Below are positions 1-64,000 of a stretch of DNA of 64,000 bases, one piece after another (position 1 is the first letter of the stretch; each line of letters opens with the position of its first letter). Where the stretch lies: the NCBI GenBank assembly GCA_945902075.1, contig CAMDMA010000002.1:1-64000 (forward strand), written 5' to 3'. Made by a program: the position numbers and the translations under genes. The notes under the pieces are model-generated. The model searched no databases. It was not told the origin of the DNA and saw only the letters and a list, made by a program, of their open reading frames with translations. This stretch comes from Candidatus Kuenenia stuttgartensis (lineage in GTDB: Bacteria; Planctomycetota; Phycisphaerae; Phycisphaerales; SM1A02).

Positions 1-557
1 ACATCGTCGTAACTCAGTCCGTCAAGCACATGACGCCGGAAAATTTGCCACCGGTCGGATGCACCCTCCGCCACAAGTCGCTCTTGGACAACCTCACAAG
101 CGTCGCTCACGATACTGCGCGCCCATTCGCGTTCAAAAATGGCATCGGGTCCAGCACCTTCGTCAGCAGCTGGCTGCACGATGCCCTCGGACATCGACCA
201 CGACGACTCGCGCTCAAGCGCTCGCCGCCTCCGACGAACCTCAGTGCGCATCCAAAAGAGAAGCCCGTTCACAAGCCACTTCCGAAGCGGAAGGCCGCTT
301 GATTTCCACGCGACGAGGTACGCATCGTCGCCAAGCCGATCGACAAAAAAGCCCGCGACCAACGCCGCTGGCGCGTCGACATCGCGGTAGCTCGTCGCCG
401 AGAGATACGCAGACAACGGCTCGTAGTAACGACGCATCACATGTTCGCGCGCTTCGCGCAGTGCGGCGGCCGTCTCGAATCGCGTCGGCGCCGCATCACC
501 GATGCGTTCAAGGAGCCACGTCGCGCGCGTCGTCGGAAAAAGATCGTCAGATGGCAT
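1..557 (-). CDS. ECF-like RNA polymerase sigma factor (C-terminus cut by window edge)
   Basis: Reading leftwards from the ATG at 557, an open frame runs without a stop to the window edge, giving about 185 residues. It starts MPSDDLFPTTRATWLLERIG and continues with RRYYEPLSAYLSATSY, VAGFFVDRL, a Leu-Arg-Lys-Trp segment followed by LLFWMRTEVRRRRRALERE, and FEREWARSIVSDACEVV. This order resembles the large planctomycete ECF sigma family, in which region 2 is followed by a variable linker, an F-E-R-R-W-A motif and region 4. Region 4 is only partly visible. The frame stays open over 557 bases and has a coherent family pattern. The promoter-binding helix of region 4 lies outside the window, so the subfamily is not assigned. 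Confidence 0.6.
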   Translation of the reverse strand, partial: MPSDDLFPTTRATWLLERIGDAAPTRFETAAALREAREHVMRRYYEPLSAYLSATSYRDVDAPAALVAGFFVDRLGDDAYLVAWKSSGLPLRKWLVNGLLFWMRTEVRRRRRALERESSWSMSEGIVQPAADEGAGPDAIFEREWARSIVSDACEVVQERLVAEGASDRWQIFRRHVLDGLSYDD

Positions 558-669
558 GGGAGGAGAGAGCCGCGCAGGTACGTGCCGGACGCGAGGGATT
601 CCGATGTTCTCACAATTCAGCGAGAAAAAACCGACAACAACACACCGACCGTTCGCACAAGCGACGCGT

Positions 670-1743
670 TCAACATCCGTAGCGCGCGCGAATTTTCGGC
701 ACGATGTACGCTGCGAATGCGCGGTCAAAATCGTGCTCGGGCTTCCAACCCCAGTCACGCCGAGCGGCTGAGTCGTCCACATCCTCAGGCCACGAGTCCA
801 CAATCCTCTGGCGCTCGAGGGTCGGCGCGTAGGTCGTCTCGGCCTTCGGGAAAAACTCTTTCACCTTGGCTGCAATCTCTGCCGCGCTTGGGGCAAACGC
901 GCCCACGTTGTAGACGAGTCGCGAGAGTCTCTCGCGGGGCGCGTCGGCGAGTTCCATGAGCGAACGCACCGCGTCCGGCATCGTCATGAATGGGATGCGC
1001 GCGTCAGGACGGACGAAGCACGTGTACGGCTTGCCCTGGGCGGCCGCGTGCAGCATTTCAGGGCCGTAGTCGCTGGTGCCGCCGGTCGGCACTGTGTCGG
1101 CTGAGATGATGCCTGGGAAGCGAATCGAGCGGAAATCGACGGTGCAATCAAGGCGGTCGGAAGCGAGCAGGCGATAGTGCCGCGCGTAGTAACGACCCAT
1201 CTCCTCAACTGCGCGCTTGTTGACGCCATACATGGTGATCGGCTCGAGGCAGTGGTCCTCGGTCACGCGACCGGCGGCGCACTTTGCCTCGAGGGTCGGT
1301 GCGCCGTAGATCGCGATCGTCGAGGGAAACATAAATTTGACCGGTATGCCGCGACGGGATGCACTCTCCGCCGCCAGTTTGAGCATATTCGCGCTCCCCA
1401 TCACATTCACCTTCAGCGCGAGTTCAGGGCTCTTTTCTCCGCGCGTCGAAAGGAGCGCCGCGAGGTGCCAGATCTCAGAAATGTCGTGCTTGAGCGCGAT
1501 TCGCTCAGCGACCTCGGGGTCGCTCACATCACCGGCGTAGGACGCGCTCGCCTGCGCGGCGCGATCGGCGGGAAGTTCACGAAGATCCATCGCAACAATC
1601 TCGCGCACTCCATGAAAGCGCTTCGCGAGCGCATCGAGGAGGGCGTGGCCCATCTCGCCACCGGCACCCGTGACAAGAATGGCACCGGCCTCGGTGCTTT
1701 GCGCGCGCACAGACTTTGATTCAAACATTGTGGCTGGGCTCAT
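670..1743 (-). CDS. L-threonine 3-dehydrogenase, SDR/epimerase type
   Basis: A 357-residue protein that probably oxidises L-threonine to 2-amino-3-ketobutyrate with NAD+. The N-terminal Rossmann motif is VTGAGGEMGHALLDAL, followed by a PSTIAIYG block, the catalytic pair in YGVNK, then RFPGIIS, GGTSDY and the C-terminal RQRIVDSWPEDVDDSAARRD. These are the fingerprints of the short-chain-type threonine dehydrogenase family, which differs from the zinc-dependent Tdh. The start at 1743 is chosen because a GGAGGA Shine-Dalgarno lies about 9 bases upstream; the frame stays open further upstream without family similarity. It diverges from the cupin gene at 1811, leaving only 67 bases for both promoters. 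A threonine ammonia-lyase at 21-22 kb gives a second threonine-degrading route. A general UDP-sugar epimerase is less likely given the C-terminal motifs. Confidence 0.85.
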   Translation of the reverse strand: MSPATMFESKSVRAQSTEAGAILVTGAGGEMGHALLDALAKRFHGVREIVAMDLRELPADRAAQASASYAGDVSDPEVAERIALKHDISEIWHLAALLSTRGEKSPELALKVNVMGSANMLKLAAESASRRGIPVKFMFPSTIAIYGAPTLEAKCAAGRVTEDHCLEPITMYGVNKRAVEEMGRYYARHYRLLASDRLDCTVDFRSIRFPGIISADTVPTGGTSDYGPEMLHAAAQGKPYTCFVRPDARIPFMTMPDAVRSLMELADAPRERLSRLVYNVGAFAPSAAEIAAKVKEFFPKAETTYAPTLERQRIVDSWPEDVDDSAARRDWGWKPEHDFDRAFAAYIVPKIRARYGC

Positions 1744-1810
1744 GCGAATACTTCCTCCGCGCCCGGGAACGCCGGCCACGGAAATGAAGCGGCCAGTATA
1801 GGGTGTGCGT

Positions 1811-2272
1811 ATGACTGCACGAACCATTCCCCTGCCTGACCGTCCGGAAACGGTCGACGAAATCATCCGTCTGCTCGATCTCGCTCCGCACCCCGAAGGC
1901 GGCTTCTACCGAGAGATGTGGCGCGACTACCCCGCGGATGGCTCGCGAGGCGCGGGCACGTCGATCTATTTCTTGCTCCCGAGAGGCGTCGACAACCGCT
2001 GGCATCGCGTAGACGCTGCTGAAATTTGGCACTTCTATGCGGGTGCACCGTTGGAACTCTCCATCGCAGGCCACGGGCACGCGCCGGAAACCCGCGTACT
2101 AGGCACAGCGATCCACGACGGCGAGCGTCCGCAGATTGAAATTCCGCCGAACGCTTGGCAACGTGCCCGAAGTCTCGGACCGTGGACCCTCGTCGGTTGC
2201 ACGGTGAGCCCAGCCTTTGAGTTTGCACACTTCGAAATCGCGCCCGATGGTTGGCTCCCGCCGGCGCGGTGA
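1811..2272 (+). CDS. Cupin_5 (DUF985) family protein
   Basis: A 153-residue single-domain cupin of the DUF985/Cupin_5 family. Visible family motifs are LDLAPHPEGGFYREMWRD near the N-terminus, TSIYFLLP, WHRVDAAEIWHFYAGAPLEL in the barrel, and PNAWQRARSLGPWTLVGCTVSPAFEF towards the end. The His and Glu residues in the HRVDAAEIWHF segment sit where cupins bind a metal. Family members are small cytoplasmic proteins of uncertain substrate, often compared with sugar isomerases or epimerases. The ATG at 1811 is preferred over a GTG two codons upstream. It is divergent from the threonine dehydrogenase gene. No export signal is visible. Confidence 0.85.
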   Translation: MTARTIPLPDRPETVDEIIRLLDLAPHPEGGFYREMWRDYPADGSRGAGTSIYFLLPRGVDNRWHRVDAAEIWHFYAGAPLELSIAGHGHAPETRVLGTAIHDGERPQIEIPPNAWQRARSLGPWTLVGCTVSPAFEFAHFEIAPDGWLPPAR

Positions 2273-2304
2273 GGGCGCTGCAACAACGCGATGACAGCGC
2301 TTCG

Positions 2305-3267
2305 TTACGCGCGGCAGCCAAAGCGCTCGAGAATCGCCTTCGTCGCAAGGATGCCGTCATGCTCTGACATGCGCTTGCCCTCATACTCGATACCGATCGC
2401 GCCCTTGTAGCCAGACTTCGCGACCACGTTGAGAATCGCGGGATAGTCGAGGAGTGTCTCGTTGCCCTTCGCATCGAAATCGTAACTTTTCGCAGACATG
2501 CCCTTCGCGTACGGAGCGACAAGCCCGACGTTGCGCACTGGATCGATGAGCTTTCCTGAGCCATCGCGCCAGTTCCCGAAGTCGGGCAGCGTGCCACAAG
2601 AAGTTCGATCGGCGACCAGCTTCATCACATCGACGAGCCATGCGCCGTCCGACGAAAGACCGCCGTGATTCTCAACAATCACCTTGAGATCGAACGGCTT
2701 CGCGACCGCAAGCAACTTCACAAGACCGTCTGCGCAACGAATCTTCTGCTCGTCTGCGTTGCCCTCGCCGATCGCATTCACCCGGATGGAGTGGCAGCCG
2801 ATTTCTTTCGCGAAGGCAAGCCACTTCTCGTGATTGGCCGCGAACTGCGCACGCGCCGTCTTGTCGGCTGCGCCGCAGATCCCCTCGCCGTCACACATGA
2901 TGAGTTCACACGTCACGCCAAGGTCGACGCAACGCTTGCGAAACTCGCTGCCAAGCGACGTCTCCCCGATTTTGCCGACATAGAACTGATTCACCAATTC
3001 GATGCGCGTGATGCCGAACCCTTCCTTGGAAATCTTCGCGAAGTCCATTGGATCTGCTGGCGCTTTCGCGCGCTCCTCAGGCTTGCCAAATCCGAAGCGT
3101 CGATGCAACGACCATTGCGCGAGCGAGATCGGATTCGAAAGCAACGTGGTGTCGCCAGAAGCTTGAGGCGACGCGGCTCCCGCGGCGCCGTCTTGCCCGA
3201 ACGCGCGCGGCGCGAGTGCCGCAAGCGAGGCGAGTCCAACCAATCCAAGTGCATCACGGCGGTTCAT
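2305..3267 (-). CDS. Tat-exported sugar phosphate isomerase/epimerase-like TIM-barrel protein
   Basis: A 320-residue protein beginning MNRRDALGLVGLASLAALAP, a short twin-arginine signal (RR followed by a hydrophobic run and an alanine-rich cleavage site). The mature part resembles the AP-endonuclease-2/xylose-isomerase-like TIM barrel: a segment ending TRIELVNQFYVG, then KVIVENHGGLSSDG, LPDFGNW and a late GAIGIEYEG strand, with Glu, His and Asp residues positioned as metal ligands in this fold. Such Tat-exported isomerase-like proteins are common in planctomycetes, usually with unknown sugar substrates. The start was set at the residue immediately preceding the NRRD Tat motif. It converges with the cupin gene and is divergent from the propeller gene at 3388. 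Confidence 0.8.
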   Translation of the reverse strand: MNRRDALGLVGLASLAALAPRAFGQDGAAGAASPQASGDTTLLSNPISLAQWSLHRRFGFGKPEERAKAPADPMDFAKISKEGFGITRIELVNQFYVGKIGETSLGSEFRKRCVDLGVTCELIMCDGEGICGAADKTARAQFAANHEKWLAFAKEIGCHSIRVNAIGEGNADEQKIRCADGLVKLLAVAKPFDLKVIVENHGGLSSDGAWLVDVMKLVADRTSCGTLPDFGNWRDGSGKLIDPVRNVGLVAPYAKGMSAKSYDFDAKGNETLLDYPAILNVVAKSGYKGAIGIEYEGKRMSEHDGILATKAILERFGCRA

Positions 3268-3387
3268 AGGGCGACTCCAGTGACTCAAACAAGCGTGACG
3301 ACGCACGCTCTCGCCCGAGCACGCTACCACACCAACGTCCACGTTTCACGAGTAGGACGCGGCCGCCGTCGAAACTACACTGCGGGG

Positions 3388-4593
3388 ATGCCGATCACTT
3401 GCCTTCGAATGCTTACGCGAATCGCCGCCCCGCTCTTTTTGCTCGCGTGCGACGCGCGTGCGGCACAGGAAGGCACGGCACCGACCGAAACAAAGCCGCA
3501 TCACCACAAAGAACACAAACGCGAATCCACCGCGAATGACGCAATCTCGACTCCATCAGGAACCCTCGCGGCGAGCAATTCGCGCTTTGCTTGGTACGCG
3601 ACGCTTCATGATGCCGGCGCGACCGACGCGTCCACGGGGACCGAGACCGTGCTCGGTTTCACCATCGATGGAGCGTCTCTTGGTGCAGCAATCGGTCCCG
3701 CACCTGCGAGCGTTGGCACGCTCCAAGACCTTCGTGGGCTCCTGCCACTTGCGGACGGCTCTCTCCTTGTCATCGCGGCGTGGAAGTCGAACACAAAGAT
3801 CCTGCACTACGGCGCACCTAGTGCAGATGGCGTGCGACCGTATCTCCAAGTTTTCACCGAAGGCAGCGCAAGCAATCCGCTTCTTGTCCACCCCTACTGC
3901 ATCGCCGTTGGTCCTGATGGATCGATCTACGCCTCCAACCAAGATTCGAACACAGTCACCCGGTACGGCGCGATCGGTTCGCCGATCGCAGGCCAACCGC
4001 TTGGGCTTGATGGAGCACCGAATGGCGGCACCAACGCAGCAGGTCTTGTTGTGCCGTCGGCCGCGATGTCGCAGAGCAGCACAAGTGACGAGCATGCTTC
4101 TCATGGTTCAAAGCATGGGAAAAAGGCTGATGAGAAGTCTGACGAAAACATCGGTATCAAAGAGGTGCGTGGCATCGCGTTCGGGCCTGACGGGAAGCTC
4201 TATGTAGCCGACCGCGGCGCAGGTGAAGTGTCGCGGTGGAACATCGAGACGGGACGACGCGAGGCAATTTTACTTTCAAAGAAAGATGGCATCGAGACTC
4301 CGATCCAGTTGCTGTTTTCTGCCGATGGCGCGTTTCTTTTCGTGAGCGACAACAAGCGAAACGAGGTGTTCCGCCTCACACTCGCGGACAACACCGTTCT
4401 CACGCTGATCGGTGCGGATGCGGGAATAGACGCTTCGAGCGCACTCGCGATCGATGACGGCTGGCTCTATGTGGGTAGTAGAAAGGCGCGCGCGATCTTG
4501 CGTTTTCAACTGGCTGATGGCTCAGCCGACACGAAGCCATTCATCGCAGATCTTCCGGATAATCCCGAATTTTTCATCCGAAATCGGAACTGA
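3388..4593 (+). CDS. Exported NHL/SMP-30-like beta-propeller protein
   Basis: A 401-residue exported protein. The N-terminus holds a hydrophobic run ending LFLLACDARA, which could be either a lipoprotein signal (Leu-Leu-Ala-Cys) or a standard cleavage site after ARA. A His/Lys-rich linker follows. The rest carries repeated blades with the pattern G-P-D-G-x-[IL]-Y-[VA]-[AS], for example AVGPDGSIYASNQDSNTVTR and AFGPDGKLYVADRGAGEVSR, typical of NHL/SMP-30/gluconolaconase-like propellers. A second low-complexity insert rich in His, Ser and Lys splits the propeller around residue 235. It ends 9 bases before the acylase gene, so the two probably share a transcript. The substrate is not predictable. 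Confidence 0.75.
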   Translation: MPITCLRMLTRIAAPLFLLACDARAAQEGTAPTETKPHHHKEHKRESTANDAISTPSGTLAASNSRFAWYATLHDAGATDASTGTETVLGFTIDGASLGAAIGPAPASVGTLQDLRGLLPLADGSLLVIAAWKSNTKILHYGAPSADGVRPYLQVFTEGSASNPLLVHPYCIAVGPDGSIYASNQDSNTVTRYGAIGSPIAGQPLGLDGAPNGGTNAAGLVVPSAAMSQSSTSDEHASHGSKHGKKADEKSDENIGIKEVRGIAFGPDGKLYVADRGAGEVSRWNIETGRREAILLSKKDGIETPIQLLFSADGAFLFVSDNKRNEVFRLTLADNTVLTLIGADAGIDASSALAIDDGWLYVGSRKARAILRFQLADGSADTKPFIADLPDNPEFFIRNRN

Positions 4594-4602
4594 GGCAGAA
4601 CG

Positions 4603-7029
4603 ATGCTTACCTCGATACTTGCGATCTCGCTGATTCTCACGCACACGACTCCGATCAACGAGGAACTCCGCGCGAAACCATTCGTGCTGACTTCACTGGA
4701 AGCCACGGTTTCGATCGAACTTGATCGCGTCGAGATACCGACGATCTCTGCGCGTTCGCTCGACGATGCAGCGTGTGCGCAAGGCTGGCTCCACGCGCGT
4801 GAACGATTTCTACAGATGGATCTCGCGCGCCGAGAGGCCGCTGGCGAACTTGCGGAGCTCCTCCCGGCTGGCATCGATATGGACCGCGCTGTGCGGCCAC
4901 TTCAGTTGCGCGCTGTTGCGACGCGGGCACTCGCTGCGATTCCAGCGCGACATCGGGTTCTGCTTGAGCGTTATGCCGCCGGAGTCAACGCGCAGCTCGA
5001 GCTGACAATTCCATTCGAATACAAACTGCTGAGACTCACACCGAAACGCTGGAGCGCGGAGGATTCGCTACTCGTACAACTTGGAATGGCGCGATACCTC
5101 GATGGTTCGGCGACCGTTGATCGCACGCGCGCGAAACTCTTTGATGGGCTCGCGCGCGACCTTGCGGTGTTTTTCACCTCGACGTCGGGCCCGCTCGACA
5201 TGTCGGTCGATGGATCGAAACTTCCGGAGCCGCCGCAACTCCCAACTGCTGCGCAGCTCGACCTTCGTCACATCGAAAATCCGCGTGCGGATGCTGCGTA
5301 TCGTCGTGATTTTGATAGCCACGCGGATACCTCACGCGAGACTGTGCCCGGCTCGAATGCGTTCGCCATCGCTGGCACCCGCACCAAGGATGGCCGGGCA
5401 ATCGTGGGTAACGACATGCACCTCATGCTGATGGCACCGGGCATCTGGTATCGCGTGCGAATGTGCTGGCCAGATGCGGAACTCACCGGTCTCTCGCTCC
5501 CCGGCATTCCGCTTGTTGTGCAAGGGACAAACGGCCACGTTGCGTGGGCGTTTACCAATCTCACTGCGGATCTTGCGGATCTCATCGTTGTGGAGCCGGA
5601 CCCGTCCGATGCGACGCGCTATCTCACTGCCGACGGCAGCGAGGCCTTTACGACTGAAACCGTCCTACTCGGAAGCGGCGATCGACAAGAGCCGCTGCGA
5701 CTTCGGACGACTCGGTTCGGCCCCGTTGTAGACACGGTTGACGGCCGACCAGTCGCGTTGCGTTGGGCGAGCCTTCTGCCCGGCGGTCTCGACTGCGGAC
5801 TCTTTGATCTTGTAAACGCGACGACGCTCGAAAGCGCGCTGGAAACAGCGCGTGCCTGGAATGGCCCACCACAGAACACGCTCATTGCATCGAGCGACGG
5901 ACGAATCGGATGGACGATCGCAGGCGCTCTTCCAAATCGCGCAACCCGCACTCCGGCCCCAGTTTCATGGCGAGATGCTCCAGAATGGGATGGCATCGTT
6001 CCGCCAGCACGAAAGCCGATGATTGTCGATCCTTCGTCAGGTGTACTCACGAGTGGCAACCAACTTTGCATGGCGCCAGGCGGACTTGCGGGCGTGATCG
6101 GTGCCGACGAAGCAGCTGGCGACCGCGCGCGTCGACTGCGTGAGCTTCTCACAACGAGGAGCGATTGGAGTGAGCCGGAACTCCACGCGATTCAACTTGA
6201 TACCCATTCGGCTCGACTTGTGCGTTGGCGTGACGCGTTGATCGCAGTGCTCGACGAAACTCGAGATGCGGCCGAATCGAACCTCGACGCCGACGACATT
6301 CGCGATGCGCTTGAATCTCTTCGCGCTTGGAACGGGCGAACGGACATCGCTGAAGCGGCACCCGTGCTCCTCGATTTCGTGCGCCGGGCGGTACGAACCG
6401 AGTATGCGCGTGCACTCGCTGGCTTGCCCGAGATGCGCGAGTCAGACATCGGCCGAGAGGCAATTGAAGCAGCGCTCGAAGACGAAGCGCTGTTGCGCAT
6501 GATCGAGTCGAAACCGGATCACTTGCTACCGGGGCCATTCAACTCGTGGCACATATTCCTCGCGAATGCCCTCGCCGACGCGGCGACCCGCGCGCGCGAT
6601 GCGAACGGCGCGTTCCGTACGCGTGGTGAAGACAACCGCGCGTGGATTCGCCATCCAGCAGCGGACGCACTCGGCCCAGCGGCGCGCTTGGCTGAAATGC
6701 CGAAAGCGCCGCTCCCGGGCCATCCAACTTCGGTGCGCGTACAAACGCCGCGATTTGGCGCGAGCCAGCGCTCAGTGGTTTCACCCGCGCACCTTGATGA
6801 CGCGATTCTCGTTACCCCGTGTGGGCAATCGGGTATGCCAACATCCCCGCACTTCCGAAGTCTTCATCAATATTGGCAAGACGGCACGTCATACCCGCTG
6901 TTGCCAGGCGAGGCGACCGCTCGCATCGAACTCCTTCGTGAGCCACCAGCGATACCGGCGACTCCGGCAACACCAGCAATGAACTCCGCTCCTCCGGAAG
7001 CGAAAGCCCGCGAAGGCGAGGGTGTCTGA
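4603..7029 (+). CDS. Penicillin acylase family Ntn-hydrolase
   Basis: An 808-residue enzyme of the penicillin/acyl-homoserine-lactone/aculeacin acylase family (Ntn hydrolases that self-cleave into two chains). The alpha-chain part has IELDRVEIPTISARSLDDAA and GWLHARERFLQMDLARREAAGELAEL. The autoproteolytic site is in VPGSNAFAIAG, making Ser251 the likely new N-terminal nucleophile of the beta chain, followed by GNDMHLMLMAPGIWY and GIPLVVQGTNGHVAWAFTN, all strong family blocks. A weak N-terminal hydrophobic stretch suggests export to the periplasm. The C-terminus ends in a Pro/Ala-rich tail. It follows the propeller gene by 9 bases. Which amide is cleaved cannot be told from sequence. Confidence 0.88.
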   Translation: MLTSILAISLILTHTTPINEELRAKPFVLTSLEATVSIELDRVEIPTISARSLDDAACAQGWLHARERFLQMDLARREAAGELAELLPAGIDMDRAVRPLQLRAVATRALAAIPARHRVLLERYAAGVNAQLELTIPFEYKLLRLTPKRWSAEDSLLVQLGMARYLDGSATVDRTRAKLFDGLARDLAVFFTSTSGPLDMSVDGSKLPEPPQLPTAAQLDLRHIENPRADAAYRRDFDSHADTSRETVPGSNAFAIAGTRTKDGRAIVGNDMHLMLMAPGIWYRVRMCWPDAELTGLSLPGIPLVVQGTNGHVAWAFTNLTADLADLIVVEPDPSDATRYLTADGSEAFTTETVLLGSGDRQEPLRLRTTRFGPVVDTVDGRPVALRWASLLPGGLDCGLFDLVNATTLESALETARAWNGPPQNTLIASSDGRIGWTIAGALPNRATRTPAPVSWRDAPEWDGIVPPARKPMIVDPSSGVLTSGNQLCMAPGGLAGVIGADEAAGDRARRLRELLTTRSDWSEPELHAIQLDTHSARLVRWRDALIAVLDETRDAAESNLDADDIRDALESLRAWNGRTDIAEAAPVLLDFVRRAVRTEYARALAGLPEMRESDIGREAIEAALEDEALLRMIESKPDHLLPGPFNSWHIFLANALADAATRARDANGAFRTRGEDNRAWIRHPAADALGPAARLAEMPKAPLPGHPTSVRVQTPRFGASQRSVVSPAHLDDAILVTPCGQSGMPTSPHFRSLHQYWQDGTSYPLLPGEATARIELLREPPAIPATPATPAMNSAPPEAKAREGEGV

Positions 7030-7055
7030 AGAAATCAACCGCGCCGGAATGCTCG

Positions 7056-9509
7056 TTAATACGCCCACTCAAAGAGCAACGCCGCAAGATCCTGGGCGTT
7101 GACCAGCCCATCACCAGTGAGGTCGTAGGTGTCATTCGCGGTGTTCCACACACTGAGGAGAAGCGACAGATCGCCTGCACCAACTTGGGAGTCATTATCG
7201 AAATCGGCGGGCGAATCCGTTCCGCCTCGTGCGAACGCCTCCGCCGGAATGACCGCAGTCGCCACGCCAGGGCCCGCCCAGGACGCCACGAGACCCGCTG
7301 AGCCAGTTCGCTCGAAATACTCCACACGAAGCGCATGACGCCCTACTGCGAGTCCAACGACCCCAGATCGCGCGGTCATCGCGTGCATGCCGTCATGCGA
7401 CACAACCAGCGTGTCGCCGATCCACAACTTTGAACCTTCATCCGACTCAAGCGTGAAGGTCCAACCGCCACTTGCCGGAACATCGAGCCAACCTTCGAAG
7501 ACGGCGCCAACGTTGTCCGCGCGCCCGCTTGAAGCGACATTGGATGATGACTTTGCGAAGTCGATGGCTGGCACAACATCGGTGGCATACGGGGTCAACG
7601 CAGCGAAATTCGGCAGTACTGTCGGTGAGGTGAGGGCGTAGTAGGCGACATCAAGTTGCGCGCTCGTGTTCGATGGATTTTCCGGCTCGCGCAGCTGCGA
7701 AACCTCGATCGACACCGATCCCGTGGAAGTCTGTCCCGATGCATCGAGAAGTGTGTACGAGAACACATCGGTCGCGGCATACGCTGGGTCCGACATGGTG
7801 TAGAGAAGCTCGTCACGCCCTCCAACGCCGGTGCCAACGCTTCGACTGATGGTGGCTCCCGCAAATGTTGTCGCGTTGAAGCCGCCGATCTCAACAGTCT
7901 CACAGTTGAACTCGATGTCGTTTGCGAGCACATCAATGACCACCGGGATCCCGGTGTACGCGTTGGCCGTATCAGCGACAGCGATAGGATTGCGTGCCGT
8001 TCCCAGATAGTTGCACGAGATTGAATTGAGCCGCGCGAGAATCACATCGGCGCTCTGCGGGTGGAATCGCAACTGAATGTTCGAGAGCCCACCGGCGCAG
8101 GTGTGGCAATAGGACATGATCGTTCCATTGTTCGCGTTCGCAGCACCACAATCCTGTGGCGACAAACCGCAACCATCGATCAATGGGTTGACTTCGTGCG
8201 TGTGATATGCACCAAAATTGTGACCAAGCTCATGCGCGACCACGAAGAGATCCCAGTTCTGTCCATCGTTGTCGACAAGCGGCGTAGGAAAGTAACCGGA
8301 GAGATTTGCAGAAAGCCCGTAGCCTGCGTTGGTGTTTCCGCTCTGAGCAAGACTCGCGCAAAGGCCGGGGCGATACGCGATTCCGCCGCCGAGGCTCCGA
8401 CCCGACAACATGTGCGCGAGGTCGCGCTGAATCGGAATCATGGTGGAGTCCCACACCGACTTGAACTGCACAAGTTGTTCGAGCGTTCCGGTCGCCGTCC
8501 ACGGATCGGCAGGCTCCGGCCAAAGCCGCAGGTAAGAGGCCGACACACGCACACCCACATCCCGCGAGTAAATTGCGGTGAGCGCCGACGCAAGCGTCGC
8601 GACATACCCGCTCGCGGCAGCCGTATCGCCGCCAAAGCGCTGGAGAAACTCGTAGTCGGTGTCGTAGGCGACGCGCACTTGTCGACATGGCGGTGGCGCA
8701 CCAGCAACACCACCTTCGGCGAGAGCTTGCGCTGCGGAGTCTTCAAGAAATGCAGCGTCAGGCGTTTCACATGTCCACTCGGGCGGCTGCATCACCCCAT
8801 CCGGAAGCCCGGCTAGGTCGTACGACACCGTTGGCAAGCCCGATCCGTACGGACCGCTTGAGATGAGGTAGGTTCGGCCCGGAATTTCGACATAGCCGTA
8901 GACCCCTGCCTCAGATGAAGCGAGGAATGCGTGACTGTCGTCGATCCCCTCAACCTTCCCCACGAGGAATGCTCCCGTGAAAGGAACAGCTGCGGTTTCC
9001 AGTGCACGAAGCCCGCGGGCGCCCGGAGCTGGCCGCGAAGCCTCGATGCGGGCGTCCGCTTCAAACGGGCGGATCGGCACGAGTTCGAGTGCGACCTCGT
9101 GAAACGGACCGAGCGGTACATCCTCAAGAATGCCGCCACCGGCTTCCGTAAAGTCGAGGAGTCGATCTTGGTCTATGGCCACCGCGACGACTGTTGGCCT
9201 CAGCATCCGCGGCACCGCGCGCTGTGAGGCAAGTTGACGGAGCACCATGCGCTCAGAAGCCCGCTGCGGCCGTCCCTGCAGGACAACGGCTCCAGAATGT
9301 GCCAGCGCGGCGCGCAGGACTGGCGTGAGGCTTGCTCCGTTGGAGGCCTGCGTCGACGCTGGCCTTGAGGAAGGCATCGAGGAAGGCATCGAGGAAGGCA
9401 TCGAGGAAGGCATCGAGGAAGGCATCGAGGCTGGCATCGAGGCCGGCATCGAGGCCGGCAACAGCAATGCGGCAACGGCTCCGAGAAACGCGACCGGTGA
9501 TGCAGACAT
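7056..9509 (-). CDS. Secreted reprolysin-like zinc metalloprotease with PA14 domain and dockerin-like tail
   Basis: An 817-residue secreted protein. After a signal peptide (hydrophobic run FLGAVAALLLPA) comes a tetrapeptide repeat of Met-Pro-[AS]-Ser encoded by a 12-bp tandem array at about 9367-9459. The catalytic domain has the metzincin motif HELGHNFGAYH (first His near residue 426) followed by the MSYC Met-turn, as in reprolysin/M12B-like peptidases. Later come a cadherin-like block (DVLANDIEF), a PA14-like domain (FTLESDEGSKLWIGDTLVV) and two C-terminal EF-hand/dockerin-like loops (ADFDNDSQVGAGDLSLLL and TGDGLVNAQDLAALLFEWAY). The start could instead be the ATG at 9560, which would lengthen the signal peptide's N-region. 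It converges with the acylase gene. Confidence 0.85.
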   Translation of the reverse strand: MSASPVAFLGAVAALLLPASMPASMPASMPSSMPSSMPSSMPSSMPSSRPASTQASNGASLTPVLRAALAHSGAVVLQGRPQRASERMVLRQLASQRAVPRMLRPTVVAVAIDQDRLLDFTEAGGGILEDVPLGPFHEVALELVPIRPFEADARIEASRPAPGARGLRALETAAVPFTGAFLVGKVEGIDDSHAFLASSEAGVYGYVEIPGRTYLISSGPYGSGLPTVSYDLAGLPDGVMQPPEWTCETPDAAFLEDSAAQALAEGGVAGAPPPCRQVRVAYDTDYEFLQRFGGDTAAASGYVATLASALTAIYSRDVGVRVSASYLRLWPEPADPWTATGTLEQLVQFKSVWDSTMIPIQRDLAHMLSGRSLGGGIAYRPGLCASLAQSGNTNAGYGLSANLSGYFPTPLVDNDGQNWDLFVVAHELGHNFGAYHTHEVNPLIDGCGLSPQDCGAANANNGTIMSYCHTCAGGLSNIQLRFHPQSADVILARLNSISCNYLGTARNPIAVADTANAYTGIPVVIDVLANDIEFNCETVEIGGFNATTFAGATISRSVGTGVGGRDELLYTMSDPAYAATDVFSYTLLDASGQTSTGSVSIEVSQLREPENPSNTSAQLDVAYYALTSPTVLPNFAALTPYATDVVPAIDFAKSSSNVASSGRADNVGAVFEGWLDVPASGGWTFTLESDEGSKLWIGDTLVVSHDGMHAMTARSGVVGLAVGRHALRVEYFERTGSAGLVASWAGPGVATAVIPAEAFARGGTDSPADFDNDSQVGAGDLSLLLSVWNTANDTYDLTGDGLVNAQDLAALLFEWAY
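9367..9459. repeat. 12-bp tandem repeat inside metalloprotease signal region
   Basis: About seven to eight near-identical copies of gaggaaggcatc (plus strand), with the last copies drifting to gaggctggcatc and gaggccggcatc. Because 12 is a multiple of three, on the minus strand this encodes Ser-Met-Pro-[AS] repeats just after the signal peptide. Confidence 0.95.
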
Positions 9510-9770
9510 GACCAATGGACCCTCGCCGAGACTCTGAACGACGCACAAACGACGTTGCATCTGTGTCTTCGGCAATTCAACTCCGTCCCGGCCCAAATCT
9601 CTCACCACTTCCTCTCAGTCGACGAATAACCCCGGATCAGGCGCGAAAGTCGCGGTAGAAAGCAACGAGCACCGCGCGAATAGCGCGCAAGTCGTCGCGA
9701 TCGAATCCCGATGAAAGGGGGAATCCGAGATTCGCGCCAAACGGGAGTTTCGGTTATCTTTCCGCCCCTC

Positions 9771-9842
9771 GCCACCCTAGCTCAGCGGTAGAGCAGCGCT
9801 TTCGTAAAGCGCAGGTCGTGGGTTCAAATCCCATGGGTGGCT
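9771..9842 (+). tRNA. tRNA-Thr (anticodon CGU)
   Basis: A 72-base cloverleaf can be drawn directly. The acceptor arms gccaccc and gggtggc pair fully. The D arm is gctc/gagc, the anticodon stem gcgct/agcgc closes the loop ttcgtaa (anticodon cgt), and the T arm gtggg/cccat closes the loop ttcaaat. The discriminator base is T and CCA is not encoded. CGU reads ACG threonine codons. Confidence 0.95.
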
Positions 9843-9845
9843 TTT

Positions 9846-9891
9846 GCCCAGATCGCGTGGCCTTCGCCCAGATCGCGTGGCCTTCGCCCAG
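9846..9891 (+). repeat. 20-bp direct repeat just downstream of tRNA-Thr
   Basis: Two full copies of gcccagatcgcgtggccttc followed by a partial third (gcccag), starting 4 bases after the tRNA. No gene lies here. The purpose is unknown; it may be a processing or attachment-site scar, or simply a slippage duplication. Confidence 0.9.
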
Positions 9892-9972
9892 CGTCCAGCG
9901 CGCGCTCAACACTGTCGATTTCGCGTATTCGATCTCGTGATTCGGAGGTGCTGTTTCCGGAAGCCAAAAGAA

Positions 9973-9996
9973 AAACCCCGCGCGAGCGCGGGGTTT
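9973..9996 (-). terminator. Intrinsic terminator between tRNA-Thr and the HEAT-like gene
   Basis: A GC-rich hairpin (stem accccgcg / cgcggggt around loop cgag). Read on the minus strand it is followed by a T run (ggtttttc), which fits the end of the gene at 10034. Read on the plus strand a weaker T run (gagttttt) follows, so it may also stop tRNA transcription. Confidence 0.8.
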
Positions 9997-10033
9997 GAGT
10001 TTTTACCAACGTCGATTCAGCTCGCGCGACCAC

Positions 10034-12271
10034 TCAGTCGCCGATGATGAGCTTCACCGCTTCAGCTGAGCCCGCATCGAGCGAACCGTACAGCCGACCA
10101 GCGGCGTCCGCTGAAGCACCCTCACTCGAGGTGATGAGGTCACGAATCGCCGAGAGTTGGCGATCGTCGGCTTTGTTTCCACTCGATCGCGCAGCCGCAG
10201 CGGCGAAGTCGCAAAGCGCGACTTGCTCATCGGCGGTCGAGGCCAACGCCGCATCAATCAACGCGCGCTGCGCATCGGCAGACGCGATCTTTGAGAGCAC
10301 TTCCGCGATCATCAGACGGAGCCCGCCCTGCTTCGACGAGAGGCCGGCGAGAAGCGCGGCTTCAGCGTCCGCGATCGCAAAGGTCCTGGATGCGCCCGTC
10401 GCGATCGAACGCAGTGACTCCGCCGCACGGAAGGCATACTCGGCACCCTCAGACTCATCCATGACGCTGCCGGACATGTTGGTCATCGCAGCGATTGCTG
10501 CACCACGGAAGCTGTCCGCCGTCGAGCCCTCAGTCCACACCATGACCGAACGATCCGATTCGAACGCGCGGCGCACCGCAGCCTCTTCGAGCGCATTCGA
10601 GATCGCAAGCACCGGGCTTGCGCTCGTCAGACCACTCGTGCGCACGCGGGCGAACCCTGCCTTGATCTCGTCGAGCGAGCCGCGAACCACGACAATATCG
10701 ACGCCGTTTGCCTTCACAACATCGACTTCGAGTGCATCGAAGCCTTCTGCGCCAGCAACCGCGAGGAAGCCAGCCGCCTGTAGTTGCTGACCGATTGCCT
10801 GACGATCTTCAAGCGAACCACCGAGGACCGCTGCGCGGTTCATACCGGAGTCGGAGATCGCCGAAGCGAGCGTCGGCACGATGGTGAAGTCGCCCGGGAA
10901 GCTCTGCGAGGGAGCGCTGTTTGCGATAGCGAGCGCGGCATCAAGGCGAACGCGGCGGTCGGCGTAGCTCAACGCCTCAATCATCGGCGAGCGGCCGCCC
11001 GCCGAGGTGAGGGCCGATCCACCCGCCGTTTGGGCGAGGACAGCAATCGCGTCACGGACAAGCGCCGTGTCGCGCGAGTCAATGGCCATCGAGAGCACCT
11101 CGGCGCAAACCGACGGGCCGGATGCCGTTGCAAAGAACTGCGGGCTGTACCGGCTTGGTTGCGCGTCTGCGCCGAGCGTGTTCTCTCGGCGAAGATCGGC
11201 AGCGACGAAGATCGCGAGCGCGGCGTTGTTACTCGTGTCGGCGGCAAGCGCGCGGCGAGCGAGGCCCGCAGCCATCACATCACAGAAGACGGCCGTCGAC
11301 ACCGGAGTCGCCTGCAGTCCAGCGAAACCGCCTGACGCCGGGTCGAACTCCCAAATGTTGTTCACTGCGTCGCCGATGTTTGGGATCAGCGAATCCTCAC
11401 GATCGAAAAACTTGCGCGCAAGTGCTGTGAATTGCGCAGAAACATCGGTGGTCGAGCCACCAAGTTGCTTGAAGGCAGATTCACATGCAGCCTTCACATC
11501 GGCATTGACGCCGGGATTCGCTGAGACCTCAAGGATGAACGGGATGGCCGTCGGCCAACCGATTTCAGCAAGAATCCCCACAGCCTTGCGCTGCGCGTCT
11601 GAGTGCAAGTTGTAGAGCGACATAGAAAGCGGAAGCACCGCGAAGCGCTTAAGCGCGACGAGATTTCGCGTCGCCGCGAGTTCTGCCTTCGGATCTGTTC
11701 CATCGACGATCACCTTGAGGAGTTGCGGCACGGCGTACTCGCCTGCAGCCTGGATACGCTCCTCGCCAATACGCTGCTCACGGAGGGACTTACCCAACAT
11801 CGCGATGGCGTCACCGATGCGCTGCGGGTCGCGCGACATCGCGCGTCGACCGTCCTCAACGCGGCGTTCAATTTTGGTGGCGAGGTCGGACACGCCGCCC
11901 ATCGCGCGGCTGCGCGAAATGGCGCGCGCGAGTCGATCGCCAAGATCCGCATCATCGACAACCCCCGCGAGTTGCGCGTCGGTCACCGTTGCGGAAAGCA
12001 CCGACTCACCAGCAGCCTGCGCGAGGTCGGCTTTCCCGATCAGAATGTAGTGAACGAAGTCCTCGAAGTTCTTACGAACGGCGGTGGTGTCCGCTGCCTC
12101 CGCTGCGACGGCTGAATCTTGGGCAAGCACCGTCGGCGCGAGTCCGACGAGGCCGGCCGCGCCAAGGCCCGTCGCCACAAGGGCAACCGCGAATGGCGCG
12201 TGCAGGCGCATCGCGAGAATGTTGGCCGTGAGGCGGATCGGAAGGACGGTCGTGGACGCAGTCGGCGACAT
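10034..12271 (-). CDS. Exported HEAT-like repeat protein with possible pseudo-receiver domain
   Basis: A 745-residue exported protein. The start at 12271 has an AGGAG Shine-Dalgarno 6 bases upstream. A long signal sequence follows (hydrophobic FAVALVATGLGAAGLVGLA, cleavage near VLAQDS). The body is alanine-rich and mostly helical, with HEAT-like pairs such as AVPQLLKVIVDGTDPKAELA, then ALKRFAVLPLSMSLYNL, then AVGILAEIGWPTAIPFILEV. Between about residues 515 and 610 there is an alternating strand/helix region (RAAVLGGSLEDRQAIGQQL, VDIVVVRGSLDEIKAGFARV, SPVLAIS, RSVMVWTEG) that reads like a degenerate response-regulator receiver fold lacking the phosphorylatable Asp. It ends at the intrinsic terminator at 9973-9996. 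It is divergent from the cobalamin riboswitch. No enzymatic motif is visible. Confidence 0.7.
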   Translation of the reverse strand: MSPTASTTVLPIRLTANILAMRLHAPFAVALVATGLGAAGLVGLAPTVLAQDSAVAAEAADTTAVRKNFEDFVHYILIGKADLAQAAGESVLSATVTDAQLAGVVDDADLGDRLARAISRSRAMGGVSDLATKIERRVEDGRRAMSRDPQRIGDAIAMLGKSLREQRIGEERIQAAGEYAVPQLLKVIVDGTDPKAELAATRNLVALKRFAVLPLSMSLYNLHSDAQRKAVGILAEIGWPTAIPFILEVSANPGVNADVKAACESAFKQLGGSTTDVSAQFTALARKFFDREDSLIPNIGDAVNNIWEFDPASGGFAGLQATPVSTAVFCDVMAAGLARRALAADTSNNAALAIFVAADLRRENTLGADAQPSRYSPQFFATASGPSVCAEVLSMAIDSRDTALVRDAIAVLAQTAGGSALTSAGGRSPMIEALSYADRRVRLDAALAIANSAPSQSFPGDFTIVPTLASAISDSGMNRAAVLGGSLEDRQAIGQQLQAAGFLAVAGAEGFDALEVDVVKANGVDIVVVRGSLDEIKAGFARVRTSGLTSASPVLAISNALEEAAVRRAFESDRSVMVWTEGSTADSFRGAAIAAMTNMSGSVMDESEGAEYAFRAAESLRSIATGASRTFAIADAEAALLAGLSSKQGGLRLMIAEVLSKIASADAQRALIDAALASTADEQVALCDFAAAAARSSGNKADDRQLSAIRDLITSSEGASADAAGRLYGSLDAGSAEAVKLIIGD

Positions 12272-12459
12272 CGAGATCTCCTGAGGTGGGCATCGGCTCC
12301 GAAACCTCGGAAGCCGCGATCGCACCAAGCAGCCATCATGGCGCCTTGGTGGAAGCGCGGAATGTATCGGTTTCAGGTGCGATGCGTCAACCGCGCGAAA
12401 TCTCCGATCAACCAAAGCATCACACGAGCCACTGCCTCGAAACTCGTATACTTCGCCCC

Positions 12460-12715
12460 GCTTGGGCGTCCGAGGTTTCCTCGGCGTTGCACCGCAATGT
12501 GCAACGAGGGAAGGCGGTGAAAATCCGCCACGGTCGCGCCGCCGTGACAGGATTGATCGTGCGGGCTTGCCTGACACGTTCACTCGCGAGATGGCTGGAC
12601 ACTGGTCGAACACGACCGATGTCTGGCAGCCACTGGTGGTCTTCACCGACCGCTGGGAAGGCGTCAAGCGCGCCGCGAAAGCGGATCCTGAAGTCGGAAG
12701 ACCTACCCAAGCATC
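12460..12715 (+). promoter_or_regulatory. Cobalamin (adenosylcobalamin-type) riboswitch
   Basis: All the hallmark blocks occur in the right order. They are gagggaa followed by ggtgaaaatccgcc and acggtcgcgccgccgtgaca (the GGTGAAANTCC...CGCNNCNGTGACA core), then gcagccactggtgg and ctgggaaggcgtc, and finally the B12 box aagtcggaagacctacc at 12691-12707. Downstream are hairpins ggcatccactcggatgcc and gcgctcccggtcggagcgc, and the cggaggag ribosome site at about 12783-12790 can pair with the preceding gagctcccgg. No T run follows the hairpins, so control of translation initiation is the more likely mechanism. The first regulated start codon is at 12797. The 5' boundary is approximate. Confidence 0.93.
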
Positions 12716-12796
12716 CCGGCATCCACTCGGATGCCTCTGAGCGCTCCCGGTCGGAGCGCGCTTCCACCCGGGCGCGAGCTCCCGGAGGAGCGTTCT

Positions 12797-13768
12797 ATGC
12801 GCAAATGGCGCGTGTTGTGTCTGTTGTCGGTTCCACTTCCCGTCCGGCAAACTTCTTGGCGCTGCACCCTCTCCGCGCTGCCGATGTTGCTGTGCGGGGC
12901 TCATGCAGCTGCGGATTCGCCGTTCGCCACAGCAGTGGTGTCTTTCGTCCCCGGTGTCGGTGGCGTTGCTGGTTTTTCGAATCCCGCGACGGCACTGGGT
13001 TCACCCGAACGCTTCTCAGGCGAAGGCCTTGTACCCGGCTGCGTGACTCCATTCCAACCGGCGTTCCGCCCGAATGAACTCGTCTCGCTTGGTGTCGGCG
13101 GACGTCTCGTCGTGGCGTTTGATCACGATGTGATCGACGATCCGCGCAATCCGTTCGGCATTGACTTACTTGTGTTTGGCAATGCGTTTTTCACCGACTC
13201 CTCGTTTGGGTTCGGCACGGTTGCCGGGCTTGCTGCCGAGGGCGGGACGATCGCCGTGAGTGATGATGGAATCGCATGGACCATTGTTCCAGCGCTTGCT
13301 GCCGACGGACTCTTTCCAACGCTCGGATACCTAGATGTGGAGCCGTATGCTGTCGCCGCTGGCATTGTTGAAAGTGATTTCCTGCGCCCGGTTGATCCAA
13401 CAATCACGATGGGTGACCTCTCGGGACTCGACTATCCGGCGGTACTCGAGCGCTACGACGGTTCGGGTGGTGGAGCCGGGGTTGATCTCGGCGCACTTGG
13501 CTTGAAACGCGTGCGCTATGTGCGCATCGAGGGACCATCGGTCAGCGGCCTGACTCCTGAGATTGATGCGTTTGCTGATGTTGCGCCGCTCTCGCCCGAT
13601 GCCGATCTTGATCACGATGGCGTGGTCGATGCAACGGATCTCGCGTTGCTCCTTGCCGCATGGGGGAGCGACAACCTTGCTGTCGATCTCGATGGCGATG
13701 GCGCGATCGGCGCCAGCGACCTCGCACTTCTTCTTGGCGCTTGGGGCTCGAACGGCGGTGGAGCTTGA
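12797..13768 (+). CDS. Cobalamin-riboswitch-controlled secreted protein with dockerin-like tail
   Basis: A 323-residue protein preceded by a strong GGAGGAG ribosome site. A long signal peptide ends near GAHAAADSP. The mature domain has no family I can name. Conserved-looking features are FVPGVGGVAGF, GSPERFSGEG, VAFDHDVIDDPRNPFGIDLLVFGNAFF, a DDGIAWTIVP strand pair, and RYVRIEGPSVSGLTPEIDAFADV; the last gives a lectin- or discoidin-like beta-sandwich impression. The C-terminus carries two EF-hand/dockerin-like loops, each followed by LLL-x-AWG. It is the first gene of the riboswitch unit and ends in a TTGA overlap with the next gene. Cobalamin control plus export suggests a role in capturing or handling corrinoids at the cell surface, but that is inference. 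Confidence 0.8.
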   Translation: MRKWRVLCLLSVPLPVRQTSWRCTLSALPMLLCGAHAAADSPFATAVVSFVPGVGGVAGFSNPATALGSPERFSGEGLVPGCVTPFQPAFRPNELVSLGVGGRLVVAFDHDVIDDPRNPFGIDLLVFGNAFFTDSSFGFGTVAGLAAEGGTIAVSDDGIAWTIVPALAADGLFPTLGYLDVEPYAVAAGIVESDFLRPVDPTITMGDLSGLDYPAVLERYDGSGGGAGVDLGALGLKRVRYVRIEGPSVSGLTPEIDAFADVAPLSPDADLDHDGVVDATDLALLLAAWGSDNLAVDLDGDGAIGASDLALLLGAWGSNGGGA

Positions 13769-14550
13769 AGCGCGCAGGTCTCACTGTCGTCGAGATGCTC
13801 ATGGTGATCGGTGTGATCGGCATGCTGCTCGCACTCGTTGTTCCGGCATCGTCGAGCGTTCGCGCGTCCGCGCGCTCCGCGAGTTGCCAATCAAACTTGC
13901 GTCAACTTGGGCTCGCTGCGTCGACCTACGCGTCACAGAGTAAAGACCGGTTTCCGGCTGCCATCCTGTTTGAAATTGGATCGGCGGGGATGATCACGAA
14001 GGCATGGGATTTTGAGCAGCGCGCCGACGGCACCGTCCGACCAAGCGCGCTGTGGGACTTCATCGATGGTGGCGGGAAAGTGCAGCAATGCCCGGAATTC
14101 GAAGGAGCCTCAACCTTCGGTGCTGATCCATCCACAGGCTACAACTACAACACGACCTACATCGGTGCTGAAGGACGCTTTCCTGAGCTCGATGACGCAG
14201 GTGTCTGGCGCGACGGATGGAGCGTTGCGCGACGCGGGCTTGCAAGCGGCCAGTTTCGCCGAACTTCGACAACGGCTCTCTTTGGAGAAGGCGGCTGGCG
14301 CGGTGGAGCAAACAAGTTCATGCGTGCACCGATGGCGGCTGTCGAAAACGACCTACCCACGGTGTATGGCGGCGGCCAGTCGTTCCGTCACGGAGGTTGC
14401 ACCCACGTGTGCTATCTCGACGGGCATGTTGGCGGATCGTGCGACTGCTGCGAGGGCGCCCTTGCGCAGCCAGCGTTCCTGCATGACATCCTCGGCTACC
14501 CGGCCAACGGTTTTCTTGCCGACGACGATGCACCCTACGACCCGAGATAA
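13765..14550 (+). CDS. Prepilin-like protein with H-X9-DG motif
   Basis: A 261-residue type IV pilin/pseudopilin-like protein. Translation most likely starts at TTG 13765, which overlaps the upstream TGA (TTGA) and has GGTGGAG a few bases before it. The N-terminus MKRAGLTVVEMLMVIGVIGM is a class III signal, with cleavage after Gly5 and Glu at +5 (Glu10), followed by a hydrophobic helix. Near the C-terminus RHGGCTHVCYLDGHVGG contains the planctomycete H-X9-DG processing-associated motif, followed by a Cys cluster (SCDCCEG). It lies inside the cobalamin-controlled unit, which is unusual for this very large planctomycete family. The Cys cluster next to an Fe-S gene hints at metal or redox binding, which is inference. 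Confidence 0.82.
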   Translation: MKRAGLTVVEMLMVIGVIGMLLALVVPASSSVRASARSASCQSNLRQLGLAASTYASQSKDRFPAAILFEIGSAGMITKAWDFEQRADGTVRPSALWDFIDGGGKVQQCPEFEGASTFGADPSTGYNYNTTYIGAEGRFPELDDAGVWRDGWSVARRGLASGQFRRTSTTALFGEGGWRGGANKFMRAPMAAVENDLPTVYGGGQSFRHGGCTHVCYLDGHVGGSCDCCEGALAQPAFLHDILGYPANGFLADDDAPYDPR

Positions 14551-14552
14551 GC

Positions 14553-14768
14553 ATGGCAAAGGGAATCGAAATCGATCGCTGCGTTTGCTTCGACACGTCT
14601 TTCAGTGCATTGAAAGAACGGCTCAACGGTCGCGTGCGCACGATCGAAGAGATCCGTGCTGAATTCGGCTGCAGTTCTTGTTGCGGCATCTGTCAGCCAT
14701 ACATTGAACGCATGCTCGCCACGGGTGAAACGGTGTTTCACGAGATCATCGTCGCGCGTCCTTCGTAA
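14553..14768 (+). CDS. BFD-like [2Fe-2S]-binding protein
   Basis: A 71-residue protein. Cys10-x-Cys12 in DRCVCFD and a second cluster with Cys40, Cys43, Cys44 and Cys47 in GCSSCCGICQPY match the CXC...CX2C arrangement of bacterioferritin-associated ferredoxin (BFD/Fer2_BFD) domains; Cys10/Cys12/Cys44/Cys47 give the usual spacing of about 31 residues. It starts two bases after the stop of the pseudopilin gene and so belongs to the cobalamin-riboswitch unit. A small electron carrier could support reductive handling of corrinoids or cobalt, but nothing in the sequence proves that. It converges with mutL. Confidence 0.78.
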   Translation: MAKGIEIDRCVCFDTSFSALKERLNGRVRTIEEIRAEFGCSSCCGICQPYIERMLATGETVFHEIIVARPS

Positions 14769-14788
14769 GCGACAGTGGTTGCGTGGCG

Positions 14789-16591
14789 TCAGGATCGACC
14801 GAATCGTCGCTCAAGTTCTTGACGCGCGATACGAATAGAAGTCGGCCGGCCGTGCGGACACGAACTCGAACGCTCAATCGACTCGCGCGTCCGAAGCAGC
14901 GCGCGAATCTCAACCGCCGTCAACGAGTCCCCCGCTTTCACAGCGGCTTTACACGACATCATGTCGACAATCTCGTGAAGGGCTGACTCGAGCGAGAGAA
15001 GCGATCCGTGCTCTACCGCTTTTTCGAGCAGGTCACCAACAAACGCACCTCCGTCAACACCTCGCGTATGAAGAAGGGTCGGCACGCACTCCACTGCCAC
15101 TGCACGCGGGCCAAATGCGCGGGCGACGATACCGAGCCGCGTAAAAAGTGGCTCGATTTCCGCGAGAATCTCCACTTCGCGCGTAGAGCGCTCGAGCACA
15201 ATCGGCGTAAGCAACCGCTGCGACTCGAGTGCACCGCGATCGAGTCGATCTAAAAACATTGCAAACATCGCACGCTCGTGAAGGGCGTGTTGATCCACAA
15301 TAATGATGCCGTCGACATCCTCGGTCACAAGGAATCCATTCAGGAGTTGGATGAACGGAAACTCATCGTGGTACGACGCGGGTGCTGCACCGGCCGATGA
15401 ATCAACCGAGCGGTCGCCCGCCGAACCAGTCGTCTGCGCAAGCGCGGCGAATGCGGAGAAGTCCACATGCGATAATCCCTGCGGAGACCACCCAGATTGT
15501 GGAGCTGGCAATCCGCTTCCAAAGGGCGCCCCACGCCCATCGGTCGACGAAATCGAAGGGGTGCGAAATGCATCCGGCACAAACGCGGGAACCAAGTTTG
15601 CTGCCCGGAGCACGCGCTCAATCGACTTGCGAACCGCGCTGTGAATTCCTTGCTGGGAGCGGAAGCGAACCTCGCTTTTCGCGGGATGGACATTGACATC
15701 CACCTCACGAGGATCAAGTTCGAGCATCAGCGCGACGGTCGGGGTGCGCGCTGAATCAAGCAGGCCTCGATACGCCTCGCGCACCGCGTGAAGCACCACG
15801 CGATCCATAATCGGACGCCCGTTGAGATGAATTCGAATTGCACGCGCGGAAGGACGCGCAATCCCGGGCTTCCCCGCGAATCCGCGCACAACGAGTCCGC
15901 CGAGTTCAGGAAAATGTTCCTCGAACTCAAGCAGTTCCGGCGCGAGTGCAGCACCGAGGATGTCGAGCGTTCGCTTCGCAGGCTCGTCGGTCGCTACGAG
16001 ATCAAGCAAGCGGCGTCCATTTGATCGCATCTCAAACGATGCCTGCGGATGGGCGAGTGCGATGGCTTCGAGCGTGTCGGTGACACGCGCCGTCTCTGCA
16101 GAATCGCTCTTCAAAAACTTGCGCCGGGCCGGCACGTTGTAAAAGAGCGTGCGCACCTCAACGACTGTCCCCGGACGCGCGGGTGCTGGTCGCGGCCCTT
16201 TGAGTACGCCTCCGTCGACCTCGATCTCAGCTCCAGCGTCCGCGCCTCGGACACAGGAAATCATGCGAAAACGCGACACGCTCGCGATCGACGCCAGAGC
16301 CTCGCCTCGAAATCCGAACGTATGAATCGCAGCGAGATCGTCGCTCGTCGACACCTTGCTCGTGGCGTGCGATGCAACTGCAAGCGCCATCTCCTCCGGC
16401 GCGATTCCTCCGCCGTCATCGGTCACGCGTACAAGTTCGGCACCGCCGCCCTCAACCTCAATAATGATGCGGCGCGCTCCTGCGTCGAGAGCATTCTCAA
16501 CGAGTTCCTTCACGACGCTCGCTGGCCGCTCAACAACCTCGCCAGCAGCGATCTGATTAACAAGTTCCGGTGCAAGGATGCGGATCGGCAC
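14789..16591 (-). CDS. mutL: DNA mismatch repair protein MutL
   Basis: A 600-residue MutL. The GHKL ATPase motifs are clear: VVKELVENALDAGA (motif I), VTDDGGGIAPEEMALAVASH ATSK (motif II and lid), and FGFRGEALASIASV (motif III). The C-terminal dimerisation part has FIQLLNGFLVTEDVDG, IIIVDQHALHER and a terminal SCPHGRPTS. DQHALHE matches the start of the MutL endonuclease motif DQHA(X2)E(X4)E, but I do not see the second Glu at the expected place; CPHGRP fits the conserved zinc-site region. Nicking activity is therefore plausible but not certain. It is transcribed in the same direction as nadE, which ends one base before its start codon. Confidence 0.93.
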   Translation of the reverse strand: MPIRILAPELVNQIAAGEVVERPASVVKELVENALDAGARRIIIEVEGGGAELVRVTDDGGGIAPEEMALAVASHATSKVSTSDDLAAIHTFGFRGEALASIASVSRFRMISCVRGADAGAEIEVDGGVLKGPRPAPARPGTVVEVRTLFYNVPARRKFLKSDSAETARVTDTLEAIALAHPQASFEMRSNGRRLLDLVATDEPAKRTLDILGAALAPELLEFEEHFPELGGLVVRGFAGKPGIARPSARAIRIHLNGRPIMDRVVLHAVREAYRGLLDSARTPTVALMLELDPREVDVNVHPAKSEVRFRSQQGIHSAVRKSIERVLRAANLVPAFVPDAFRTPSISSTDGRGAPFGSGLPAPQSGWSPQGLSHVDFSAFAALAQTTGSAGDRSVDSSAGAAPASYHDEFPFIQLLNGFLVTEDVDGIIIVDQHALHERAMFAMFLDRLDRGALESQRLLTPIVLERSTREVEILAEIEPLFTRLGIVARAFGPRAVAVECVPTLLHTRGVDGGAFVGDLLEKAVEHGSLLSLESALHEIVDMMSCKAAVKAGDSLTAVEIRALLRTRESIERSSSCPHGRPTSIRIARQELERRFGRS

Positions 16592-16592
16592 G

Positions 16593-18260
16593 CTAGCGTC
16601 CCGATCCTGCCGCTATGGGATACCGGCGTCCACGGCCAAACGCACGTGGCGAGAGTTTCAGTATCACAGCGGCCTGATCGCGCTTGAACTGCGCGCGATC
16701 AAGCAGTCGTGCGACATGCGCAACAAGTTCACTTGGTGCTTCCGACGCGCGCACAGCCTCGTCGAGTGAGCCTTCGCCATCGACGAGCACACGGAGAATC
16801 GCATCGAGCGTCTCGTAGGCAGGAAGCGAATCTTGATCGGTCTGGTCGGGGCGGAGTTCGGCGCTTGGCGCCTTTGAAATACTTGCTTCGGGAATTGGCG
16901 GGCGCGCGAAACCGAACTCGGAATACCGCACATTGAGCATGCGCGCCATGGAATACACCTCGGTCTTATATAGGTCGCCGATCGGCGCAAGCCCGCCGTT
17001 CATGTCGCCATAGAGCGTTGTGTAGCCCGTCGCGAACTCGCTCTTGTTCCCCGTGGTGAGGACGAGTGCACCGGTCGCGTTCGAAGCAAGCATGACGAGA
17101 AGTCCACGCGCGCGCGATTGGAGATTTTCGCCAGCAAGACCCTCGGTTGCGAAAACTCCAGCAACGGTCGACTCAATCGCCGTATGCATCGTGTCGATGG
17201 CAAGCGTCTCCATACGGCCAAGGCCAAGTGCACGAACCGATGCCACTGCGTCTTGAATCGAACCTGCGGAAGAGTAACGCGACGGCATAAGAATTCCCGT
17301 GACGTGCTCCGCACCGATCGCAGCGGCCGCGATAGCAGCGACGAGTGCCGAATCGATGCCACCAGAAAGACCAAGAATTGCACTGCTGTGGCCGGATTTC
17401 GCGAGATAATCGCGGGTTCCGAGGACACACGCGTGGAAGCGTTCAGTGTCTAGATCAGGGCTGATCGTTTCGCACTCGCTCGCTCCCGAACGTGGCCTGG
17501 CATCAGCGGTATCAACTACGACGAAATCTTCTGCGAATCGCGCACAGCCACCAACTCTCTCACCATCGGCCGAGACCATCCGAGAACCGCCGTCAAACAC
17601 CAGATCATCTTGACCGCCCACAGCGTTCACGCTCGCGATCCACGCACCAACCGACCGCGCGCGTGTTGCGAGGATCGCAGTATGCACCGCATCTTTTCCC
17701 GCAACGAAAGGACTCGCGCTCGCGACAGCGATAATGGAAGCTCCGTTCGCTCGCGCATCGGCGAGGGGATCGCGCGCATAGCAACGGATCGCGCGCGCAT
17801 CTCCAGATTGCCAGAGATCTTCGCAGAGTAATGCCGCAATACGCTCACCACGGTGATCGATGACGACCGTCTTGGTCCCGGGCGCGAAATGACGATCTTC
17901 ATCGAAGACGTCGTAACTCGGAAGCAGTTGTTTCTCTGCAAATCCTTCGATCCGGCCGCCACGCAGAATTGCAAGCGCGTTCCTGAGAGGTCGTCCTTTG
18001 GCCAGAATCGGCAGCCCGGCGAGAACCAGCATGGAATCTGGAACATCGCGCGCAAGTCGCTCGGCGATCGCTGCGCAGGCTTCCGCAACCCCATGCCGCT
18101 CAACGAGGTCACGCGGCGGGTAGCCAAGAATCGACAACTCTGGGAAGAGAACGAGTTCCGCGCCACACTCGCGCGCGGAACTGATGGCCTCACGGTGGAG
18201 GCGCTCGTTCCGCGCAAGGTCGCCAACACGGGAATTGATCTGGGCAAGTGCGATCTTCAA
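16593..18260 (-). CDS. nadE: Glutamine-dependent NAD+ synthetase
   Basis: A 555-residue two-domain enzyme making NAD+ from deamido-NAD+ with glutamine as nitrogen donor. The N-terminal nitrilase-like amidase has the Glu in LVLFPELSILGYPP, the Lys in EKQLLPSYDVFDE and the catalytic Cys in ALLCEDLW. The C-terminal synthetase has the PP-loop LGLSGGIDSALVAAIAA and STTGNKSE-like TTGNKSEFATGY. The start is TTG at 18260, overlapping the crcB stop as TTGA; it gives the standard nadE beginning LKIALAQINSRVGDL, and sequence upstream is crcB in another frame. It ends one base before mutL. Confidence 0.93.
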   Translation of the reverse strand: MKIALAQINSRVGDLARNERLHREAISSARECGAELVLFPELSILGYPPRDLVERHGVAEACAAIAERLARDVPDSMLVLAGLPILAKGRPLRNALAILRGGRIEGFAEKQLLPSYDVFDEDRHFAPGTKTVVIDHRGERIAALLCEDLWQSGDARAIRCYARDPLADARANGASIIAVASASPFVAGKDAVHTAILATRARSVGAWIASVNAVGGQDDLVFDGGSRMVSADGERVGGCARFAEDFVVVDTADARPRSGASECETISPDLDTERFHACVLGTRDYLAKSGHSSAILGLSGGIDSALVAAIAAAAIGAEHVTGILMPSRYSSAGSIQDAVASVRALGLGRMETLAIDTMHTAIESTVAGVFATEGLAGENLQSRARGLLVMLASNATGALVLTTGNKSEFATGYTTLYGDMNGGLAPIGDLYKTEVYSMARMLNVRYSEFGFARPPIPEASISKAPSAELRPDQTDQDSLPAYETLDAILRVLVDGEGSLDEAVRASEAPSELVAHVARLLDRAQFKRDQAAVILKLSPRAFGRGRRYPIAAGSGR

Positions 18261-18712
18261 CGGACGATTCTCGGGGCGGCGGATGCCGGGCTCGCAGGAT
18301 ATCCACCCGAAAGCCGCATGCCGAGGAGCGCGGCGAGGGGTGCACCAAGGAGTGTGCCCACCGCGATCGCGGCAGCGAAACTCGGCGCGGAGAACCAGGA
18401 TTCTGCCGTCACTGCGAGAAACCCAGAGTAACTCGTGTACCCGCCACACAAGCCGACGATCATGAACGCCTCCATCCCTTGAACGCGCCGGCCACGCTCC
18501 TGCGCGCGCTCAAGGAGCCCACGGAGGAACCCAGCGAAAAGTGAGCCTGAGAGATTGACCACGAGCAGGCCCACCGAACCGAGAACCATCGCATCGACTG
18601 CGCCTGCGCCCGCCGCTGCTGCCCCAGGCAGGATGTTGGCGATGACGATCCGTCCCATCGCGCCAACCGCGCCCCCGCCACCAACAAGAAGCATGCGTCG
18701 AAGGCGAGTCAT
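18257..18712 (-). CDS. crcB: Fluoride channel CrcB/Fluc homologue (first of pair)
   Basis: A 151-residue four-helix membrane protein. Visible motifs are LVGGGGAVGAMGR at the N-terminus, LVVNLSGSLFAGFL and GLCGGYTSYSGFL, the last close to the GFCGGFTTFSTF signature of Fluc channels that export fluoride. The start ATG overlaps the stop of the second crcB gene by one base (TGATG); a GTG one codon upstream is an alternative. The stop overlaps the nadE start. Two adjacent crcB genes usually encode the two halves of a heterodimeric dual-topology channel. Confidence 0.85.
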   Translation of the reverse strand: MTRLRRMLLVGGGGAVGAMGRIVIANILPGAAAAGAGAVDAMVLGSVGLLVVNLSGSLFAGFLRGLLERAQERGRRVQGMEAFMIVGLCGGYTSYSGFLAVTAESWFSAPSFAAAIAVGTLLGAPLAALLGMRLSGGYPASPASAAPRIVR

Positions 18713-19125
18713 CACACCACCTCTCGGGGAGCGCTGAGTGCGAGATACACCACGAGCGCAACCGCAAACGCAAGGGGAACATGGAATCCGATCCGCCCAT
18801 ACTGCTTCTCACGGAGCATGCCGGCCACATCGACTGCAAGGGTGCTCCATGTGGAGAGCCCACCCGCGATGCCGAGTACGAGCAGATCGGTGACTGGAAA
18901 ATCGGCGACTGGTTGCGTTGCGCGGGTCGCGAGTGCGACGATGACACATGCGACGAGATTCACTGTCAGCACGCCGAGATCTCCGCGGCCAAACCTCTCG
19001 CGAAACCACCGCACAACAACATCACGCGTGATCGCACCAATCGCCGCGCCAATGGCTCCGAAGACCAACGCCGACACAATGTGTGTTGGCGCGAGGGAAA
19101 AGATATGGCCCGACGCGAGGATCAT
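18712..19125 (-). CDS. crcB: Fluoride channel CrcB/Fluc homologue (second of pair)
   Basis: A 137-residue membrane protein with FGAIGAAIGAITRDVVVRWF, GVLTVNLVACVIVAL and GIAGGLSTWSTLAVDV, matching the Gly-Arg, Asn and GGxSTxST positions of Fluc channels. It differs in sequence from its neighbour, as expected for a heterodimeric pair of opposite topology. The start at 19125 gives a reasonable length; no clear Shine-Dalgarno is visible. I looked for a fluoride riboswitch in the 60 bases between this start and the hairpin terminator at 19185-19222 and did not find one. Confidence 0.82.
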   Translation of the reverse strand: MILASGHIFSLAPTHIVSALVFGAIGAAIGAITRDVVVRWFRERFGRGDLGVLTVNLVACVIVALATRATQPVADFPVTDLLVLGIAGGLSTWSTLAVDVAGMLREKQYGRIGFHVPLAFAVALVVYLALSAPREVV

Positions 19126-19184
19126 GCGCGGATTAGACCACGCGCAAGGTGTCTTTGCGGCGCGCACAGAAAAACGCCCCTTGC

Positions 19185-19222
19185 AAAAACGCAGGAGAGC
19201 AGGCATGTGCCTGCTCTCCTGC
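19185..19222 (-). terminator. Intrinsic terminator after the HTH-REC gene
   Basis: A perfect 15-bp stem (gcaggagagcaggca / tgcctgctctcctgc, loop of two bases) followed on the minus strand by gttttt. It lies 24 bases beyond the stop of the regulator gene at 19246. Confidence 0.9.
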
Positions 19223-19245
19223 GACATCTTTCATCTGTGCTCAGT

Positions 19246-19839
19246 TCACGCAACCACAGCGTGCGCGTGTTCGATCGTCTCAATCACTTGTCGCACCGTA
19301 AATGGTTTGCGAAGAACGCTGTCGTAACCGCGGCCCACGAGTTGATTGATCTGCCCGTCGGTGAGTCGACTCGACATGCCGATGATCTTCGTCATCTGCA
19401 GCTCCTCTGACCCGCGAACGAACGCGCAGAAAGCACCACTTTCAGCCTCAGGCATGTGCACGTCGAGCAGCATGACATGTGGCCGGAACTTTTCGCACTC
19501 TGCACCAGCTGCGAATGCGCCGAGAGCCATCTTCACGTCGTAGCGTGTTTGCTCGCGCAGCACCTTGCACAGAGTTTCCGCCGTGTTTGAATCGGTGTCG
19601 ACAATGAGCACGCGGGGCGCGCCGCTCATCAGACCGTCCATCGGAATGTTGTGCTTCTTCATGAATTGCATCAGGTTCGACACCGGAATACGGCGGTCTT
19701 TCGAACCCGGGATGCGATATCCGTGGAGTTGGCCCGAATCGAACCACTTGCTCACCGTGCGGCTCGCCACGTTACAGATGCGGGCAACCTCGCCGGTGGT
19801 GAGGACGTCTTTCTCGCTGAAATTGAATCCGTCGCGCAT
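19246..19839 (-). CDS. HTH-receiver regulator (MerR/excisionase-like HTH followed by REC)
   Basis: A 197-residue protein with an N-terminal helix-turn-helix (TTGEVARICNVASRTVSKWF, then GYRIPGSKDRRIPVSNLMQF) of the MerR/excisionase type, and a C-terminal receiver domain. Receiver landmarks are the acidic pair in IVDTDSN, the phospho-acceptor Asp in LLDVHMPEA, the Ser in GMSS and the Lys in LRKPFT. DNA-binding first and receiver second is the reverse of the common response-regulator order. No histidine kinase gene is nearby. The start at 19839 has GGGAG 8 bases upstream. It ends at a strong terminator, so it is a single-gene unit. The 272 bases upstream, to the glycosyltransferase gene, hold no gene I can support. 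Confidence 0.85.
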   Translation of the reverse strand: MRDGFNFSEKDVLTTGEVARICNVASRTVSKWFDSGQLHGYRIPGSKDRRIPVSNLMQFMKKHNIPMDGLMSGAPRVLIVDTDSNTAETLCKVLREQTRYDVKMALGAFAAGAECEKFRPHVMLLDVHMPEAESGAFCAFVRGSEELQMTKIIGMSSRLTDGQINQLVGRGYDSVLRKPFTVRQVIETIEHAHAVVA

Positions 19840-20111
19840 GGCTTTACTCCCTTGTAGCACTCCCGCGTCAACCCTCCGTTGGCTTCGGGAAATCCTGTTG
19901 CTCTGAGATCGGCCCTCCATTTGGGTGAATTCAGCCAACTGCAGGAAATGCGCGGTTGTTGCGTACATTGCCGCCCATGAGGCCATCGTTACGCACCAGC
20001 GCGCGTGCCACCGGGGGCATTCTCGGACGAATTGCCTGAACGGAACTCTCAACTGACATCCAACCGGAAACCGGGCGCACGACGACCGATCGAGATCGGG
20101 TCATGGAATTG

Positions 20112-20984
20112 TCATTGTCGCGAGGACATGTCGTGCTGCCAGCGATCCGTACCGGTCTTTCCGGCGACCTTGCCGCGTTCGATCCGCTCAAACAATTTGG
20201 TCGCGGCCCAGACAACGAGTGCCGGCCAAAGTTGCGGCCGCGCCAGGCACGCCCGCGCGACCACCCCGAAGGTTCCCGTCGCATCGCACTGGTCCTTCCG
20301 AAGTGGTGCGATCGCATTGAGTTCCTGCGCACCGACGCGCTTGCGCGCGGAGATCGCGCGCAGTGCGGAGTAGTAGCGCGGAACACGAACAATCGAGTAC
20401 GCCCCAAGCATGGTGACGCGCTCGGAGGCCGCGAACTGGCGCTCGACATAACTGTCGTCGGCGATCACATTGGGAAACTCGCCCCAGCGCGCACGCGCCG
20501 TCGCTGAGACGCAATAGGTTCCGCTTCCGTTCGGCGCACTGGTGAGGTGATAGGGATTGAGCGCGTCGGCAGCGTAAAAGAGCCGCACCAGAAGCGAGCT
20601 TCGAGAAGCTTCGAACTCTGGTTGCGCCGACACCACCCGCGCTTCCGGACCGGCGGCCGCCGCGAAAAGCGCCCGAAGTGTTCCAGGTCGAAGTTCGATG
20701 TCGCCATCGAGAAAAAGCCGGGGAAACACGTCATTTCCGCTCTCTCGAAGCGCGCGTTCACCAAGGTTAATCGCGTTCGTCTTACCACCCTCGGGCGTAT
20801 CAACCACGAGTACCGTCGCAGTGGCCACTCCACTGAACGCGCGTGCGCGCATCGCGGTGTCGTCCTTGCATGCATTTGGCACAACAACAACGACAAGCCC
20901 TTCAATACCGTCCGCGAGCACAGAACGAACGCATCGCTCAATCCCGTTCGCCTCGTTGTATGCAGGAATCACGACACTCGGCAT
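20112..20984 (-). CDS. Family 2 glycosyltransferase
   Basis: A 290-residue GT-A fold glycosyltransferase. The N-terminus has VVIPAYNEANGIERCVRSVL, the nucleotide-sugar binding strand, and the metal-binding region is RLFLDGDIELRPG (Asp-Gly-Asp in place of the usual DxD). An acceptor-side block ADDSYVERQF resembles the EDxxL/R loop. No transmembrane segment is obvious except a weak hydrophobic stretch near the C-terminus (LWPALVVWAATKLF). It lies 3 bases after the threonine ammonia-lyase gene and is probably co-transcribed with accB-accC; a metabolic link is not apparent. Substrate unknown. Confidence 0.82.
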   Translation of the reverse strand: MPSVVIPAYNEANGIERCVRSVLADGIEGLVVVVVPNACKDDTAMRARAFSGVATATVLVVDTPEGGKTNAINLGERALRESGNDVFPRLFLDGDIELRPGTLRALFAAAAGPEARVVSAQPEFEASRSSLLVRLFYAADALNPYHLTSAPNGSGTYCVSATARARWGEFPNVIADDSYVERQFAASERVTMLGAYSIVRVPRYYSALRAISARKRVGAQELNAIAPLRKDQCDATGTFGVVARACLARPQLWPALVVWAATKLFERIERGKVAGKTGTDRWQHDMSSRQ

Positions 20985-20987
20985 GTA

Positions 20988-22256
20988 TTAACTCTGTGCG
21001 CCAGGGCGCACGCGTTCATGAACATGGACCCCCTTGACGCGGAGAGCCTCCTGAAGCTCGTCTGCGTGCCGCGCATCGCGAACCTCGACGGTACACGCAA
21101 CGCGAACGCGAGAAACATCCGGCCCACCGAAGATGCGCTCGTGACGAATGTCCTGCACACTTGCCCCGGTTTGCGCGATGGTCGCGGCGAGATCAGCAAG
21201 ACCTCCCGGCCGATCGCTGATTGTCGCGGCGAATTGAACGAGCCTTCCGTCAACCGCAAGCGAATGCTCAATGACGCGTGCCAGTACGAGGGGATCAATA
21301 TTTCCCCCGCAGAGAAGCAGCACCACACGCTTCCCCTTCAACTCGGGAAGTTCGCCGGAGAGCAATGCTGCGAGTGGTGCAGCACCGGCACCCTCGACGA
21401 CACCGTGCTGCATCTCGACAAGCCGTAAAATCGCAAGCGAAATCAGCTCTTCGCTGACACCGACGAGACGATCAAGCCGCGTGCGGGCAAGCGCGAACGC
21501 GCGCGCGCCAACTTCGGGAACTGCGAGCCCATCGGCCAAAGTCGGTGCCATCGCGATGCGCTTCGGAGCACCATCGCGCACAGCCTCGGCAAAGCTCGCC
21601 GCGCGCAAGGGTTCGACTCCGACAATGAGAACCGATGGACGCGTTTCTTTGAGCGCGATACCGATACCCGCGAGGAGCCCTCCGCCGCCGACAGGAACGA
21701 TCACCGCATCGAGATTCGGTACCTCGTCGATAAGTTCGAGTCCGAGCGTCCCGGCACCGGCGATGATCGCGGCGTCGTTAAACCCATGGACGTAGACGAG
21801 GCCCTCGTCACCCATGAGTTTATCGGCGAGATCCTTTGCTTCGGCAATGTTCGCGCCGTGAATGAGAACGCGGGCTCCGAGCTCGCGGCAGCGCGCCTGC
21901 TTCACCAGCGGCGCGACTCGTGGCATCACGACGGTGACCGGGATCCCAAGATCGCGGCCGTGCCACGCGAGCGCCAGCGCGTGATTCCCCGCACTCGCCG
22001 CGACAACTCCCTTTGCGCGCGCGGAATCTGGAAGCTGGAGCAGCGCATTGCGCGCGCCGCGCTCCTTGAAACTGCCCGTCCGCTGCTGATACTCAAGCTT
22101 GACAAAGATCTCGCAGCCTGTGATCTGCGACAAGGCTGGCGAATGCACACAAGGCGTTCGCTCAACACCGCCAGCGATACGCGCGCGTGCGGCGACGATA
22201 TCTGCGAGCACCACATCCGCGTGCATCCCAGCGTCGCCGGCGGAAGTCTCGCTCAT
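20988..22256 (-). CDS. Threonine ammonia-lyase with C-terminal ACT domain
   Basis: A 422-residue PLP enzyme that deaminates threonine (and possibly serine) to 2-oxobutyrate. The PLP lysine lies in RTGSFKERGARNAL, the phosphate-binding loop is VPVGGGGLLAGIG, and SAGNHALALAWHG matches the family Ser-Ala-Gly-Asn-His motif. The C-terminal ~80 residues (QFAATISDRPGGLADLAATI) form a single ACT domain, as in the biodegradative-type enzymes rather than the long IlvA. The start ATG overlaps the accC stop (ATGA), so it is translationally coupled to biotin carboxylase, an unusual pairing. Feedback control by an amino acid through the ACT domain is likely. Confidence 0.9.
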   Translation of the reverse strand: MSETSAGDAGMHADVVLADIVAARARIAGGVERTPCVHSPALSQITGCEIFVKLEYQQRTGSFKERGARNALLQLPDSARAKGVVAASAGNHALALAWHGRDLGIPVTVVMPRVAPLVKQARCRELGARVLIHGANIAEAKDLADKLMGDEGLVYVHGFNDAAIIAGAGTLGLELIDEVPNLDAVIVPVGGGGLLAGIGIALKETRPSVLIVGVEPLRAASFAEAVRDGAPKRIAMAPTLADGLAVPEVGARAFALARTRLDRLVGVSEELISLAILRLVEMQHGVVEGAGAAPLAALLSGELPELKGKRVVLLLCGGNIDPLVLARVIEHSLAVDGRLVQFAATISDRPGGLADLAATIAQTGASVQDIRHERIFGGPDVSRVRVACTVEVRDARHADELQEALRVKGVHVHERVRPGAQS

Positions 22257-23650
22257 GCCTTCGTATCCTTCGCAGATCGTGCCGCTGCCTCGGACTTCGC
22301 CGTCTCATCGGCCTTCAGCAATCGCTCGACGTAATGAATATCGAACGTGCCGTTCGCGAAGTCCGCGTTCTCCATCAACCGACGGTGAAGTGGAATCGTG
22401 GTTCGTACCGGCCCGATCTTAAATTCGTCGAGCGCCACTTTGAGCCGAGCGATCGCAGTTTTTCGATCAGGTCCGTGCACGATGAGCTTCCCGATCATCG
22501 AGTCATAGTTCGGAGGGATGCGATAACCAGGACGCGCGTGGGTATCAAGGCGAACCCCCGGTCCGCCTGGCGCAACAAACGTCTCAATGAGCCCAGCTTG
22601 CGGCATAAATCCCCGGTCTGGATCTTCCGCGTTGATGCGGCACTCAATCGCGTGACCATTGACCTTGATGTCTTCCTGCTTCATCGAGAGCGGCTGCCCT
22701 GCCGAAACGCAGATCATCTCGCGCACAATGTCGATGCCCGTGATCATCTCCGTGACCGGATGCTCAACCTGCACGCGCGTATTGACCTCGAGCATGTAGA
22801 AATTCTGCTTGGCGTCCATCAGAAATTCGACAGTCGCTGCGCCGGAATACTTCGCGCTCCGAATCAGCTCCGCCGCACTTTCGCACACCTGTCGGCGCTT
22901 CACTGGATCAACGCCGGGAGATGGCGCCTCTTCGATCAACTTCTGGTGCCGACGCTGGCTCGAGCAGTCGCGCTCGTAGAGGTGGACTGCGTTGCCATGC
23001 TTGTCGCCGATGGTCTGCACCTCAAAGTGGCGCGCATGCTCGAGGAATTTCTCGATGTATACGCTGCCGTTTCCGAAGGCAGCGAGCGCTTCCTGACGCG
23101 CGCTTTCGATACCGGTACGAAGTTGATCCACGTCGCGCGCGACGCGCATGCCGCGGCCCCCACCACCCGCGGCGGCCTTGACAATCACGGGGTAGCCAAT
23201 TTCGTCGGCAACTTTGACCGCTTCTTCAATGTCCTCGATTGCCTCTTCTGTTCCGGGAAACACTGGAGTGCCGACCTTGCGCGCCATCTTCTTGCAGCTC
23301 ACCTTGTCGCCGAGCAGGGCCATCGCCTCGGGTGATGGGCCAATGAACTCGAAGCCTGAATCGCGACAGACCTCAGCGAAGTGGGCGTTCTCTGAGAGGA
23401 ACCCGTAGCCGGGGTGAATCGCGTCAGCATGGGTGACCTCTGCGGCCGCGATGATGCGATCGATGCGGAGGTAACTCTGTGGACTTGGGCCCGGACCGAT
23501 GCAGACCGACTGGTCCGCATGCTCAATCCACGGTGCTCCCGCATCGGCGGTGGAGTAGACGCAGACCGTTTCGATACCGAGGGTCTTGGCGGCGCGGATG
23601 ACGCGCAGCGCGATCTCGCCGCGATTTGCAATCAGAATTCGCTTGAACAT
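22253..23650 (-). CDS. accC: Acetyl-CoA carboxylase, biotin carboxylase subunit
   Basis: A 465-residue ATP-grasp enzyme carboxylating biotin on BCCP, the first half-reaction of malonyl-CoA formation. It begins MFKRILIANRGEIALRVIRA; the ATP-binding glycine loop is KAAAGGGGRGMRVARD; the biotin carboxylase signature includes EVNTRVQVEHPVTEMITGID and ECRINAEDPDRGFMP. A short tail rich in Ala, Glu and Lys follows. It lies 71 bases downstream of accB, as is usual for the accB-accC pair, and overlaps the threonine ammonia-lyase gene by 4 bases. Confidence 0.96.
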   Translation of the reverse strand: MFKRILIANRGEIALRVIRAAKTLGIETVCVYSTADAGAPWIEHADQSVCIGPGPSPQSYLRIDRIIAAAEVTHADAIHPGYGFLSENAHFAEVCRDSGFEFIGPSPEAMALLGDKVSCKKMARKVGTPVFPGTEEAIEDIEEAVKVADEIGYPVIVKAAAGGGGRGMRVARDVDQLRTGIESARQEALAAFGNGSVYIEKFLEHARHFEVQTIGDKHGNAVHLYERDCSSQRRHQKLIEEAPSPGVDPVKRRQVCESAAELIRSAKYSGAATVEFLMDAKQNFYMLEVNTRVQVEHPVTEMITGIDIVREMICVSAGQPLSMKQEDIKVNGHAIECRINAEDPDRGFMPQAGLIETFVAPGGPGVRLDTHARPGYRIPPNYDSMIGKLIVHGPDRKTAIARLKVALDEFKIGPVRTTIPLHRRLMENADFANGTFDIHYVERLLKADETAKSEAAARSAKDTKA

Positions 23651-23721
23651 AGGGCGTTCCGGAGAATGAAACGCCGCTGTCGGAAACGGCGCGGAGGGGA
23701 TGGGGATGAAACGCCGACCGT

Positions 23722-24174
23722 TCAGTTCGGGCGGATTCGGAAGAGTGGCTGGCCAAACTCAATCGGCTGCCCGCTCTTGATGAGCACTTCCTCAACGGTG
23801 CCGGAGGTTTCGGCCTTGATCTCATTAAAGATCTTCATGGCCTCGATCAAGCAGACCGTGGTGTCCGGGCCGACCTTGGAGCCAACAGAGACAAATGGAG
23901 CCTTGTCGGGGCCAGGCGTCGCGTAGAAGGTGCCGACCATCGGGCTTTCGATCGCCGGGAGCTTTTCCGCAATGGGCGCGGTGGGCGTGGCGGCGGACGA
24001 GGCGAGCGCGGGCGGCGCCATCAAGGCGACAGGTGCCGCCATGACTTGGGGGGCGACATGCAATCCGGGGCGCTTGACGGTGACCGTTTCCTGCTCGTCC
24101 CGAAGGTCGAGTTCAGTCAGGTCATTTTCGACCATCAGGCGGACGAGTTCCTTGAGCTTTCGAATATCAATCAT
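23722..24174 (-). CDS. accB: Biotin carboxyl carrier protein of acetyl-CoA carboxylase
   Basis: A 150-residue carrier. The N-terminus MIDIRKLKELVRLMVENDLT is the typical AccB helix, then an Ala/Pro-rich hinge, then the biotinyl domain with IESPMVGTFYATPGPDKAPF and the biotinylation site CLIEAMKIFNEI (Lys in EAMKI). Directly upstream of accC. The 162 bases between it and the gene at 24337 probably hold the promoter; no box is obvious. Confidence 0.96.
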   Translation of the reverse strand: MIDIRKLKELVRLMVENDLTELDLRDEQETVTVKRPGLHVAPQVMAAPVALMAPPALASSAATPTAPIAEKLPAIESPMVGTFYATPGPDKAPFVSVGSKVGPDTTVCLIEAMKIFNEIKAETSGTVEEVLIKSGQPIEFGQPLFRIRPN

Positions 24175-24336
24175 GGGTATTGGCGCGGCGACGCCGCGTG
24201 GGGGGGAACAATAGCAGAAAACCCACCCGAATTGGATGAATGCAGCGATCGACCAATTGTCCTGAGGCCTCGATCGTCACCGAACGTGCCGCGATCCGAC
24301 CCCCATCGGAGTCCAAATGCTGCCCTGAGCACAATT

Positions 24337-25032
24337 TCAGAACGGCCGAGCCGCACGAGGTGCGCCGAGGATCTCAGCGATCAAAAAGGCCTCGCGAACG
24401 CGGGCGGGACTTCGCAACGCTTCTCGGATCCCAAGCGCGGGTACGCGCAGATCTTTGCCGACCTTCAGGCGCTCCGATCGCGCGATCTCGATGCCCTCGA
24501 GGCCGACGATCAAACTCTTACTGATCTTGGCCTCGGCAGCCCTCACCCGATCGACCGATTGGGCAAGCCGCGCGCGGCTCTGCATGGCATCAGATTCCTC
24601 GAAATCATTTGGACCACGATCGAGGGTGCCACCCGCAGTCGAACCACCCGCAGTCGAACCACGTGCAGATGAGCCACGTGCAGTCGCGGGAAGGCGAACC
24701 GTTCCTGCGGGCTTCGCGGTCTTGACAGCCTTGACTGGCTTTCCAGCCGATGGACCAATCGGCGAGCGAGCGATCGGCACAGCTTTGGGAAACCGCGCAT
24801 CCGCTTGAAAACGCGCCGATTGAGCCGATTGAGCCGATTGCGTCGAACCCTGGACATTTCCTGCGACACGGGTCTTCGGCTGTGCCGTGCGCGGAGTCGC
24901 CGAGAGAGGGTCAGAAACGCCAGGCACGGCAGCCCCCGCTTGCCCGGCGGCGTTCTGCTGCGCTCGCTTTGCGAGCGCGCGAACAATCGCCTGGAAGATT
25001 ACGATCGCGATGATCCAGAGGAGTGAATTCAC
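24337..25032 (-). CDS. Unknown single-TM protein, last gene of the ABC transporter unit
   Basis: A 231-residue protein starting with one transmembrane helix (LLWIIAIVIFQAIVRALAKRA), then a long low-complexity Ala/Pro/Ser/Gly/Lys linker (about residues 30-135) with short repeats such as QSAQSAQSA and GSTAGGSTAGG, and a helical C-terminal part (ESDAMQSRARLAQSVDRVRA...). The GTG start overlaps the stop of the ABC ATPase gene (GTGA). Not recognised as any family. Topology suggests an inner-membrane anchored protein with a flexible cytoplasmic or periplasmic arm. The linker DNA carries a 15-bp tandem repeat (ccacccgcagtcgaa) at about 24629-24660. Confidence 0.6.
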   Translation of the reverse strand: MNSLLWIIAIVIFQAIVRALAKRAQQNAAGQAGAAVPGVSDPLSATPRTAQPKTRVAGNVQGSTQSAQSAQSARFQADARFPKAVPIARSPIGPSAGKPVKAVKTAKPAGTVRLPATARGSSARGSTAGGSTAGGTLDRGPNDFEESDAMQSRARLAQSVDRVRAAEAKISKSLIVGLEGIEIARSERLKVGKDLRVPALGIREALRSPARVREAFLIAEILGAPRAARPF

Positions 25033-25811
25033 GAACGCATCCTAACGCCCGCGCCGAGCCGTGGTGCGAGCCAACATGGCGCTTCGACCATTTCGTGGCG
25101 ATACGCCTCGCTCAGGATGGACGGCACCAACACCGATGCTGCGTCGCCAGATGCCAAGACGCGACCCTCGCGCATCACGATCGCATCGGTCGCAATGGCC
25201 CGCGCAAGCCCGGGATCGTGCAATGTCAGCACCGCAGCGCTCCCGGTCGCGGCCGATGTCACGCGCCGACAGAGCGCACCAATGATGCGCGCGACCTCAG
25301 CGGGGTCAACCCCACTCAACGGCTCGTCGAGGAGCCAAACTCCCCCACTGTCGAGTTGAGCGAACGCGCGCGCAATGGCAACGCGCTGGCGCTCGCCCCC
25401 AGAAAGCGTGTGAAACGTTTGATCCGCTCGCAGCGACAACCCCACATCCTCGAGTGCGCGGCCGACCGCCGCTTCATTTGTTCCGATCGCGTGGCGACCG
25501 AGTCGCACGACCTCGCGCGCGGTGAACGAAGCCGAAACCTCAGGGCGCTGAGGAACGAAGGCGCGGCGCGTTGCACGGGCTGCAGCTGTTCCGTGCTGAT
25601 CAACCCCAGCAAGAGTCACTGTCCCGGCGTGTCCACCTGGCTCGATGACTTGCGCGAGCACGCGGAGGAGCGACGTCTTCCCGCAGCCGTTTGCGCCGAC
25701 AATCGCAGTGATGGTGCCACGACGGACCGCAAGCGAAACGCAGTCGAGCGCGCGTGTCGCGCCGTAGCGAAGGCTCACGCACTCGGCGGCAAGAACGATG
25801 TCGGGCGTCAT
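25029..25811 (-). CDS. ABC transporter ATPase, BtuD/FecE-like
   Basis: A 260-residue ATPase with Walker A IVGANGCGKTSLLRVL, Q-loop in AFVPQRPEVSAS, signature LSGGERQRVAIARAFAQL, Walker B VWLLDEPLSGVDP and switch His in LTLHDPGLA. The family (siderophore, haem and cobalamin importers) is inferred from the neighbouring FecCD-type permease. The start at 25811 overlaps the permease stop as ATGA; an ATG three codons upstream is possible. The C-terminus overlaps the downstream unknown gene. Confidence 0.88.
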   Translation of the reverse strand: MTPDIVLAAECVSLRYGATRALDCVSLAVRRGTITAIVGANGCGKTSLLRVLAQVIEPGGHAGTVTLAGVDQHGTAAARATRRAFVPQRPEVSASFTAREVVRLGRHAIGTNEAAVGRALEDVGLSLRADQTFHTLSGGERQRVAIARAFAQLDSGGVWLLDEPLSGVDPAEVARIIGALCRRVTSAATGSAAVLTLHDPGLARAIATDAIVMREGRVLASGDAASVLVPSILSEAYRHEMVEAPCWLAPRLGAGVRMRS

Positions 25812-26794
25812 CGATTCCATCGGCCGCTCCGAAGAAGCCAGAGAAACGCGGGCCCGCCAGCAAGGGCCGTCACCACGCCGACCGGAAGTCGGCCCGTACC
25901 GAGGTCGATGGCTTGACGCGCTGTATCAGCGGTGACGAGGAGTGCCGCACCCGCGAGCGCCGAACCCGCAACAAGCACCGTGTGGCGCGGCCCAACCAGT
26001 CGACGCGCGATGTGCGGACCGATCAAGCCCACGAAGCCAATCGGCCCTGCGTACGCAACCGCAACCGCTGCGAGGAACCCACCCACTCCAAAAAGTATGC
26101 GCCGAAGTCGGACGATATCAACGCCGCTCGCGAGCGCTTCATCATCCGTGAAGCACGCCACATCAAGCGCGCGCGCGTTCGAAGCAAGCACCAGCCAGCC
26201 GGCGACCACACTCGCGAGAAGTGTCCAAAACGCTGTGCGCCCAGGGAGTTCTGGGAGTCGCCCTGCCATCCATGAGAGCAAATCACCGCGAAGACCGTGG
26301 GGAACCATTTGCTCAACGAGCATCGTGCCCGCGCTGAAGATTGCACCAACGATCACACCGGAGAGGACGAGCGTCGTGGGATCATGCCCTGCGCGCGATC
26401 GACCAAGCCAACCGACAAGAAGGAGGGTGGCGAAGGCTCCAAGCATCGCACCAGCGATTTCGCCACCGAAACTGACTGCAGAAACACCAGCGGCGTAGGC
26501 GCCCGCGAGTACGAGCGCAACGCCAAAGCCCGCCCCGCTTGAGATTCCGAGGACAAAAGGCGATGCCAATGGATTTCGGAGAAGTACCTGAAGTGCAAGT
26601 CCCGCGAGTCCGAGCGCAGCGCCGAGAGATACAGCGGAGCAGACCGCGGTCGTGCGGAGTTCGAGTACCTCGCTTGCGGGAATGGCGAGGGTGAGTCGAA
26701 GCTCTCCCCCATCTGCAACGGGTCCAAGCGCGAGCCGACATCCAGCCGCCGTGCAGAGTGCCGTCAAAAGCAGTGCGAACCCGCGCGCGCTCAC
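25808..26794 (-). CDS. FecCD/BtuC-family ABC permease
   Basis: A 328-residue polytopic membrane protein. Hallmarks are ELRTTAVCSAVSLGAALGLAGLALQVLLRNPLASP compressed around the first helices (the R...G...LAGxxxQxxLRNPLAxP motif), then GISSGAGFG, VLSGVIVGAIFSA, and GPIGFVGLIGPHIARRLVGPRH in the ATPase-coupling region. This is the permease class of B12, ferric-siderophore and haem importers. GTG start overlapping the binding-protein stop (GTGA). About nine to ten helices are readable. Confidence 0.9.
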   Translation of the reverse strand: MSARGFALLLTALCTAAGCRLALGPVADGGELRLTLAIPASEVLELRTTAVCSAVSLGAALGLAGLALQVLLRNPLASPFVLGISSGAGFGVALVLAGAYAAGVSAVSFGGEIAGAMLGAFATLLLVGWLGRSRAGHDPTTLVLSGVIVGAIFSAGTMLVEQMVPHGLRGDLLSWMAGRLPELPGRTAFWTLLASVVAGWLVLASNARALDVACFTDDEALASGVDIVRLRRILFGVGGFLAAVAVAYAGPIGFVGLIGPHIARRLVGPRHTVLVAGSALAGAALLVTADTARQAIDLGTGRLPVGVVTALAGGPAFLWLLRSGRWNR

Positions 26795-27699
26795 CGCGCG
26801 GCCTCGACAATTGCGCGAAGTTCGTCGCGCTTCGCAATCGCGGCAAGGCTTGGCGAAAGCAACTCGGGAACCGCACGCGCTGCGATCCGCGGCGCATCAC
26901 CCTCAGGCCACGGCAACGCACGGAGCATCGCGTCGATACGCTCCGCGCCAGCATCGCCATCCGAGATTCCAATGATGACTGCAGGCTTCGCAGCGATCAT
27001 CGACTCGGCCGACAGTTCGACATAGCCCGGGCGGTTCAACTGGTTGCCCACACCCGCACTCTCGAGCAACTCGTGCAAGTAATTCCCGGTTCCAACCGCG
27101 AGAAACGGATCGGCGGAAACAACGAGAAACACACGCGGAATGGCAGCAGTTTCGCCAGATTGATCAAGCGTTCGTTTCGTCGCCAGAAACGTACGCACCG
27201 CCGCGAGCCGTGAATCAAGCTGGGTACGAGCGGGCGCAGGTAACGGCTCGAAGACACCAACGATATCTTCGAGGAGTAAGCCGAGATCGGTGAGCGAATC
27301 GAGTCGGCGCGCGACCACTTTGATGCCCTGTTCCTCGCACACGCGACGCAACGCAGGATCAACTCCTGCGAGTGGCGGTTGAACGAAGAGCACCTCGGGT
27401 GCGACAAGCCCGATTCTCTCCGCGTCAAAATCGCGAAGGTCACCGACAACTGGAATTGCAGCGGGGATAGTGCGACAGAACGGACTGCGTCCGACGATGT
27501 GCTCAGCGAGTCCAAGTTCGACAAGCGAATCTGTGATCGCTGGACTTGTCGATGCGACGCGGGGCGACGGGACAACGCGCGAAACTGATTGCACAGCGAC
27601 CGGCGAGCCGCGACCAAAAAGAGCCCAAAGAATGAAGGTCGCGAAGAGAAGCCCCATCATGCGTTGCACGTAGGAAACCCGCGTCGCCGCCAAGGTCAT
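26791..27699 (-). CDS. Periplasmic substrate-binding protein, BtuF/FepB-like
   Basis: A 302-residue class III binding protein with an N-terminal signal-anchor (MMGLLFATFILWALFGRG). Conserved blocks are RVVPSPRVASTSPAITDSLVELGLAEHIVG, VVGDLRDFDAERIGLVAPEVLFVQ (the D-x-E-x-[IL]-x-x-L-x-P-[DE]-[LV] motif), and VELSAESMIAAKPAVIIGI. Substrate (cobalamin, haem or siderophore) cannot be read from sequence. It is second in a five-gene chain with 4-nt overlaps. No cobalamin riboswitch lies upstream of this unit. Confidence 0.85.
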   Translation of the reverse strand: MTLAATRVSYVQRMMGLLFATFILWALFGRGSPVAVQSVSRVVPSPRVASTSPAITDSLVELGLAEHIVGRSPFCRTIPAAIPVVGDLRDFDAERIGLVAPEVLFVQPPLAGVDPALRRVCEEQGIKVVARRLDSLTDLGLLLEDIVGVFEPLPAPARTQLDSRLAAVRTFLATKRTLDQSGETAAIPRVFLVVSADPFLAVGTGNYLHELLESAGVGNQLNRPGYVELSAESMIAAKPAVIIGISDGDAGAERIDAMLRALPWPEGDAPRIAARAVPELLSPSLAAIAKRDELRAIVEAAR

Positions 27700-28277
27700 C
27701 GGAGGATCGCGACCACAAGTGCGGCCGCCCCGAGAATCGCAGCGAGTGTGGTCAGCCGTTCTGCCCGCGCGATGCGCACTTTGCGCGATTCCATTTCTCG
27801 CACGAGCGCTTCCGTTCGTTCACTCGCAAGTGAGAGTCGCATCATCGCATCCTCGAGCGACTTCAACTGCCCCTCAACGCCGGCCACACTTCGGCCTTGT
27901 CGATCAAGCTCAGAGCGCGAGAGAGCGAGGATCTCCGTCTGCGATCGCGACTGTTGCTCGACCTGATGCATGCGATCATCGACAGACTCAAGTCGGTCAG
28001 CGGCGTTGGTCATCGTTCGGCCGAGCGCGTGGACGAAAGACTCGAGTTGTGCGCGCATTTCTGGCATCGACTCGACGCGCTCCGAAAGCCGCGCAAGTTC
28101 GCTTCTGGTTCGTTCAATGGAGTCGGAGTGCTCATCACGCACCCTCACGACGAGCGTCTTCATTTCGTCGGCAGCAGCGCGCGCATCGGCCGCGCTCGAA
28201 GCGGCGACATTCGCGGCGTCGAACTCAGCCTGCGGCGCGGCACCGATGATGTTGCGGAGAAACGAGGCGAAACCCAT
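27696..28277 (-). CDS. Coiled-coil protein with C-terminal TM helix, first gene of ABC unit
   Basis: A 193-residue protein. Residues about 20-165 form a long amphipathic helix/coiled coil with heptad-like spacing (for example SELARLSERVESMPEMRAQL and VAGVEGQLKSLEDAMMRL), and the last 20 residues are a transmembrane helix (LAAILGAAALVVAILR). A tail-anchored architecture facing the cytoplasm is likely. Its stop overlaps the binding-protein start (ATGA), so it heads the transporter operon. It is not a standard transporter component and I do not recognise a family beyond apolipoprotein-like coiled coils. Confidence 0.6.
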   Translation of the reverse strand: MGFASFLRNIIGAAPQAEFDAANVAASSAADARAAADEMKTLVVRVRDEHSDSIERTRSELARLSERVESMPEMRAQLESFVHALGRTMTNAADRLESVDDRMHQVEQQSRSQTEILALSRSELDRQGRSVAGVEGQLKSLEDAMMRLSLASERTEALVREMESRKVRIARAERLTTLAAILGAAALVVAILR

Positions 28278-28358
28278 GGAGTTGATCCGAAGCAGGGCTC
28301 ACTGTAGCACGGCGTGATACGAGCTGGATTCATATTCAGAATTCATGACCCGGTTCAC

Positions 28359-30191
28359 TCAAGCGACGAGTTGCGTCTGAACCAGTCGACGGTAGAGGTC
28401 GCAGCGCGCGAGAAGTTCCGTGTGTGAACCGACATCGAGAATCGCGCCATCCTCCATCACTACGATGCGGTCAGCCGTTCGAACGGTCGACAGCCGATGA
28501 GCAATTGCGATGACCGTGCGGCCAGCTCGGAAATCATCAATCGCTGCTGCGATTTGCGCCTCACTTTCGGCATCAATCTGGCTGGTTGCCTCGTCGAGGA
28601 TAAGTACTGATGGGTTGCGTACAAGCGCGCGTGCGATCGCGAGTCGCTGCCGCTGACCACCGGAAAGCCCGTTGCCTCCCTCGCCGAGTTCGGTGTCGAG
28701 CCCCTTCGGAAGATTGGCAACAAAGTGCGCAGCGTGCGCGAGTTCAAGCGCACGTGCGAGCACCTCTGGAGACACATGATTCATCCCAAGCGCCACATTT
28801 TCCCGAATGGTTCCGCGGATCAAGAGCGGATCTTGCGAAACCACCCCGATTTGCTTTCGCAGTGACGAGAGGCTCGCTGCCTGCACATCAATTCCGTCGA
28901 GGAAGACCGCGCCTTCGATCGGGTCGAAGAGCCGAACAATCAAACTTGCGAGCGTCGTCTTTCCGCAGCCATTCGGGCCAACGATCGCGATGAACTCTCC
29001 ATGCTTGATGCGAAGTGACACCCCATGTACTGCATCTCGTTCCGCACCTTCGTAGCGAAAGCGAACACCCTTGAACTCGATCGACGCGACATGTCTCGGT
29101 AGTGGCGGAAGGTCGCGTTCACGCATTCCTTCCGCTGAGATCGACAGAATCTCCGCAAGTCGTTCGGCAGGCGCGGACGCCGACTGGATGTCGTTCAAGA
29201 GTCCGGTCAGCGGTCTCAGACTTCCACCCGCCACGCCGAGCGACGCGAGAGACATGAGGAAGTGATCGAACTTCATTCGACCTTCAAGAATCTCGTGCGC
29301 GGCGAGTAATGCAAGCGCCATGATCGCGCTGATCGCCATCACTTCGACGACGGGGGTCGACAATGCGCGTGCGAGTCGAACACGCCGATCCTCGCGTACA
29401 ACTTCGCGGTTTGCCCGCGAAAATCGCTGGCGCGCGATCCGTTCGGCAGTCGCTGTCTTGATACCGCGCAGTCCTTGCATCGACTCGTTCGACGCGCGCA
29501 ACAGGTCCTCGTAGGCTCGCAGTGTCTTTCGACTTCCACGACGAATGCGCTTGCCGAGTTTCCGCAGCACAACACCCATAAGCGGTGCGACCACAATCGC
29601 CACAACCGTCAGGCGCCAGTCGAACCAGATGGCTGCGCAAAATGCTGCAATCCCCTTCGTAAGTTGAGCGAGCGCCTTGCTCGTGAGCGCTGTGAATCCG
29701 CGCTCAAGTTCCGCAGTATCACGCGAGACCCGCGAAACAATCTCCGCAGGCCCTCGTCGCAATACGACTGCCAGCGGCAAACGGAGTGCATGCCGAAACG
29801 CCTCCAAGCGAATCTCGCTTGTCGTAATCATGGAGAGCGTCAGCGAGCAGTATTGATGGAAGAAATTCGCGATCGCTCCAACAATGGTAAGCGCGAGGAG
29901 CGCACCAAGGATCAGTCCGACGCCGGTGAATCGATCGGTCGGCAGCATTGCAACGAGGACATCAGGAACAAACGCCGCCAGATCAGGATGTTCGGAGAGT
30001 GCGTCGGTGGCGACGCTGTGTAAGTTGACCGCTGCATCGCCTCCCATGATCAGTTGCAACAGCGGGCCAATCGTGACGAGGCCTGATGCCAGACCGCCAG
30101 CGGAGATCACTGAACAGACAATCGTGCCGACGGCGAGTCGACGCCGTTTGAGCATGCGGCGGGCAAAATGCCAGAACGTCGCGTTTTTCAT
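28359..30191 (-). CDS. ABC exporter with fused membrane and ATPase domains (MsbA-like)
   Basis: A 610-residue half-transporter. The first ~330 residues hold six transmembrane helices; the ATPase domain has Walker A IAIVGPNGCGKTTLASLI, signature GLSGGQRQRLAIARALVRNPS, Walker B VLILDEATSQID and the H-loop IAIAHRLSTVRTADRI. The closest general class is the lipid/multidrug exporter group that includes MsbA; a lipid A flippase role is possible but not demonstrated. Its ATG overlaps the aroA stop (ATGA), so the gene is co-translated with shikimate-pathway and GroES-like genes. Confidence 0.88.
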   Translation of the reverse strand: MKNATFWHFARRMLKRRRLAVGTIVCSVISAGGLASGLVTIGPLLQLIMGGDAAVNLHSVATDALSEHPDLAAFVPDVLVAMLPTDRFTGVGLILGALLALTIVGAIANFFHQYCSLTLSMITTSEIRLEAFRHALRLPLAVVLRRGPAEIVSRVSRDTAELERGFTALTSKALAQLTKGIAAFCAAIWFDWRLTVVAIVVAPLMGVVLRKLGKRIRRGSRKTLRAYEDLLRASNESMQGLRGIKTATAERIARQRFSRANREVVREDRRVRLARALSTPVVEVMAISAIMALALLAAHEILEGRMKFDHFLMSLASLGVAGGSLRPLTGLLNDIQSASAPAERLAEILSISAEGMRERDLPPLPRHVASIEFKGVRFRYEGAERDAVHGVSLRIKHGEFIAIVGPNGCGKTTLASLIVRLFDPIEGAVFLDGIDVQAASLSSLRKQIGVVSQDPLLIRGTIRENVALGMNHVSPEVLARALELAHAAHFVANLPKGLDTELGEGGNGLSGGQRQRLAIARALVRNPSVLILDEATSQIDAESEAQIAAAIDDFRAGRTVIAIAHRLSTVRTADRIVVMEDGAILDVGSHTELLARCDLYRRLVQTQLVA

Positions 30192-31570
30192 GAAGGGTCA
30201 TTCTCAGGGACAACCGCCCTGCGAAGCAAGTCGAGTGCATCCCAGAAACCGGGCCAACTCTTGGAAACCACGCCAGGATCTTCGATCGATACCCCGGTCC
30301 GTGCAGACCCGAGCACAGCGAACGCCATCGCGATGCGATGATCGTTCGCGGTCGCGATGGAAGCTGGCTGAAGACGCTCGGGAAGCGGGTAAATGCGCGC
30401 CCAATCCGCGCCAGTTTCCACGTGTCCACCGAGCGCACGAAGACCCGCTGCGACGGTTGCGATGCGATCAGATTCCTTCACCCGAAGCGTCTCGAGCCCG
30501 GTGAAGAGGCTTGGCCCATCTGCGCACGCGGCAAGCACCATGGCGATGACCGCTGCGTCCGGGGCGCGCGCGTAATCTGCGTCTCGAGCGCGAAGTGGCC
30601 GCGCGCAGGTCACTCTCGTTGCGATTGAGCCATCGGGGCGTGTGAGTTCCTCAACCACCGCACCTCGAAGGGCGAGATCTGAAAAAAACCACGCGTCAGG
30701 CTGGGCACCTCGACGCGAAAGTCCGTCGAGTTCGACCCGGCCACCGACGAGGCCCGCCAAGGCTGCCGGATAGACGGCGCTCGAAGCATCGGGCTCGATG
30801 TCCACGTTGTAGGCGCGGGATGGTTGCGGAAGGATCGTCAGTCGACGAAGGCCGGCACCTGGAGCGGACACACCGAGCGGTGTCGGGCCATAGGCAACCT
30901 CGACGTTGATTCCAGCGGACGCGAGAGCCTCGACGGAAAGCGCAAGATAGGCCGCGCTTGTCGGCTCGTCGGTGAAATGAAGATCGATGCCAAGTTCGCT
31001 CGATGGAGCGACGAGCATGAGTGCGGAAACAAACTGGCTTGATGCTGTGCGACCAACCTCAAGTCGCCCACCGCGCAATGGTCCACGCATGACAACCGGC
31101 AGCGCACGTGGCGCACGCGGAAAACGGGCCGACGCCCCGAGCGCGCACAACATGTCCACGCCCTCGTCGATCGGGCGTTCGCGCATGCGCGCGCTGCCGT
31201 CGATTTCAGTCTCCTCTTCCGACAACGCTGCGACCGCGAGCATAAACCGTGTCGGCGTCCCGCCGTCGCCGAGATCCACCCGGTGCGTCGCCCGCGGCTG
31301 GCCACCGACGCCGGTGACCCGAAGCGTGTCCCCCACCGGCTCGAAAACTGCACCCATCGCGCCCAGCGCTGCGATGAGTCGATCGCAATCATCCGAATGA
31401 AGCACGCCGCGCAGCGTGCTGGTTCCGTTGGCGAGCGCCGCTAGGACGAGGTGCCTGTTGGTCAAACTCTTCGAACCCGGCACGCGCACGCGCGCAGCGA
31501 GTCGAGTACCAGTCGAAAGTGCCTCGATGCAGCGCACCAGCGCGGGCCGGGCTGCATCGACGTTCGTCAC
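30188..31570 (-). CDS. aroA: 3-phosphoshikimate 1-carboxyvinyltransferase (EPSP synthase)
   Basis: A 460-residue EPSP synthase catalysing the penultimate step to chorismate. Motifs: RVPGSKSLTNRHLVLAALA (phosphate binding), DLGDGGTPTRFMLAVAA (the usual NAGTAMR region, altered here), ARMRERPIDEGVD (R-x-R-P), SSQFVSALMLVAP, and the C-terminal LRVKESDRIATVAAGLRALG. The altered glyphosate-site segment (GDGGTPTRF rather than GNAGTxxR) suggests a class II-like or divergent enzyme. GTG start with a GGAGGG ribosome site overlaps the GroES-like stop (GTGA). It lies upstream of the ABC exporter. Confidence 0.93.
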   Translation of the reverse strand: MTNVDAARPALVRCIEALSTGTRLAARVRVPGSKSLTNRHLVLAALANGTSTLRGVLHSDDCDRLIAALGAMGAVFEPVGDTLRVTGVGGQPRATHRVDLGDGGTPTRFMLAVAALSEEETEIDGSARMRERPIDEGVDMLCALGASARFPRAPRALPVVMRGPLRGGRLEVGRTASSQFVSALMLVAPSSELGIDLHFTDEPTSAAYLALSVEALASAGINVEVAYGPTPLGVSAPGAGLRRLTILPQPSRAYNVDIEPDASSAVYPAALAGLVGGRVELDGLSRRGAQPDAWFFSDLALRGAVVEELTRPDGSIATRVTCARPLRARDADYARAPDAAVIAMVLAACADGPSLFTGLETLRVKESDRIATVAAGLRALGGHVETGADWARIYPLPERLQPASIATANDHRIAMAFAVLGSARTGVSIEDPGVVSKSWPGFWDALDLLRRAVVPENDPS

Positions 31571-31860
31571 GGACCCTCCCGCCGAAAGACCGCGACGACA
31601 TCCTCAATCGGAATGACGAAGAGCCGGTTGTCGCCTTCAAAGTCGACGGGAATCGCGTGCTTCGGATTAAAGAGAACTCGATCGTACTGACGAATCGGAT
31701 AATTCTCATCGCGTTCCACTTCTGTACTGACGGCGACGATTCGCCCCGTGATCGTGGGAATCTCGATCTTGTCCGGGAGATGCAAGCCGACCTTGGTGAT
31801 CTTCTTGTCCTCATCCTTGCGGAGTAAGACACGCTTCCCGATCGGTTCGACGATTTCCAT
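31567..31860 (-). CDS. GroES-like co-chaperonin homologue
   Basis: A 97-residue protein starting MEIVEPIGKRVLLRKDEDKK, matching the GroES beta-barrel beginning. The mobile-loop region is VGLHLPDKIEIPTITGRIVAV, with LHL in place of the usual hydrophobic IVL tripeptide, and a late YDRVLFNPKHAIPV block corresponding to GDxVxFxxYxG. There is no groEL beside it; it is coupled to aroA by a GTGA overlap. It may be a secondary GroES or a barrel reused for another role. A start 13 codons upstream is possible but adds non-family residues. Divergent from apt. Confidence 0.75.
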   Translation of the reverse strand: MEIVEPIGKRVLLRKDEDKKITKVGLHLPDKIEIPTITGRIVAVSTEVERDENYPIRQYDRVLFNPKHAIPVDFEGDNRLFVIPIEDVVAVFRREGP

Positions 31861-31948
31861 GGACGGCTTTCGCTGGGTTTGGTCGCCTGCGTCGCGCATG
31901 TCGCGAAGCATACACGCATCACGCCCGCGCTTGCGCTACCTTTCTCTG

Positions 31949-32473
31949 ATGCTCCCGCAGCTCACACGACTCATTCGCGACGTCCCTGACTTTCCGAAGC
32001 AGGGCATCATCTTCAAGGACGTCACCCCGCTGCTGGCGGACGCCGCCGGGCTTGCACTCGCGATTGAGTTGATGGCGAACCCGTTTCGCGGCGAACGCAT
32101 CGATGTCGTGGTTGGCCCCGAAAGCCGCGGATTTATCTTCGGCACCGCGGTTGCTCGCAGTCTCAGCGCGGGCTTCGTGCCGATCCGAAAGCCGGGCAAA
32201 CTTCCCTACCGCACACGATCCATTGAGTATGCACTTGAATATGGAACCGACCAGTTGCATGTGCATGTCGACGCGGTGAAACCAGGGATGCGCGTCCTGC
32301 TTGTCGACGATCTGCTCGCAACCGGCGGAACGCTTGCCGCGAGTGTGAAACTGCTCGGCGAGGGCGGGCTTGGCGCGACGATCGTCGGCGCGAGCGTCTT
32401 GATTGAACTTGAGTTTCTGAAGGGGCGCTCAGTGCTTGAGAACCTTCGTACCGAGTCGCTCTTGCGTTATTGA
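31949..32473 (+). CDS. apt: Adenine phosphoribosyltransferase
   Basis: A 174-residue purine-salvage enzyme converting adenine plus PRPP to AMP. Typical Apt blocks are IRDVPDFPKQGIIFKDVTPLL at the N-terminus, VVGPESRGFIFGTAVA, VPIRKPGKLPY, and the PRPP-binding loop RVLLVDDLLATGGTLAA. The start at 31949 fits the family length of about 170-180 residues. Divergent from the GroES-like gene, 88 bases apart. It converges with the small membrane-protein gene at 32491. Confidence 0.94.
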   Translation: MLPQLTRLIRDVPDFPKQGIIFKDVTPLLADAAGLALAIELMANPFRGERIDVVVGPESRGFIFGTAVARSLSAGFVPIRKPGKLPYRTRSIEYALEYGTDQLHVHVDAVKPGMRVLLVDDLLATGGTLAASVKLLGEGGLGATIVGASVLIELEFLKGRSVLENLRTESLLRY

Positions 32474-32490
32474 TTGCACTGTGAAACAGC

Positions 32491-32733
32491 TCACTGTGAT
32501 GGCGCGGTGACTTCCTCTTGCGGTGCTTCTCCCCGTGATGGTTCTCCTTCAACTTGTCCAGATGTCGGCGCGTCGGCAGGAACGATCCCAGAACTCCCAC
32601 GCGTCAAGACAACGATGATCGAGGCAAGAGTTCCGAGGAGTAGTAGCGAGAAGACGGCGATCGCGACGAACTTGCCGGCGTTTGGCGAGCGATTCTCGGG
32701 CGCGTAACTCGGTCGGGGTTGATCGGTGGACAT
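32491..32733 (-). CDS. Small single-TM protein, unknown
   Basis: An 80-residue protein: a Pro/Ser-rich N-terminal part (MSTDQPRPSYAPENRSPNAG), one transmembrane helix (FVAIAVFSLLLLGTLASIIVVL), and an acidic, Pro/Gly/Glu-rich tail. The start at 32733 gives the N-in, C-out arrangement expected from the flanking charges. Found between convergent apt and divergent hppD. Not recognised; the composition and helix make a real gene plausible. Confidence 0.5.
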   Translation of the reverse strand: MSTDQPRPSYAPENRSPNAGKFVAIAVFSLLLLGTLASIIVVLTRGSSGIVPADAPTSGQVEGEPSRGEAPQEEVTAPSQ

Positions 32734-32866
32734 TGCGGTCAGCGTAGCGCCTTCTCCGAAGGTCCACGCGACGAACAACGCTTGCGCCAAAAACCCTCAC
32801 GCGAAAGCGGGTGAAGCAGCACGAAGTCGCTTGAGCATCGGCACCGACTCCCACTATCATCGCCCC

Positions 32867-34063
32867 ATGACCACGCTTAGCCCGGCTTCCGGTGTTGCTG
32901 CATCCACCGATCCCCTCCAACTGATCGACGTCGACCATGTTCGCTTCTATGTCGGCAACGCGAAGCAAGCGGCGTTCTTCTATGCAAGCGCCTTTGGTTT
33001 TCAAGTTGAGCAGATCGCTGACCTCACGACGGGCAGCCGCGACCGCGCGATGTATCTACTCACTCAAGGCAACATCCGCATCATCCTTGAAAGTTCGCTT
33101 TCGAAGGATGGAGCAGCAGCGCGCGAGGCGTTGCAGTTTGGTGACGGCGTCAAGGATCTTGCGTTGACGGTTTTCGACGCGGAAAAAGCATGGAAACAGG
33201 CCGTCAAAAACGGCGGCGTCAGCGCAGCGGAACCGAAGACCTGGTCTGACGCCAACGGCTCGGTCACCTTCGCAACAATTCAAACCTACGGACGCGCGCA
33301 ACACACATTTGTTTCGCGCACCGGAGCCTACGCCTTACCTGCGCTCAAGAACGGCGGGCTCTTCATGCCCGGCTTCCGAAAGATCGAGGGCTACGCGCTC
33401 AACGACTACAACAGAAAGAACCCTTGCGGCCTCAAGTATGTCGACCACGCAGTCGGTAACGTTGAAGAAGGCAAGATGAATCACTGGGTGAAGTGGTATG
33501 AGCAAGTCCTCGGATTCGCCATGTTCAAGCACTTCGACGATAAGGACATTGGTACGGAGTACTCCGCGCTCATGTCCAAAGTGATGGCGAGCGGGAATCA
33601 CTTGATCAAAATGCCGATCAACGAGCCCGCGGAAGGAAAGAAGAAGAGCCAGATCCAAGAGTATCTCGACTGGCACGACAACACGCCCGGGGTTCAGCAC
33701 CTCGCGTTGCGAACAGATGACGAGTTACACTCGATCACCGAACTGCGTCGCCGTGGCGTCGACTTTCTCACGATCCCCGATGCGTATTACCAAACGGTCT
33801 GGAACCGTGTAAACGCGATGCTGACCCAGCACGGCCACGAGATCGTCAAGGAAGACCATACACGCGTGAAGGATCTTGGCATCCTCGTTGATGCCGATGA
33901 TGAAGGCTATCTGCTGCAACTCTTCACCAAGCCGCTGCAAGACCGACCGACGCTCTTCTTTGAGATCATTTGTCGCCGTGGCTCGCAGAGTTTCGGCAAG
34001 GGAAACTTCAAGGCACTGTTCGAGAGCCTGGAGATCGAACAAGAGCGACGCGGGAACCTGTAA
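32867..34063 (+). CDS. hppD: 4-hydroxyphenylpyruvate dioxygenase
   Basis: A 398-residue non-haem Fe(II) dioxygenase converting 4-hydroxyphenylpyruvate to homogentisate in tyrosine breakdown. Two vicinal-oxygen-chelate halves are visible: DVDHVRFYVGNAKQAAFFY near the N-terminus and GLKYVDHAVGNVEEGKM in the second half. The iron ligands are the His in VDHAVG, the His in VQHLALRTDD and the Glu in PTLFFEIICRRG. The length and the SQSFGKGNFKALFESLE ending fit the family. It is one of three genes of this pathway in the window, with hmgA at 39.5 kb and fahA at 43.4 kb. Confidence 0.95.
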   Translation: MTTLSPASGVAASTDPLQLIDVDHVRFYVGNAKQAAFFYASAFGFQVEQIADLTTGSRDRAMYLLTQGNIRIILESSLSKDGAAAREALQFGDGVKDLALTVFDAEKAWKQAVKNGGVSAAEPKTWSDANGSVTFATIQTYGRAQHTFVSRTGAYALPALKNGGLFMPGFRKIEGYALNDYNRKNPCGLKYVDHAVGNVEEGKMNHWVKWYEQVLGFAMFKHFDDKDIGTEYSALMSKVMASGNHLIKMPINEPAEGKKKSQIQEYLDWHDNTPGVQHLALRTDDELHSITELRRRGVDFLTIPDAYYQTVWNRVNAMLTQHGHEIVKEDHTRVKDLGILVDADDEGYLLQLFTKPLQDRPTLFFEIICRRGSQSFGKGNFKALFESLEIEQERRGNL

Positions 34064-34163
34064 AGCGCTGTTGCGCACGTGACGCGTGCAAAGAGGGATG
34101 CGCGAGCACCGAGTTCTCCGCCGTTTTTCACGCGCTCCCATTTCGGGTGTCGATGACAACCGA

Positions 34164-35390
34164 ATGTCGTTGACTGAAATTCGGAACGCTGCGCCTGTGC
34201 GCGGGTGCGGTGCTACGCGTCACACCACCAAGTACGCCACGCTTCTCGGTGGCGCACTTTGCATGTCGCTCCTCGCTGGCTGCGGGGGCGCGAAATCTGC
34301 GGAAGCGAGCGAAAGTGCGTCAGCCGCGCCGCCGCCACCGCGGCCCGCGCTCCACGATCCACTCTGGGCGATCGATGCGCGCGCCCAGTTTCTCGACGCG
34401 GAGTCTGGAGTAGCCTTTGGTGATCCACAGATCGGCGACGCTCCGCTCCGCGCATGGCCTGTGCAGTGGCCATTTGATGGATTTGTCGCAACTCCTCAGG
34501 CGTTCACCACCACGCCGACCAAACGCTCCGTTGCGCAGGTGGAGTGGCGCATGCGAAACGGCCAACTCGTTGAGAGTTTCGTCGATGGTGACCCATCCAT
34601 CGTTGCGCTCTGTCTTCGCCATTTCCCGAGAGCCACCGCTACTCGTACAGACGACTGGATTTGGCCCGCCGCCTACGAGACCGCATTCAGCACCGCAAAT
34701 GCGCTCCACGCAGCAAACTCGCGTTGGCTCTGGTGTGACGCGCTCACCGACGCCTATGAGATCGCGCCCGGTGGCCCCTACCTCCTCGTGTCCGAGGCCA
34801 CCGACGGCACGATCACATCGACGGTTGCGTGGATGGACGGCAACGGCGTTGAGCGCCCCTCAACGCACGGTGGGCTGACACGGGCGACCTCGTGCACATA
34901 CGACCGCGGTGCAGAAACAATTCTTGCAACCGCTGACTTCGACGCAAACGGCAGCACCGACATACTGCACCTTTCAGGCTCGCCGCGTGGGTCGTCGCTC
35001 GGCATGCTGTACACCGGCGTGCTTGCACTCACCGATCTGGCGCGACGTACGGCAACCCTCACAGAAATCTCGTGCAGTGGTATCGGATTTGTAGATCTCG
35101 ATCAAAATGGCCGAGCAGAGATGTTGCTTGCCCACGATGCCCTGCACGTCGCGAAATGCAACGACCAACGGCCGCACGATTTCATCGTCACCGATCTCCT
35201 TGGATTTCAACGGATGCAGGTTGTCGACCTTGCTGGACTTCATCACGTGCAGAACGGCCGTTTTTTCGCGGGATTTCCCGCTTGGCGACAGATCGACGGC
35301 GATCCGCGTGATGCATTTGAACCGCGCCTCTCAGGGAACCTCAAACGCGAGTTGCATACGAGCGGCTTTCCAGCCTACCGCCGGAAGTAG
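34164..35390 (+). CDS. Lipoprotein with FG-GAP-like repeats, unknown role
   Basis: A 408-residue lipoprotein: signal ALCMSLLAGC-GGAKSAEA gives a clear lipobox. Later the sequence has loops such as TADFDANGSTDILHLSGS and FVDLDQNGRAEMLLAHD, the Asp-x-[ND]-x-[ND]-G calcium-loop pattern of FG-GAP/VCBS blades. The middle part (GQLVESFVDGDPSIVALCL...) has no family I know. The start at 34164 is chosen for the distance to the signal. It is followed on the opposite strand by a much larger FG-GAP protein, so a related surface function is possible. Confidence 0.65.
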   Translation: MSLTEIRNAAPVRGCGATRHTTKYATLLGGALCMSLLAGCGGAKSAEASESASAAPPPPRPALHDPLWAIDARAQFLDAESGVAFGDPQIGDAPLRAWPVQWPFDGFVATPQAFTTTPTKRSVAQVEWRMRNGQLVESFVDGDPSIVALCLRHFPRATATRTDDWIWPAAYETAFSTANALHAANSRWLWCDALTDAYEIAPGGPYLLVSEATDGTITSTVAWMDGNGVERPSTHGGLTRATSCTYDRGAETILATADFDANGSTDILHLSGSPRGSSLGMLYTGVLALTDLARRTATLTEISCSGIGFVDLDQNGRAEMLLAHDALHVAKCNDQRPHDFIVTDLLGFQRMQVVDLAGLHHVQNGRFFAGFPAWRQIDGDPRDAFEPRLSGNLKRELHTSGFPAYRRK

Positions 35391-35393
35391 TCG

Positions 35394-37298
35394 CTACCAG
35401 TTGGCGAGCAAAATCGACATATCGTCAGCACCGACGATCCCGTCACCGGTGAGATCGTGCGTTTCCGTCCCCCAAGACGCGAGCAACTTCGAGAGGTCGC
35501 TTGCCCCGACAACGCCGTTCCCGTCAAGATCGCAGAGTCTTGTCCCGATCGCGCGCCTGTCGAGCTCATCGACATCGCTATCTCCGTCAAAGTCGAATAT
35601 CGCGCACGGAGGCAGAAACGCAGCTGCCACGCACGACTCGAAATCGACAATATCGTCGGCGTCAACAACTCCGTCGTGATCCGCGTCACCAAGCTGCTCA
35701 GTCGGATAGACGGGCCATTCATACCCAGCAGGAAGATTGGTGAGTACCCGACGCTTCCATTCGGTCCCAACACGCGGCCAACGAACCACGACTCGCGAGG
35801 CAACAGACGCGCGACCAAGACCCCCATGCACGATGTACGAACTTTGGCTCTTGTAACACGAGCCCGCCATGACCTCGCGCAGAATCGTTTTACCGTTGCT
35901 CTCGATGTCGATGAGAGCGCCGACAGCGTGGGTGTTTTGACCAAAGCCGTGAACCTTGAATCGGATCGAACGGTTTTTTTGCGGCGCATTGTTCATATAG
36001 AGTCGCAGCTTTGCGAGATGGGGCTGAACCAACAAATCCACATCGCCATCGCGATCCACATCGCTGGTCGCGAGACAATAGCTGTCGATGCCGTCGCCGA
36101 GGCCGCACGCTGCTGAGCGATCGACAAACGGGAAACCCGACTCGTTCATCCAGAGGTAATCCGGTGCGGTAAGCATCGAACACAGAAAGATGTCCTGGTC
36201 GCCATCGTTGTCAGGATCAAAAATCGCGGTGCCCCAGCCGGTTGACTGGCCCGCCACACCCGCCATGAACTCCGCGCGCACATAGGTCTGCGCGTCGTCG
36301 GTGAGGAGCAGCGCGTGGCCGGTCGCGACATTCGCGCAGTAGATATCGACGAAACCGTTCATATCGACATCGCCAGCAAACACACCCATTGAGTCAATCG
36401 CGATGCTCGCACCGTTTGCAGGCTCCGACACAAATGCACCACCGACATTTCGAAAGTATCGATTCGTGAAAGTGGTCGGCGTCCCTTTGTCTGTCGAGAC
36501 ATAGAGATCGCAATCGCCGTCGCGATCGAGATCTTGCAAGAGACACTGGAAACTCGCGCCACCGTCATCAACACCAAGCGCCGCGCTCATCTCAGTGAAG
36601 GTTCCTTGACCGTTGTTGCGATAGAAACGATTGCGTAGCGTGTTGCCGAGCGTTCCAGTGCGATTGGCGATCGCGAGGTCGAGATCTCCATCGGCATCAA
36701 AATCACCGAATGAACAGCCTGCTCCCGCACCCACATTGCCGCCGAGTCCGGCAGTGACAGTCACATTGGTGAAATGCAGTCCACCGTTGTTGCGGTAAAG
36801 CACGGCACTTTGCAACCATCGCGTAACGAAGATGTCGAGATCGCCATCACCATCGTAGTCCGCAGCGACGATGCCTGAAACTTGCGTGTGCGAAGTGATT
36901 CCCGAACTCGCCGTCACGCTGGTGAACTGGCCCGCGCCATCATTCGCATAGAGGGCGATCGATGGCGTTGTCGCGCCGGTGCCCATGAGGTCGTCGTCCC
37001 CATCGTTGTCCAAATCGCAGAGTAAGACGCCGCAGCCATACTGCCCAAGCCCACCGAAAGAACCGTCCGCAACGACGTAGTCGACGCCGCGTTCAACAGC
37101 AGACTCGGTAAAGATCGGAAGGTCGGCGCGAGCGATTGAAGCTACGCCCGCGCAGAAGGAAGCGACGCCAAAGATCGCGATCGGAATGCACTGCGCCGAA
37201 ACCCACCTGCACCCACGTTTCGATCGTCGAACGACGAAGCGCGTGGGGTGGCTCAGTTTCATGGCGAGCTGCATCGATCGGAGCGTATCGCTGATCAT
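35394..37298 (-). CDS. Secreted VCBS/FG-GAP repeat protein with ASPIC/UnbV domain and dockerin-like tail
   Basis: A 634-residue secreted protein. A long signal region (IPIAIFGVASFCAGVASIARA) is followed by about seven FG-GAP/VCBS blades with loops like DLDNDGDDDLMGTG, DYDGDGDLDIFVTRW and DFDADGDLDLAIANR, which bind Ca2+ in a beta-propeller. An ASPIC/UnbV domain follows (FKVHGFGQNTHAVGALIDI, HGGLGRASVASRVVVRWP), then a short hinge and EF-hand/dockerin-like loops (CDLDGNGVVGASDLSKLLAS, TGDGIVGADDMSILLANW) at the C-terminus. In-frame ATGs at 37274 and 37262 are alternative starts. No enzymatic motif; likely an adhesive or surface scaffold. Confidence 0.88.
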   Translation of the reverse strand: MISDTLRSMQLAMKLSHPTRFVVRRSKRGCRWVSAQCIPIAIFGVASFCAGVASIARADLPIFTESAVERGVDYVVADGSFGGLGQYGCGVLLCDLDNDGDDDLMGTGATTPSIALYANDGAGQFTSVTASSGITSHTQVSGIVAADYDGDGDLDIFVTRWLQSAVLYRNNGGLHFTNVTVTAGLGGNVGAGAGCSFGDFDADGDLDLAIANRTGTLGNTLRNRFYRNNGQGTFTEMSAALGVDDGGASFQCLLQDLDRDGDCDLYVSTDKGTPTTFTNRYFRNVGGAFVSEPANGASIAIDSMGVFAGDVDMNGFVDIYCANVATGHALLLTDDAQTYVRAEFMAGVAGQSTGWGTAIFDPDNDGDQDIFLCSMLTAPDYLWMNESGFPFVDRSAACGLGDGIDSYCLATSDVDRDGDVDLLVQPHLAKLRLYMNNAPQKNRSIRFKVHGFGQNTHAVGALIDIESNGKTILREVMAGSCYKSQSSYIVHGGLGRASVASRVVVRWPRVGTEWKRRVLTNLPAGYEWPVYPTEQLGDADHDGVVDADDIVDFESCVAAAFLPPCAIFDFDGDSDVDELDRRAIGTRLCDLDGNGVVGASDLSKLLASWGTETHDLTGDGIVGADDMSILLANW

Positions 37299-37340
37299 CC
37301 ACGCGCCAAATCGAACCTCGAAGTTTGAACAGAATTGCCC

Positions 37341-38015
37341 CTAACCCGCCTTGACCGCGATCCAATCGGGCGGGTGGCATTCAACGGTGATCCCCTCGAC
37401 CTCGAGCCGCCAAGCGTGCAGGCGAACACCGGACCCCGTCGGAGCTGCTCCATAGAGCGCGTCGCCGACCAGCGGATGACCCTCGTGTGCCATTCCCGCG
37501 CGAATCTGGTGACGGCGGCCGGGGCCAAGTAGCTCAATCTCGACGACCGTCGTCGCAACCCCCACCGCGAGAACGCGCCATCGACAACGGCCAAGACTCT
37601 CAGGCTCGCCCCGGGTGTGTACCGTGACCTTCGCACTTCCCTTGTGTCGACTGGTAAAGGAGAGGGTGAATGCGCCCGCGAGGACACGATCGGGAAAATG
37701 CCCTTCGACGAGCGCGAGATAGGTCTTCCGGATATCGCCGCCACGGCCGCTGAATGCATCGCGCAGCCGCGCACGGGTTTCCGAATCCTTCGCAATCAGC
37801 AGACAGCCGCTTGTGTCGAAGTCAAGGCGGTGAACAAGGCCTGATTCCTCAAGCACCGCCAACTCTGGTCGAATATTGCGGACCCACGACTCAACACTCA
37901 GTTCGCTACTCTCACGCTGCGCAACGGTGTGCATGCCTGCCGGCTTCGCAAGGACCATCCACAAACTCTCTTCGTGGAGCACCGAAATAGGAGATGGTTG
38001 ACCTTGCAGGCTCAT
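37341..38015 (-). CDS. RluA-family pseudouridine synthase
   Basis: A 224-residue synthase. The catalytic motif is LVHRLDFDTSGCLLIAKD (Asp in HRLD), with RKTYLALVEG and GRRHQIRAGMAHEGHPLVGD further on, matching RluA/RsuA-type enzymes that isomerise uridine in rRNA or tRNA. There is no S4 domain; the N-terminus starts directly with the catalytic fold (VLAKPAGMHTV). The target position cannot be inferred. It lies upstream of and divergent from the ThuA-like gene. Confidence 0.9.
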   Translation of the reverse strand: MSLQGQPSPISVLHEESLWMVLAKPAGMHTVAQRESSELSVESWVRNIRPELAVLEESGLVHRLDFDTSGCLLIAKDSETRARLRDAFSGRGGDIRKTYLALVEGHFPDRVLAGAFTLSFTSRHKGSAKVTVHTRGEPESLGRCRWRVLAVGVATTVVEIELLGPGRRHQIRAGMAHEGHPLVGDALYGAAPTGSGVRLHAWRLEVEGITVECHPPDWIAVKAG

Positions 38016-38120
38016 GAACGGAAACGCACTTTACCCGTACACGGCGCAGGCCCGAGCGTTTTGTCGAATCGTCACGCGACATTTCCCTCGACTCAGACAA
38101 CCACCGAACGACCTCTTTCT

Positions 38121-39437
38121 ATGACCAGTCGTCGCCCGCTCGTTGTGATCCTTCTCGCATTGCTCGCGGCCCTTGTGTGCGGACGCCTGTCGTCGGCTGA
38201 GAAAATGCTGACACCAAAGTGGCTTCTCTGGCAGGAGCCCGTGGTTGTCGATGGAACCGTGCTCTCGATCGAGAAGAAACCGGGACCGCACGCGGGATCG
38301 AGTATTTGGCACCGCGTTCGCATCGATCGTATCGCGCGTGGTGTCGGACTCAAAGTTGGCGAAGAAGTCGCGGTTATCTCGCGAATCTACACCACACCGC
38401 CCGGAACGGCGGGGACAAGCGGCCACCGAGGCGTGTGGGGCGGGCCAAACGGCTTACCGACCAAAGGTGACCGCGCGCGTATTTTTGCGAGCGGCAACGC
38501 GCAGCTCCTGCAGCCACATTTTACGAACGGCTGGCAGCCGATCGAACCGAGCATCGCGTTCGTCGCCGCAGATGACGAGTATCGCAGCGAACTTACGATG
38601 CCATTTCTCGCTGAAATCACAGCGAAAGCGCTCGCTGCAACGACCACCATCCATCTCGCTACCGATGGCGCACCCAGCGGCGGACCAAACGAGTTGCCGA
38701 AGGTCAACGCGAAGACCCATCTCACTGGCTCAACGGGGCTGCGCTGGTCTGCCGACGCGATCGTCGCCTACATGCGCTTCGAACAACTGGATCGCTCGAC
38801 CCTCGAAGATTTCCTCACGCCACTTGAAGGCGGTGTCCCACTCGTGGCGTTTCGTACGACAACACATGCGTTCGCCTACCCCGCAGACTCCCCGCATGCG
38901 ATGCTGAACAACAGTTTCGGCGAGAAGTTTCTCGGTACACCTTGGCGCTTTCACCACGGGCATGCATCGAAAACGCGCATTCTCCCACCCGATTCAGAGA
39001 GCGCAAAGCATCCGGTACTCGCTGGCGTGATGATTCCCGCAGAGGGAATCGTTGTCCCGAGTTGGCTCTACCACGTCGAGCCGCTCGCCGCCGATTGCAC
39101 CGTGCTCCTTTGGGGCGAGGCAATCGACAGCGATCGGAAAGATGCCCCACAGAAGCAACCGATACTTTGGGTACGCGAACGCGCGGTAGATGCACGAAGC
39201 GGGCGCCGGGCGACGGAGAAATCCGCACCAGCAACAAGCCCAGCAAGCGGCCCCGCACCGAGACCGCAACGGATCGCGGTGTCAACGCTTGGACACCCCG
39301 GCAACTTCGCGAATCCCGAAGTCCGAATGATCGCCGTGCAAATGATCGCGTGGGCCGTCGCCTTTGACCGTGCACTCCAGTCGGACGAGTGTGCCGAGAT
39401 CCGCGCCGCGACGTTTTCCCCGCCTTCGATCCGGTGA
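38121..39437 (+). CDS. Exported ThuA-like domain protein
   Basis: A 438-residue protein with a signal peptide (VVILLALLAALVCGRLSSAEK). The second half has ThuA/class-I-glutamine-amidotransferase-like features: PLEGGVPLVAFRTTTHAFAY, FGEKFLGTPWRFHHGHASK and HPVLAGV, which correspond to the GGGLVxxHxATHAF...FxGHPxxH pattern of ThuA-like proteins found mainly in planctomycetes. The first ~150 residues look like a separate beta-rich domain (VVVDGTVLSIEKKPGPHAGS). An Arg/Ala/Pro-rich linker near residue 370 precedes the end. The function of these ThuA-like proteins is unknown. Followed 47 bases later by hmgA. Confidence 0.72.
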   Translation: MTSRRPLVVILLALLAALVCGRLSSAEKMLTPKWLLWQEPVVVDGTVLSIEKKPGPHAGSSIWHRVRIDRIARGVGLKVGEEVAVISRIYTTPPGTAGTSGHRGVWGGPNGLPTKGDRARIFASGNAQLLQPHFTNGWQPIEPSIAFVAADDEYRSELTMPFLAEITAKALAATTTIHLATDGAPSGGPNELPKVNAKTHLTGSTGLRWSADAIVAYMRFEQLDRSTLEDFLTPLEGGVPLVAFRTTTHAFAYPADSPHAMLNNSFGEKFLGTPWRFHHGHASKTRILPPDSESAKHPVLAGVMIPAEGIVVPSWLYHVEPLAADCTVLLWGEAIDSDRKDAPQKQPILWVRERAVDARSGRRATEKSAPATSPASGPAPRPQRIAVSTLGHPGNFANPEVRMIAVQMIAWAVAFDRALQSDECAEIRAATFSPPSIR

Positions 39438-39484
39438 ATCCCCCCGTTCCGCGGGTACAATCGCCGCCTCCCCGGAACACCTCC

Positions 39485-40852
39485 ATGCCCTACTACACCA
39501 AGCTCGGCAAGATTCCTTCGAAGCGCCACATTCAGTTCCGTCGCCCTGACGGTCGGCTGTACTCCGAAGAAGTCTTCGGAACCGAAGGCTTCTCCGGCCC
39601 CACTTCGACGCTCTACCACGTTCATCCGCCCACACAGGTGATCGGATGGAAACCGCTGTATTCAACCAAGGTCGAATACGTGGAGCGCGAGATCATGCGC
39701 ATGCGACACGTGAAGAGCATGCCGATGCCTGCGAAGGGCGACGCTGTCACCGGTCGGACGGTGCTCTTTGGAAACAGCGACGTGGAGATCGGCGTCTGCG
39801 CACCAGCTGAGCCGATGGCATACCACTTCAAAAATGCCTCTGCCGACGAGTGCTTCTTCATCCACTTCGGCTCCGGCACGGTGTTCACGATGTTCGGCGC
39901 GCTCAAGTTTGGACCGAAGGACTACATCGTGATTCCGAAGGGAACGATCTACCGATTCGTGTTCGACGCAACGAAGGACGGCGAGCCTGAGCCGCGATTT
40001 CTTCTCGTGGAGAGCGTCAACGGATCGCACATCCTTCCACCACCGCGCTACATGTCGAAGAAGACCGCGCAGTTTCTTGAGCACGCGCCCTACTGTGAAC
40101 GCGATCTGAGGCTTCCCGAGATGCCGATGACCTTCGACAAAAAGGGCTCGTTCGAAGTCCGTATCAAGAGCCGCGATCAGGTGCATTCATACATGTACAA
40201 CTATCACCCACTCGACGTCGTCGGCTGGGACGGTTGCTACTACCCATATTGCTTCAATATCGATGACTTCAGTCCGATCGTCGGCAAGCACCACATGCCA
40301 CCGCCGACGCATCAAACCTTCGAAGCGCACAACTTTGTGATCTGTTCGTTCTGCCCACGCCCGCTGGACTTCCATCCGCAGGCGATCGTGGTGCCTTACA
40401 ACCACTCGAATCTTGATTCCGATGAAGTGCTCTATTACGTCGAAGGAAACTACAAGGCTCGCAAGGGAATTGAAGAAGGTTCGCTGTCGTTGCATCCGCA
40501 GGGCATCGCCCACGGTCCGCACCCGGGCACGCCGGAAGCGACCATCGGCGCGACACACACCAATGAACTCGCGGTGATGTGCGATACCTTCGCGCCGTTG
40601 TATCCCACGAAGGCCGCACTCGCCTTTGATGACCTCAACTATCCGCAGAGTTGGGTTTCGGGTTGGACGCCCGAAGAGAGCACTGCCCCAGCCGAAACGA
40701 ACGGGAAGAGTAAGAAGGCCGCAAGCGGAGGGAAGTCCTCCAAGAAACCGTCGCGCGTGGTGGAAGCAAAGACCAGCGCGACGAGTGGTGCTGCGTCGAG
40801 AAAGAAGACCTCCTCCCGAGCAGTTGGCGCGAAGAACGCAAATACGTGGTGA
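39485..40852 (+). CDS. hmgA: Homogentisate 1,2-dioxygenase with added basic tail
   Basis: A 455-residue enzyme opening the homogentisate ring to maleylacetoacetate. Its cupin iron-site region has VVPYNHSNLDSDEVLYYVEGNY and SLHPQGIAHGPHPG, holding the His, Glu and His ligands, and the N-terminal part RPDGRLYSEEVFGTEGFSGP is the family start. The catalytic part ends near residue 395 (PQSWVSGW). About 58 further residues are very rich in Lys, Ser and Ala (KSKKAASGGKSSKKPSR and so on), resembling a histone-H1-like tail that standard HmgA lacks. Start at ATG 39485. Pathway partners in the window are hppD and fahA; maleylacetoacetate isomerase is not seen. Confidence 0.94.
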   Translation: MPYYTKLGKIPSKRHIQFRRPDGRLYSEEVFGTEGFSGPTSTLYHVHPPTQVIGWKPLYSTKVEYVEREIMRMRHVKSMPMPAKGDAVTGRTVLFGNSDVEIGVCAPAEPMAYHFKNASADECFFIHFGSGTVFTMFGALKFGPKDYIVIPKGTIYRFVFDATKDGEPEPRFLLVESVNGSHILPPPRYMSKKTAQFLEHAPYCERDLRLPEMPMTFDKKGSFEVRIKSRDQVHSYMYNYHPLDVVGWDGCYYPYCFNIDDFSPIVGKHHMPPPTHQTFEAHNFVICSFCPRPLDFHPQAIVVPYNHSNLDSDEVLYYVEGNYKARKGIEEGSLSLHPQGIAHGPHPGTPEATIGATHTNELAVMCDTFAPLYPTKAALAFDDLNYPQSWVSGWTPEESTAPAETNGKSKKAASGGKSSKKPSRVVEAKTSATSGAASRKKTSSRAVGAKNANTW

Positions 40853-40899
40853 TCACGCTAAACGCGGGGTGATCACGCTCAACGCGGGGTGATCATGCG
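40848..40899 (+). repeat. 20-bp direct repeat with TGATCA cores after hmgA
   Basis: Two full copies of ggtgatcacgct[ac]aacgcgg and a shorter third (ggtgatcatgcg). The repeats begin at the hmgA stop codon and each contains a tgatca palindrome, exactly two helical turns apart. Confidence 0.9.
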
Positions 40900-40986
40900 A
40901 TCCGCGTACGCTGAGTATGCGGAAGCCTCTTTGGCACAGGTTTCCGTGAGCTTCAGAAAAATGACACTGCTTGTGAGGACAAACCC

Positions 40987-41649
40987 ATGCGCATGATCGC
41001 TCGCAACATCACCGCCGCTTTCTTCACAGTTTCTGCAGTGGGTGCCTTGGGTGCACCCTCACAAATAGATGCACAACAGCCGCCGACAACGCCGAGCGAA
41101 CGTGCACCAGATCCGGCCAAGCCGAGAGTGCCTCCGACGGCGCCTACCACCCAAGCGCCCACTACCCAGGCGCCTGCCACCGTGCCCACTCCTGACGACA
41201 TCGTCGACTGCCTTCCACAGAAGAGCCTTCCAACCGAGCGCCTCACCTTTTTCGGCGAGCAGTTCAACGCTGAACTTTGTCTCGACGAAGGTTCGCGCAA
41301 CATCGGCATGGGCGCGCGTACCGAGTTTCCCGCAGGCACAGCGATGGTGTTTGTTCACACCCGTCCGATCATGCTGTCGTACTGGATGAAGAATTGTCTG
41401 ATCGATCTCGACCTTATCTTTGTCGATGGTAAGGGTCGGATCACTGCGCTCCACGAGGCAAAGCGCGAGAAGTTGCGGTCGAAGTCAGAGACAAAGGATC
41501 GCTACGAAGCACGCCTCTACCGCTACGGTTCGCAACGTCAAGCGCAGTTTGCGATTGAACTGCCCGCTGGAACAATCCAACGGCTCAAGCCGATGCTTGG
41601 ACAACAGGTTGATATCGATTGGGCGAAACTCGTGAAGCGCGCGCATTAG
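40987..41649 (+). CDS. Exported DUF192 family protein
   Basis: A 220-residue exported protein: signal peptide ending GAPSQIDAQQ, then a Pro/Thr/Ala linker with a PTTQA repeat, then a DUF192 domain (about residues 75-205) with FNAELCLDEGSRNIGMGARTEF, FVHTRPIMLSYWMKNCLIDLDLIFVD and FAIELPAGTIQRLKPMLGQ. The central FWM-[RK]-[NG]-[TC]-x-x-x-LD[IM]xF motif is characteristic (here YWMKNCLIDLDLIF). DUF192 proteins are small, often secreted, and of unknown function. It starts 135 bases after hmgA, just beyond the 20-bp repeats. Confidence 0.85.
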   Translation: MRMIARNITAAFFTVSAVGALGAPSQIDAQQPPTTPSERAPDPAKPRVPPTAPTTQAPTTQAPATVPTPDDIVDCLPQKSLPTERLTFFGEQFNAELCLDEGSRNIGMGARTEFPAGTAMVFVHTRPIMLSYWMKNCLIDLDLIFVDGKGRITALHEAKREKLRSKSETKDRYEARLYRYGSQRQAQFAIELPAGTIQRLKPMLGQQVDIDWAKLVKRAH

Positions 41650-41654
41650 TGTGC

Positions 41655-43150
41655 GCCACGACGCGTCGGTGACTGTGGAGAGATTGGCACGATCGTTTCC
41701 GCCGCACCAACGCGCACACCATCGACACCCGCGAACATCCCGCCGCGGGCGCGTGGGTTCGCACCGACGCACTGGAGCGTGACCGTCTACCTTCTATTGA
41801 GCGGCTCGCATGTCGAGATTTATGTTGTCGCGTACCACGATCGTGGGCGCGAAAAATCGATCTCGCCAGGAATCATGCGGCCGTTGATCACGATTACATA
41901 ACGAACGTGGTCGGGTGCCATCACTTCGAGCCGGATCCATTCTCCCGGCATCCGCGCCTGCACCCACAGATGCGGACCACCGCGCAGTCCTCAGCCTTCA
42001 CTCTATGGTCCATCCGTGCAACATTCGTCGGTTCGCGCGAAGGAGGTATCTCTGCTGGATCATCGAAGCCAACGCCTCTGACAGCATCTGGCCGCGGCTA
42101 CCAAAATGTTGTTGCGCCATCCGGGTCGATGCACGCGACGGCGGAGTAAACACGAGATCAAAGCGCAGCGCACCCGTAAAGGGAATGCCATCAAGCATGC
42201 GAAGCCGCGAGACGGTTGTCCGACCGTGGTAGACGTGCGTGCAGCACTTTCACGTGTCGCCACAGAGATCCAAGGCGACCGAGAGGCGTGCGGGAAGCCC
42301 CAAGCACAACCGAAAAATCTCTGTACCGATCCCAAACTGCGAGTGAAATGTTTCTCCTTCGATCGAAATCCTCTCATCACCCTTCTCCACCACCGATCGC
42401 TTGAGCTTCGCACAGCGAGAGCCGTCCCTATGAGTTCGCCCTCACCGGAGAGTTCGGCAAGTCGCCAATCAATTGGCCCGTCGAGCGGCCATTCCGGTGA
42501 ATCTCGAAAGCGCGCATGAAAGTGGCGCGATCTCGCATCAAGGGGTCGTTGGTCGACCTCAATCGCCGCGAAGTGCACTCCGACCGATGTCGCACCTCGA
42601 TCGGAAAGCCGCACTTCAGCATTTCGCACAAACGGCATGACAAAGCGACACGCGAGCGTTCCATCAAGTACCACCGTGCGAAACTGATCCTCGACCGGCG
42701 GGAGACACTTGCCAACGCCAAAAAGTGGCCGATCGGTACTCGGATACACCGCTCACCATCGAAGTCGCTTCAAGCCAGACATTACGAAACGCCGCACGAA
42801 GTTGCTGTGGTCGTCGACGGCACGCGCAACGCAAGTCCGACGATCGCGCCAGCATCCGAAAACGCTCGAACAACCCGATCCCCCGCGGTAACCGTCGGTG
42901 GATCAGCCGATGCGCGTACGCATGCTGAAGAAGCGAGTGATGCTTGGGTGAAACTCTCGATTGGCGTACCGGTCGCATATCGACGGCTCGCGATCTGGTC
43001 GGAACCCACGGTGCCTTCGATCGACACGATGCAACGCTTGGCAGACGGAATCGGCAGGTAAAAGATCGCGCCCTCGCCAATTCGCACGCGCTCCGAACCC
43101 GGCGCAGCGATGCCCGCGTCGATCGGAAATCGTGATCGACCCGGTCCGCG
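41655..43150 (-). pseudogene. Decayed DUF2961 (GH172-like) gene
   Basis: Read on the minus strand, pieces of a DUF2961/GH172 glycosidase-like protein appear in order but in different frames, with stops between them. Around 42500-42750: PLFGVGKCLPPVEDQF, DGTLACRFVMPFVRNAEVRL, SRHFHARFRDSPEW, DWRLAELSGEGELIGTAL. About 42380 in another frame: EGDERISIEGETFHSQFGIG followed by TEIF (the GEGDE...GTGTEDYF block). About 42000-42200: MLDGIPFTGALRFDLVF. Nearer 41700: VTLQCVGANPRARGGMFAGV, recalling the added C-terminal domain of these proteins. At least three frameshifts and two stops are needed. No single open frame covers it, so it is very unlikely to be functional. Confidence 0.65.
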
Positions 43151-43407
43151 GTTGTCGGCACTATGTGCTTCGGCATGATTGATCAATACCCGCCGCATCG
43201 CCGCCACCGCCATGAAGTGCGAGCGGCTGTTGGAGGCCTCCGGACTTGCACGGGCGATCTTGAGAAACGCTTCAACGATGAGCGCTGTCGGCTGCAAGGT
43301 GTGCGACGAACGCTCGTGGCGCATGGAACTGGCAGCGAGTGCGCGAAGTTCGCCCTGCACGAGCTCCACCAACTGGGAGAGACAGCGCGATACACCTCAA
43401 GGAGCAT
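43150..43407 (-). pseudogene. Decayed ECF sigma factor (region 2 only)
   Basis: On the minus strand one frame gives LLEVYRAVSPS from 43407, then after a frame change near 43370 LVELVQGELRALAASSMRHE and RSSHTLQPTALIVEAFLKI, HFMAVAAMRRVLINHAEAH. This is the start of the planctomycete ECF sigma family with HTLQPTAL and MRR-[IV]-L-[IV]-x-HA. Two residues appear missing between VAA and MRR, and region 4 is absent; the frame runs on into the DUF2961 relic. It lies 20 bases from the end of fahA. Confidence 0.65.
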
Positions 43408-43425
43408 GATCGCCCTCGTGCCTTG

Positions 43426-44754
43426 CTAGCGCGCCGCGAGCAGCACGCCACGGCACTCGCCGAAACCGATACGTGGGTACCCGGGCCGCTCGCAGTAGCC
43501 TCGCATCACCACCTCATCGCCGTCCTGCAGGAATTTTCGCTCCGTACCGTCACCCAACATGATCGGCTCGGCACCGCGCCAGGTGCGTTCCAGAAGGCAT
43601 CCACGCGAATCTTTCGTCGCGCCAGAAACAGTCCCAGAAGCAAGCAAGTCGCCGGTTGCCATGTTGCATCCGTTGCTCGCATGGTGCGTGAGCATCTGCG
43701 CAGGCGTCCAAAACATGTCGCGGAACGATCCACGCGAGACAAGCGTTGGCGCGATTCCCTTGTCGCGCATCGCGGCGCTCTCGATGAACACCTCGAGCGT
43801 GATGTCGATGTTTCGATCCGCGGGATTCGTCAAGTACGGCAGTGGCTGCGGATCATCAACTCCGCGCGCGGGCCCAGGCACCATGAACGGCGCGAGTGCC
43901 TCGGTGGTAACAACCCACGGAGAGACCGTGGTGCCAAAATTCTTCGACAGAAACGGCCCGAGCGGCTGGTACTCCCACTTCTGAATATCACGCGCGGACC
44001 AATCGTTGACCAAGACGAATCCGAAAATGTGTTTCCACGCGTCCTTGATATCGATGGTTGTTCCGAGAGCGTTCCCCTTGGCCACGAAAAAACCGACCTC
44101 GAGTTCGTAGTCGATCAGTTTCGCCGGGCCAAAGGACGGCGGACCATCGTCAGACGCGACCGTCTGCCCATGCGGGCGCACGACAGGAGTGCCCGAAGGC
44201 ACGATCGAACTTGCGCGACCGTGATACCCAATCGGGATGTGCTTCCAGTTGGGAAGTAGCGGATTCGTCGGTCGAAACATAGAACCGACGTTGGTCGCAT
44301 GATGGAGCGACGCATAGAAGTCGGTGTAGTCACCGATGCGGAAAGGGACACACGGAACACACTTCGCGACCGGTCGAAGTACGCGTTCGATGCGCGCACG
44401 TTCAGGTGAATCCTCCGCAAGAAGCCACGCGAGATGCCCACGCAAGCGACTCCGAACGAGCGCAGGAAGCACGGCGATGTCGCCCACATTTTCGCCGTGG
44501 ACGATTGCGATTTCAACTTCGATGCGTGCATCGCGATCACCACCAGCAATCGCGTCGAGATCGAGCGCGCCAGAGTCAAGCGCGTCTGAGAGCGTCAGCA
44601 CCATGTCACCAATACGAACTGCGACTTGTTCGTCGACCATCCCGAATGGAAGATTTTGAATCGGAAAATCGCCCAAACTATCGTTCGCCGAGGCGACGAA
44701 CGAACGCAGGGTTGGCAGTCCGGCGTCAAGGACGCGGTCGTTTGGCGAACTCAT
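43426..44754 (-). CDS. fahA: Fumarylacetoacetase
   Basis: A 442-residue hydrolase releasing fumarate and acetoacetate in the last step of tyrosine breakdown. Typical blocks are LPFGMVDEQVAVRIGD at the N-terminus, FYASLHHATNVGSMFRP, IGYHGRASSIVPSGTPVVRP, PSFGPAKLIDYELEVGFFVAKGN, FGFVLVNDWSARDIQKWEYQPLG and KNFGTTVSPWVVTTEALAPF, covering the metal site (Asp/Glu) and catalytic His in LHHATNVG. Its ATG overlaps the stop of the unknown gene upstream (ATGA), so the two are made together. Confidence 0.95.
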   Translation of the reverse strand: MSSPNDRVLDAGLPTLRSFVASANDSLGDFPIQNLPFGMVDEQVAVRIGDMVLTLSDALDSGALDLDAIAGGDRDARIEVEIAIVHGENVGDIAVLPALVRSRLRGHLAWLLAEDSPERARIERVLRPVAKCVPCVPFRIGDYTDFYASLHHATNVGSMFRPTNPLLPNWKHIPIGYHGRASSIVPSGTPVVRPHGQTVASDDGPPSFGPAKLIDYELEVGFFVAKGNALGTTIDIKDAWKHIFGFVLVNDWSARDIQKWEYQPLGPFLSKNFGTTVSPWVVTTEALAPFMVPGPARGVDDPQPLPYLTNPADRNIDITLEVFIESAAMRDKGIAPTLVSRGSFRDMFWTPAQMLTHHASNGCNMATGDLLASGTVSGATKDSRGCLLERTWRGAEPIMLGDGTERKFLQDGDEVVMRGYCERPGYPRIGFGECRGVLLAAR

Positions 44755-45695
44755 GGCGCGATCTCCTCGGTGGTGGCAAGAAGGCCAAGCGCACGGAGTT
44801 CGGCAATTGGCTCGTCAAACGAACACGACCCGAAACTATGAGCGAAGCGTTCACGCGCGACAGCGATGTCTTCGAAGCGCAGAAAACGCTTGCGCCAAGT
44901 GAGCCCGGTTGGCCCGAAGTCGAATGCTGCCACGCGTTCTTCAACAAGAATTTGCTCAAGTTCGCTCTCGGTCATTGATTCGTTGTGCCAAAGCATGCAG
45001 CCAGCAACAAAGACGTTGAGAAACCCAAACTGCATGCAGCCCACATCCGTCGCCAGATGTCGGCAGGGATGGTGAAGGCCGGCGGTGGCCTTAAAGGGAA
45101 CCTCCGCCGCGCGACAAACCTTGAGAAAGCGCGCCACCTGCTCAGGCGTTGGGTGGGCGTCTGGGGTCAAGCCGCCGGTACGAATCTTGGCGCCGGCGTC
45201 GAGTGATGCCATCGCCGTCACGAGTCCACGGGGGTCGATGTCGGCGGGAATCTCGAAGTATGCAAAAATCTCATCTGGCACGTACTCCAGTGCGCGGTCG
45301 ATTTCTTTCGGTTCCGTCGCCTTGGTTTCGATGGTGTCGACAACTGCTCGGCCAACAACCCTGGAAAACTCCCGATCATCCATACGCTCGTTGAAACTCG
45401 CGATGCGCTCTAGATCGGCAACGATCTGCCGATCAGACGCGGGCGCGACCAGCACCGACAGAGGCCACGGCTCGTCACCCTCAACGTCAGCCGTCTTTGG
45501 AAGAAACGGATCAGCCTCGCGCACGAAATCGGGAAAACCAGTGATAGGGATAATCAAGCGTGCGAGCATCGCCTGATCCGGGGATCGGCGATAGCGAGCG
45601 TAATTGGCGACGGTCGACCGCATGTCGAGCCGCGCGGGCGGAAACAGCCCTGCGTAATCAACAACGGAATCAAGAAGAAGGCGGACGGCGTGCAT
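44751..45695 (-). CDS. Unknown protein translationally coupled to fumarylacetoacetase
   Basis: A 314-residue cytoplasmic protein with a GGAG ribosome site. No family is recognised. Features: MHAVRLLLDSVVDYAGLFPP at the N-terminus, FAYFEIPADIDPRGLVTAMA, AKIRTGGLTPDAHPTPEQVA, then VPFKATAGLHHPCRHLATD in the middle, and LNVFVAGCMLWHNES. Alternating beta-alpha segments (AKIRTGG, VPFKATAGLHH) suggest a TIM-barrel-like fold with conserved Lys and His residues. It is immediately upstream of, and overlaps, fahA. The pathway lacks a visible maleylacetoacetate isomerase, so a role in that step or in handling its product is a reasonable guess but unproven. Confidence 0.6.
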   Translation of the reverse strand: MHAVRLLLDSVVDYAGLFPPARLDMRSTVANYARYRRSPDQAMLARLIIPITGFPDFVREADPFLPKTADVEGDEPWPLSVLVAPASDRQIVADLERIASFNERMDDREFSRVVGRAVVDTIETKATEPKEIDRALEYVPDEIFAYFEIPADIDPRGLVTAMASLDAGAKIRTGGLTPDAHPTPEQVARFLKVCRAAEVPFKATAGLHHPCRHLATDVGCMQFGFLNVFVAGCMLWHNESMTESELEQILVEERVAAFDFGPTGLTWRKRFLRFEDIAVARERFAHSFGSCSFDEPIAELRALGLLATTEEIAP

Positions 45696-45888
45696 GATGG
45701 CTCCGGGATACGAACGGGGGTGTCCCGCTCGGGCCGTCGATTATGCCCGATCCGTGGACGACGTGACTGCTGGGAACGCGCGGATCGCACGCTTCTGAAG
45801 GTTCGCATGGAAAAATCGTCGGAACTTACGGAGGGAGAGACAAACGCGTTAAATTGCTCCCGCGCAACAACGCGCATGGAGGTGACGC

Positions 45889-48393
45889 TTGATCGGCGAA
45901 TTCCTGAACCGGGCTCTTTCTGCATGGACTACTGCGTGGACTACTGCATGGACTACTGCATGGATGACTGCATGGATGACTGCATGGGTGACTGCACGTG
46001 CTTCTGCCTTTCGAGTCAACCTTGAATGGGTCGGCAAGTTTGTTTTTATGCTGCTTTGCCGCGCGAACAGTCATGCACGCAGCCATGCCCGCGTCCTTCG
46101 CACTGCAACCGCTCTCGCTCTCGCGACCACTATCGCAACCACTATCGCAACCACTTCCGTGCATGCTCAGGATGAGGCACCCCCCGAAGGATCTGCCGGG
46201 GTCGCCGCCGCCCCCACCAAGCTTGCGATCGCTGTACCGCAGGTGACGGCGCTTCCCGCAATCATTGAGAAGGCAAAGGGCTACGGACAGCAGAATGAAC
46301 TCGCGCAGGTTGTCGAGGGTCTTGATGCTAAGTTCGGCGACGCGTTAATGAACAGCCGCAAGTTCGATGTGCGCGCACACGCTGAACTCAAACGGATCAT
46401 CGGCGATCAGCAGGCACAGGATTCCGGCAACTACGATCTGTCTGACCCATCGCGCGCGAAGCCCTTCAAACTCGCAGGGATTCCCTATCTCGCGCTCGTC
46501 CAGATCGATGACTTTCAAGATCAAGTGCAGAGCGCGAACTTCGAGGGGGTCGGAACCAAGGCCACGCGACGGCAGATCCGCCTCAGCGCAACCTGCCGAA
46601 TTTTTGACACGACCCGCGGTACCACGCTTGAATCAACCCGACTGACACTGAGCGATTTCGATTTCAAGAACAATCCTCAGTTTGTGGTCGACCAGAAAGG
46701 TGGCGACCTGACCGAAGGTGTCGTCAATGTCATCGCCGATCGCATGGCGAACGAACTCGCGCGCCGCGTCACTGATGTGATCTTTCCTGCGAAGATCCTC
46801 GTTGTACGCGAGAGCGTTGTGACGCTCAATCGTGGCGATGGAACGGGAATCGCCGTCGGCGAAATCTGGGAGGTATCGGCAACTGGCGAAGACCTCATCG
46901 ATCCAGATACCGGCGAGAACCTCGGAAGCGAGGAAGTTGACGTTGGATTCGTGCGGGTAATTTCCGTTGCGCCGAAGTTTTCACGCGCGGAGATTTGCGG
47001 CGCCAATCGTGGTATTGCCAAGGGCTGCATCGTCCGAAAGACAGCGCGCACATCATGTGAATCCGCGGTTCCGGCACAGATGTACTCCCCCTTGATTGAA
47101 CTTGCCGAGGAGCGACTGCTCCGTGAGTCCGGCGCCTTCGCATCATCCGATGAACGAGACGCTGCCCCCCCATTGCCGAACCCCCAGCGCACTCCGACCG
47201 ACGGGCCACCAGTACCGCCAGTGTCGCCAGGGCCGCCAGGGCCGCCAGGGTCGAATCCCGAGACTGATCCTGCCACGGGCAGCGCCACAACTGCGCCAAC
47301 CCCGATTGCTGCGATCTTTATCAAGAATCGCGAGAAGCGCATCGACGACAACAAGGTCATGGTGCTTGAGGATTACCTCGTCGCGGCTCTCGATGGAACA
47401 TGCTTCACGACGATGAGCCGCGAAGATTCGATCAACGCCGTTGCTCGCTTCGCCCGCCAAGGGGCGAATGCGGGAGTCGATGGTGATCCGCTCAAGGATC
47501 TCGATCGTGTGCTTTCGAACGACACTTCTGCGGTTCAACTCGCACAATCGATGGGGGCCGACTACGTGCTCGTGGCTTCGATTACAGCGCTCAGCGTTGA
47601 TCGACGAAAGCTGAACGATCCCACCCGCGGCGTACAGACTGATGTGGAGTCGTTTCGCCTCGACGCAACCTACAGGATCCTCGGTCGTGCGGAGGGTCGC
47701 GTTATCGCGTCGGGTTCCGCGAGTGCGACCGAATCGATTCGACACAGTCCAGAGTTGCAAATCGAACGCGATGTTGTCGCCGACTTGCTGCGGAACTCTG
47801 CTGAAAAAATGGCGACCGCCATGCGGAAGCGCTGCGCGACTTCTCCGCTGCCGCCGCCGGACCAGTTGGAGCAGGTTGTCTTTGAAATCATCGGAACGCC
47901 CGCAGACCTCGCGGTGCCGGATATCGTGAAAAACGACCAAGGAAACTGGGTTGTGACTTCGGGTTCCTACACCTTGGAGCCGACAAGTTTCATGATTGAG
48001 ATTGATGGCGTTGTCGTAGCGTCGTACCCAAACCCTGCCAAAACCTCGAAGGGGCTTCACAAGATCCGCGTCACCCGCCCGGGATATGAGCCCTACCAAG
48101 GAATCATCAACGTGCAGCCGGGTATCGGTCGCCTTGTCATTCCCATGCGAATGACGACCGAAGAGATTGTTCGCTGGCAACAGATGTCCGCATTCTTTCA
48201 GCAGCTCAAGCGCGAACAGCAACTCACCGCCGCAGAAGCTGATGTACTCGCGGGCTATGCAGAGTTTTTGAGGAATTCGAAGGTCTCCATTCAGTATTCC
48301 GAGGAAACTAAGAGCGATGTGAAAGTCGACACCACTGAGGCGCCAGTGTTTGAGAACAATAGTTTTTGGCATGAAATTCGTGCTCCCCGATAA
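45889..48393 (+). CDS. Exported CsgG/curli-assembly-like protein with PEGA domain
   Basis: An 834-residue protein. A GGAGGTG ribosome site precedes TTG 45889. The first 65 residues include six W-[TMV]-TA repeats encoded by 12-bp units; a conventional signal peptide (RTATALALATTIATTIATT, cleavage near SVHAQ) begins only at about residue 70, so ATG 46048 is a possible alternative start. The body has a CsgG-like pattern twice: KLAIAVPQVTAL...MNSRKFDVRAHAELKRII, then LVQIDDFQDQ, and later IAAIFIKNREKRIDDNKVMV and MGADYVLVASITAL. A PEGA-like block (SFMIEIDGVVVASYPNPAKTSKGLHKIRVTRPGYE) follows, then a coiled C-terminus. First gene of a four-gene exported-protein set. Confidence 0.72.
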   Translation: MIGEFLNRALSAWTTAWTTAWTTAWMTAWMTAWVTARASAFRVNLEWVGKFVFMLLCRANSHARSHARVLRTATALALATTIATTIATTSVHAQDEAPPEGSAGVAAAPTKLAIAVPQVTALPAIIEKAKGYGQQNELAQVVEGLDAKFGDALMNSRKFDVRAHAELKRIIGDQQAQDSGNYDLSDPSRAKPFKLAGIPYLALVQIDDFQDQVQSANFEGVGTKATRRQIRLSATCRIFDTTRGTTLESTRLTLSDFDFKNNPQFVVDQKGGDLTEGVVNVIADRMANELARRVTDVIFPAKILVVRESVVTLNRGDGTGIAVGEIWEVSATGEDLIDPDTGENLGSEEVDVGFVRVISVAPKFSRAEICGANRGIAKGCIVRKTARTSCESAVPAQMYSPLIELAEERLLRESGAFASSDERDAAPPLPNPQRTPTDGPPVPPVSPGPPGPPGSNPETDPATGSATTAPTPIAAIFIKNREKRIDDNKVMVLEDYLVAALDGTCFTTMSREDSINAVARFARQGANAGVDGDPLKDLDRVLSNDTSAVQLAQSMGADYVLVASITALSVDRRKLNDPTRGVQTDVESFRLDATYRILGRAEGRVIASGSASATESIRHSPELQIERDVVADLLRNSAEKMATAMRKRCATSPLPPPDQLEQVVFEIIGTPADLAVPDIVKNDQGNWVVTSGSYTLEPTSFMIEIDGVVVASYPNPAKTSKGLHKIRVTRPGYEPYQGIINVQPGIGRLVIPMRMTTEEIVRWQQMSAFFQQLKREQQLTAAEADVLAGYAEFLRNSKVSIQYSEETKSDVKVDTTEAPVFENNSFWHEIRAPR
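45922..45998 (+). repeat. 12-bp tandem repeat in CsgG-like gene leader
   Basis: Six units of gcatggactact / gcatggatgact type. In the coding frame they give Ala-Trp-[TM]-Thr repeats; in the +1 frame Cys-Met-Asp-[YD] repeats; on the other strand His-Pro-Cys-Ser-like repeats. Confidence 0.95.
46123..46158 (+). repeat. 12-bp tandem repeat in CsgG-like signal peptide
   Basis: Three copies of gc[ga]accactatc (last copy ends cttcc) encode Ala-Thr-Thr-Ile inside the hydrophobic core of the signal peptide. Confidence 0.9.
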
Positions 48394-48543
48394 CACCTGA
48401 TGGAGCAAGGTATGACCACATCGATCGTCGTCTCTCGTGCGACGTGCAAAACCGACTCTCGTTGCCTGCGAGCGTTTTCGCTGCCGGTCTTTTCGCGACG
48501 AGGAGTCGCCGACCTCACTCGACACCTATGCAGCCACGCGGTG

Positions 48544-49983
48544 ATGCATACCTGCTTCCCGCTTGCTCTCGCGCCCGCTTTTCTGCTCGCTCTCCTGGTT
48601 GTAGCAGCGCCGCTTGTTGGCTGTTCACATCAAGACCGGATGAAGCCCATCATCAACTTCTACGAAATGGGCGATTACGCCGCCGCATCCAAGGAGATCG
48701 TGCCGCTCCTGAAAGATCGCCGTGACAGCGAGAAAGACCGGACTATCTACGAACTTGAGGCGGGCGCAATCTATGCGGCCTCAGGTGAACTCGCGTTGTC
48801 TATTCAATCGTTCGGTCATGCCGACGAACGCATGTGGAAGTACCTCGACGAAGAACCGGAAGTCCGCATCAGTGAGCAAGCTGCTGCAATTCTCACCAAC
48901 CAGACGGTCGTCACCTACCGGGGCCGCGCGCACGATCGCATCATGTGTACGACCTACCAGGCCCTCAACCAGCTTGCAGAGGGGAATCTTGAGTCTGCAG
49001 GCGTTTCGCTCCGACGAGCGTATGAATGGCAGCGGGATGCGGTTGAAAACAATGCGAAGGAAATCGAGGCACTCGAAGCCAAGAGCAAGGCTGCTTCTGA
49101 GGAGAAGTCGTATGACGCCCAGGCTGCGCTTGATGATGAGGGCGTCAAAACCGGGCTCGAATCTGAGTACGGACCGATTCGCGAAATGAAGGGCTACGCG
49201 GAGTTTGCCATCCCATACTCCACCTACCTTCAGGCACTTCAACACCAACTCACTGGGCGCGCGGATGCGCTAGCGCAAGCGACCGTTGAGTTTCGCCGTG
49301 TGGCAGGAATGCTGAGCGAAACCGACCGAATCTACGCCGAAGCGGATGCTCAACTTGCGGAGGCAGCGGCAACGGGTGCACCGATACCACCGATGGTTTA
49401 TGTGTTTTTTGAGACCGGCATGGCTCCGTGGCTGAAGGAGTTTCGGCTCGACATCCCACTCTTTATGCGTCAGGTGCCTTATGTCGGCGCGGCGTTTCCG
49501 GTACTCAAGTTCAACGAAGGCGCGGTGACCGGATTTACAGTCCGCGCAGGTACCCAGAGTTACGCTTCGAGTCTGCTTACCGATATGGATCGGGTGATCG
49601 CGGATGACTTCAACCGCCGATTACCAGCAATCATCACGCTCACGATCGTCTCGAGTGCGACCAAAGCCATCGCAACATACTTCGCTCAACAAGCGGCGTA
49701 TCAGCAAAATCCGAACGCTGCAATCTTCGTCGCGATCGCGGCAGCGGCGTATCAAATCGGTACCAACAGCGCTGATCTTCGGACCTGGCTCACCCTGCCA
49801 AAGCAGGTTCTGTATGCGCGATTCCCTGCGCCCAACGAGGGAACAATTGAGATCGATCTTGGGGATGGTCAGAAAATTGGACCACTTGCTGTGGAATCGA
49901 AAGGTGCGACCATCGTCCACCTGCGTTTGCCGAAGGCGGGCGTGCAGACCGCTGTCCGATCCATGCGAATCCCACTTGAATAG
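48544..49983 (+). CDS. COG3014-like lipoprotein
   Basis: A 479-residue lipoprotein: signal LALAPAFLLALLVVAAPLVGC-SHQ gives a clear lipobox. After the Cys comes a TPR-like helical region (FYEMGDYAAASKEIVPLLKD and FGHADERMWKYLDEEP), ALNQLAEGNLESAGVSLRRA, then a Glu/Lys coiled segment and a beta-rich end (AIFVAIAAAAYQIGTNSADLRTW, FPAPNEGTIEIDLGDGQ). This overall plan matches the COG3014 lipoproteins that accompany YcfL and LpoB genes in proteobacteria. An AAGG ribosome site precedes ATG 48412, which would add a 44-residue N-extension; the signal peptide argues for 48544. Second gene of the exported set. Confidence 0.7.
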   Translation: MHTCFPLALAPAFLLALLVVAAPLVGCSHQDRMKPIINFYEMGDYAAASKEIVPLLKDRRDSEKDRTIYELEAGAIYAASGELALSIQSFGHADERMWKYLDEEPEVRISEQAAAILTNQTVVTYRGRAHDRIMCTTYQALNQLAEGNLESAGVSLRRAYEWQRDAVENNAKEIEALEAKSKAASEEKSYDAQAALDDEGVKTGLESEYGPIREMKGYAEFAIPYSTYLQALQHQLTGRADALAQATVEFRRVAGMLSETDRIYAEADAQLAEAAATGAPIPPMVYVFFETGMAPWLKEFRLDIPLFMRQVPYVGAAFPVLKFNEGAVTGFTVRAGTQSYASSLLTDMDRVIADDFNRRLPAIITLTIVSSATKAIATYFAQQAAYQQNPNAAIFVAIAAAAYQIGTNSADLRTWLTLPKQVLYARFPAPNEGTIEIDLGDGQKIGPLAVESKGATIVHLRLPKAGVQTAVRSMRIPLE

Positions 49984-50061
49984 CGTTTCCCGCAGAACTG
50001 AGCGGGACGATACTTTCCCGGCTGACGAATGCATATCTCGAAAAAGCAAGGTACTCCGATT

Positions 50062-50508
50062 ATGTACACCCCCACCGTCTCTGCGAGCTCGCTCCGCTTC
50101 CGATTGCTCAGCACCGCACTCCTACTCGCCGCCTCCGCTTTCAGCGGATGCAATACGGCCAATACGACGACGGCAAGTGGAAGCCCCAACCCGGATGGGA
50201 CGGTGCCCTACAAGCAGATCGTCACCAACGGTTGGTTGAATTACAAGGCGAACATCGTGTCCGTGCGCGAGGGCACTGTGAACGGCGACATGAAGCGTAT
50301 CGCAGTCGATGTGTACAGCGACCAATTGACCTCGCAGCGATTTAGTTATCGTTTCGACTGGTACGACGTTGCTGGCATGCCGGTGCCGAGTTCAACCGCG
50401 TCGCTCACCAGCGTCACCATCAAGCCCAAGGAAACGATCACGTTGACCGCCGTTGCTCCATCGCCTACTGCGGTGCAATGGCGGCTCACTTTCCTCGACC
50501 GCCAGTGA
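50062..50508 (+). CDS. YcfL/DUF1425-like lipoprotein
   Basis: A 148-residue lipoprotein with signal LLSTALLLAASAFSGC-NTA. The mature part has VPYKQIVTNGWLNYKANIVS, KRIAVDVYSDQLTSQRFSYRFDWYDVAGM, then TSVTIKPKETITLTAVAPSP, an immunoglobulin-like beta-sandwich pattern found in the YcfL/DUF1425 family. In enterobacteria ycfL lies directly upstream of lpoB, as here. AAGG lies 9 bases before the ATG. Third gene of the set. Confidence 0.75.
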   Translation: MYTPTVSASSLRFRLLSTALLLAASAFSGCNTANTTTASGSPNPDGTVPYKQIVTNGWLNYKANIVSVREGTVNGDMKRIAVDVYSDQLTSQRFSYRFDWYDVAGMPVPSSTASLTSVTIKPKETITLTAVAPSPTAVQWRLTFLDRQ

Positions 50509-50558
50509 TCGCACGGGGCTTTCGTTTCCAACTGCCACAACTTCCACAAACCGCTCCG

Positions 50559-51176
50559 ATGAAATCCATGCGCTGCACAATTTCCTCAACCGTTCTCGCG
50601 TCCGCCCTCGCCGTCACTGCACTCAGTGGCTGCCAAAAAGCCCAGTATGTTGATCCGAAAGGCAACGACCTTGTTGTCAACGCCGACCGGATGAATATTC
50701 AGGACTGGAGCCTGCTTGCCGATCAAACGGTGCAGAGCCTCATCACATCCGGTGCGCTCTCGCGCCTTCCCAACCAACCTGCCGGAATTTTGCTCAACCA
50801 ACCCATCAACACGACCACCCAGCAGTTTGACACCGACGCGATCATGAAGAAGATCCGCATCGCGCTGTTGAACTCTGGCCGATGCGAGGTGATCATGACT
50901 GCTGGTCCGGGAGGTCGCGCAGAAGATCCAATCGCCAAAGACGCACAGGGCCTGAAGGACTTTCAGTCTGGACGCGACAACCAGGTCAACCCGAACAACA
51001 TCCCCGACGCAACCCTCGTCGCAAAGCTCATCGAAGATCGCGCGCGATCGGGTAGCACGCGGCAAGTCGCGTACATCTTGCAGATGACGCTCACAAACAC
51101 CACCACGGGCCGTGCCGTCTGGGAGGGCGAGGCGCAAATCGTCAAGCAAGGCGAGCGATCGGGTGTCGGATTCTGA
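50559..51176 (+). CDS. LpoB-like penicillin-binding protein activator lipoprotein
   Basis: A 205-residue lipoprotein with signal VLASALAVTALSGC-QKAQ. The mature part has VDPKGNDLVVNADRMNIQDW, SLITSGALSRLPNQPAGILL and ILQMTLTNTTTGRAVWEGEAQIVKQG, the pattern of the LpoB family, whose enterobacterial member stimulates a bifunctional peptidoglycan synthase from the outer membrane. Located directly after the YcfL-like gene. An ATG at 50568 is an alternative start. Fourth gene of the set; its stop precedes the convergent lipoprotein gene by 137 bases. Confidence 0.78.
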   Translation: MKSMRCTISSTVLASALAVTALSGCQKAQYVDPKGNDLVVNADRMNIQDWSLLADQTVQSLITSGALSRLPNQPAGILLNQPINTTTQQFDTDAIMKKIRIALLNSGRCEVIMTAGPGGRAEDPIAKDAQGLKDFQSGRDNQVNPNNIPDATLVAKLIEDRARSGSTRQVAYILQMTLTNTTTGRAVWEGEAQIVKQGERSGVGF

Positions 51177-51313
51177 CCGACCTCCGGCACTCGTGAGACG
51201 CTTGCGTTTGCTTTGATCCTGCTCGCGGGAGGCTCACCAGCACGCTCGATTGAGATTGGTCGATTGCCGAGGTCGACCACCAACCTTCAGACGTCTTATC
51301 CAACGCCCGATCC

Positions 51314-52843
51314 TCATGGCGACTCGGATGCGGATGCGGCCGTATCCATCGACGGCTCCGCCACGCCACTTGGCGGGGTCTTTGGTGAAGGGGGTAAGAA
51401 CTGCGGTGGAAGCGGATTTTCAGTCTGCTCTGCAAGCCAACGGGCAAGAGGCAGCGGCAACGGGTGATCGCTCGCGAGTTCAACCAGCATCGCGAAGGCG
51501 GGCGTTGCATCCTTCGCCGTCCCGATGCGGTCGAGAGCCGCAATCCAACGGGCTTTCAACGGCTCATCAAGTGCGGCTTCCCACGCGCAGTACTCGGCGA
51601 GCGCTTCACCTTGAAGGATGACCGAACCGAAAACGGACTCCTGCCGCTGCGAAGGCAACGCCCAAAGCGCGTAGTACGGAGGGTTGTACGGTGCGTACCG
51701 ATACTTGCCTTCGTAAAATCCGCCTCTGAACTCGATGCGTCGAGTTTTCTCGTTCCAGACACCGTTGGTGAAGAATGGCTTTGCGCCAGTCTCAAGAAAA
51801 ACCTCAGCGTCGGTGACCTTGGGACGCTCCATCACACGGAAGCCAAACGGCGGTGGGAGTTCAAAGTTCCACTCGCCTTTCCTGATCTTTTCCTTTTCAC
51901 TCTCTGCGATCACTGGGGATGCAAGAATGATGTCGCGGTACTCTCGCGAGAGCTTCGTCCAAAGCACGAACTCGATGCCGAGTGGCACAAAGTCGCTTAA
52001 TTTCATCTCCTTCCGGCTTGGATCGAATCTGGACACAAGCCTCACGATCGCCGGCGTGAATACCTTTGCAGAGGCCCACTCGCGCTCGCGTCGCGAGATG
52101 TTGGCGTTCAAGGAAAGCATCTGCGCAGCGGCGAGCTCATCAGGGCTGAGCCAGCCTCGCTCCGCGAGCAAAATTGCGATCGGCTCGAAGAGTGAGAGGC
52201 GAAACGTCTCGTCGGCAGTGCGCGCGCCAAAGTCCTCCGGGGTTCGTGGCATCGCGCCAATACGCTGGGCTTGCGCCGCGGCTTGCATCCCCGAATACAT
52301 GAGATAAAGGTCGGATACGAGCGGAATCACTTCGCCATTCCACCAGGCTGCGAACTCTTCACGCGCAGGCGATTCCTTGATCTTCCGCAGTTCTACGAAG
52401 CGGCCGAACAGTCGCATCCAAAGGATGCCGCCCTCGACGCGTTCGCTCATGGCGACCCACTCCGAACGGCGATCCGCAAACTGCTCGTAGTAGGTGCGAG
52501 CACTGCCCAGCGTGCTATCTAGTCGGCCGATCGCGCCGCGATTCCCGATCTCTGATGGCAACGCACTGTCGGCAAACGTCCCGCTGAACTTCCTTCCAAG
52601 GTCGTTGTCCGACTCGCCTTCGGAGCCATAAACCGCGGCGACGGAGTCAAGACTCGCACGGTTGGTGTCATTGGTCGCAAACGTGCGTGACGCGGAGTCG
52701 CCACTCGCCGTGATTTCAACCTTGACTTTGCGATTTTGACACCCACCGGCGGCAAGGGCGATCACCGCCGAGAGCGTGAACGCTGATACGACTCGCGCGA
52801 TGAGCAAGGGATGTCGTGGATCGACGGAACAAGCGCTGCGCAT
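51314..52843 (-). CDS. Lipoprotein of unknown function
   Basis: A 509-residue lipoprotein with signal ARVVSAFTLSAVIALAAGGC-QNRK. The body is mostly helical, with TPEDFGARTADETFRLSLFE, AKVFTPAIVRLVSRFDPSRK, FVPLGIEFVLWTKLSREYRD and a WNEKTRRIEFRGGFYEGKYR strand pair. It ends in a Pro/Ser-rich tail. No family is recognised. The start at 52843 places the signal at the N-terminus; sequence upstream is not family-like. It converges with the LpoB-like gene and is divergent from the MFS gene. Confidence 0.6.
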   Translation of the reverse strand: MRSACSVDPRHPLLIARVVSAFTLSAVIALAAGGCQNRKVKVEITASGDSASRTFATNDTNRASLDSVAAVYGSEGESDNDLGRKFSGTFADSALPSEIGNRGAIGRLDSTLGSARTYYEQFADRRSEWVAMSERVEGGILWMRLFGRFVELRKIKESPAREEFAAWWNGEVIPLVSDLYLMYSGMQAAAQAQRIGAMPRTPEDFGARTADETFRLSLFEPIAILLAERGWLSPDELAAAQMLSLNANISRREREWASAKVFTPAIVRLVSRFDPSRKEMKLSDFVPLGIEFVLWTKLSREYRDIILASPVIAESEKEKIRKGEWNFELPPPFGFRVMERPKVTDAEVFLETGAKPFFTNGVWNEKTRRIEFRGGFYEGKYRYAPYNPPYYALWALPSQRQESVFGSVILQGEALAEYCAWEAALDEPLKARWIAALDRIGTAKDATPAFAMLVELASDHPLPLPLARWLAEQTENPLPPQFLPPSPKTPPSGVAEPSMDTAASASESP

Positions 52844-53006
52844 GCGCGCGATACTACCCGCATGATGCTCCCGTCCGCGCGACTTCCTGCCACATCGCCA
52901 GCCTTTGTGCTCGATGGCTCGCTTGATCGGCGACCGATGGAGTGATTCGTACGAATCGGGGAAACGTCCGCGCGTAGACCCGGTAGCCTGACAACTCGGC
53001 CCTCGC

Positions 53007-54335
53007 GTGACTACGACCCCAAAGCCATCCACGAATCGCGCATCAGCAGCACCCCGGCATGACCCGTTTGCCGCGATGCGCGAGCCCAATTATCGTTTCT
53101 TCGCCTTTGCCTTCGTCGCGTCGAGTATGGGACTGCAGATGCTCTCGACAGCGATCGGTTGGGAAGTCTACGAGCGCACAAAGGATCCGCTGATTCTCGG
53201 CGCGACCGGACTCGCACGTGCGCTTCCAGTGATCGCGCTGACGCTTCCTGCAGGGACCTTTGTCGATGGCGGAAACCGGAAGAAAATTCTCTCAGCCACA
53301 CAGTTTGGCTTTGGCTGCGTCGCGATTGCGCTGGCTCTTGCGAGCTTTCAACATGCACCGATCTGGATTTTCTTTGCATTGCTCCTCGCATCTGGGTGTG
53401 TTCGCAGCTTCAACGCCCCCTCGCGCGGCGCCTTGCTCCCCTCACTCTTACCGCCTGAACGCTTCGAGAACGCTGTCGCGTGGCAATCCGGCTTCTTCCA
53501 GTTCGCGGCAGTCGCCGGTCCACTCATCGCGGGCACTGTGATCGCGGCAGTTGGCGGCGCATGGCTGGTCTACTCACTGACGGCCGTCCTCTGCGCGGGA
53601 GCAGGCGTCGCTGCACTCTTCCTGAATCCACGACCTGTCATCCGTACCTCCGCTCCGCCAAGACTTCGTGACATGTTTCGTGGCGCTGAACACATCATTC
53701 GAGAGAAAACCATCCTTGGCGCGCTCACGCTCGACCTCTTAGCCGTGCTCTTTGGTGGCGCCACGGTGTTACTGCCGATTTACGCAACTGAGATTCTGCA
53801 CTGCGGTCCAATTGGGCTTGGCGCCCTCCGTGCCGCTCCCTTTGTTGGCGCATTTGCGATGGCGATCTGGCTCGCTGCGCGACCAACGTTCGGACATGCA
53901 GGACGCGCACTCTTCATGAGCGTCGCAGCCTTCGGCATCGCAATGATTGTCTTTGGCCTGAGCACATCGCTCTGGCTATCGCTAGCAGCGCTTGCCGTCA
54001 GCGGCGCCGTCGACAATGTCTCTGTTGTGATCCGTCACGTACTTGTCCAAATGAAAACTCCGGATGAGTTGCGTGGCCGAACGACTGCAGTCAATTCGGT
54101 TTTTATCGAGTGCTCAAACGAAGTCGGCGCGTTCGAATCCGGGCTCGTCGCGGCCTGGTTTGGGCCGGTCGTGTCCGTGGTCGCCGGCGGCTTTGGCACC
54201 CTTGGCGTGGTCGCGATTGTCGCCTTCGCCTTTCCGGCACTCCGGCGGATGAAACGACTGACTGAGACGAAAGAGGATGTTCGCCACGCTGAACTCGAGG
54301 AAGAAGAGCATCGAAGACTCGGCACCGAAGGGTGA
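53007..54335 (+). CDS. MFS transporter (EntS/TIGR00900-like)
   Basis: A 442-residue major facilitator. Twelve helices are readable; motif A-like loops are LPAGTFVDGGNRKKILSATQ and the exporter-type YNFDAPSRGALLPSLLP region (here SFNAPSRGALLPSLLPPERFENAVAW). This is the group containing the enterobactin exporter EntS and macrolide efflux proteins. GTG start at 53007, or ATG at 53076 (MREPNYRFFAFAF), which matches the family beginning better. A charged, Glu-rich tail follows the last helix. Substrate unknown. Confidence 0.85.
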   Translation: MTTTPKPSTNRASAAPRHDPFAAMREPNYRFFAFAFVASSMGLQMLSTAIGWEVYERTKDPLILGATGLARALPVIALTLPAGTFVDGGNRKKILSATQFGFGCVAIALALASFQHAPIWIFFALLLASGCVRSFNAPSRGALLPSLLPPERFENAVAWQSGFFQFAAVAGPLIAGTVIAAVGGAWLVYSLTAVLCAGAGVAALFLNPRPVIRTSAPPRLRDMFRGAEHIIREKTILGALTLDLLAVLFGGATVLLPIYATEILHCGPIGLGALRAAPFVGAFAMAIWLAARPTFGHAGRALFMSVAAFGIAMIVFGLSTSLWLSLAALAVSGAVDNVSVVIRHVLVQMKTPDELRGRTTAVNSVFIECSNEVGAFESGLVAAWFGPVVSVVAGGFGTLGVVAIVAFAFPALRRMKRLTETKEDVRHAELEEEEHRRLGTEG

Positions 54336-54423
54336 GTTATCTCAAACGACCGACGTTTGAAGCACCGTTCTCTCTCGGTGTCCGTGCAGGCCTCTTGTCA
54401 CATCCCTCGTACGGTTTCAGCAC

Positions 54424-54666
54424 TCAGCGGGGCATCTGAGGCGAAGGTGTTGAAACAGTCGCCGAATCAGGACCCGAATCAGGCGGAGTTGGGGTCGACG
54501 TGTACTCCTGTAAGAGTGGCTTTTGAGTTCCGCGCACACTGCCACATCCGCTTTGCGTAAACACTGTCCACGCGACGGCCGCCATCAGAATGCTCCACAT
54601 TGCTCCGCCGCCTCGAGCAAAGGGCATGGTGCGTACATGGGAATCTTGTTTCGACCTGAAGACCAT
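54424..54666 (-). CDS. Small putative lipoprotein
   Basis: An 80-residue protein: hydrophobic run MWSILMAAVAWTVFTQSGC-GSV with a possible lipobox (QSGC), then a Pro/Ser/Thr-rich tail. An internal ATG at 54627 is an alternative start. No family. It sits 45 bases downstream of dnaE2 on the same strand and could be co-transcribed with the imu genes, or be a chance frame; the signal makes it somewhat likely to be real. Confidence 0.4.
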   Translation of the reverse strand: MVFRSKQDSHVRTMPFARGGGAMWSILMAAVAWTVFTQSGCGSVRGTQKPLLQEYTSTPTPPDSGPDSATVSTPSPQMPR

Positions 54667-54711
54667 GTGTTCAGGGTACCCCAATCTACGTTGCGCGGGA
54701 CGCGTCACAGC

Positions 54712-57700
54712 TCAATGAAAGTCGCGCGCACGTCCCATGCCAACCCTCCCCTCTTCGGAAAGAGCCGAACTGATATTGCGGCCCGCACAGACCAACAGAT
54801 GAGTAACGCCATGACGGCGTTCGACCTTTCCTCGAACACCGATGGCCGCGGCATGACGGACCTCTGCGCGAAGGCGCTCGTAGACCTTTGGTCGAAAGAT
54901 CAGATTGGCAACTCCGGTCTCGTCCTCGATCGTCATAAAAACAATCCCCTTGGCTGTGGATGGTCGCTGCCGGACAAGAACCAGACCCGCGAGAAAGACC
55001 ACACGGCCAACAGGAGTGCGATCCTCGTCGCGAAGAAACGCACAAGGAATCGCACGAGCGCGCTGCAGACGATGCCGAATGCATGCAATTGGGTGGCGCT
55101 TGAGCGAGACCCCTGTCGCCTCAAAATCTTGGGCGATTCCTGACAACTCTGCGACGGGAGGAAGATTCGATTCAATCTCCTCTGAACGCCCGCCTCCATC
55201 AACAACCAAGCTCGGCTGGCTACCCCGCTCAGATTGATGATCAGATTGATGTTGAGAGCTGAGCTCTTGCAGAGCTGTATCAATAGAAGGCGACGCATCC
55301 ATCCTCGACCACAGCGTGCGCCCACGATCTTTCAATGCGAGGATCTGCCACATTGCCTGCTGCCGATCGAGCCCCATGGATCGGAATGCATCGGCTGATG
55401 CGAGATGTCGCAACGTGACAGGTCGAATATTTGCCGCCTCGGCAAGATCGCACACACGACTGAATTTACCATGGCGCGCAACTGCCTCAACCACTCGATG
55501 TGCCTCCTCCGGGTCAAGTCCACGAATCATGCGAAGACCGAGGCGAATTGCAGGCTGTGATGGAACCGCAAAGCGATGTGATGCATCAGAATTCTTTACA
55601 GCAGACGAAGCTGGAACTCCGGATTGCGGTGGAAAAAAAGAGTCATGAGACGGCGGACACAATGGCTCTATACGAGAGTGCGGCGGATCGTCCTGCCGTG
55701 TTCGGGGATCGAACCACGCCAAACTACGACCGCGAGCGTGAAGTCGTTGTCGGTGCATTGCCTCATGCGATGAATACGATCGCTCACGCGAGGGATCTCC
55801 GAGCGGACACCATGCTGATGCATCCCCGTTCGCGGTAACCGCAACATTTGATGAAGCCAAACGCGTGCGCCAATGTTCGATCAAGCACTGGTCAGGCACT
55901 GTTGGAGAACGCACGTTGGCGTCCATACGAGTGTATTGAGCAGTGTGGCTATGAATGTCTTGAGGCACGTCAAACTGTTTGCACAGACTTTCGCTACTAC
56001 GACTCTCGTTCGGCTTCTCAAGATTTTCAGAAGCGTGCCACAAAAACTGTGGATACAACGACGCCACTGCTGAATTCGTCTGCGAGGTACTCGAGAGATT
56101 ATTCGCAAGATGATTTACAAGATCTTCTCCACGCTCAAGAGTCGAATCCCAACGTGAGCAATGCACATCAATGCCACGTACTGCCACGCCGTGATCTCGC
56201 GCATCGCGAATAAGTTGCGCCGGGGCATAGAACCCCATTGGTTGACTGTTGAGTAATGCCGCCGTAAAAGCCGCTGGATGGTGACGCTTGAGCCACGCGC
56301 TTGCATAGACAAGCAACGCGAAGCTCGCTGCATGCGACTCTGGAAATCCGTAGCCAGAAAAACCCTGAATCTGCTGGAAAACTTGTGTTGCAAAGGTTCG
56401 CGTGTAACCACGGGCGATCATGCCTGCCTCAAGTGCTACACCGAACTGCGCGATTCGATTTCCGCTCCGCTTCCAGGCCGCGATCGCGCGACGCAACTCA
56501 TCAGCCTGTCCAGGAGAAAACCCTGCAGCAACGACCGCAAGTTTCATGGCCTGCTCCTGAAACAGCGGAACTCCGAGCGTCTTACCGAGCACCTCACGAA
56601 TTGCCTCGTTGGGATACTCAATCGGCTCCTCGCCCGAACGTCGGCGAAGATACGGATGAACCATGTCGCCCTGGATCGGTCCCGGCCGCACGATCGCAAC
56701 TTCCACAACGAGATCGTAAAAACAACGAGGCCGAAGCCTTGGAAGCATCGACATCTGGGCACGCGACTCAATCTGAAAAACTCCAATCGTGTCGGCTCCA
56801 CACACCATGTCGTAGACCCGTTCATCTTCGGCAGGAATTGTGTGAAAGCGAAGTTGTTCTGGCATGACCGATGATGCCTGCTGTGTGGCATCGGCACCTG
56901 CCACAAAATGAATCGCTGCAGGCGTGATTTCTGGCTCGAACTGTGCGGGACTGATGGAGGCAAGATCACGGCGAACCGTCGGCGTGTCAGAAGCCGCTCG
57001 CCCATCGACTCCTGATGCGATCGCCATCCGATCCGCATTTACCAAATCAATAGTCTTGCGGATCGCTGTCAACATACCCAGTGAGAGAATGTCGATCTTC
57101 AACATCCCAAGTGCTTCAATGTCGTCTTTATCCCATTCAAGCACTGTTCTGTTCTGCATCGCAGCATTTTCGATTGGAACGGTCTCGGATAATGGCGCAC
57201 GGGAGAGAACGAAACCACCGACATGCTGTGATCGATGTCGCGGAAATCCGAGGATCTCACCGACGAGTTGGACGAGGCGACCAACCATTGGAGCCGAGGG
57301 ATCAAGTCCAGCCTCCCGCAGCCGCGCTCTCGTTTCCGGCTGTATTTCCTGAGAATTTTTATCCTCCTTCTTCGATGCACCAAGTGCTTCTGAGACATCG
57401 TCGCGCTGCGATATTCCTCCACCGGTCCAACGATCGATGCTTGTCGCAAGCTTCTCAATACAGTCTGGCGCAAAGCCAAGCACCTTTCCAACATCACGAA
57501 CGGCACTCTTACCTCGATAGCTGATGATCTCGGAAACCAGCGCAGCACGATGTCGCCCATATTTGCTGTAGATGTGCTGAATGACCTCTTCTCGTCGCTC
57601 GTGCTCGAAATCGATATCGATATCAGGAGGCTCATTTCGTTCGCGACTGACGAAGCGTTCGAAGAGAACATCGATCCGGTCTGGATCGACCGCAGTAATA

Positions 57701-58962
57701 CCAAGCGCAAAGCAGACAGCGCTATTCGCGGCGGCACCGCGTCCTTGACAAAGAATGCCTCTCGAACGTGCAAATGCGACAATTTCATGCACTGTCAGAA
57801 AATATGGCGCATATCCGAGATCATCGATGATCGAAAACTCATGCTCAAACTGCCGCGCGACTTTCGGCGGAACACCACGCGGATATCGCTCACGTGCGCC
57901 AGCCCAGACCAACGCACGCAGATGCTGCATGGGATGCATACCTTGTGGCGCGATTTCATCTGGATATTCATATCGCAGCGTGTCGAGAGAAAAATATGAA
58001 GCTCTCTCGATAAACCTCCATGCAGTTTCAACCGCGTCGCGACGATCTGCGAATCGGCGCAGAATCTCATTTGGATGGTGCAAACAACGCTCACCATTCC
58101 AAGAAATCGCTGACTTTGCCCTCTGAATCGTCGTACCGTCACGAATACATCGAAGCGTGTCGAGTAACGGCCTCCTTGCGAGGTGATGCATACGCACATC
58201 GCTCAACGCAACAACCGGAACACGAAGAGCCTCCGCAAGGATGCATGCGCGCTCTGCCTCGATCACACCCTCGGGATCATCTGTTCGTCGTAGTGCGACA
58301 CCAATACGATCGCTCATTCTCCGCACAAGACCCTCGGTGGCCTCAAGAAAACGCTGCGAAGGTAGACGCGGAGGAATGATGACTCCAAGGATTCCACCAC
58401 CACCACAATGTGACGCAAGGAGTTCAACGAGATCATGAATATGCACGACAGTTCGCCGACTCCAGGGAGCATGTGACGTCGCATGCCCTTGAGAAAAAGA
58501 AACATCATCTCGGCGGGGTGCGCCATGCTCTTCCATCGCATTCGTTGTGGCATGGCTCCGTGCGCGCGTTAAGAGCAAACACAATGCGCCCCATGATGCA
58601 CGATCACTGGCATAAAGCAGCATCTCAAGCGGCGGAGCGAAGAAATTTCGGCTTACCGACTCGAGGTTCAAAGCCGATTCATCTTCAATCTGGAACAACA
58701 CACGAACCCCATGCGCCAAGCGAATGGGATCCCCCACACCTACGGATCGACACGTCGAACCATCACGCGAAATCTCGCGCACAATGGCAGACTTCGCCGC
58801 AACATGTGCCCGGACTGCGCCCCCAAAGGTCTCGAAATCGGTCAGAGCAATTCCAGAATGGCCAAGCATTGCGGCGGTCCGTACCAGTTCTTCAGGATGG
58901 CTCGCTCCTCCGAGAAACGTGTAGTTACTGAGTACCCCGAGTTCACCCCATGGATATGACAT
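54712..58962 (-). CDS. dnaE2: Error-prone DNA polymerase III alpha subunit DnaE2/ImuC
   Basis: A 1416-residue polymerase, compared with about 1050-1150 for usual DnaE2. N-terminal PHP domain: GELGVLSNYTFLGGASHPEE, HSGIALTDFETFGGAVRA. Polymerase core: RGILCQGRGAAANSAVCFAL, RFVSRERNEPPDIDIDFEHE (catalytic Asp pair in DIDIDF), HIYSKYGRHRAALVSEI, ADTIGVFQIESRAQMSMLPR, then VRPGPIQGDMVHPYLRRR. The C-terminal OB fold is VGRVVFLAGLVLVRQRPSTA and the last residues are GRARDFH, a DnaE2 signature. Most extra length is a Ser-rich insertion of about 190 residues (roughly 55560-56130) between WDSTLE and AIRLGLRMIRG, plus shorter ones. The frame stays open to 59217, so an N-extension is possible. It follows imuB and ends the cassette. 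Confidence 0.9.
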   Translation of the reverse strand: MSYPWGELGVLSNYTFLGGASHPEELVRTAAMLGHSGIALTDFETFGGAVRAHVAAKSAIVREISRDGSTCRSVGVGDPIRLAHGVRVLFQIEDESALNLESVSRNFFAPPLEMLLYASDRASWGALCLLLTRARSHATTNAMEEHGAPRRDDVSFSQGHATSHAPWSRRTVVHIHDLVELLASHCGGGGILGVIIPPRLPSQRFLEATEGLVRRMSDRIGVALRRTDDPEGVIEAERACILAEALRVPVVALSDVRMHHLARRPLLDTLRCIRDGTTIQRAKSAISWNGERCLHHPNEILRRFADRRDAVETAWRFIERASYFSLDTLRYEYPDEIAPQGMHPMQHLRALVWAGARERYPRGVPPKVARQFEHEFSIIDDLGYAPYFLTVHEIVAFARSRGILCQGRGAAANSAVCFALGITAVDPDRIDVLFERFVSRERNEPPDIDIDFEHERREEVIQHIYSKYGRHRAALVSEIISYRGKSAVRDVGKVLGFAPDCIEKLATSIDRWTGGGISQRDDVSEALGASKKEDKNSQEIQPETRARLREAGLDPSAPMVGRLVQLVGEILGFPRHRSQHVGGFVLSRAPLSETVPIENAAMQNRTVLEWDKDDIEALGMLKIDILSLGMLTAIRKTIDLVNADRMAIASGVDGRAASDTPTVRRDLASISPAQFEPEITPAAIHFVAGADATQQASSVMPEQLRFHTIPAEDERVYDMVCGADTIGVFQIESRAQMSMLPRLRPRCFYDLVVEVAIVRPGPIQGDMVHPYLRRRSGEEPIEYPNEAIREVLGKTLGVPLFQEQAMKLAVVAAGFSPGQADELRRAIAAWKRSGNRIAQFGVALEAGMIARGYTRTFATQVFQQIQGFSGYGFPESHAASFALLVYASAWLKRHHPAAFTAALLNSQPMGFYAPAQLIRDARDHGVAVRGIDVHCSRWDSTLERGEDLVNHLANNLSSTSQTNSAVASLYPQFLWHASENLEKPNESRSSESLCKQFDVPQDIHSHTAQYTRMDANVRSPTVPDQCLIEHWRTRLASSNVAVTANGDASAWCPLGDPSRERSYSSHEAMHRQRLHARGRSLAWFDPRTRQDDPPHSRIEPLCPPSHDSFFPPQSGVPASSAVKNSDASHRFAVPSQPAIRLGLRMIRGLDPEEAHRVVEAVARHGKFSRVCDLAEAANIRPVTLRHLASADAFRSMGLDRQQAMWQILALKDRGRTLWSRMDASPSIDTALQELSSQHQSDHQSERGSQPSLVVDGGGRSEEIESNLPPVAELSGIAQDFEATGVSLKRHPIACIRHRLQRARAIPCAFLRDEDRTPVGRVVFLAGLVLVRQRPSTAKGIVFMTIEDETGVANLIFRPKVYERLRAEVRHAAAIGVRGKVERRHGVTHLLVCAGRNISSALSEEGRVGMGRARDFH

Positions 58963-59159
58963 GCGCCGACCTCGCTGAATCCCTGAACCAGAAACACAAT
59001 TGTTCTCACCATCAATTTGTCCTCCGACACAGTTCGTGAAATCGGACGATGGCGCACGCGATGCCTCGACCGAAGACGAAGTATTTTGCTTCATGATCTG
59101 TGATGCTCCCTCTGCATGCATTTCCTCATCATGACAATCGATGTCGCAAGAGTTGTCGC

Positions 59160-61913
59160 TCAACCCCACGCTCCTTCCACAGCCAACGGAACCCCTTCCT
59201 GAAGAGATCCAACACAACTAGAAATCCAAGGATCCATATCTAGAGGAAAATCAGGATGAGTTTCGAACATGGGTGCCTTCTGAAAACGCGTCGGCCAACG
59301 CACAAAGACCCACAGTCCTCCCGATGCAGCATCTGCGCCCATGCCCTGAATGAGAACTCTCGAAAAAACGCGCCCACTTCCATGTGCTCTTTGATCGGAT
59401 GTTGGAATCGTTGCTTCAAGACATGTTTGACTGAACGCACTCTGACCCAACATGCTCTGCGAAGTTTCCAAGCCATCAGGTTCACACCACCAAGGCGCCG
59501 CTATCCGCTCCCATCCATCGATCGCTATGACGTGCCATCTGGTCCCACGCCAAACAAGCATCGGACACTGATTCATCGCGTCGAGCAGTAAATCTTGTAT
59601 GTCCGATTCGTTCTGGACCTCTTCATGAGATGAAACTGGCCAATATGGCGTCACGCCAACAAAGTCTTTGTAAACGTCCCATGCGCCACGACATGCGATG
59701 CGACGCGCGATGGATGTCGCGATGGATGTCGCGATGGATGTCGCGATAGATGTCGTCTGCGAATTTCTCAAACAGTCATGTTGGCGACAAAACATCACCG
59801 CAGGCTCACTCACCGAAAAGCGGCTACTTGGTCGTTGCGCAAAAACAAACGATGGAATTTCTCTCCGCTCAACCCGGTCGCGCAACTGCGATTTCCTCCA
59901 TCTCACCTGTCGCCAATCGCGTGTAAGCGCGGCAGCTGCAGTCTCCATGAGCCTCGGAGCAAAGATGAGGTCCCTGCCAAACCTTGCAGACACAAGATCT
60001 ACCCACTCGCTACATGCTCCAGAAAAATCACAATTCTCAGTTTGACGCGTTTGCTGAGACGCTTGCATCCACACAGATCCGAAGGCCCGTTCAGATGCAC
60101 AGTCCACCTTTACAACCTGTGTAAAAACACGCGCCTTCGACGACATCGGTTTCGCGAGCGAACTCTGCATCTGCTGGTGGTATCTCAGCAAGACCGATTC
60201 ATCGACTCTGCAGGCGATCTCTTCAACCCCATGTTCAAGTGAAAGTTGCTCAAGCTTTGGTCGGAGTAGTCTCCAAAGATGGAGACGATTCATTGACGGG
60301 CGTGCGAGCCGAATATCAATAATCGTCTCTGGAGGACTTCGTTGTTTTTTATCTCCTTCGACTGCATTTTCCTGCACGCACTGATTCGTGATGACAATAT
60401 TTCGATCGCATGTGGAATCTGTGGAGAGATCCGCCGGAAGATCCGTATGACGAAAGATCCACGTTGCACGACGCACGCCTTCACGTCGATGGGACAGTTC
60501 GCGTGCAAGACTGTCAATGAGCCCACCACATGCGAGAAAAATGGCCTCAAGTCGGTTTGTCGGCCCATCAAAAGTGCGCGTCAATACGATGGGATTTCTG
60601 CTTCGAATCGGACTTCGATGCTCTGGGCGTAACCCAAAAGCCTGATCCATGCGATGCAGGACATCTGTGATTCCTGTAATCGCGATAATCCCCTCAACCG
60701 CGGAACCCTTCCCGGACAAAATTTCATGCTGTGCCGACATAGTTTCTAGTGGACAAATTTCCTCGGTTTGACCCGCAGTAGTTTCAAAATCAGGACTCCA
60801 AAGCATGTCGGTTTCGCCACCTGCACGCAATGCTTTCCCAGCCCGTGCGGGCTTTCGACGGCGTCCACCAGTGATCGCTTTTTTTGACACTGCACTTCGG
60901 GCATCTATGACGGGGCTTTCTTGTCCAGTAGGGCTCATGAATCGCTCTGCAACACCCGATCGACGCAAGCGTGCAAGCTGGCCGATGGTGACTACTGCAA
61001 CAGATTTCAATGCAATGACTGCTGCGGGATCAATTCGCAAAGCCTCAACAGGAAGTCGGTCAAGTTCCTCACGTTCGCGCCCGTTGCCCACAGCGTGTAT
61101 CTCGCACAGCGTGCGATCATCACTCCTCCGCCATGAAATAGGAGGCGTCCAAAATCTTGCACACGCGATTGCAGCACCGATGGTCGAGGCCGTCGCAAGA
61201 CGAACAGAGAAACCTCTTCGAAGAAACGACGCTCGGATACGCGCCATCAGTTTCTGCTCAGAACCATGCATTGCACGAAAGAGGATGCCACAACCTGTGA
61301 GGTCTCCCACAAGTGTCGGAGCATCATCTTGTCGTTCTCCTGATGCATTGGCCTCAACTTGAAAGACAGTTGGTGTATGAATGCCACTATTTGAAGTGTC
61401 GCATGTCATGTCGCATGTCATGTCGCACGTCATGTCGCACGAAATACCACACCCTCTATCAATAGAGATATTCGGAACCCAACGCTCCAGACAGCGCCCG
61501 AAATGAAGCATTGTGTGGGCCTCATGCTCGCGATCAACTCGAAGCGCAATCCCTCGATCGGTCGCCGAAACCACTCGCGTAAGCATGCGTCTCATGCGGT
61601 GGCGATCGCCGATTTCAGTTGGAAAATTCGCAGATGCACCCGACTCATGCCAATCAGAAATCAGCGCGCGCAAGTGCGTGGCGTCGGCCGAAACAGGACA
61701 GACAACCTCGGCCTGCTGTAGATTTATGCCACAACGAACACCATGTGCAGCCGCATGACCGCATGCCCCGACGACATGCCATGTGCGGTTGAACTCTTCA
61801 ACCACAAAAAGTGGAACACGATCAGCAGTCTTCCAAAGCGGGGTTCGTCGAAATCGTGTTCGGGCCACCTCTACCGACCAATTCGTGAAGTACACGGCAA
61901 GGAAACGATTCAT
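59160..61913 (-). CDS. imuB: ImuB-like Y-family polymerase homologue
   Basis: A 917-residue protein, versus about 500 for usual ImuB. It begins MNRFLAVYFTNWSVEVARTR, where Y-family polymerases have the catalytic DMDAF strand; the Asp residues are replaced, as expected for the non-catalytic ImuB. Further blocks are FVVEEFNRTWHVVGACGHAA, GIALRVDREHEAHTMLHFGR, LMARIRASFLRRGFSVRLAT, RLPVEALRIDPAAVIALKSV, and near the end WHVIAIDGWERIAAPWW and GGLWVFVRWP (the usual GPERI...WW...LWVFR region). Low-complexity insertions include Cys-Asp-Met-Thr and Thr-Ser-Ile-Ala repeats from 12-bp arrays. AAGGTGG lies just upstream of the start. It sits between imuA and dnaE2 and probably bridges them to the sliding clamp. 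Confidence 0.82.
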   Translation of the reverse strand: MNRFLAVYFTNWSVEVARTRFRRTPLWKTADRVPLFVVEEFNRTWHVVGACGHAAAHGVRCGINLQQAEVVCPVSADATHLRALISDWHESGASANFPTEIGDRHRMRRMLTRVVSATDRGIALRVDREHEAHTMLHFGRCLERWVPNISIDRGCGISCDMTCDMTCDMTCDTSNSGIHTPTVFQVEANASGERQDDAPTLVGDLTGCGILFRAMHGSEQKLMARIRASFLRRGFSVRLATASTIGAAIACARFWTPPISWRRSDDRTLCEIHAVGNGREREELDRLPVEALRIDPAAVIALKSVAVVTIGQLARLRRSGVAERFMSPTGQESPVIDARSAVSKKAITGGRRRKPARAGKALRAGGETDMLWSPDFETTAGQTEEICPLETMSAQHEILSGKGSAVEGIIAITGITDVLHRMDQAFGLRPEHRSPIRSRNPIVLTRTFDGPTNRLEAIFLACGGLIDSLARELSHRREGVRRATWIFRHTDLPADLSTDSTCDRNIVITNQCVQENAVEGDKKQRSPPETIIDIRLARPSMNRLHLWRLLRPKLEQLSLEHGVEEIACRVDESVLLRYHQQMQSSLAKPMSSKARVFTQVVKVDCASERAFGSVWMQASQQTRQTENCDFSGACSEWVDLVSARFGRDLIFAPRLMETAAAALTRDWRQVRWRKSQLRDRVERREIPSFVFAQRPSSRFSVSEPAVMFCRQHDCLRNSQTTSIATSIATSIATSIARRIACRGAWDVYKDFVGVTPYWPVSSHEEVQNESDIQDLLLDAMNQCPMLVWRGTRWHVIAIDGWERIAAPWWCEPDGLETSQSMLGQSAFSQTCLEATIPTSDQRAHGSGRVFSRVLIQGMGADAASGGLWVFVRWPTRFQKAPMFETHPDFPLDMDPWISSCVGSLQEGVPLAVEGAWG
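59709..59755 (-). repeat. 12-bp tandem repeat in imuB (Ser-Ile-Ala-Thr)
   Basis: Four copies of gatggatgtcgc (last one gatagatgtcgt) encode Ser-Ile-Ala-Thr repeats on the minus strand. Confidence 0.93.
61401..61440 (-). repeat. 12-bp tandem repeat in imuB (Cys-Asp-Met-Thr)
   Basis: Three and a third copies of gca[tc]gtcatgtc encode Cys-Asp-Met-Thr repeats on the minus strand. Confidence 0.93.
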
Positions 61914-61974
61914 GACACACCACCTTCACGTTCCCGCACAATCCAACGACAAATAAAGATCACAAACGATCGCC

Positions 61975-63756
61975 CTATGCCGAACGCGCGCACGGTGATT
62001 GAAAACTCTCGGCGTTCTCTGCACAGGACGCGTTTGAACTCGCCATCCGCAACAACTTCGACCAGGTGGCCGTTCCGTAGACCGCTCGGGGCTGAGTGAC
62101 CTCTACTCCGATTTTCCCATCGGCGAGAGCGGTCATCCAATCATTGCCGCCACTACACGACATGAAACTTTCGTGTTTGGCGCATTGATTTCGCTTGGCA
62201 GTCGCAACCGCATGCATTGCCCTTCCTCGCACCGCACGCAACGTCATACGCCACCGGAATACATGCGAGACATCCGACTCAGATATATGACGGGTCGAAC
62301 GATGTTCATGATCAGTGTGCAATGCGAGCGCATCGTGTGGATCAACTCCGCCCGCTGCATCAACGGACCAACGCGTGGCTGCCGGATGCCGACGCACATT
62401 TCTTCCATCATCTTTCTCTGGAGGACAAATCACAAGAATAAGAACAGCGATATCGCATTCCGATGCTGCGAGCTGAAGCCTTCTCCATGTGCTGAAATCA
62501 AAATCAGTGCCGTCAAGGATCATGATGGAAGCGGCCGCTGATCGTAACGCTTGCTCGGCACACCAGGCACGAGCCTGCGACGGATTCATTGGCGCATGAA
62601 TGACTCGTCTTGATTTTCCCGAAGTGCGTTTAGACAAAATTTCTGGACTTGCATCTGCCACATACATTGAGCATTCAAGAAGAAAAAAATCGATGCCAAC
62701 TGATTCTGTATTCGATTGCTCACAGACGGAGACTAATGTCGAGGGATCAGGATGGACGCGATCACCAATCCAGATGATGGGTCTTCCTTGTAATTTTTCG
62801 TGCGCTGCCGCACGACGAACAACATGCATGATGCTTCCGAATGGAACGATCCAATCAGATACATGATGATTGCTGCTCACAACCGATTCTGTTTCCGTGC
62901 GGGAAAAATGTTCTTTCTGAAAGTCTCGGCATGGCGTGGCTCTGGATTTCATTTTCTGACTATCGCTACCGACATGATGACCAATGACCTGATCCCTTTG
63001 CCACCTAGGGTCACGTCCCGTGAAGACACCGCTTATCTCATGCAAGACTCCGCAAAGTAGACCTCCGCCAAGTAATGCGTCACAGGCCGCATCGTCAATC
63101 GAAACAGCAACTGGGGAAACGGGATCTACAAGAGTCGATTTCGTACAAACATGCGTGGCAAAAACAGGGACAACATCAGCAGCCGCCTTCTCGCCGAGCA
63201 CTGCATCAACAAACACACTTTTATTCACTTTCCGTATATCTCGTACGCCTTCATTTTGCGTGTGTTGAGGGGAATGAAGCGATGCGTGTATGCGCTCAAA
63301 GAGATCGGCTGTGCCCAACTGCGTTTCGGTTAGATGCGACGAAGTATCTTCACGCTGAGACGGATGCGGAATCTCTCCGCTTTCAATTACCGACAACGCC
63401 TCTCGAATACTTCTTGAGATGTCGACCGACCGCTGTCCAAACGTCTTTCGAATTCGAACTTTTGATATGCGATTCTCTCTCAGCACTTGCGGAGAGTCCA
63501 TGCCTTCAAATTCGATTCGAAGTTCATCTGTGCGATCATGAGCCACTTTGGGCAGTACCTTTTGATCAATAGGCACCGCTTCAAAATCGCACCGCATTGC
63601 CGTGTTCGGATTCACATCAAGTCGCCCTTCAAGCAACGTACGTGCGTGATGAATACGCCGCTCCTTCTGTCGGTCAGCCGATGAAACGCTCTGGATGCGC
63701 TCGTCTCCAAGCGGATATTTCGCATGGGTGAACACGGAATGTTCTTGCACTGACAT
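61975..63756 (-). CDS. imuA: ImuA-like RecA-fold protein
   Basis: A 593-residue protein, more than twice the usual ImuA length of about 250. The core has LLGGGLLCGVLHEISGVFTG (the LPxGGLxxGxLHEV pattern of ImuA/RecA-like proteins), IIWIGDRVHPDPSTLVSVCE, and ILDGTDFDFSTWRRLQLAAS, CDIAVLILVICPP, VFRWRMTLRAVRG, corresponding to the RecA-fold core strands. The first ~200 residues have no family match and look low-complexity. An AAGG motif sits 6 bases upstream of ATG 63756. First gene of the imu cassette; its stop lies 61 bases before imuB. ImuA is needed for the mutagenesis pathway together with ImuB and DnaE2. Confidence 0.75.
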   Translation of the reverse strand: MSVQEHSVFTHAKYPLGDERIQSVSSADRQKERRIHHARTLLEGRLDVNPNTAMRCDFEAVPIDQKVLPKVAHDRTDELRIEFEGMDSPQVLRENRISKVRIRKTFGQRSVDISRSIREALSVIESGEIPHPSQREDTSSHLTETQLGTADLFERIHASLHSPQHTQNEGVRDIRKVNKSVFVDAVLGEKAAADVVPVFATHVCTKSTLVDPVSPVAVSIDDAACDALLGGGLLCGVLHEISGVFTGRDPRWQRDQVIGHHVGSDSQKMKSRATPCRDFQKEHFSRTETESVVSSNHHVSDWIVPFGSIMHVVRRAAAHEKLQGRPIIWIGDRVHPDPSTLVSVCEQSNTESVGIDFFLLECSMYVADASPEILSKRTSGKSRRVIHAPMNPSQARAWCAEQALRSAAASIMILDGTDFDFSTWRRLQLAASECDIAVLILVICPPEKDDGRNVRRHPAATRWSVDAAGGVDPHDALALHTDHEHRSTRHISESDVSHVFRWRMTLRAVRGRAMHAVATAKRNQCAKHESFMSCSGGNDWMTALADGKIGVEVTQPRAVYGTATWSKLLRMASSNASCAENAESFQSPCARSA

Positions 63757-63790
63757 GGACAGCCTTCGCGCATGGCGCGTTTAACGTTTT

Positions 63791-63888
63791 CATGTGCTCC
63801 TTCACGTGCTCCTTCACGTGCTTTAAGTGCGCATCAACAACATCTATCTCTTTCATGCTCTTTCATGCTCTTTCATGCTCTTTCATGC
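63791..63888. repeat. Tandem repeats upstream of imuA (12-bp and 10-bp)
   Basis: Two arrays lie just upstream of the imuA start: catgtgctcctt / cacgtgctcctt repeats at 63791-63825, and four copies of tctttcatgc at 63849-63888. Confidence 0.9.
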
Positions 63889-63975
63889 CGTGCACACGCG
63901 CGATGGCAGCACATCACCCCGCGCAGCACGCGTTTGCGTCAACCGCAGTTTGGATCGCAGTTCCACCAATATGCC

Positions 63976-63990
63976 CCGAATCTTGTTCGG
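63976..63990. promoter_or_regulatory. Candidate operator upstream of imuA
   Basis: The inverted repeat ccgaatcttgttcgg (arms ccgaa / ttcgg) lies about 220 bases upstream of imuA. It partly resembles the gapped CGAAC-N4-GTTCG class of LexA sites, with one half mismatched. The distance is long for an operator; treat it as a candidate only. Confidence 0.3.
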
Positions 63991-64000
63991 TGTTTGTTAG

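Follow-up and report, generated by a model that had tools for sequence, protein, structure and literature searches.

Closest described systems

Vitamin B12 exceeds the size that ordinary porins let through, and BtuB is the textbook outer-membrane route for the vitamin. The closest described counterparts of the locus analysed here are BtuH2 and BtuGH of Bacteroides thetaiotaomicron (7biz and 8blw; PMC8941943). Bacteroides BtuH is a lipoprotein mostly encoded with btuB, and the described range of the BtuH-type domain takes in gut Bacteroidetes together with a few Firmicutes (PMC8941943). A second group of secreted, beta-rich B12 binders, DUF4465/BtuJ (IPR027828), includes one tested member from a planctomycete of the Phycisphaerae, Mucisphaera calidilacus (PMC13398666, PMC12751083). 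In Planctopirus and Gemmata, pili-like fibres on crateriform structures bind dextran (PMC5394234), a precedent in planctomycetes for outer-membrane uptake that depends on energy and possibly involves fibres, although the substrate there is a polysaccharide and the link to the pilin described below is a candidate only. No description of BtuH in Planctomycetes, or of a cobalamin riboswitch with a Planctomycetes surface protein, was found in the literature and, in the portions of it that were accessible, none of a pilin or pseudopilin system tied to a cobalamin riboswitch or to cobalamin uptake.

The locus in our window (the whole stretch of 64,000 nucleotides that was analysed) is probably a vitamin B12 acquisition operon, off with B12, in which surface capture and a dedicated pseudopilin would feed BtuFCD. 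It resembles BtuH2/BtuGH in being a B12 locus under a riboswitch and in its modular architecture with differing extra domains, with gene 1 also sharing the fold, a sequence bridge and the phosphate-side Asn. Unlike BtuH2/BtuGH, gene 1 has no lipobox in its first 45 residues by eye, ends in a dockerin or PEP-CTERM-like tail and does not conserve Trp577, whilst its operon lacks btuB and is coupled to a pseudopilin. We speak of a BtuH-type domain rather than of BtuH because of the missing lipobox and the absence of btuB from the operon.

Riboswitch and operon structure

The features of the locus are as follows.
12447..12724, plus strand: cobalamin riboswitch aptamer (RF00174; cmscan 49.7 bits, E 2e-9, model positions 1-189 of 189)
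12739..12795, plus strand: putative expression platform (ViennaRNA prediction; stem pairing the Shine-Dalgarno sequence, competing hairpin 12741-12759)
12797..13768, plus strand: gene 1, 323 aa, predicted BtuH-type domain and dockerin-like tail (open reading frame, Shine-Dalgarno sequence, homologues)
12887..13594, plus strand: predicted BtuH-type B12-binding domain (AF2 model, fold matches, sequence bridge)
13601..13744, plus strand: dockerin type I-like tail (PF00404, E 5.3e-5, above cut-off)
13765..14550, plus strand: gene 2, DUF1559-type pseudopilin (PF07596 above cut-off, alignment, AF2 model)
14553..14768, plus strand: gene 3, 71-aa BFD-type [2Fe-2S] protein (PF04324 28.2 bits, cut-off 26)

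The original prediction of a full cobalamin riboswitch above three coupled genes agrees with these data, with the aptamer scoring well above the RF00174 gathering score of 31.5 and covering all 189 model positions. Gene 1 runs from an ATG at 12797 to a TGA ending at 13768 behind a Shine-Dalgarno sequence, GGAGGAG, at 12784-12790; the TTG start of gene 2 (13765) overlaps its stop (TTGA), and the ATG of gene 3 (14553) lies two bases past the stop of gene 2. The minimum free energy fold computed with ViennaRNA (-35.2 kcal/mol) pairs the Shine-Dalgarno sequence, compared with -29.1 kcal/mol when the competing hairpin is forced, and B12 binding to the riboswitch may hide the Shine-Dalgarno sequence of gene 1 and turn the operon off.

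The genome from which the window comes (G000; 150 of 171 candidates scored) gave no other RF00174 match. Homologues of gene 1 were collected at 56 loci, a set that includes weak members (L085, a 3843-codon open reading frame, E about 1e-4) and fragments (L053), and a cobalamin riboswitch lies upstream on the same strand in 50 of them, 97-2794 nt before the domain match, which answers the check set out in the earlier proposal. Among the six loci without one, three are cut by a contig end, L058 and L085 give no RF00174 match despite having upstream room, and L051 has an AdoCbl-II match only, far upstream. The 22 carrier genomes together hold 24 cobalamin riboswitches, 22 of which precede the BtuH-type unit; weaker copies may be missing from these genome counts, since only 72 first-look candidates per carrier genome, or 150 in G000, were scored. 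Chance is ruled out as the source of the unit by its conservation over the 56 loci.

The BtuH-type domain of gene 1

Neither Pfam nor NCBIfam recognises the domain of gene 1, and the original prediction regarded it as unfamiliar and the genes as unlike known B12 genes. For the domain, this view is not borne out by the AF2 model (pLDDT 95.2), with the VIA fold search placing two B12-binding proteins first, 8blw_B (BtuG1/BtuGH, residues 388-660) and 7biz_A (BtuH2, residues 315-592), both at Z 12.6, ahead of a next row at Z 9.5. The alignments to these two structures cover 146-151 residues with an rmsd of 3.5-3.8, and Foldseek matches the model to 8blw_B with an E of 2.3e-5, albeit with a low TM-score (0.43, by query length). 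A sequence bridge leads to the same proteins: the window domain finds L075 (in G278) at E 6e-11 and L078 (in G011) at E 1e-7, with L075 in turn finding 8blw_B at 3e-18 and 7biz_A at 3e-9, and L078 finding them at 2e-14 and 1e-10 respectively. L049, tried as a third intermediate, has no PDB match. Searched directly against the PDB, the window protein finds three dockerin-domain sequences and a cellulosomal glycoside hydrolase instead of BtuH. Homology to BtuH rests on the fold and the two-step bridge, since the family profile of gene 1 has no sequence match in the PDB. On this structural and sequence evidence, the domain is best described as BtuH-type, a distant relative of the vitamin B12-binding domain of gut Bacteroides BtuH.

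Mapping by hand of four B12 contacts of BtuH2 (Asn399, Phe401, Trp577 and Gln333, from a set that also includes His476, Tyr510 and Trp511) places the phosphate contact Asn399 on an Asn that is invariant in 43 of 43 domain sequences, and Phe401 on a position that is Phe in 32 of the 43. Gln333 is kept in L075 and absent from the window protein and L078. The position of Trp577 is neither Trp nor conserved in the planctomycete domain, suggesting a pocket whose corrin side is unlike that of BtuH2. Neither gene 1 nor any of the 43 domain sequences gave a Pfam match to DUF4465 at E <= 1 in a search whose HMMER filters drop most weak matches, and BtuJ structures are absent among the fold matches listed for the domain.

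Inspection of the N terminus by eye suggests that gene 1 is exported, and its product would bind cobalamin at the cell surface. The dockerin-like tail (PF00404 23.8 bits, cut-off 22.9; NF041540 24.9 bits, below its cut-off of 29) may hold the capture protein there. A dockerin tail had been predicted, and holds for the window protein but not as a constant feature of the family, with PEP-CTERM-like tails taking its place, by eye, in at least two relatives (L055 and L073), where they may play the same part. The proposal of corrinoid capture or remodelling is similarly divided, with capture favoured by the BtuH-type domain and nothing in the window pointing to remodelling, although CobT and CobS occur in the operon of L082.

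The riboswitch-linked pseudopilin

Gene 2 resembles the DUF1559 (SBP_bac_10) prepilin-like proteins of Planctomycetes, a family of unknown function in Pfam, in its prepilin signature, its long N-terminal helix (residues 8-58 of an AF2 model with pLDDT 91.9) and a motif near its C terminus that we take to be the one named H-X9-DG. The protein scores 31.5 bits against PF07596 (DUF1559; cut-off 23.3), with its N_methyl match below cut-off; across the pilin family, 16 of 27 members have a PF07596-type match at E <= 0.001 and 19 of 27 an N_methyl match. Gly5 and Glu10 of the signature are invariant in the pilin alignment (A2), Glu10 corresponding to mature residue 5 if cleavage occurs at the usual site. 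The protein had been described beforehand as a prepilin with a Cys cluster, of which the prepilin assignment stands; the cluster is present but varies among relatives and was for that reason dropped as a candidate cofactor site, with C41 (invariant) and C109 (>=90%) being the family-wide cysteines. The C-terminal domain of ~200 residues is conserved, with G125, Y126, Y128, N129, R208 and D219 invariant and H209 nearly so. A Foldseek search with the model gave no PDB match at E <= 0.001, and thus no structural sign that the pilin binds or moves B12.

The suggestion that the pseudopilin belongs to the system is borne out by its conservation, with a DUF1559-type pseudopilin following the gene 1 homologue in 50 of the 56 loci. 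Two of the six loci without it (L078 and L081) have little downstream sequence; the other four (L077, L084, L085 and L086) each continue for about 4.5 kb, and a riboswitch is present in three of them. In a phylum-wide search in which the best 6 matches per genome were scored, so that weaker copies may be missing, every one of the 22 pilin hits below E 1e-59, which come from 21 genomes, adjoins a BtuH-type domain gene. Weaker matches provided 13 further loci of the subfamily, hand-picked and non-random, from 44 genomes whose best match is not beside a known domain gene, and 12 of these 13 have a cobalamin riboswitch. The exception, L093, belongs to genus g78, as do 9 of the 44 genomes. Seven of the 13 have no recognisable BtuH-type gene, and the riboswitch is still present in six of these seven (for example L096, L098 and L102). 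The link of the pilin subfamily with cobalamin riboswitches and B12 genes thus holds even at loci lacking a recognisable BtuH-type gene, which sets the subfamily apart from DUF1559 at large, as does the C-terminal NGFLSxDDxxYDPR-like motif of its main form.

Gene 3, expected to encode a small [2Fe-2S] protein, matches Fer2_BFD above the cut-off, and a BFD-type gene follows the pilin in 21 of the 56 loci; its product might conceivably give electrons to reduce imported cob(III)alamin. Other partners in relatives include BtuFC-like proteins with an ABC ATPase (L050), BtuF- and BtuC-like proteins alongside CobT and CobS (L082), and BluB-CobQ-CobO-CobT (L098).

Predicted B12 import and use in the carrier genomes

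As in BtuBFCD of E. coli, BtuFCD-like genes are found in the window, 10-13 kb from the riboswitch operon.
26791..27699, minus strand: BtuF-like periplasmic binding protein (PF01497 35.0 bits, cut-off 27.5)
25808..26794, minus strand: BtuC-like permease (PF01032, E 1.4e-64)
25029..25820, minus strand: BtuD-like ABC ATPase, overlapping the permease gene (NCBIfam best matches below cut-offs)

No other protein of the genome matches FecCD as strongly as the permease, the second match reaching only 31 bits. The best NCBIfam matches of the ATPase are haem, F420-0 and corrinoid ABC ATPases, each below its own cut-off, and no above-cut-off model assigns the BtuD- or BtuF-like protein to B12. MetH is encoded in the genome (1235.8 bits, cut-off 1010.85) and PF07685 has no match there; because MetH is present and no CobB/CobQ amidotransferase was found, the organism would have to import B12, with BtuFCD finishing the import. 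A full-length PF07685 match occurs in one of the 22 carrier genomes and is lacking from the other 21, with partial matches in 14 carriers, 11 of them above the family cut-off, taken as other amidotransferases. All 22 have B12-binding-domain proteins and a member of the BtuC-like permease family.

Proposed passage across the outer membrane

In the reading that we prefer, the pseudopilin would be anchored in the inner membrane, polymerised or tethered, and would carry or hand B12, or the capture protein with its load, through outer membrane and periplasm, a task that falls to BtuB elsewhere. The leading alternative, a plausible one that falls somewhat short of an even chance, is that gene 1 captures B12, an ordinary TonB-dependent receptor or an uncharacterised porin imports it, and the pseudopilin only secretes, displays or assembles the capture protein. 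Secretins, which could serve such secretion, are found in all 16 carrier genomes searched, and in L097 a riboswitch-linked pilin adjoins a BtuB-like receptor that has its own riboswitch. The genome of the window also encodes one TonB-dependent receptor (1002 aa), on another contig than the operon, so that import through a receptor may operate in this organism; however, its best model is TonB-Xanth-Caul, below cut-off, with the B12 receptor model unlisted at E <= 1e-5, and its gene does not lie under the one riboswitch found in the genome. In contrast to E. coli, no BtuB was identified in this assembly, which is 97% complete. A TonB-dependent receptor went undetected in 14 of the 22 carrier genomes, and in a larger set at least one is present in 17 of 35 carriers, whereas 18 of the 35 have none at E <= 1e-8, a comparison that is weak because absence clusters in one order and the counts ignore kinship. 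Of 12 same-class comparison genomes lacking a first domain match, six (G231, G242, G325, G057, G127 and G388) hold a divergent BtuH-type gene, which further weakens the comparison. The occurrence of the riboswitch-linked pilin without a recognised BtuH-type gene also argues against a role confined to the capture protein.

It is unlikely that the pseudopilin forms no pilus and acts instead as a B12-binding relay in the periplasm, anchored in the inner membrane. The invariant residues of the conserved C-terminal domain would suit such a relay, as would the gene order BtuF-BtuC-ATPase-pilin of L096, but the full prepilin signature with its invariant Glu is kept, as expected of a processed, polymerised protein. 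We consider it very improbable that the unit runs general surface functions such as adhesion or polysaccharide attachment, responding to B12 status without handling B12: DUF1559-type prepilins are abundant (67 first-look candidates in this genome) and carbohydrate-binding modules match the gene 1 fold at Z about 9, but the two best matches of the domain are B12-binding proteins, which lead the next row by 3 Z units, and the pilin subfamily occurs with BtuFC-like, BtuB-like, CobT/CobS and BluB-CobQ-CobO genes.

Implications

The preferred reading of the locus, a B12 acquisition operon with surface capture and a dedicated pseudopilin, extends the range of the BtuH-type domain to Planctomycetota and, in at least one case (L050), to a record labelled Verrucomicrobia. 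With 22 of the 24 carrier riboswitches placed before a gene for a BtuH-type protein, usually together with a pseudopilin, this linkage makes two questions testable, namely the route by which B12 enters these cells and the role of at least one branch of DUF1559. A bolder and rather doubtful extension is that Planctomycetes import B12 independently of TonB, with BtuH-type surface capture followed by a riboswitch-controlled pseudopilin that draws cobalamin through a secretin to BtuF. We know of no earlier vitamin importer made from type IV pilus components and, if true, a pseudopilus B12 machine would be in keeping with the fibre-associated dextran uptake that has been suggested.

Riboswitch and gene layout

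The window holds a single cobalamin riboswitch (Rfam RF00174; 49.7 bits, E = 2e-9), followed by three translationally coupled genes:

12447-12724, + strand: cobalamin riboswitch (RF00174)
12739-12795, + strand: predicted Shine-Dalgarno-pairing stem, between aptamer and gene 1
12741-12759, + strand: predicted competing hairpin, alternative to that stem
12797-13768, + strand: gene 1, first of the three (BtuH-type domain, dockerin-like tail)
13765-14550, + strand: gene 2, second of the three (DUF1559-type pseudopilin, "pilin")
14553-14768, + strand: gene 3, third of the three (BFD-type [2Fe-2S] protein)

RNA folding prediction for the interval between aptamer and gene 1 gives -35.2 kcal/mol for the Shine-Dalgarno-paired fold versus -29.1 kcal/mol for the competing hairpin, with the two predicted structures consistent with translational control of gene 1. 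A search of this genome (G000), with 150 of 171 candidates scored, found no second RF00174 match. Elsewhere in the window, 7056-9608 on the minus strand encodes a protein with N-terminal tandem repeats of the Ser-Met-Pro type (SMPASMPSSMPSSMP...) and a C terminus that is dockerin-like by eye.

Relationship of the gene 1 domain to BtuH

Beyond its dockerin-like tail, nothing in gene 1 was recognised by Pfam or NCBIfam, and the 43 aligned domain sequences (alignment A1) gave five scattered one-member Pfam matches at E ≤ 1, all at E = 0.04 or weaker. The AlphaFold2 model of the domain, with A1 as input, is confident (pLDDT 95.2, pTM 0.91), and the single PDB chain matched by Foldseek at E ≤ 0.001 is 8blw_B (E = 2.3e-5; TM-score 0.43 when normalised to the query length), BtuG1 from the BtuB1-BtuG1 complex of Bacteroides thetaiotaomicron. 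The top VIA fold matches are 8blw_B (residues 388-660) and 7biz_A (residues 315-592), both with Z = 12.6 and 23-24% identity, followed by PAPP-A (Z = 9.5) and carbohydrate-binding modules (~9). Chain 7biz_A is BtuH2, the C-terminal domain of which is described as binding B12 (PMC8941943).

In sequence searches the window domain matches L075 (genome G278; E = 6.2e-11) and L078 (G011; E = 1.1e-7), two loci of other genomes that in turn match 8blw_B (E = 3.2e-18 and 1.5e-14) and 7biz_A (E = 2.6e-9 and 9.6e-11), so that kinship with BtuH is supported through these intermediates. Published BtuH2 numbering was taken as chain index + 100, an offset inferred by hand from printed alignments and adopted because Gln333, Asn399, Phe401, Trp577, and Leu578 then all fall on the expected residues. 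Asn399, which contacts the phosphate, aligns with N99 of A1, which is invariant (43/43) and sits within a shared D-x5-N motif, with the Phe401 equivalent being Phe in 32 of the 43 sequences; Trp577 shows no conservation in the family in this manual mapping. We call the domain BtuH-type because of the fold matches and the sequence bridge, and we infer that it binds a cobamide.

In 11 loci a second unannotated domain, with a motif around YWxGxGxNxAxxVVDF, is encoded 5′ of the BtuH-type domain or in one protein with it; a further copy is in L046:

L074:6533-7090, + strand; also in L071, L072, L052, L069, and L082
N-terminal parts of L049, L050, L051, L066, and L067
L046, about 7162-7753, + strand

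Neither Pfam nor NCBIfam recognises the L074 or the L049 protein. The L046 copy lies directly 3′ of a second cobalamin riboswitch (6759-7022), and the domain is possibly another B12-binding module.

Riboswitch association across relatives

We compared 56 distinct domain loci, comprising the window, 22 loci, and 33 further stretches (L087 duplicates L039 and was left out, and G380 entered as L045, their contigs being equal in length). RF00174 lies upstream on the same strand in 50, at 97 to 2794 nt from the domain match. L037, L053, and L070 have no riboswitch match, their contigs stopping 317, 74, and 20 bases upstream, respectively, and L058 and L085 have no RF00174 match upstream of the domain gene. 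L051 also lacks RF00174, with an AdoCbl-II riboswitch (RF01689; L051:295-369, + strand) several kb 5′ of the domain gene on the same contig instead. Among 22 genomes encoding the domain (carriers), chosen across the class, 22 of 24 cobalamin riboswitches precede the gene 1 unit (72 first-look candidates scored per genome); the remaining two are in G209 and G348, and none was found in G376 in this search. L033 is titled Limnohabitans sp., yet has the gene order of Phycisphaerae loci (neighbouring-protein clusters c7 and c2, domain gene, pilin); its domain is 72% identical to that of the window, and the contig appears to have been mislabelled or misbinned.

The pseudopilin

A pilin gene is found downstream of the domain gene in 50/56 loci, either close behind it or separated by one PQQ-type propeller gene (cluster c8, in 9 loci by a simple gene caller, with Pfam support from L073). 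Such beta-propellers intervene in one branch of loci, among them L042, L043, L048, L062, L064, L065, L073, and others, that of L073 bearing a dockerin tail, while other proteins, propeller-like by eye, lie 5′ of the domain in L075, L079, and L080; these arrangements recall the BtuG propeller adjoining BtuH in Bacteroides. The six loci where a pilin was looked for and not found are L077, L078, L081, L084, L085, and L086, with little downstream sequence in L078 and L081; the riboswitch is present in five of the six. The main pilin form ends in an NGFLSxDDxxYDPR-like motif. The pilin model is confident (pLDDT 91.9), with no Foldseek match in the PDB at E ≤ 0.001.

A BFD-type protein follows the pilin in 21/56 loci (22 counting the duplicate), L032 being counted through a weak match at its contig end, and by eye another follows the L103 pilin. 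All gene 3 cases in the G-numbered genomes fall within the taxonomic order of the window.

Searching 392 genomes with the pilin alignment (best 6 candidates per genome) gave matches at E ≤ 1e-25 in 69, and all 22 matches below 1e-59, in 21 genomes, adjoin a domain gene. In 44/69 genomes the best match stands apart from the loci of the first domain search; of 13 such pilin loci, selected by hand rather than at random, 12 are preceded by a same-strand RF00174. Six also encode a divergent BtuH-type domain (L094, L095, L099, L100, L101, and L103), and the riboswitch is present in six of the other seven (L096, L097, L098, L102, L104, and L105), L093 being without RF00174. Some of these loci are unmistakably B12 operons, with that of L098 comprising pilin, BluB, CobQ, CobO, and CobT, and that of L096 BtuF-like and BtuC-like proteins, an ATPase (by eye), and pilin. 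L097 (4404-9048) has two cobalamin riboswitches in adjacent units, the first before the pilin and the second before a BtuB-like receptor. This receptor scores best against the model for the TonB-dependent B12 receptor (289 bits, with a cut-off of 599.7 that it does not reach), and the proteins that follow it are, by eye, ExbB-, ExbD-, and TonB-like. Together with the domain gene, L050 carries pilin, a fused BtuF-BtuC gene, and an ABC ATPase, and L082 carries pilin, CobT, CobS, and BtuF- and BtuC-like genes. A lipoprotein-like (by eye) protein of ~100-155 residues lies directly 3′ of the pilin in L093, L098, L102, and L105, which belong to two planctomycete families (f31 and f72) and have no recognised BtuH-type domain.

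Probable need for B12 import

The proteins of G000 include a methionine synthase that depends on B12 (TIGR02082, 1235.8 bits; cut-off 1010.85) and one bearing the B12 domain of methylmalonyl-CoA mutase. Seven of the 22 carriers, G000 included, show no match to PF07685 (CobB/CobQ amidotransferase), and only G331 has a full-length one. The other 14 have partial matches (covering at most ~100 of the 196 positions), which exceed the family cut-off in 11 genomes and which we take for other amidotransferases. Given this near-absence alongside B12-dependent proteins, B12 import is probably needed. BtuF-, BtuC-, and BtuD-like genes lie in the window itself:

25029-27699: BtuF-, BtuC-, and BtuD-like genes

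These include the sole strong FecCD match of G000, a second being weak (31 bits).

Passage across the outer membrane could involve TonB-dependent receptors, which occur in 8/22 carriers (plug and barrel models agreeing), G000 having one of 1002 residues whose best model, TonB-Xanth-Caul, scores below its cut-off. At E ≤ 1e-8, receptors are present in 289/392 genomes of the phylum, and in 17 and absent from 18 of the 35 carriers of the first domain search; they occur in 9/12 same-class genomes without a match in that search (4/6 of those holding a divergent BtuH-type gene versus 5/6 of the others), all of these comparisons being confounded by kinship. Secretins were found in 16/16 carriers searched. 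In other planctomycetes, pili-like fibres are described as binding dextran, with energy-dependent dextran uptake into the periplasm by a mechanism the authors leave open (PMC5394234). That the pilin drives outer-membrane passage of B12 in place of BtuB is possible, though less likely than not.

B12 capture as a function is already known from Bacteroides, and another B12-binding family, DUF4465, is described with a member from the phycisphaerean Mucisphaera calidilacus (PMC13398666). In the literature searched, we found described neither a BtuH-type protein in Planctomycetota nor a pseudopilin under cobalamin riboswitch control. In keeping with the capture half of the original prediction, which suggested a possible corrinoid-capture or remodelling system, gene 1 very probably captures cobamides; the pilin is likely to serve B12 acquisition, and gene 3, at a guess, may reduce the imported cobalamin.

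Follow-up and report, generated by a model that had tools for sequence, protein, structure and literature searches.

In Escherichia coli, ycfL and lpoB lie in a hinT-ycfL-lpoB-thiK-nagZ locus, and LpoB and PBP1b are cell-wall factors (PMC3060616). LpoB and the UB2H docking domain have been described as occurring only in enterobacteria and as having co-evolved recently, based on a stringent cut-off of 100 bits (Typas et al., 2010, PMC3060616). The YcfL family is still listed in Pfam as being 'of unknown function'. A longer operon with the order COG3014-YcfL-LpoB-DUF6844-CsgG/FlgT-like occurs in Gammaproteobacteria, Thermodesulfobacteriota, Myxococcota, and Campylobacterota. Among the open-access papers on the product names YcfL or LpoB, none bears, going by titles and abstracts, on a COG3014-YcfL-LpoB operon, and we found no open-access paper that joins three of FlgT, LpoB, CsgG, and TolB. 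The term 'COG3014' was also not found in the open-access literature searched.

We analysed a window of 64,000 nucleotides of planctomycete DNA. An earlier note on this DNA had proposed that four consecutive exported proteins are encoded at 45889-51176. The open reading frames are present at these coordinates and the export signals can be read from the sequence. The four genes are consecutive on one strand and isolated from their neighbours, a divergent gene at 44751-45695 (– strand) and a convergent gene at 51314-53089 (– strand). The features of the locus are as follows:

45889..48393, + strand: gene 1, exported CsgG/FlgT-like protein (open reading frame, listed as 834 aa)
48400..49983, + strand: gene 2, COG3014-like predicted lipoprotein (homology to Aeromonas and Azospirillum proteins)
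50029..50508, + strand: gene 3, YcfL-like DUF1425 predicted lipoprotein (PF07233)
50478..51176, + strand: gene 4, LpoB-family predicted lipoprotein with a short linker (PF13036)
51192..51206, + strand: weak terminator-like stem-loop just past gene 4, from a pattern scan only, in which such sites were barely commoner than in shuffled sequence

The listed reading frames start further upstream than the signal peptides indicate. Judged by the signal peptides, the likely starts of genes 1 to 4 are at 46048, 48544, 50062, and 50559, which gives proteins of 781 aa for gene 1 and 479 aa for gene 2. Lipobox cysteines are present in genes 2, 3, and 4, so that these are predicted to be lipoproteins, and the signal peptide of gene 1 is of the ordinary kind, with no lipobox cysteine. 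Towards its 5' end, the reading frame of gene 1 contains a 12-bp tandem repeat of about six copies (45920-45996) that reads as a WTTA-type peptide repeat. The repeat precedes the likely start (46048) and is probably untranslated. Elsewhere in the window, the reading frames at 39389-40852 (+ strand) and 43426-44754 (– strand) read as a homogentisate 1,2-dioxygenase-like and a fumarylacetoacetase-like protein, which suggests that putative tyrosine breakdown genes lie beside the operon. A 1501-aa reading frame at 54712-59217 (– strand) resembles, by reading, a DnaE-type (error-prone) DNA polymerase III alpha subunit.

Genes 3 and 4 have the same order as ycfL and lpoB in E. coli, and share with that pair the DUF1425 and LpoB families, the lipobox, and the LpoB core residues. 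Gene 3, which adjoins the LpoB gene, scored 64.5 bits against PF07233 (cut-off 28.3) and has a solved relative, 3o0l (E = 1.4e-6). Gene 4 scored 66.5 bits against PF13036 (cut-off 22.3) and is the sole match to this profile in the genome. Against the NCBI equivalog for LpoB, TIGR02722, it scored 86.6 bits, below the cut-off of 110.55, and a sequence search with gene 4 against solved structures gave no match. When aligned, gene 4 and E. coli LpoB share the lipobox G-C as well as columns of invariant D, N, T, G, and W. The two proteins differ in the linker, which is longer and Pro-rich in E. coli. The Pro-rich insert is absent from gene 4 in the alignment, and there are 51 residues between the lipobox cysteine and the anchor column as compared with 82 in E. 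coli LpoB.

Unlike the window, the E. coli locus has no COG3014 gene. We take gene 2 to be a putative COG3014 protein, a label that follows the homology of its neighbours; no matching model was found among the profile libraries searched. A translated search of plasmid records with gene 2 matched two proteobacteria, Aeromonas and Azospirillum, and none of these records carries a COG3014 annotation for the relatives. Gene 2 aligns over its full length with the proteins encoded before ycfL-lpoB in Aeromonas caviae and Azospirillum, and the three proteins have in common the lipobox G-C and an invariant ADxRxW motif. In Azospirillum the relative is followed by genes annotated as YcfL and LpoB. In Aeromonas it lies between hinT and YcfL-LpoB, and a reading frame that reads as thiK-like follows LpoB. 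The Aeromonas locus is thus the E. coli hinT-ycfL-lpoB-thiK locus plus one extra gene, and this gene precedes the ycfL-lpoB pair as it does in the window. A model of the gene 2 family (pLDDT 88.6) has an N-terminal TPR-like arm and a C-terminal alpha/beta domain. Foldseek with the whole model matched TPR proteins for the most part, all of them above E = 0.001, and found nothing for the C-terminal domain. TPR arms usually bind partner proteins, so the arm of this protein fits a scaffold. With genes 3 and 4 above their Pfam cut-offs and gene 2 placed by homology to the gene preceding ycfL-lpoB, the families proposed in the earlier note for these three proteins are borne out.

To survey the set more widely, species genomes were scanned with the gene 2 family and the best 80 of 202 relatives were kept. 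Profiles built in this analysis for COG3014, YcfL, and LpoB were then used on the loci. Because the survey is anchored on COG3014 and covers the best 80 relatives of a planctomycete query, its counts are no unbiased census. In nearly all of these loci the triad was on one strand in the order COG3014-YcfL-LpoB. There was enough downstream sequence at 76 loci; LpoB was found at 73 of these, YcfL at 66, and both at 65. A CsgG/FlgT-like gene was on the same strand within 5 kb at 57 of the 76 loci and was not found near the other 19, which include Aeromonas as well as the close relatives L060-L062. A DUF6844 gene was also present at 19 of the 76. The triad in its fixed order was seen in seven phyla: Planctomycetota, Lentisphaerota, Chlorobiota, Thermodesulfobacteriota, Myxococcota, Campylobacterota, and Pseudomonadota. 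Within the class of the window organism, gene 2 was present in 38 of 150 genomes. This class is probably Phycisphaerae, since loci belonging to it are identical to records named as Phycisphaerae (L063 and L078; L059 and L105). When loci were fetched by LpoB alone from 199 Planctomycetota, COG3014 adjoined LpoB in 19 of the best 20. A chance cluster of four genes was rejected because this order recurs in dozens of loci across the phyla. The COG3014 tree, whose reading is limited by several long branches, sorts by phylum (seven changes, compared with a minimum of six and a mean of 27 after shuffling). This grouping speaks for old vertical descent more than for recent transfer. Together, the profile matches of genes 3 and 4, the homology of gene 2, and the recurring order support the idea that the window carries the proteobacterial companion set intact, and that this set is old and envelope-associated. 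The order of the triad is not absolute, since LpoB lies before COG3014 rather than behind it in three planctomycete loci (L007, L014, and L015).

The commonest order was COG3014-YcfL-LpoB-(DUF6844)-CsgG/FlgT-like. A DUF6844 gene follows LpoB and precedes the CsgG/FlgT-like gene at, for example, L119:10581-12227 and L023:6845-8191; the L119 product carries an N-terminal GYF_2 domain as well. The window shares its families and triad order with this operon, but has no DUF6844 gene and has a CsgG/FlgT-like gene that is doubled and comes first. The CsgG/FlgT-like gene also precedes COG3014 in closer kin of the window (L054, L056, L057, L058, and L070). The earlier note had pointed to a large protein at the head of the set. 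Such a protein is not peculiar to this lineage: a CsgG/FlgT-like gene commonly belongs to the set and normally lies downstream of LpoB.

The head protein had also been called a CsgG/PEGA protein. By sequence profile this was not confirmed: gene 1 scored 20.6 bits against CsgG (PF03783), just below the Pfam cut-off of 20.8, and 16.9 bits against PEGA, also below a cut-off of 20.8. It scored 18.8 bits against FlgT_M (cut-off 31.2), and a profile search of the genome with PF03783 gave no match at E = 1e-3. Relatives at four loci (L063, L065, L066, and L068) do exceed the PF03783 cut-off. The CsgG part of the name stands for the fold. In a structure model of low confidence (mean pLDDT 65.5), the 781-aa protein has two CsgG/TolB-fold domains, at residues 56-245 and 416-600; an SH3-like stretch follows the first, PEGA-like strands follow the second, and the parts also include a Pro-rich linker. 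The top Foldseek matches of this model were the LPHT ring (8z5n, E = 9e-13) and FlgT (3w1e, E = 2e-12), followed by CsgG (E = 1e-5). In VIA, residues 58-335 of the model aligned with chain residues 98-356 of FlgT 3w1e at Z = 13.8, with an rmsd of 12.0 that reflects a different placement of the two parts, and CsgG aligned at Z of about 11-12. The second domain matched TolB (Z = 12) and LpoB (4q6l, Z = 10.6, 21% identity). Gene 1 thus has the CsgG/TolB-like fold and the following SH3-like fold that form the middle and C-terminal part of FlgT, but differs from FlgT in that the domain is doubled, the N-terminal part of FlgT is unmatched, and the FlgT_M score is below the cut-off. With the CsgG curli exporter it shares the domain fold and a weak profile match, but it is below the curated cut-off, has no lipobox, and is doubled. 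On the model, gene 1 is a predicted doubled CsgG/TolB-fold protein closer in fold to FlgT than to CsgG; 'CsgG-like' is correct for the fold, and by profile it is not a CsgG. Because its two halves are separate genes at loci L057 and L058, the gene 1 protein looks like a fusion.

Class A PBPs are, to our knowledge, the only known target of LpoB. The earlier note had linked the set to wall synthesis and had suggested looking for a bifunctional PBP elsewhere in the genome. A search with the class A glycosyltransferase profile PF00912 gave no match in the window genome, which is 97% complete, and did match in control genomes. This agrees with the absence of class A PBPs from Planctomyces (PMC8406291). 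The genome does encode two SEDS proteins and two class B PBPs, identified by the transpeptidase domain, with one pair adjacent on contig C11. Class A PBPs were also absent from two relatives of the same order (G095 and G034), both of which carry the triad and are nearly complete in one or two contigs. Among 199 Planctomycetota genomes, LpoB was found in 15 of 29 with a class A PBP and in 103 of 170 without; there is no association between the two (Fisher p = 0.42, kinship not corrected for). Class A PBPs were missing from 19 of 50 genomes that have COG3014 and, for the most part, the whole operon. The UB2H docking domain exceeded 70 bits in 18 of the 50, all of them Gammaproteobacteria. A link to wall synthesis through a bifunctional PBP is therefore not supported here. 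Because no class A PBP was found, and unlike in the E. coli PBP1b system, LpoB in the window organism cannot act by switching on PBP1b. The presence of an LpoB relative in a genome that lacks the known enzyme target of LpoB indicates that the family probably began with a job other than class A PBP activation. The occurrence of the LpoB family and its neighbours in seven phyla, including bacteria without class A PBPs, argues that the domain is much older than its partnership with PBP1b and UB2H; the data fit a partnership that was added onto the family.

A comparison of LpoB proteins points the same way. In the LpoBs of the operon, the median distance from the lipid anchor to a fixed domain column is 51 residues, as compared with 82 in E. 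coli, and the alignment places the extra length of the E. coli linker in the Pro-rich insert. Four Gammaproteobacteria (Oceanimonas, two Oceanisphaera, and an Enterobacteriaceae bin) encode a second LpoB beside the operon copy. This second gene follows hinT and precedes nagZ, and its product carries the Pro-rich linker as in E. coli; three of the four genomes also have thiK in between. All four genomes also encode UB2H PBPs. The simplest reading of these sequences is that the hinT-linked copy would be the PBP1b activator and that the operon copy does something else. E. coli LpoB is thus best seen as a later, specialized relative with a long Pro-rich linker, and the activator of PBP1b seems to have branched off later from the operon family. 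The E. coli LpoB branch in the tree is very long, which makes its placement unsure and leaves descent from the operon protein unproved.

We think it somewhat probable that the four genes represent the planctomycete form of an ancient operon shared across phyla, and that their products cooperate on the inner side of the outer membrane. The three predicted lipoproteins would be a TPR scaffold (COG3014), YcfL (DUF1425), and an LpoB-family protein with a TolB-like fold, and the fourth member would be exported without a lipid anchor and contain two CsgG/TolB-fold domains. The gene order suggests that the four proteins bind one another, and most likely they would make up a single assembly in the periplasm that is anchored to the outer membrane. 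Since CsgG and FlgT are ring proteins, this assembly would perhaps be ring-like as in these relatives, and it may scaffold or gate some envelope structure. A wider proposal, to which we give about an even chance, is that the module is an unrecognized ancient outer-membrane machine, present in at least seven phyla and independent of class A PBPs, and that the E. coli ycfL-lpoB pair is a reduced remnant exapted for PBP1b. If so, many proteins outside Gammaproteobacteria that carry the annotation 'penicillin-binding protein activator LpoB' would be misnamed.

LpoB could act on wall enzymes other than a class A PBP. The LpoB-like protein would then still regulate wall synthesis, through SEDS-class B PBP pairs (FtsW-FtsI or RodA-PBP2) or through wall hydrolases. 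The two SEDS proteins and two class B PBPs of the genome, with the adjacent pair on C11, and the role of LpoB and PBP1b as wall factors in E. coli are in line with this. However, no contact between LpoB and SEDS proteins was found in the literature consulted, a short linker makes a reach through the wall less likely, and the conserved neighbours are not wall enzymes, so that we regard this as unlikely. It seems more doubtful still that the set is an outer-membrane secretion or export machine with the CsgG-like protein as its pore, in the manner of curli export. Gene 1 does have CsgG among its best fold matches, but FlgT fits better, the lipobox is absent, the profile score is below the CsgG cut-off, and no recurring substrate gene is found among the neighbours.

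The closeness of gene 1 to FlgT and to the LPHT-ring chain raises the alternative of a flagellar accessory ring like the H ring that contains FlgT. Of 36 operon genomes tested, 31 have FlgI, and the window genome has it too. By contrast, FlgI is absent from the other five, which include Chlorobium sp. N1 and two Victivallales, and Chlorobium sp. N1 keeps its CsgG/FlgT-like gene beside the triad. The family of gene 1 is thus not strictly tied to flagellated genomes, and only residues 98-356 of FlgT align to it. Because operon genomes without FlgI exist, a flagellar role was rejected as the main reading, and we hold it to be very improbable. The reading that we prefer is that of an ancient module of outer-membrane lipoproteins.

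An LpoB family that extends beyond enterobacteria into genomes without class A PBPs gives a concrete case for testing how a PBP activator came to exist at the outer membrane, and the operon context gives a handle on YcfL. It also warns that the name of a PBP activator should not be transferred on a profile match alone. Some planctomycete genomes (e.g. G000:C64:671-1384) contain a second, weak match to FlgI (PF02119, 34-92 bits), beside or instead of a normal FlgI. These are long open frames of 540-736 aa and are perhaps an enlarged P-ring-like protein. One planctomycete genome of 12.3 Mb (G044) has eight matches to the LpoB profile, which suggests an expansion of the LpoB family or of CsgG-like relatives.
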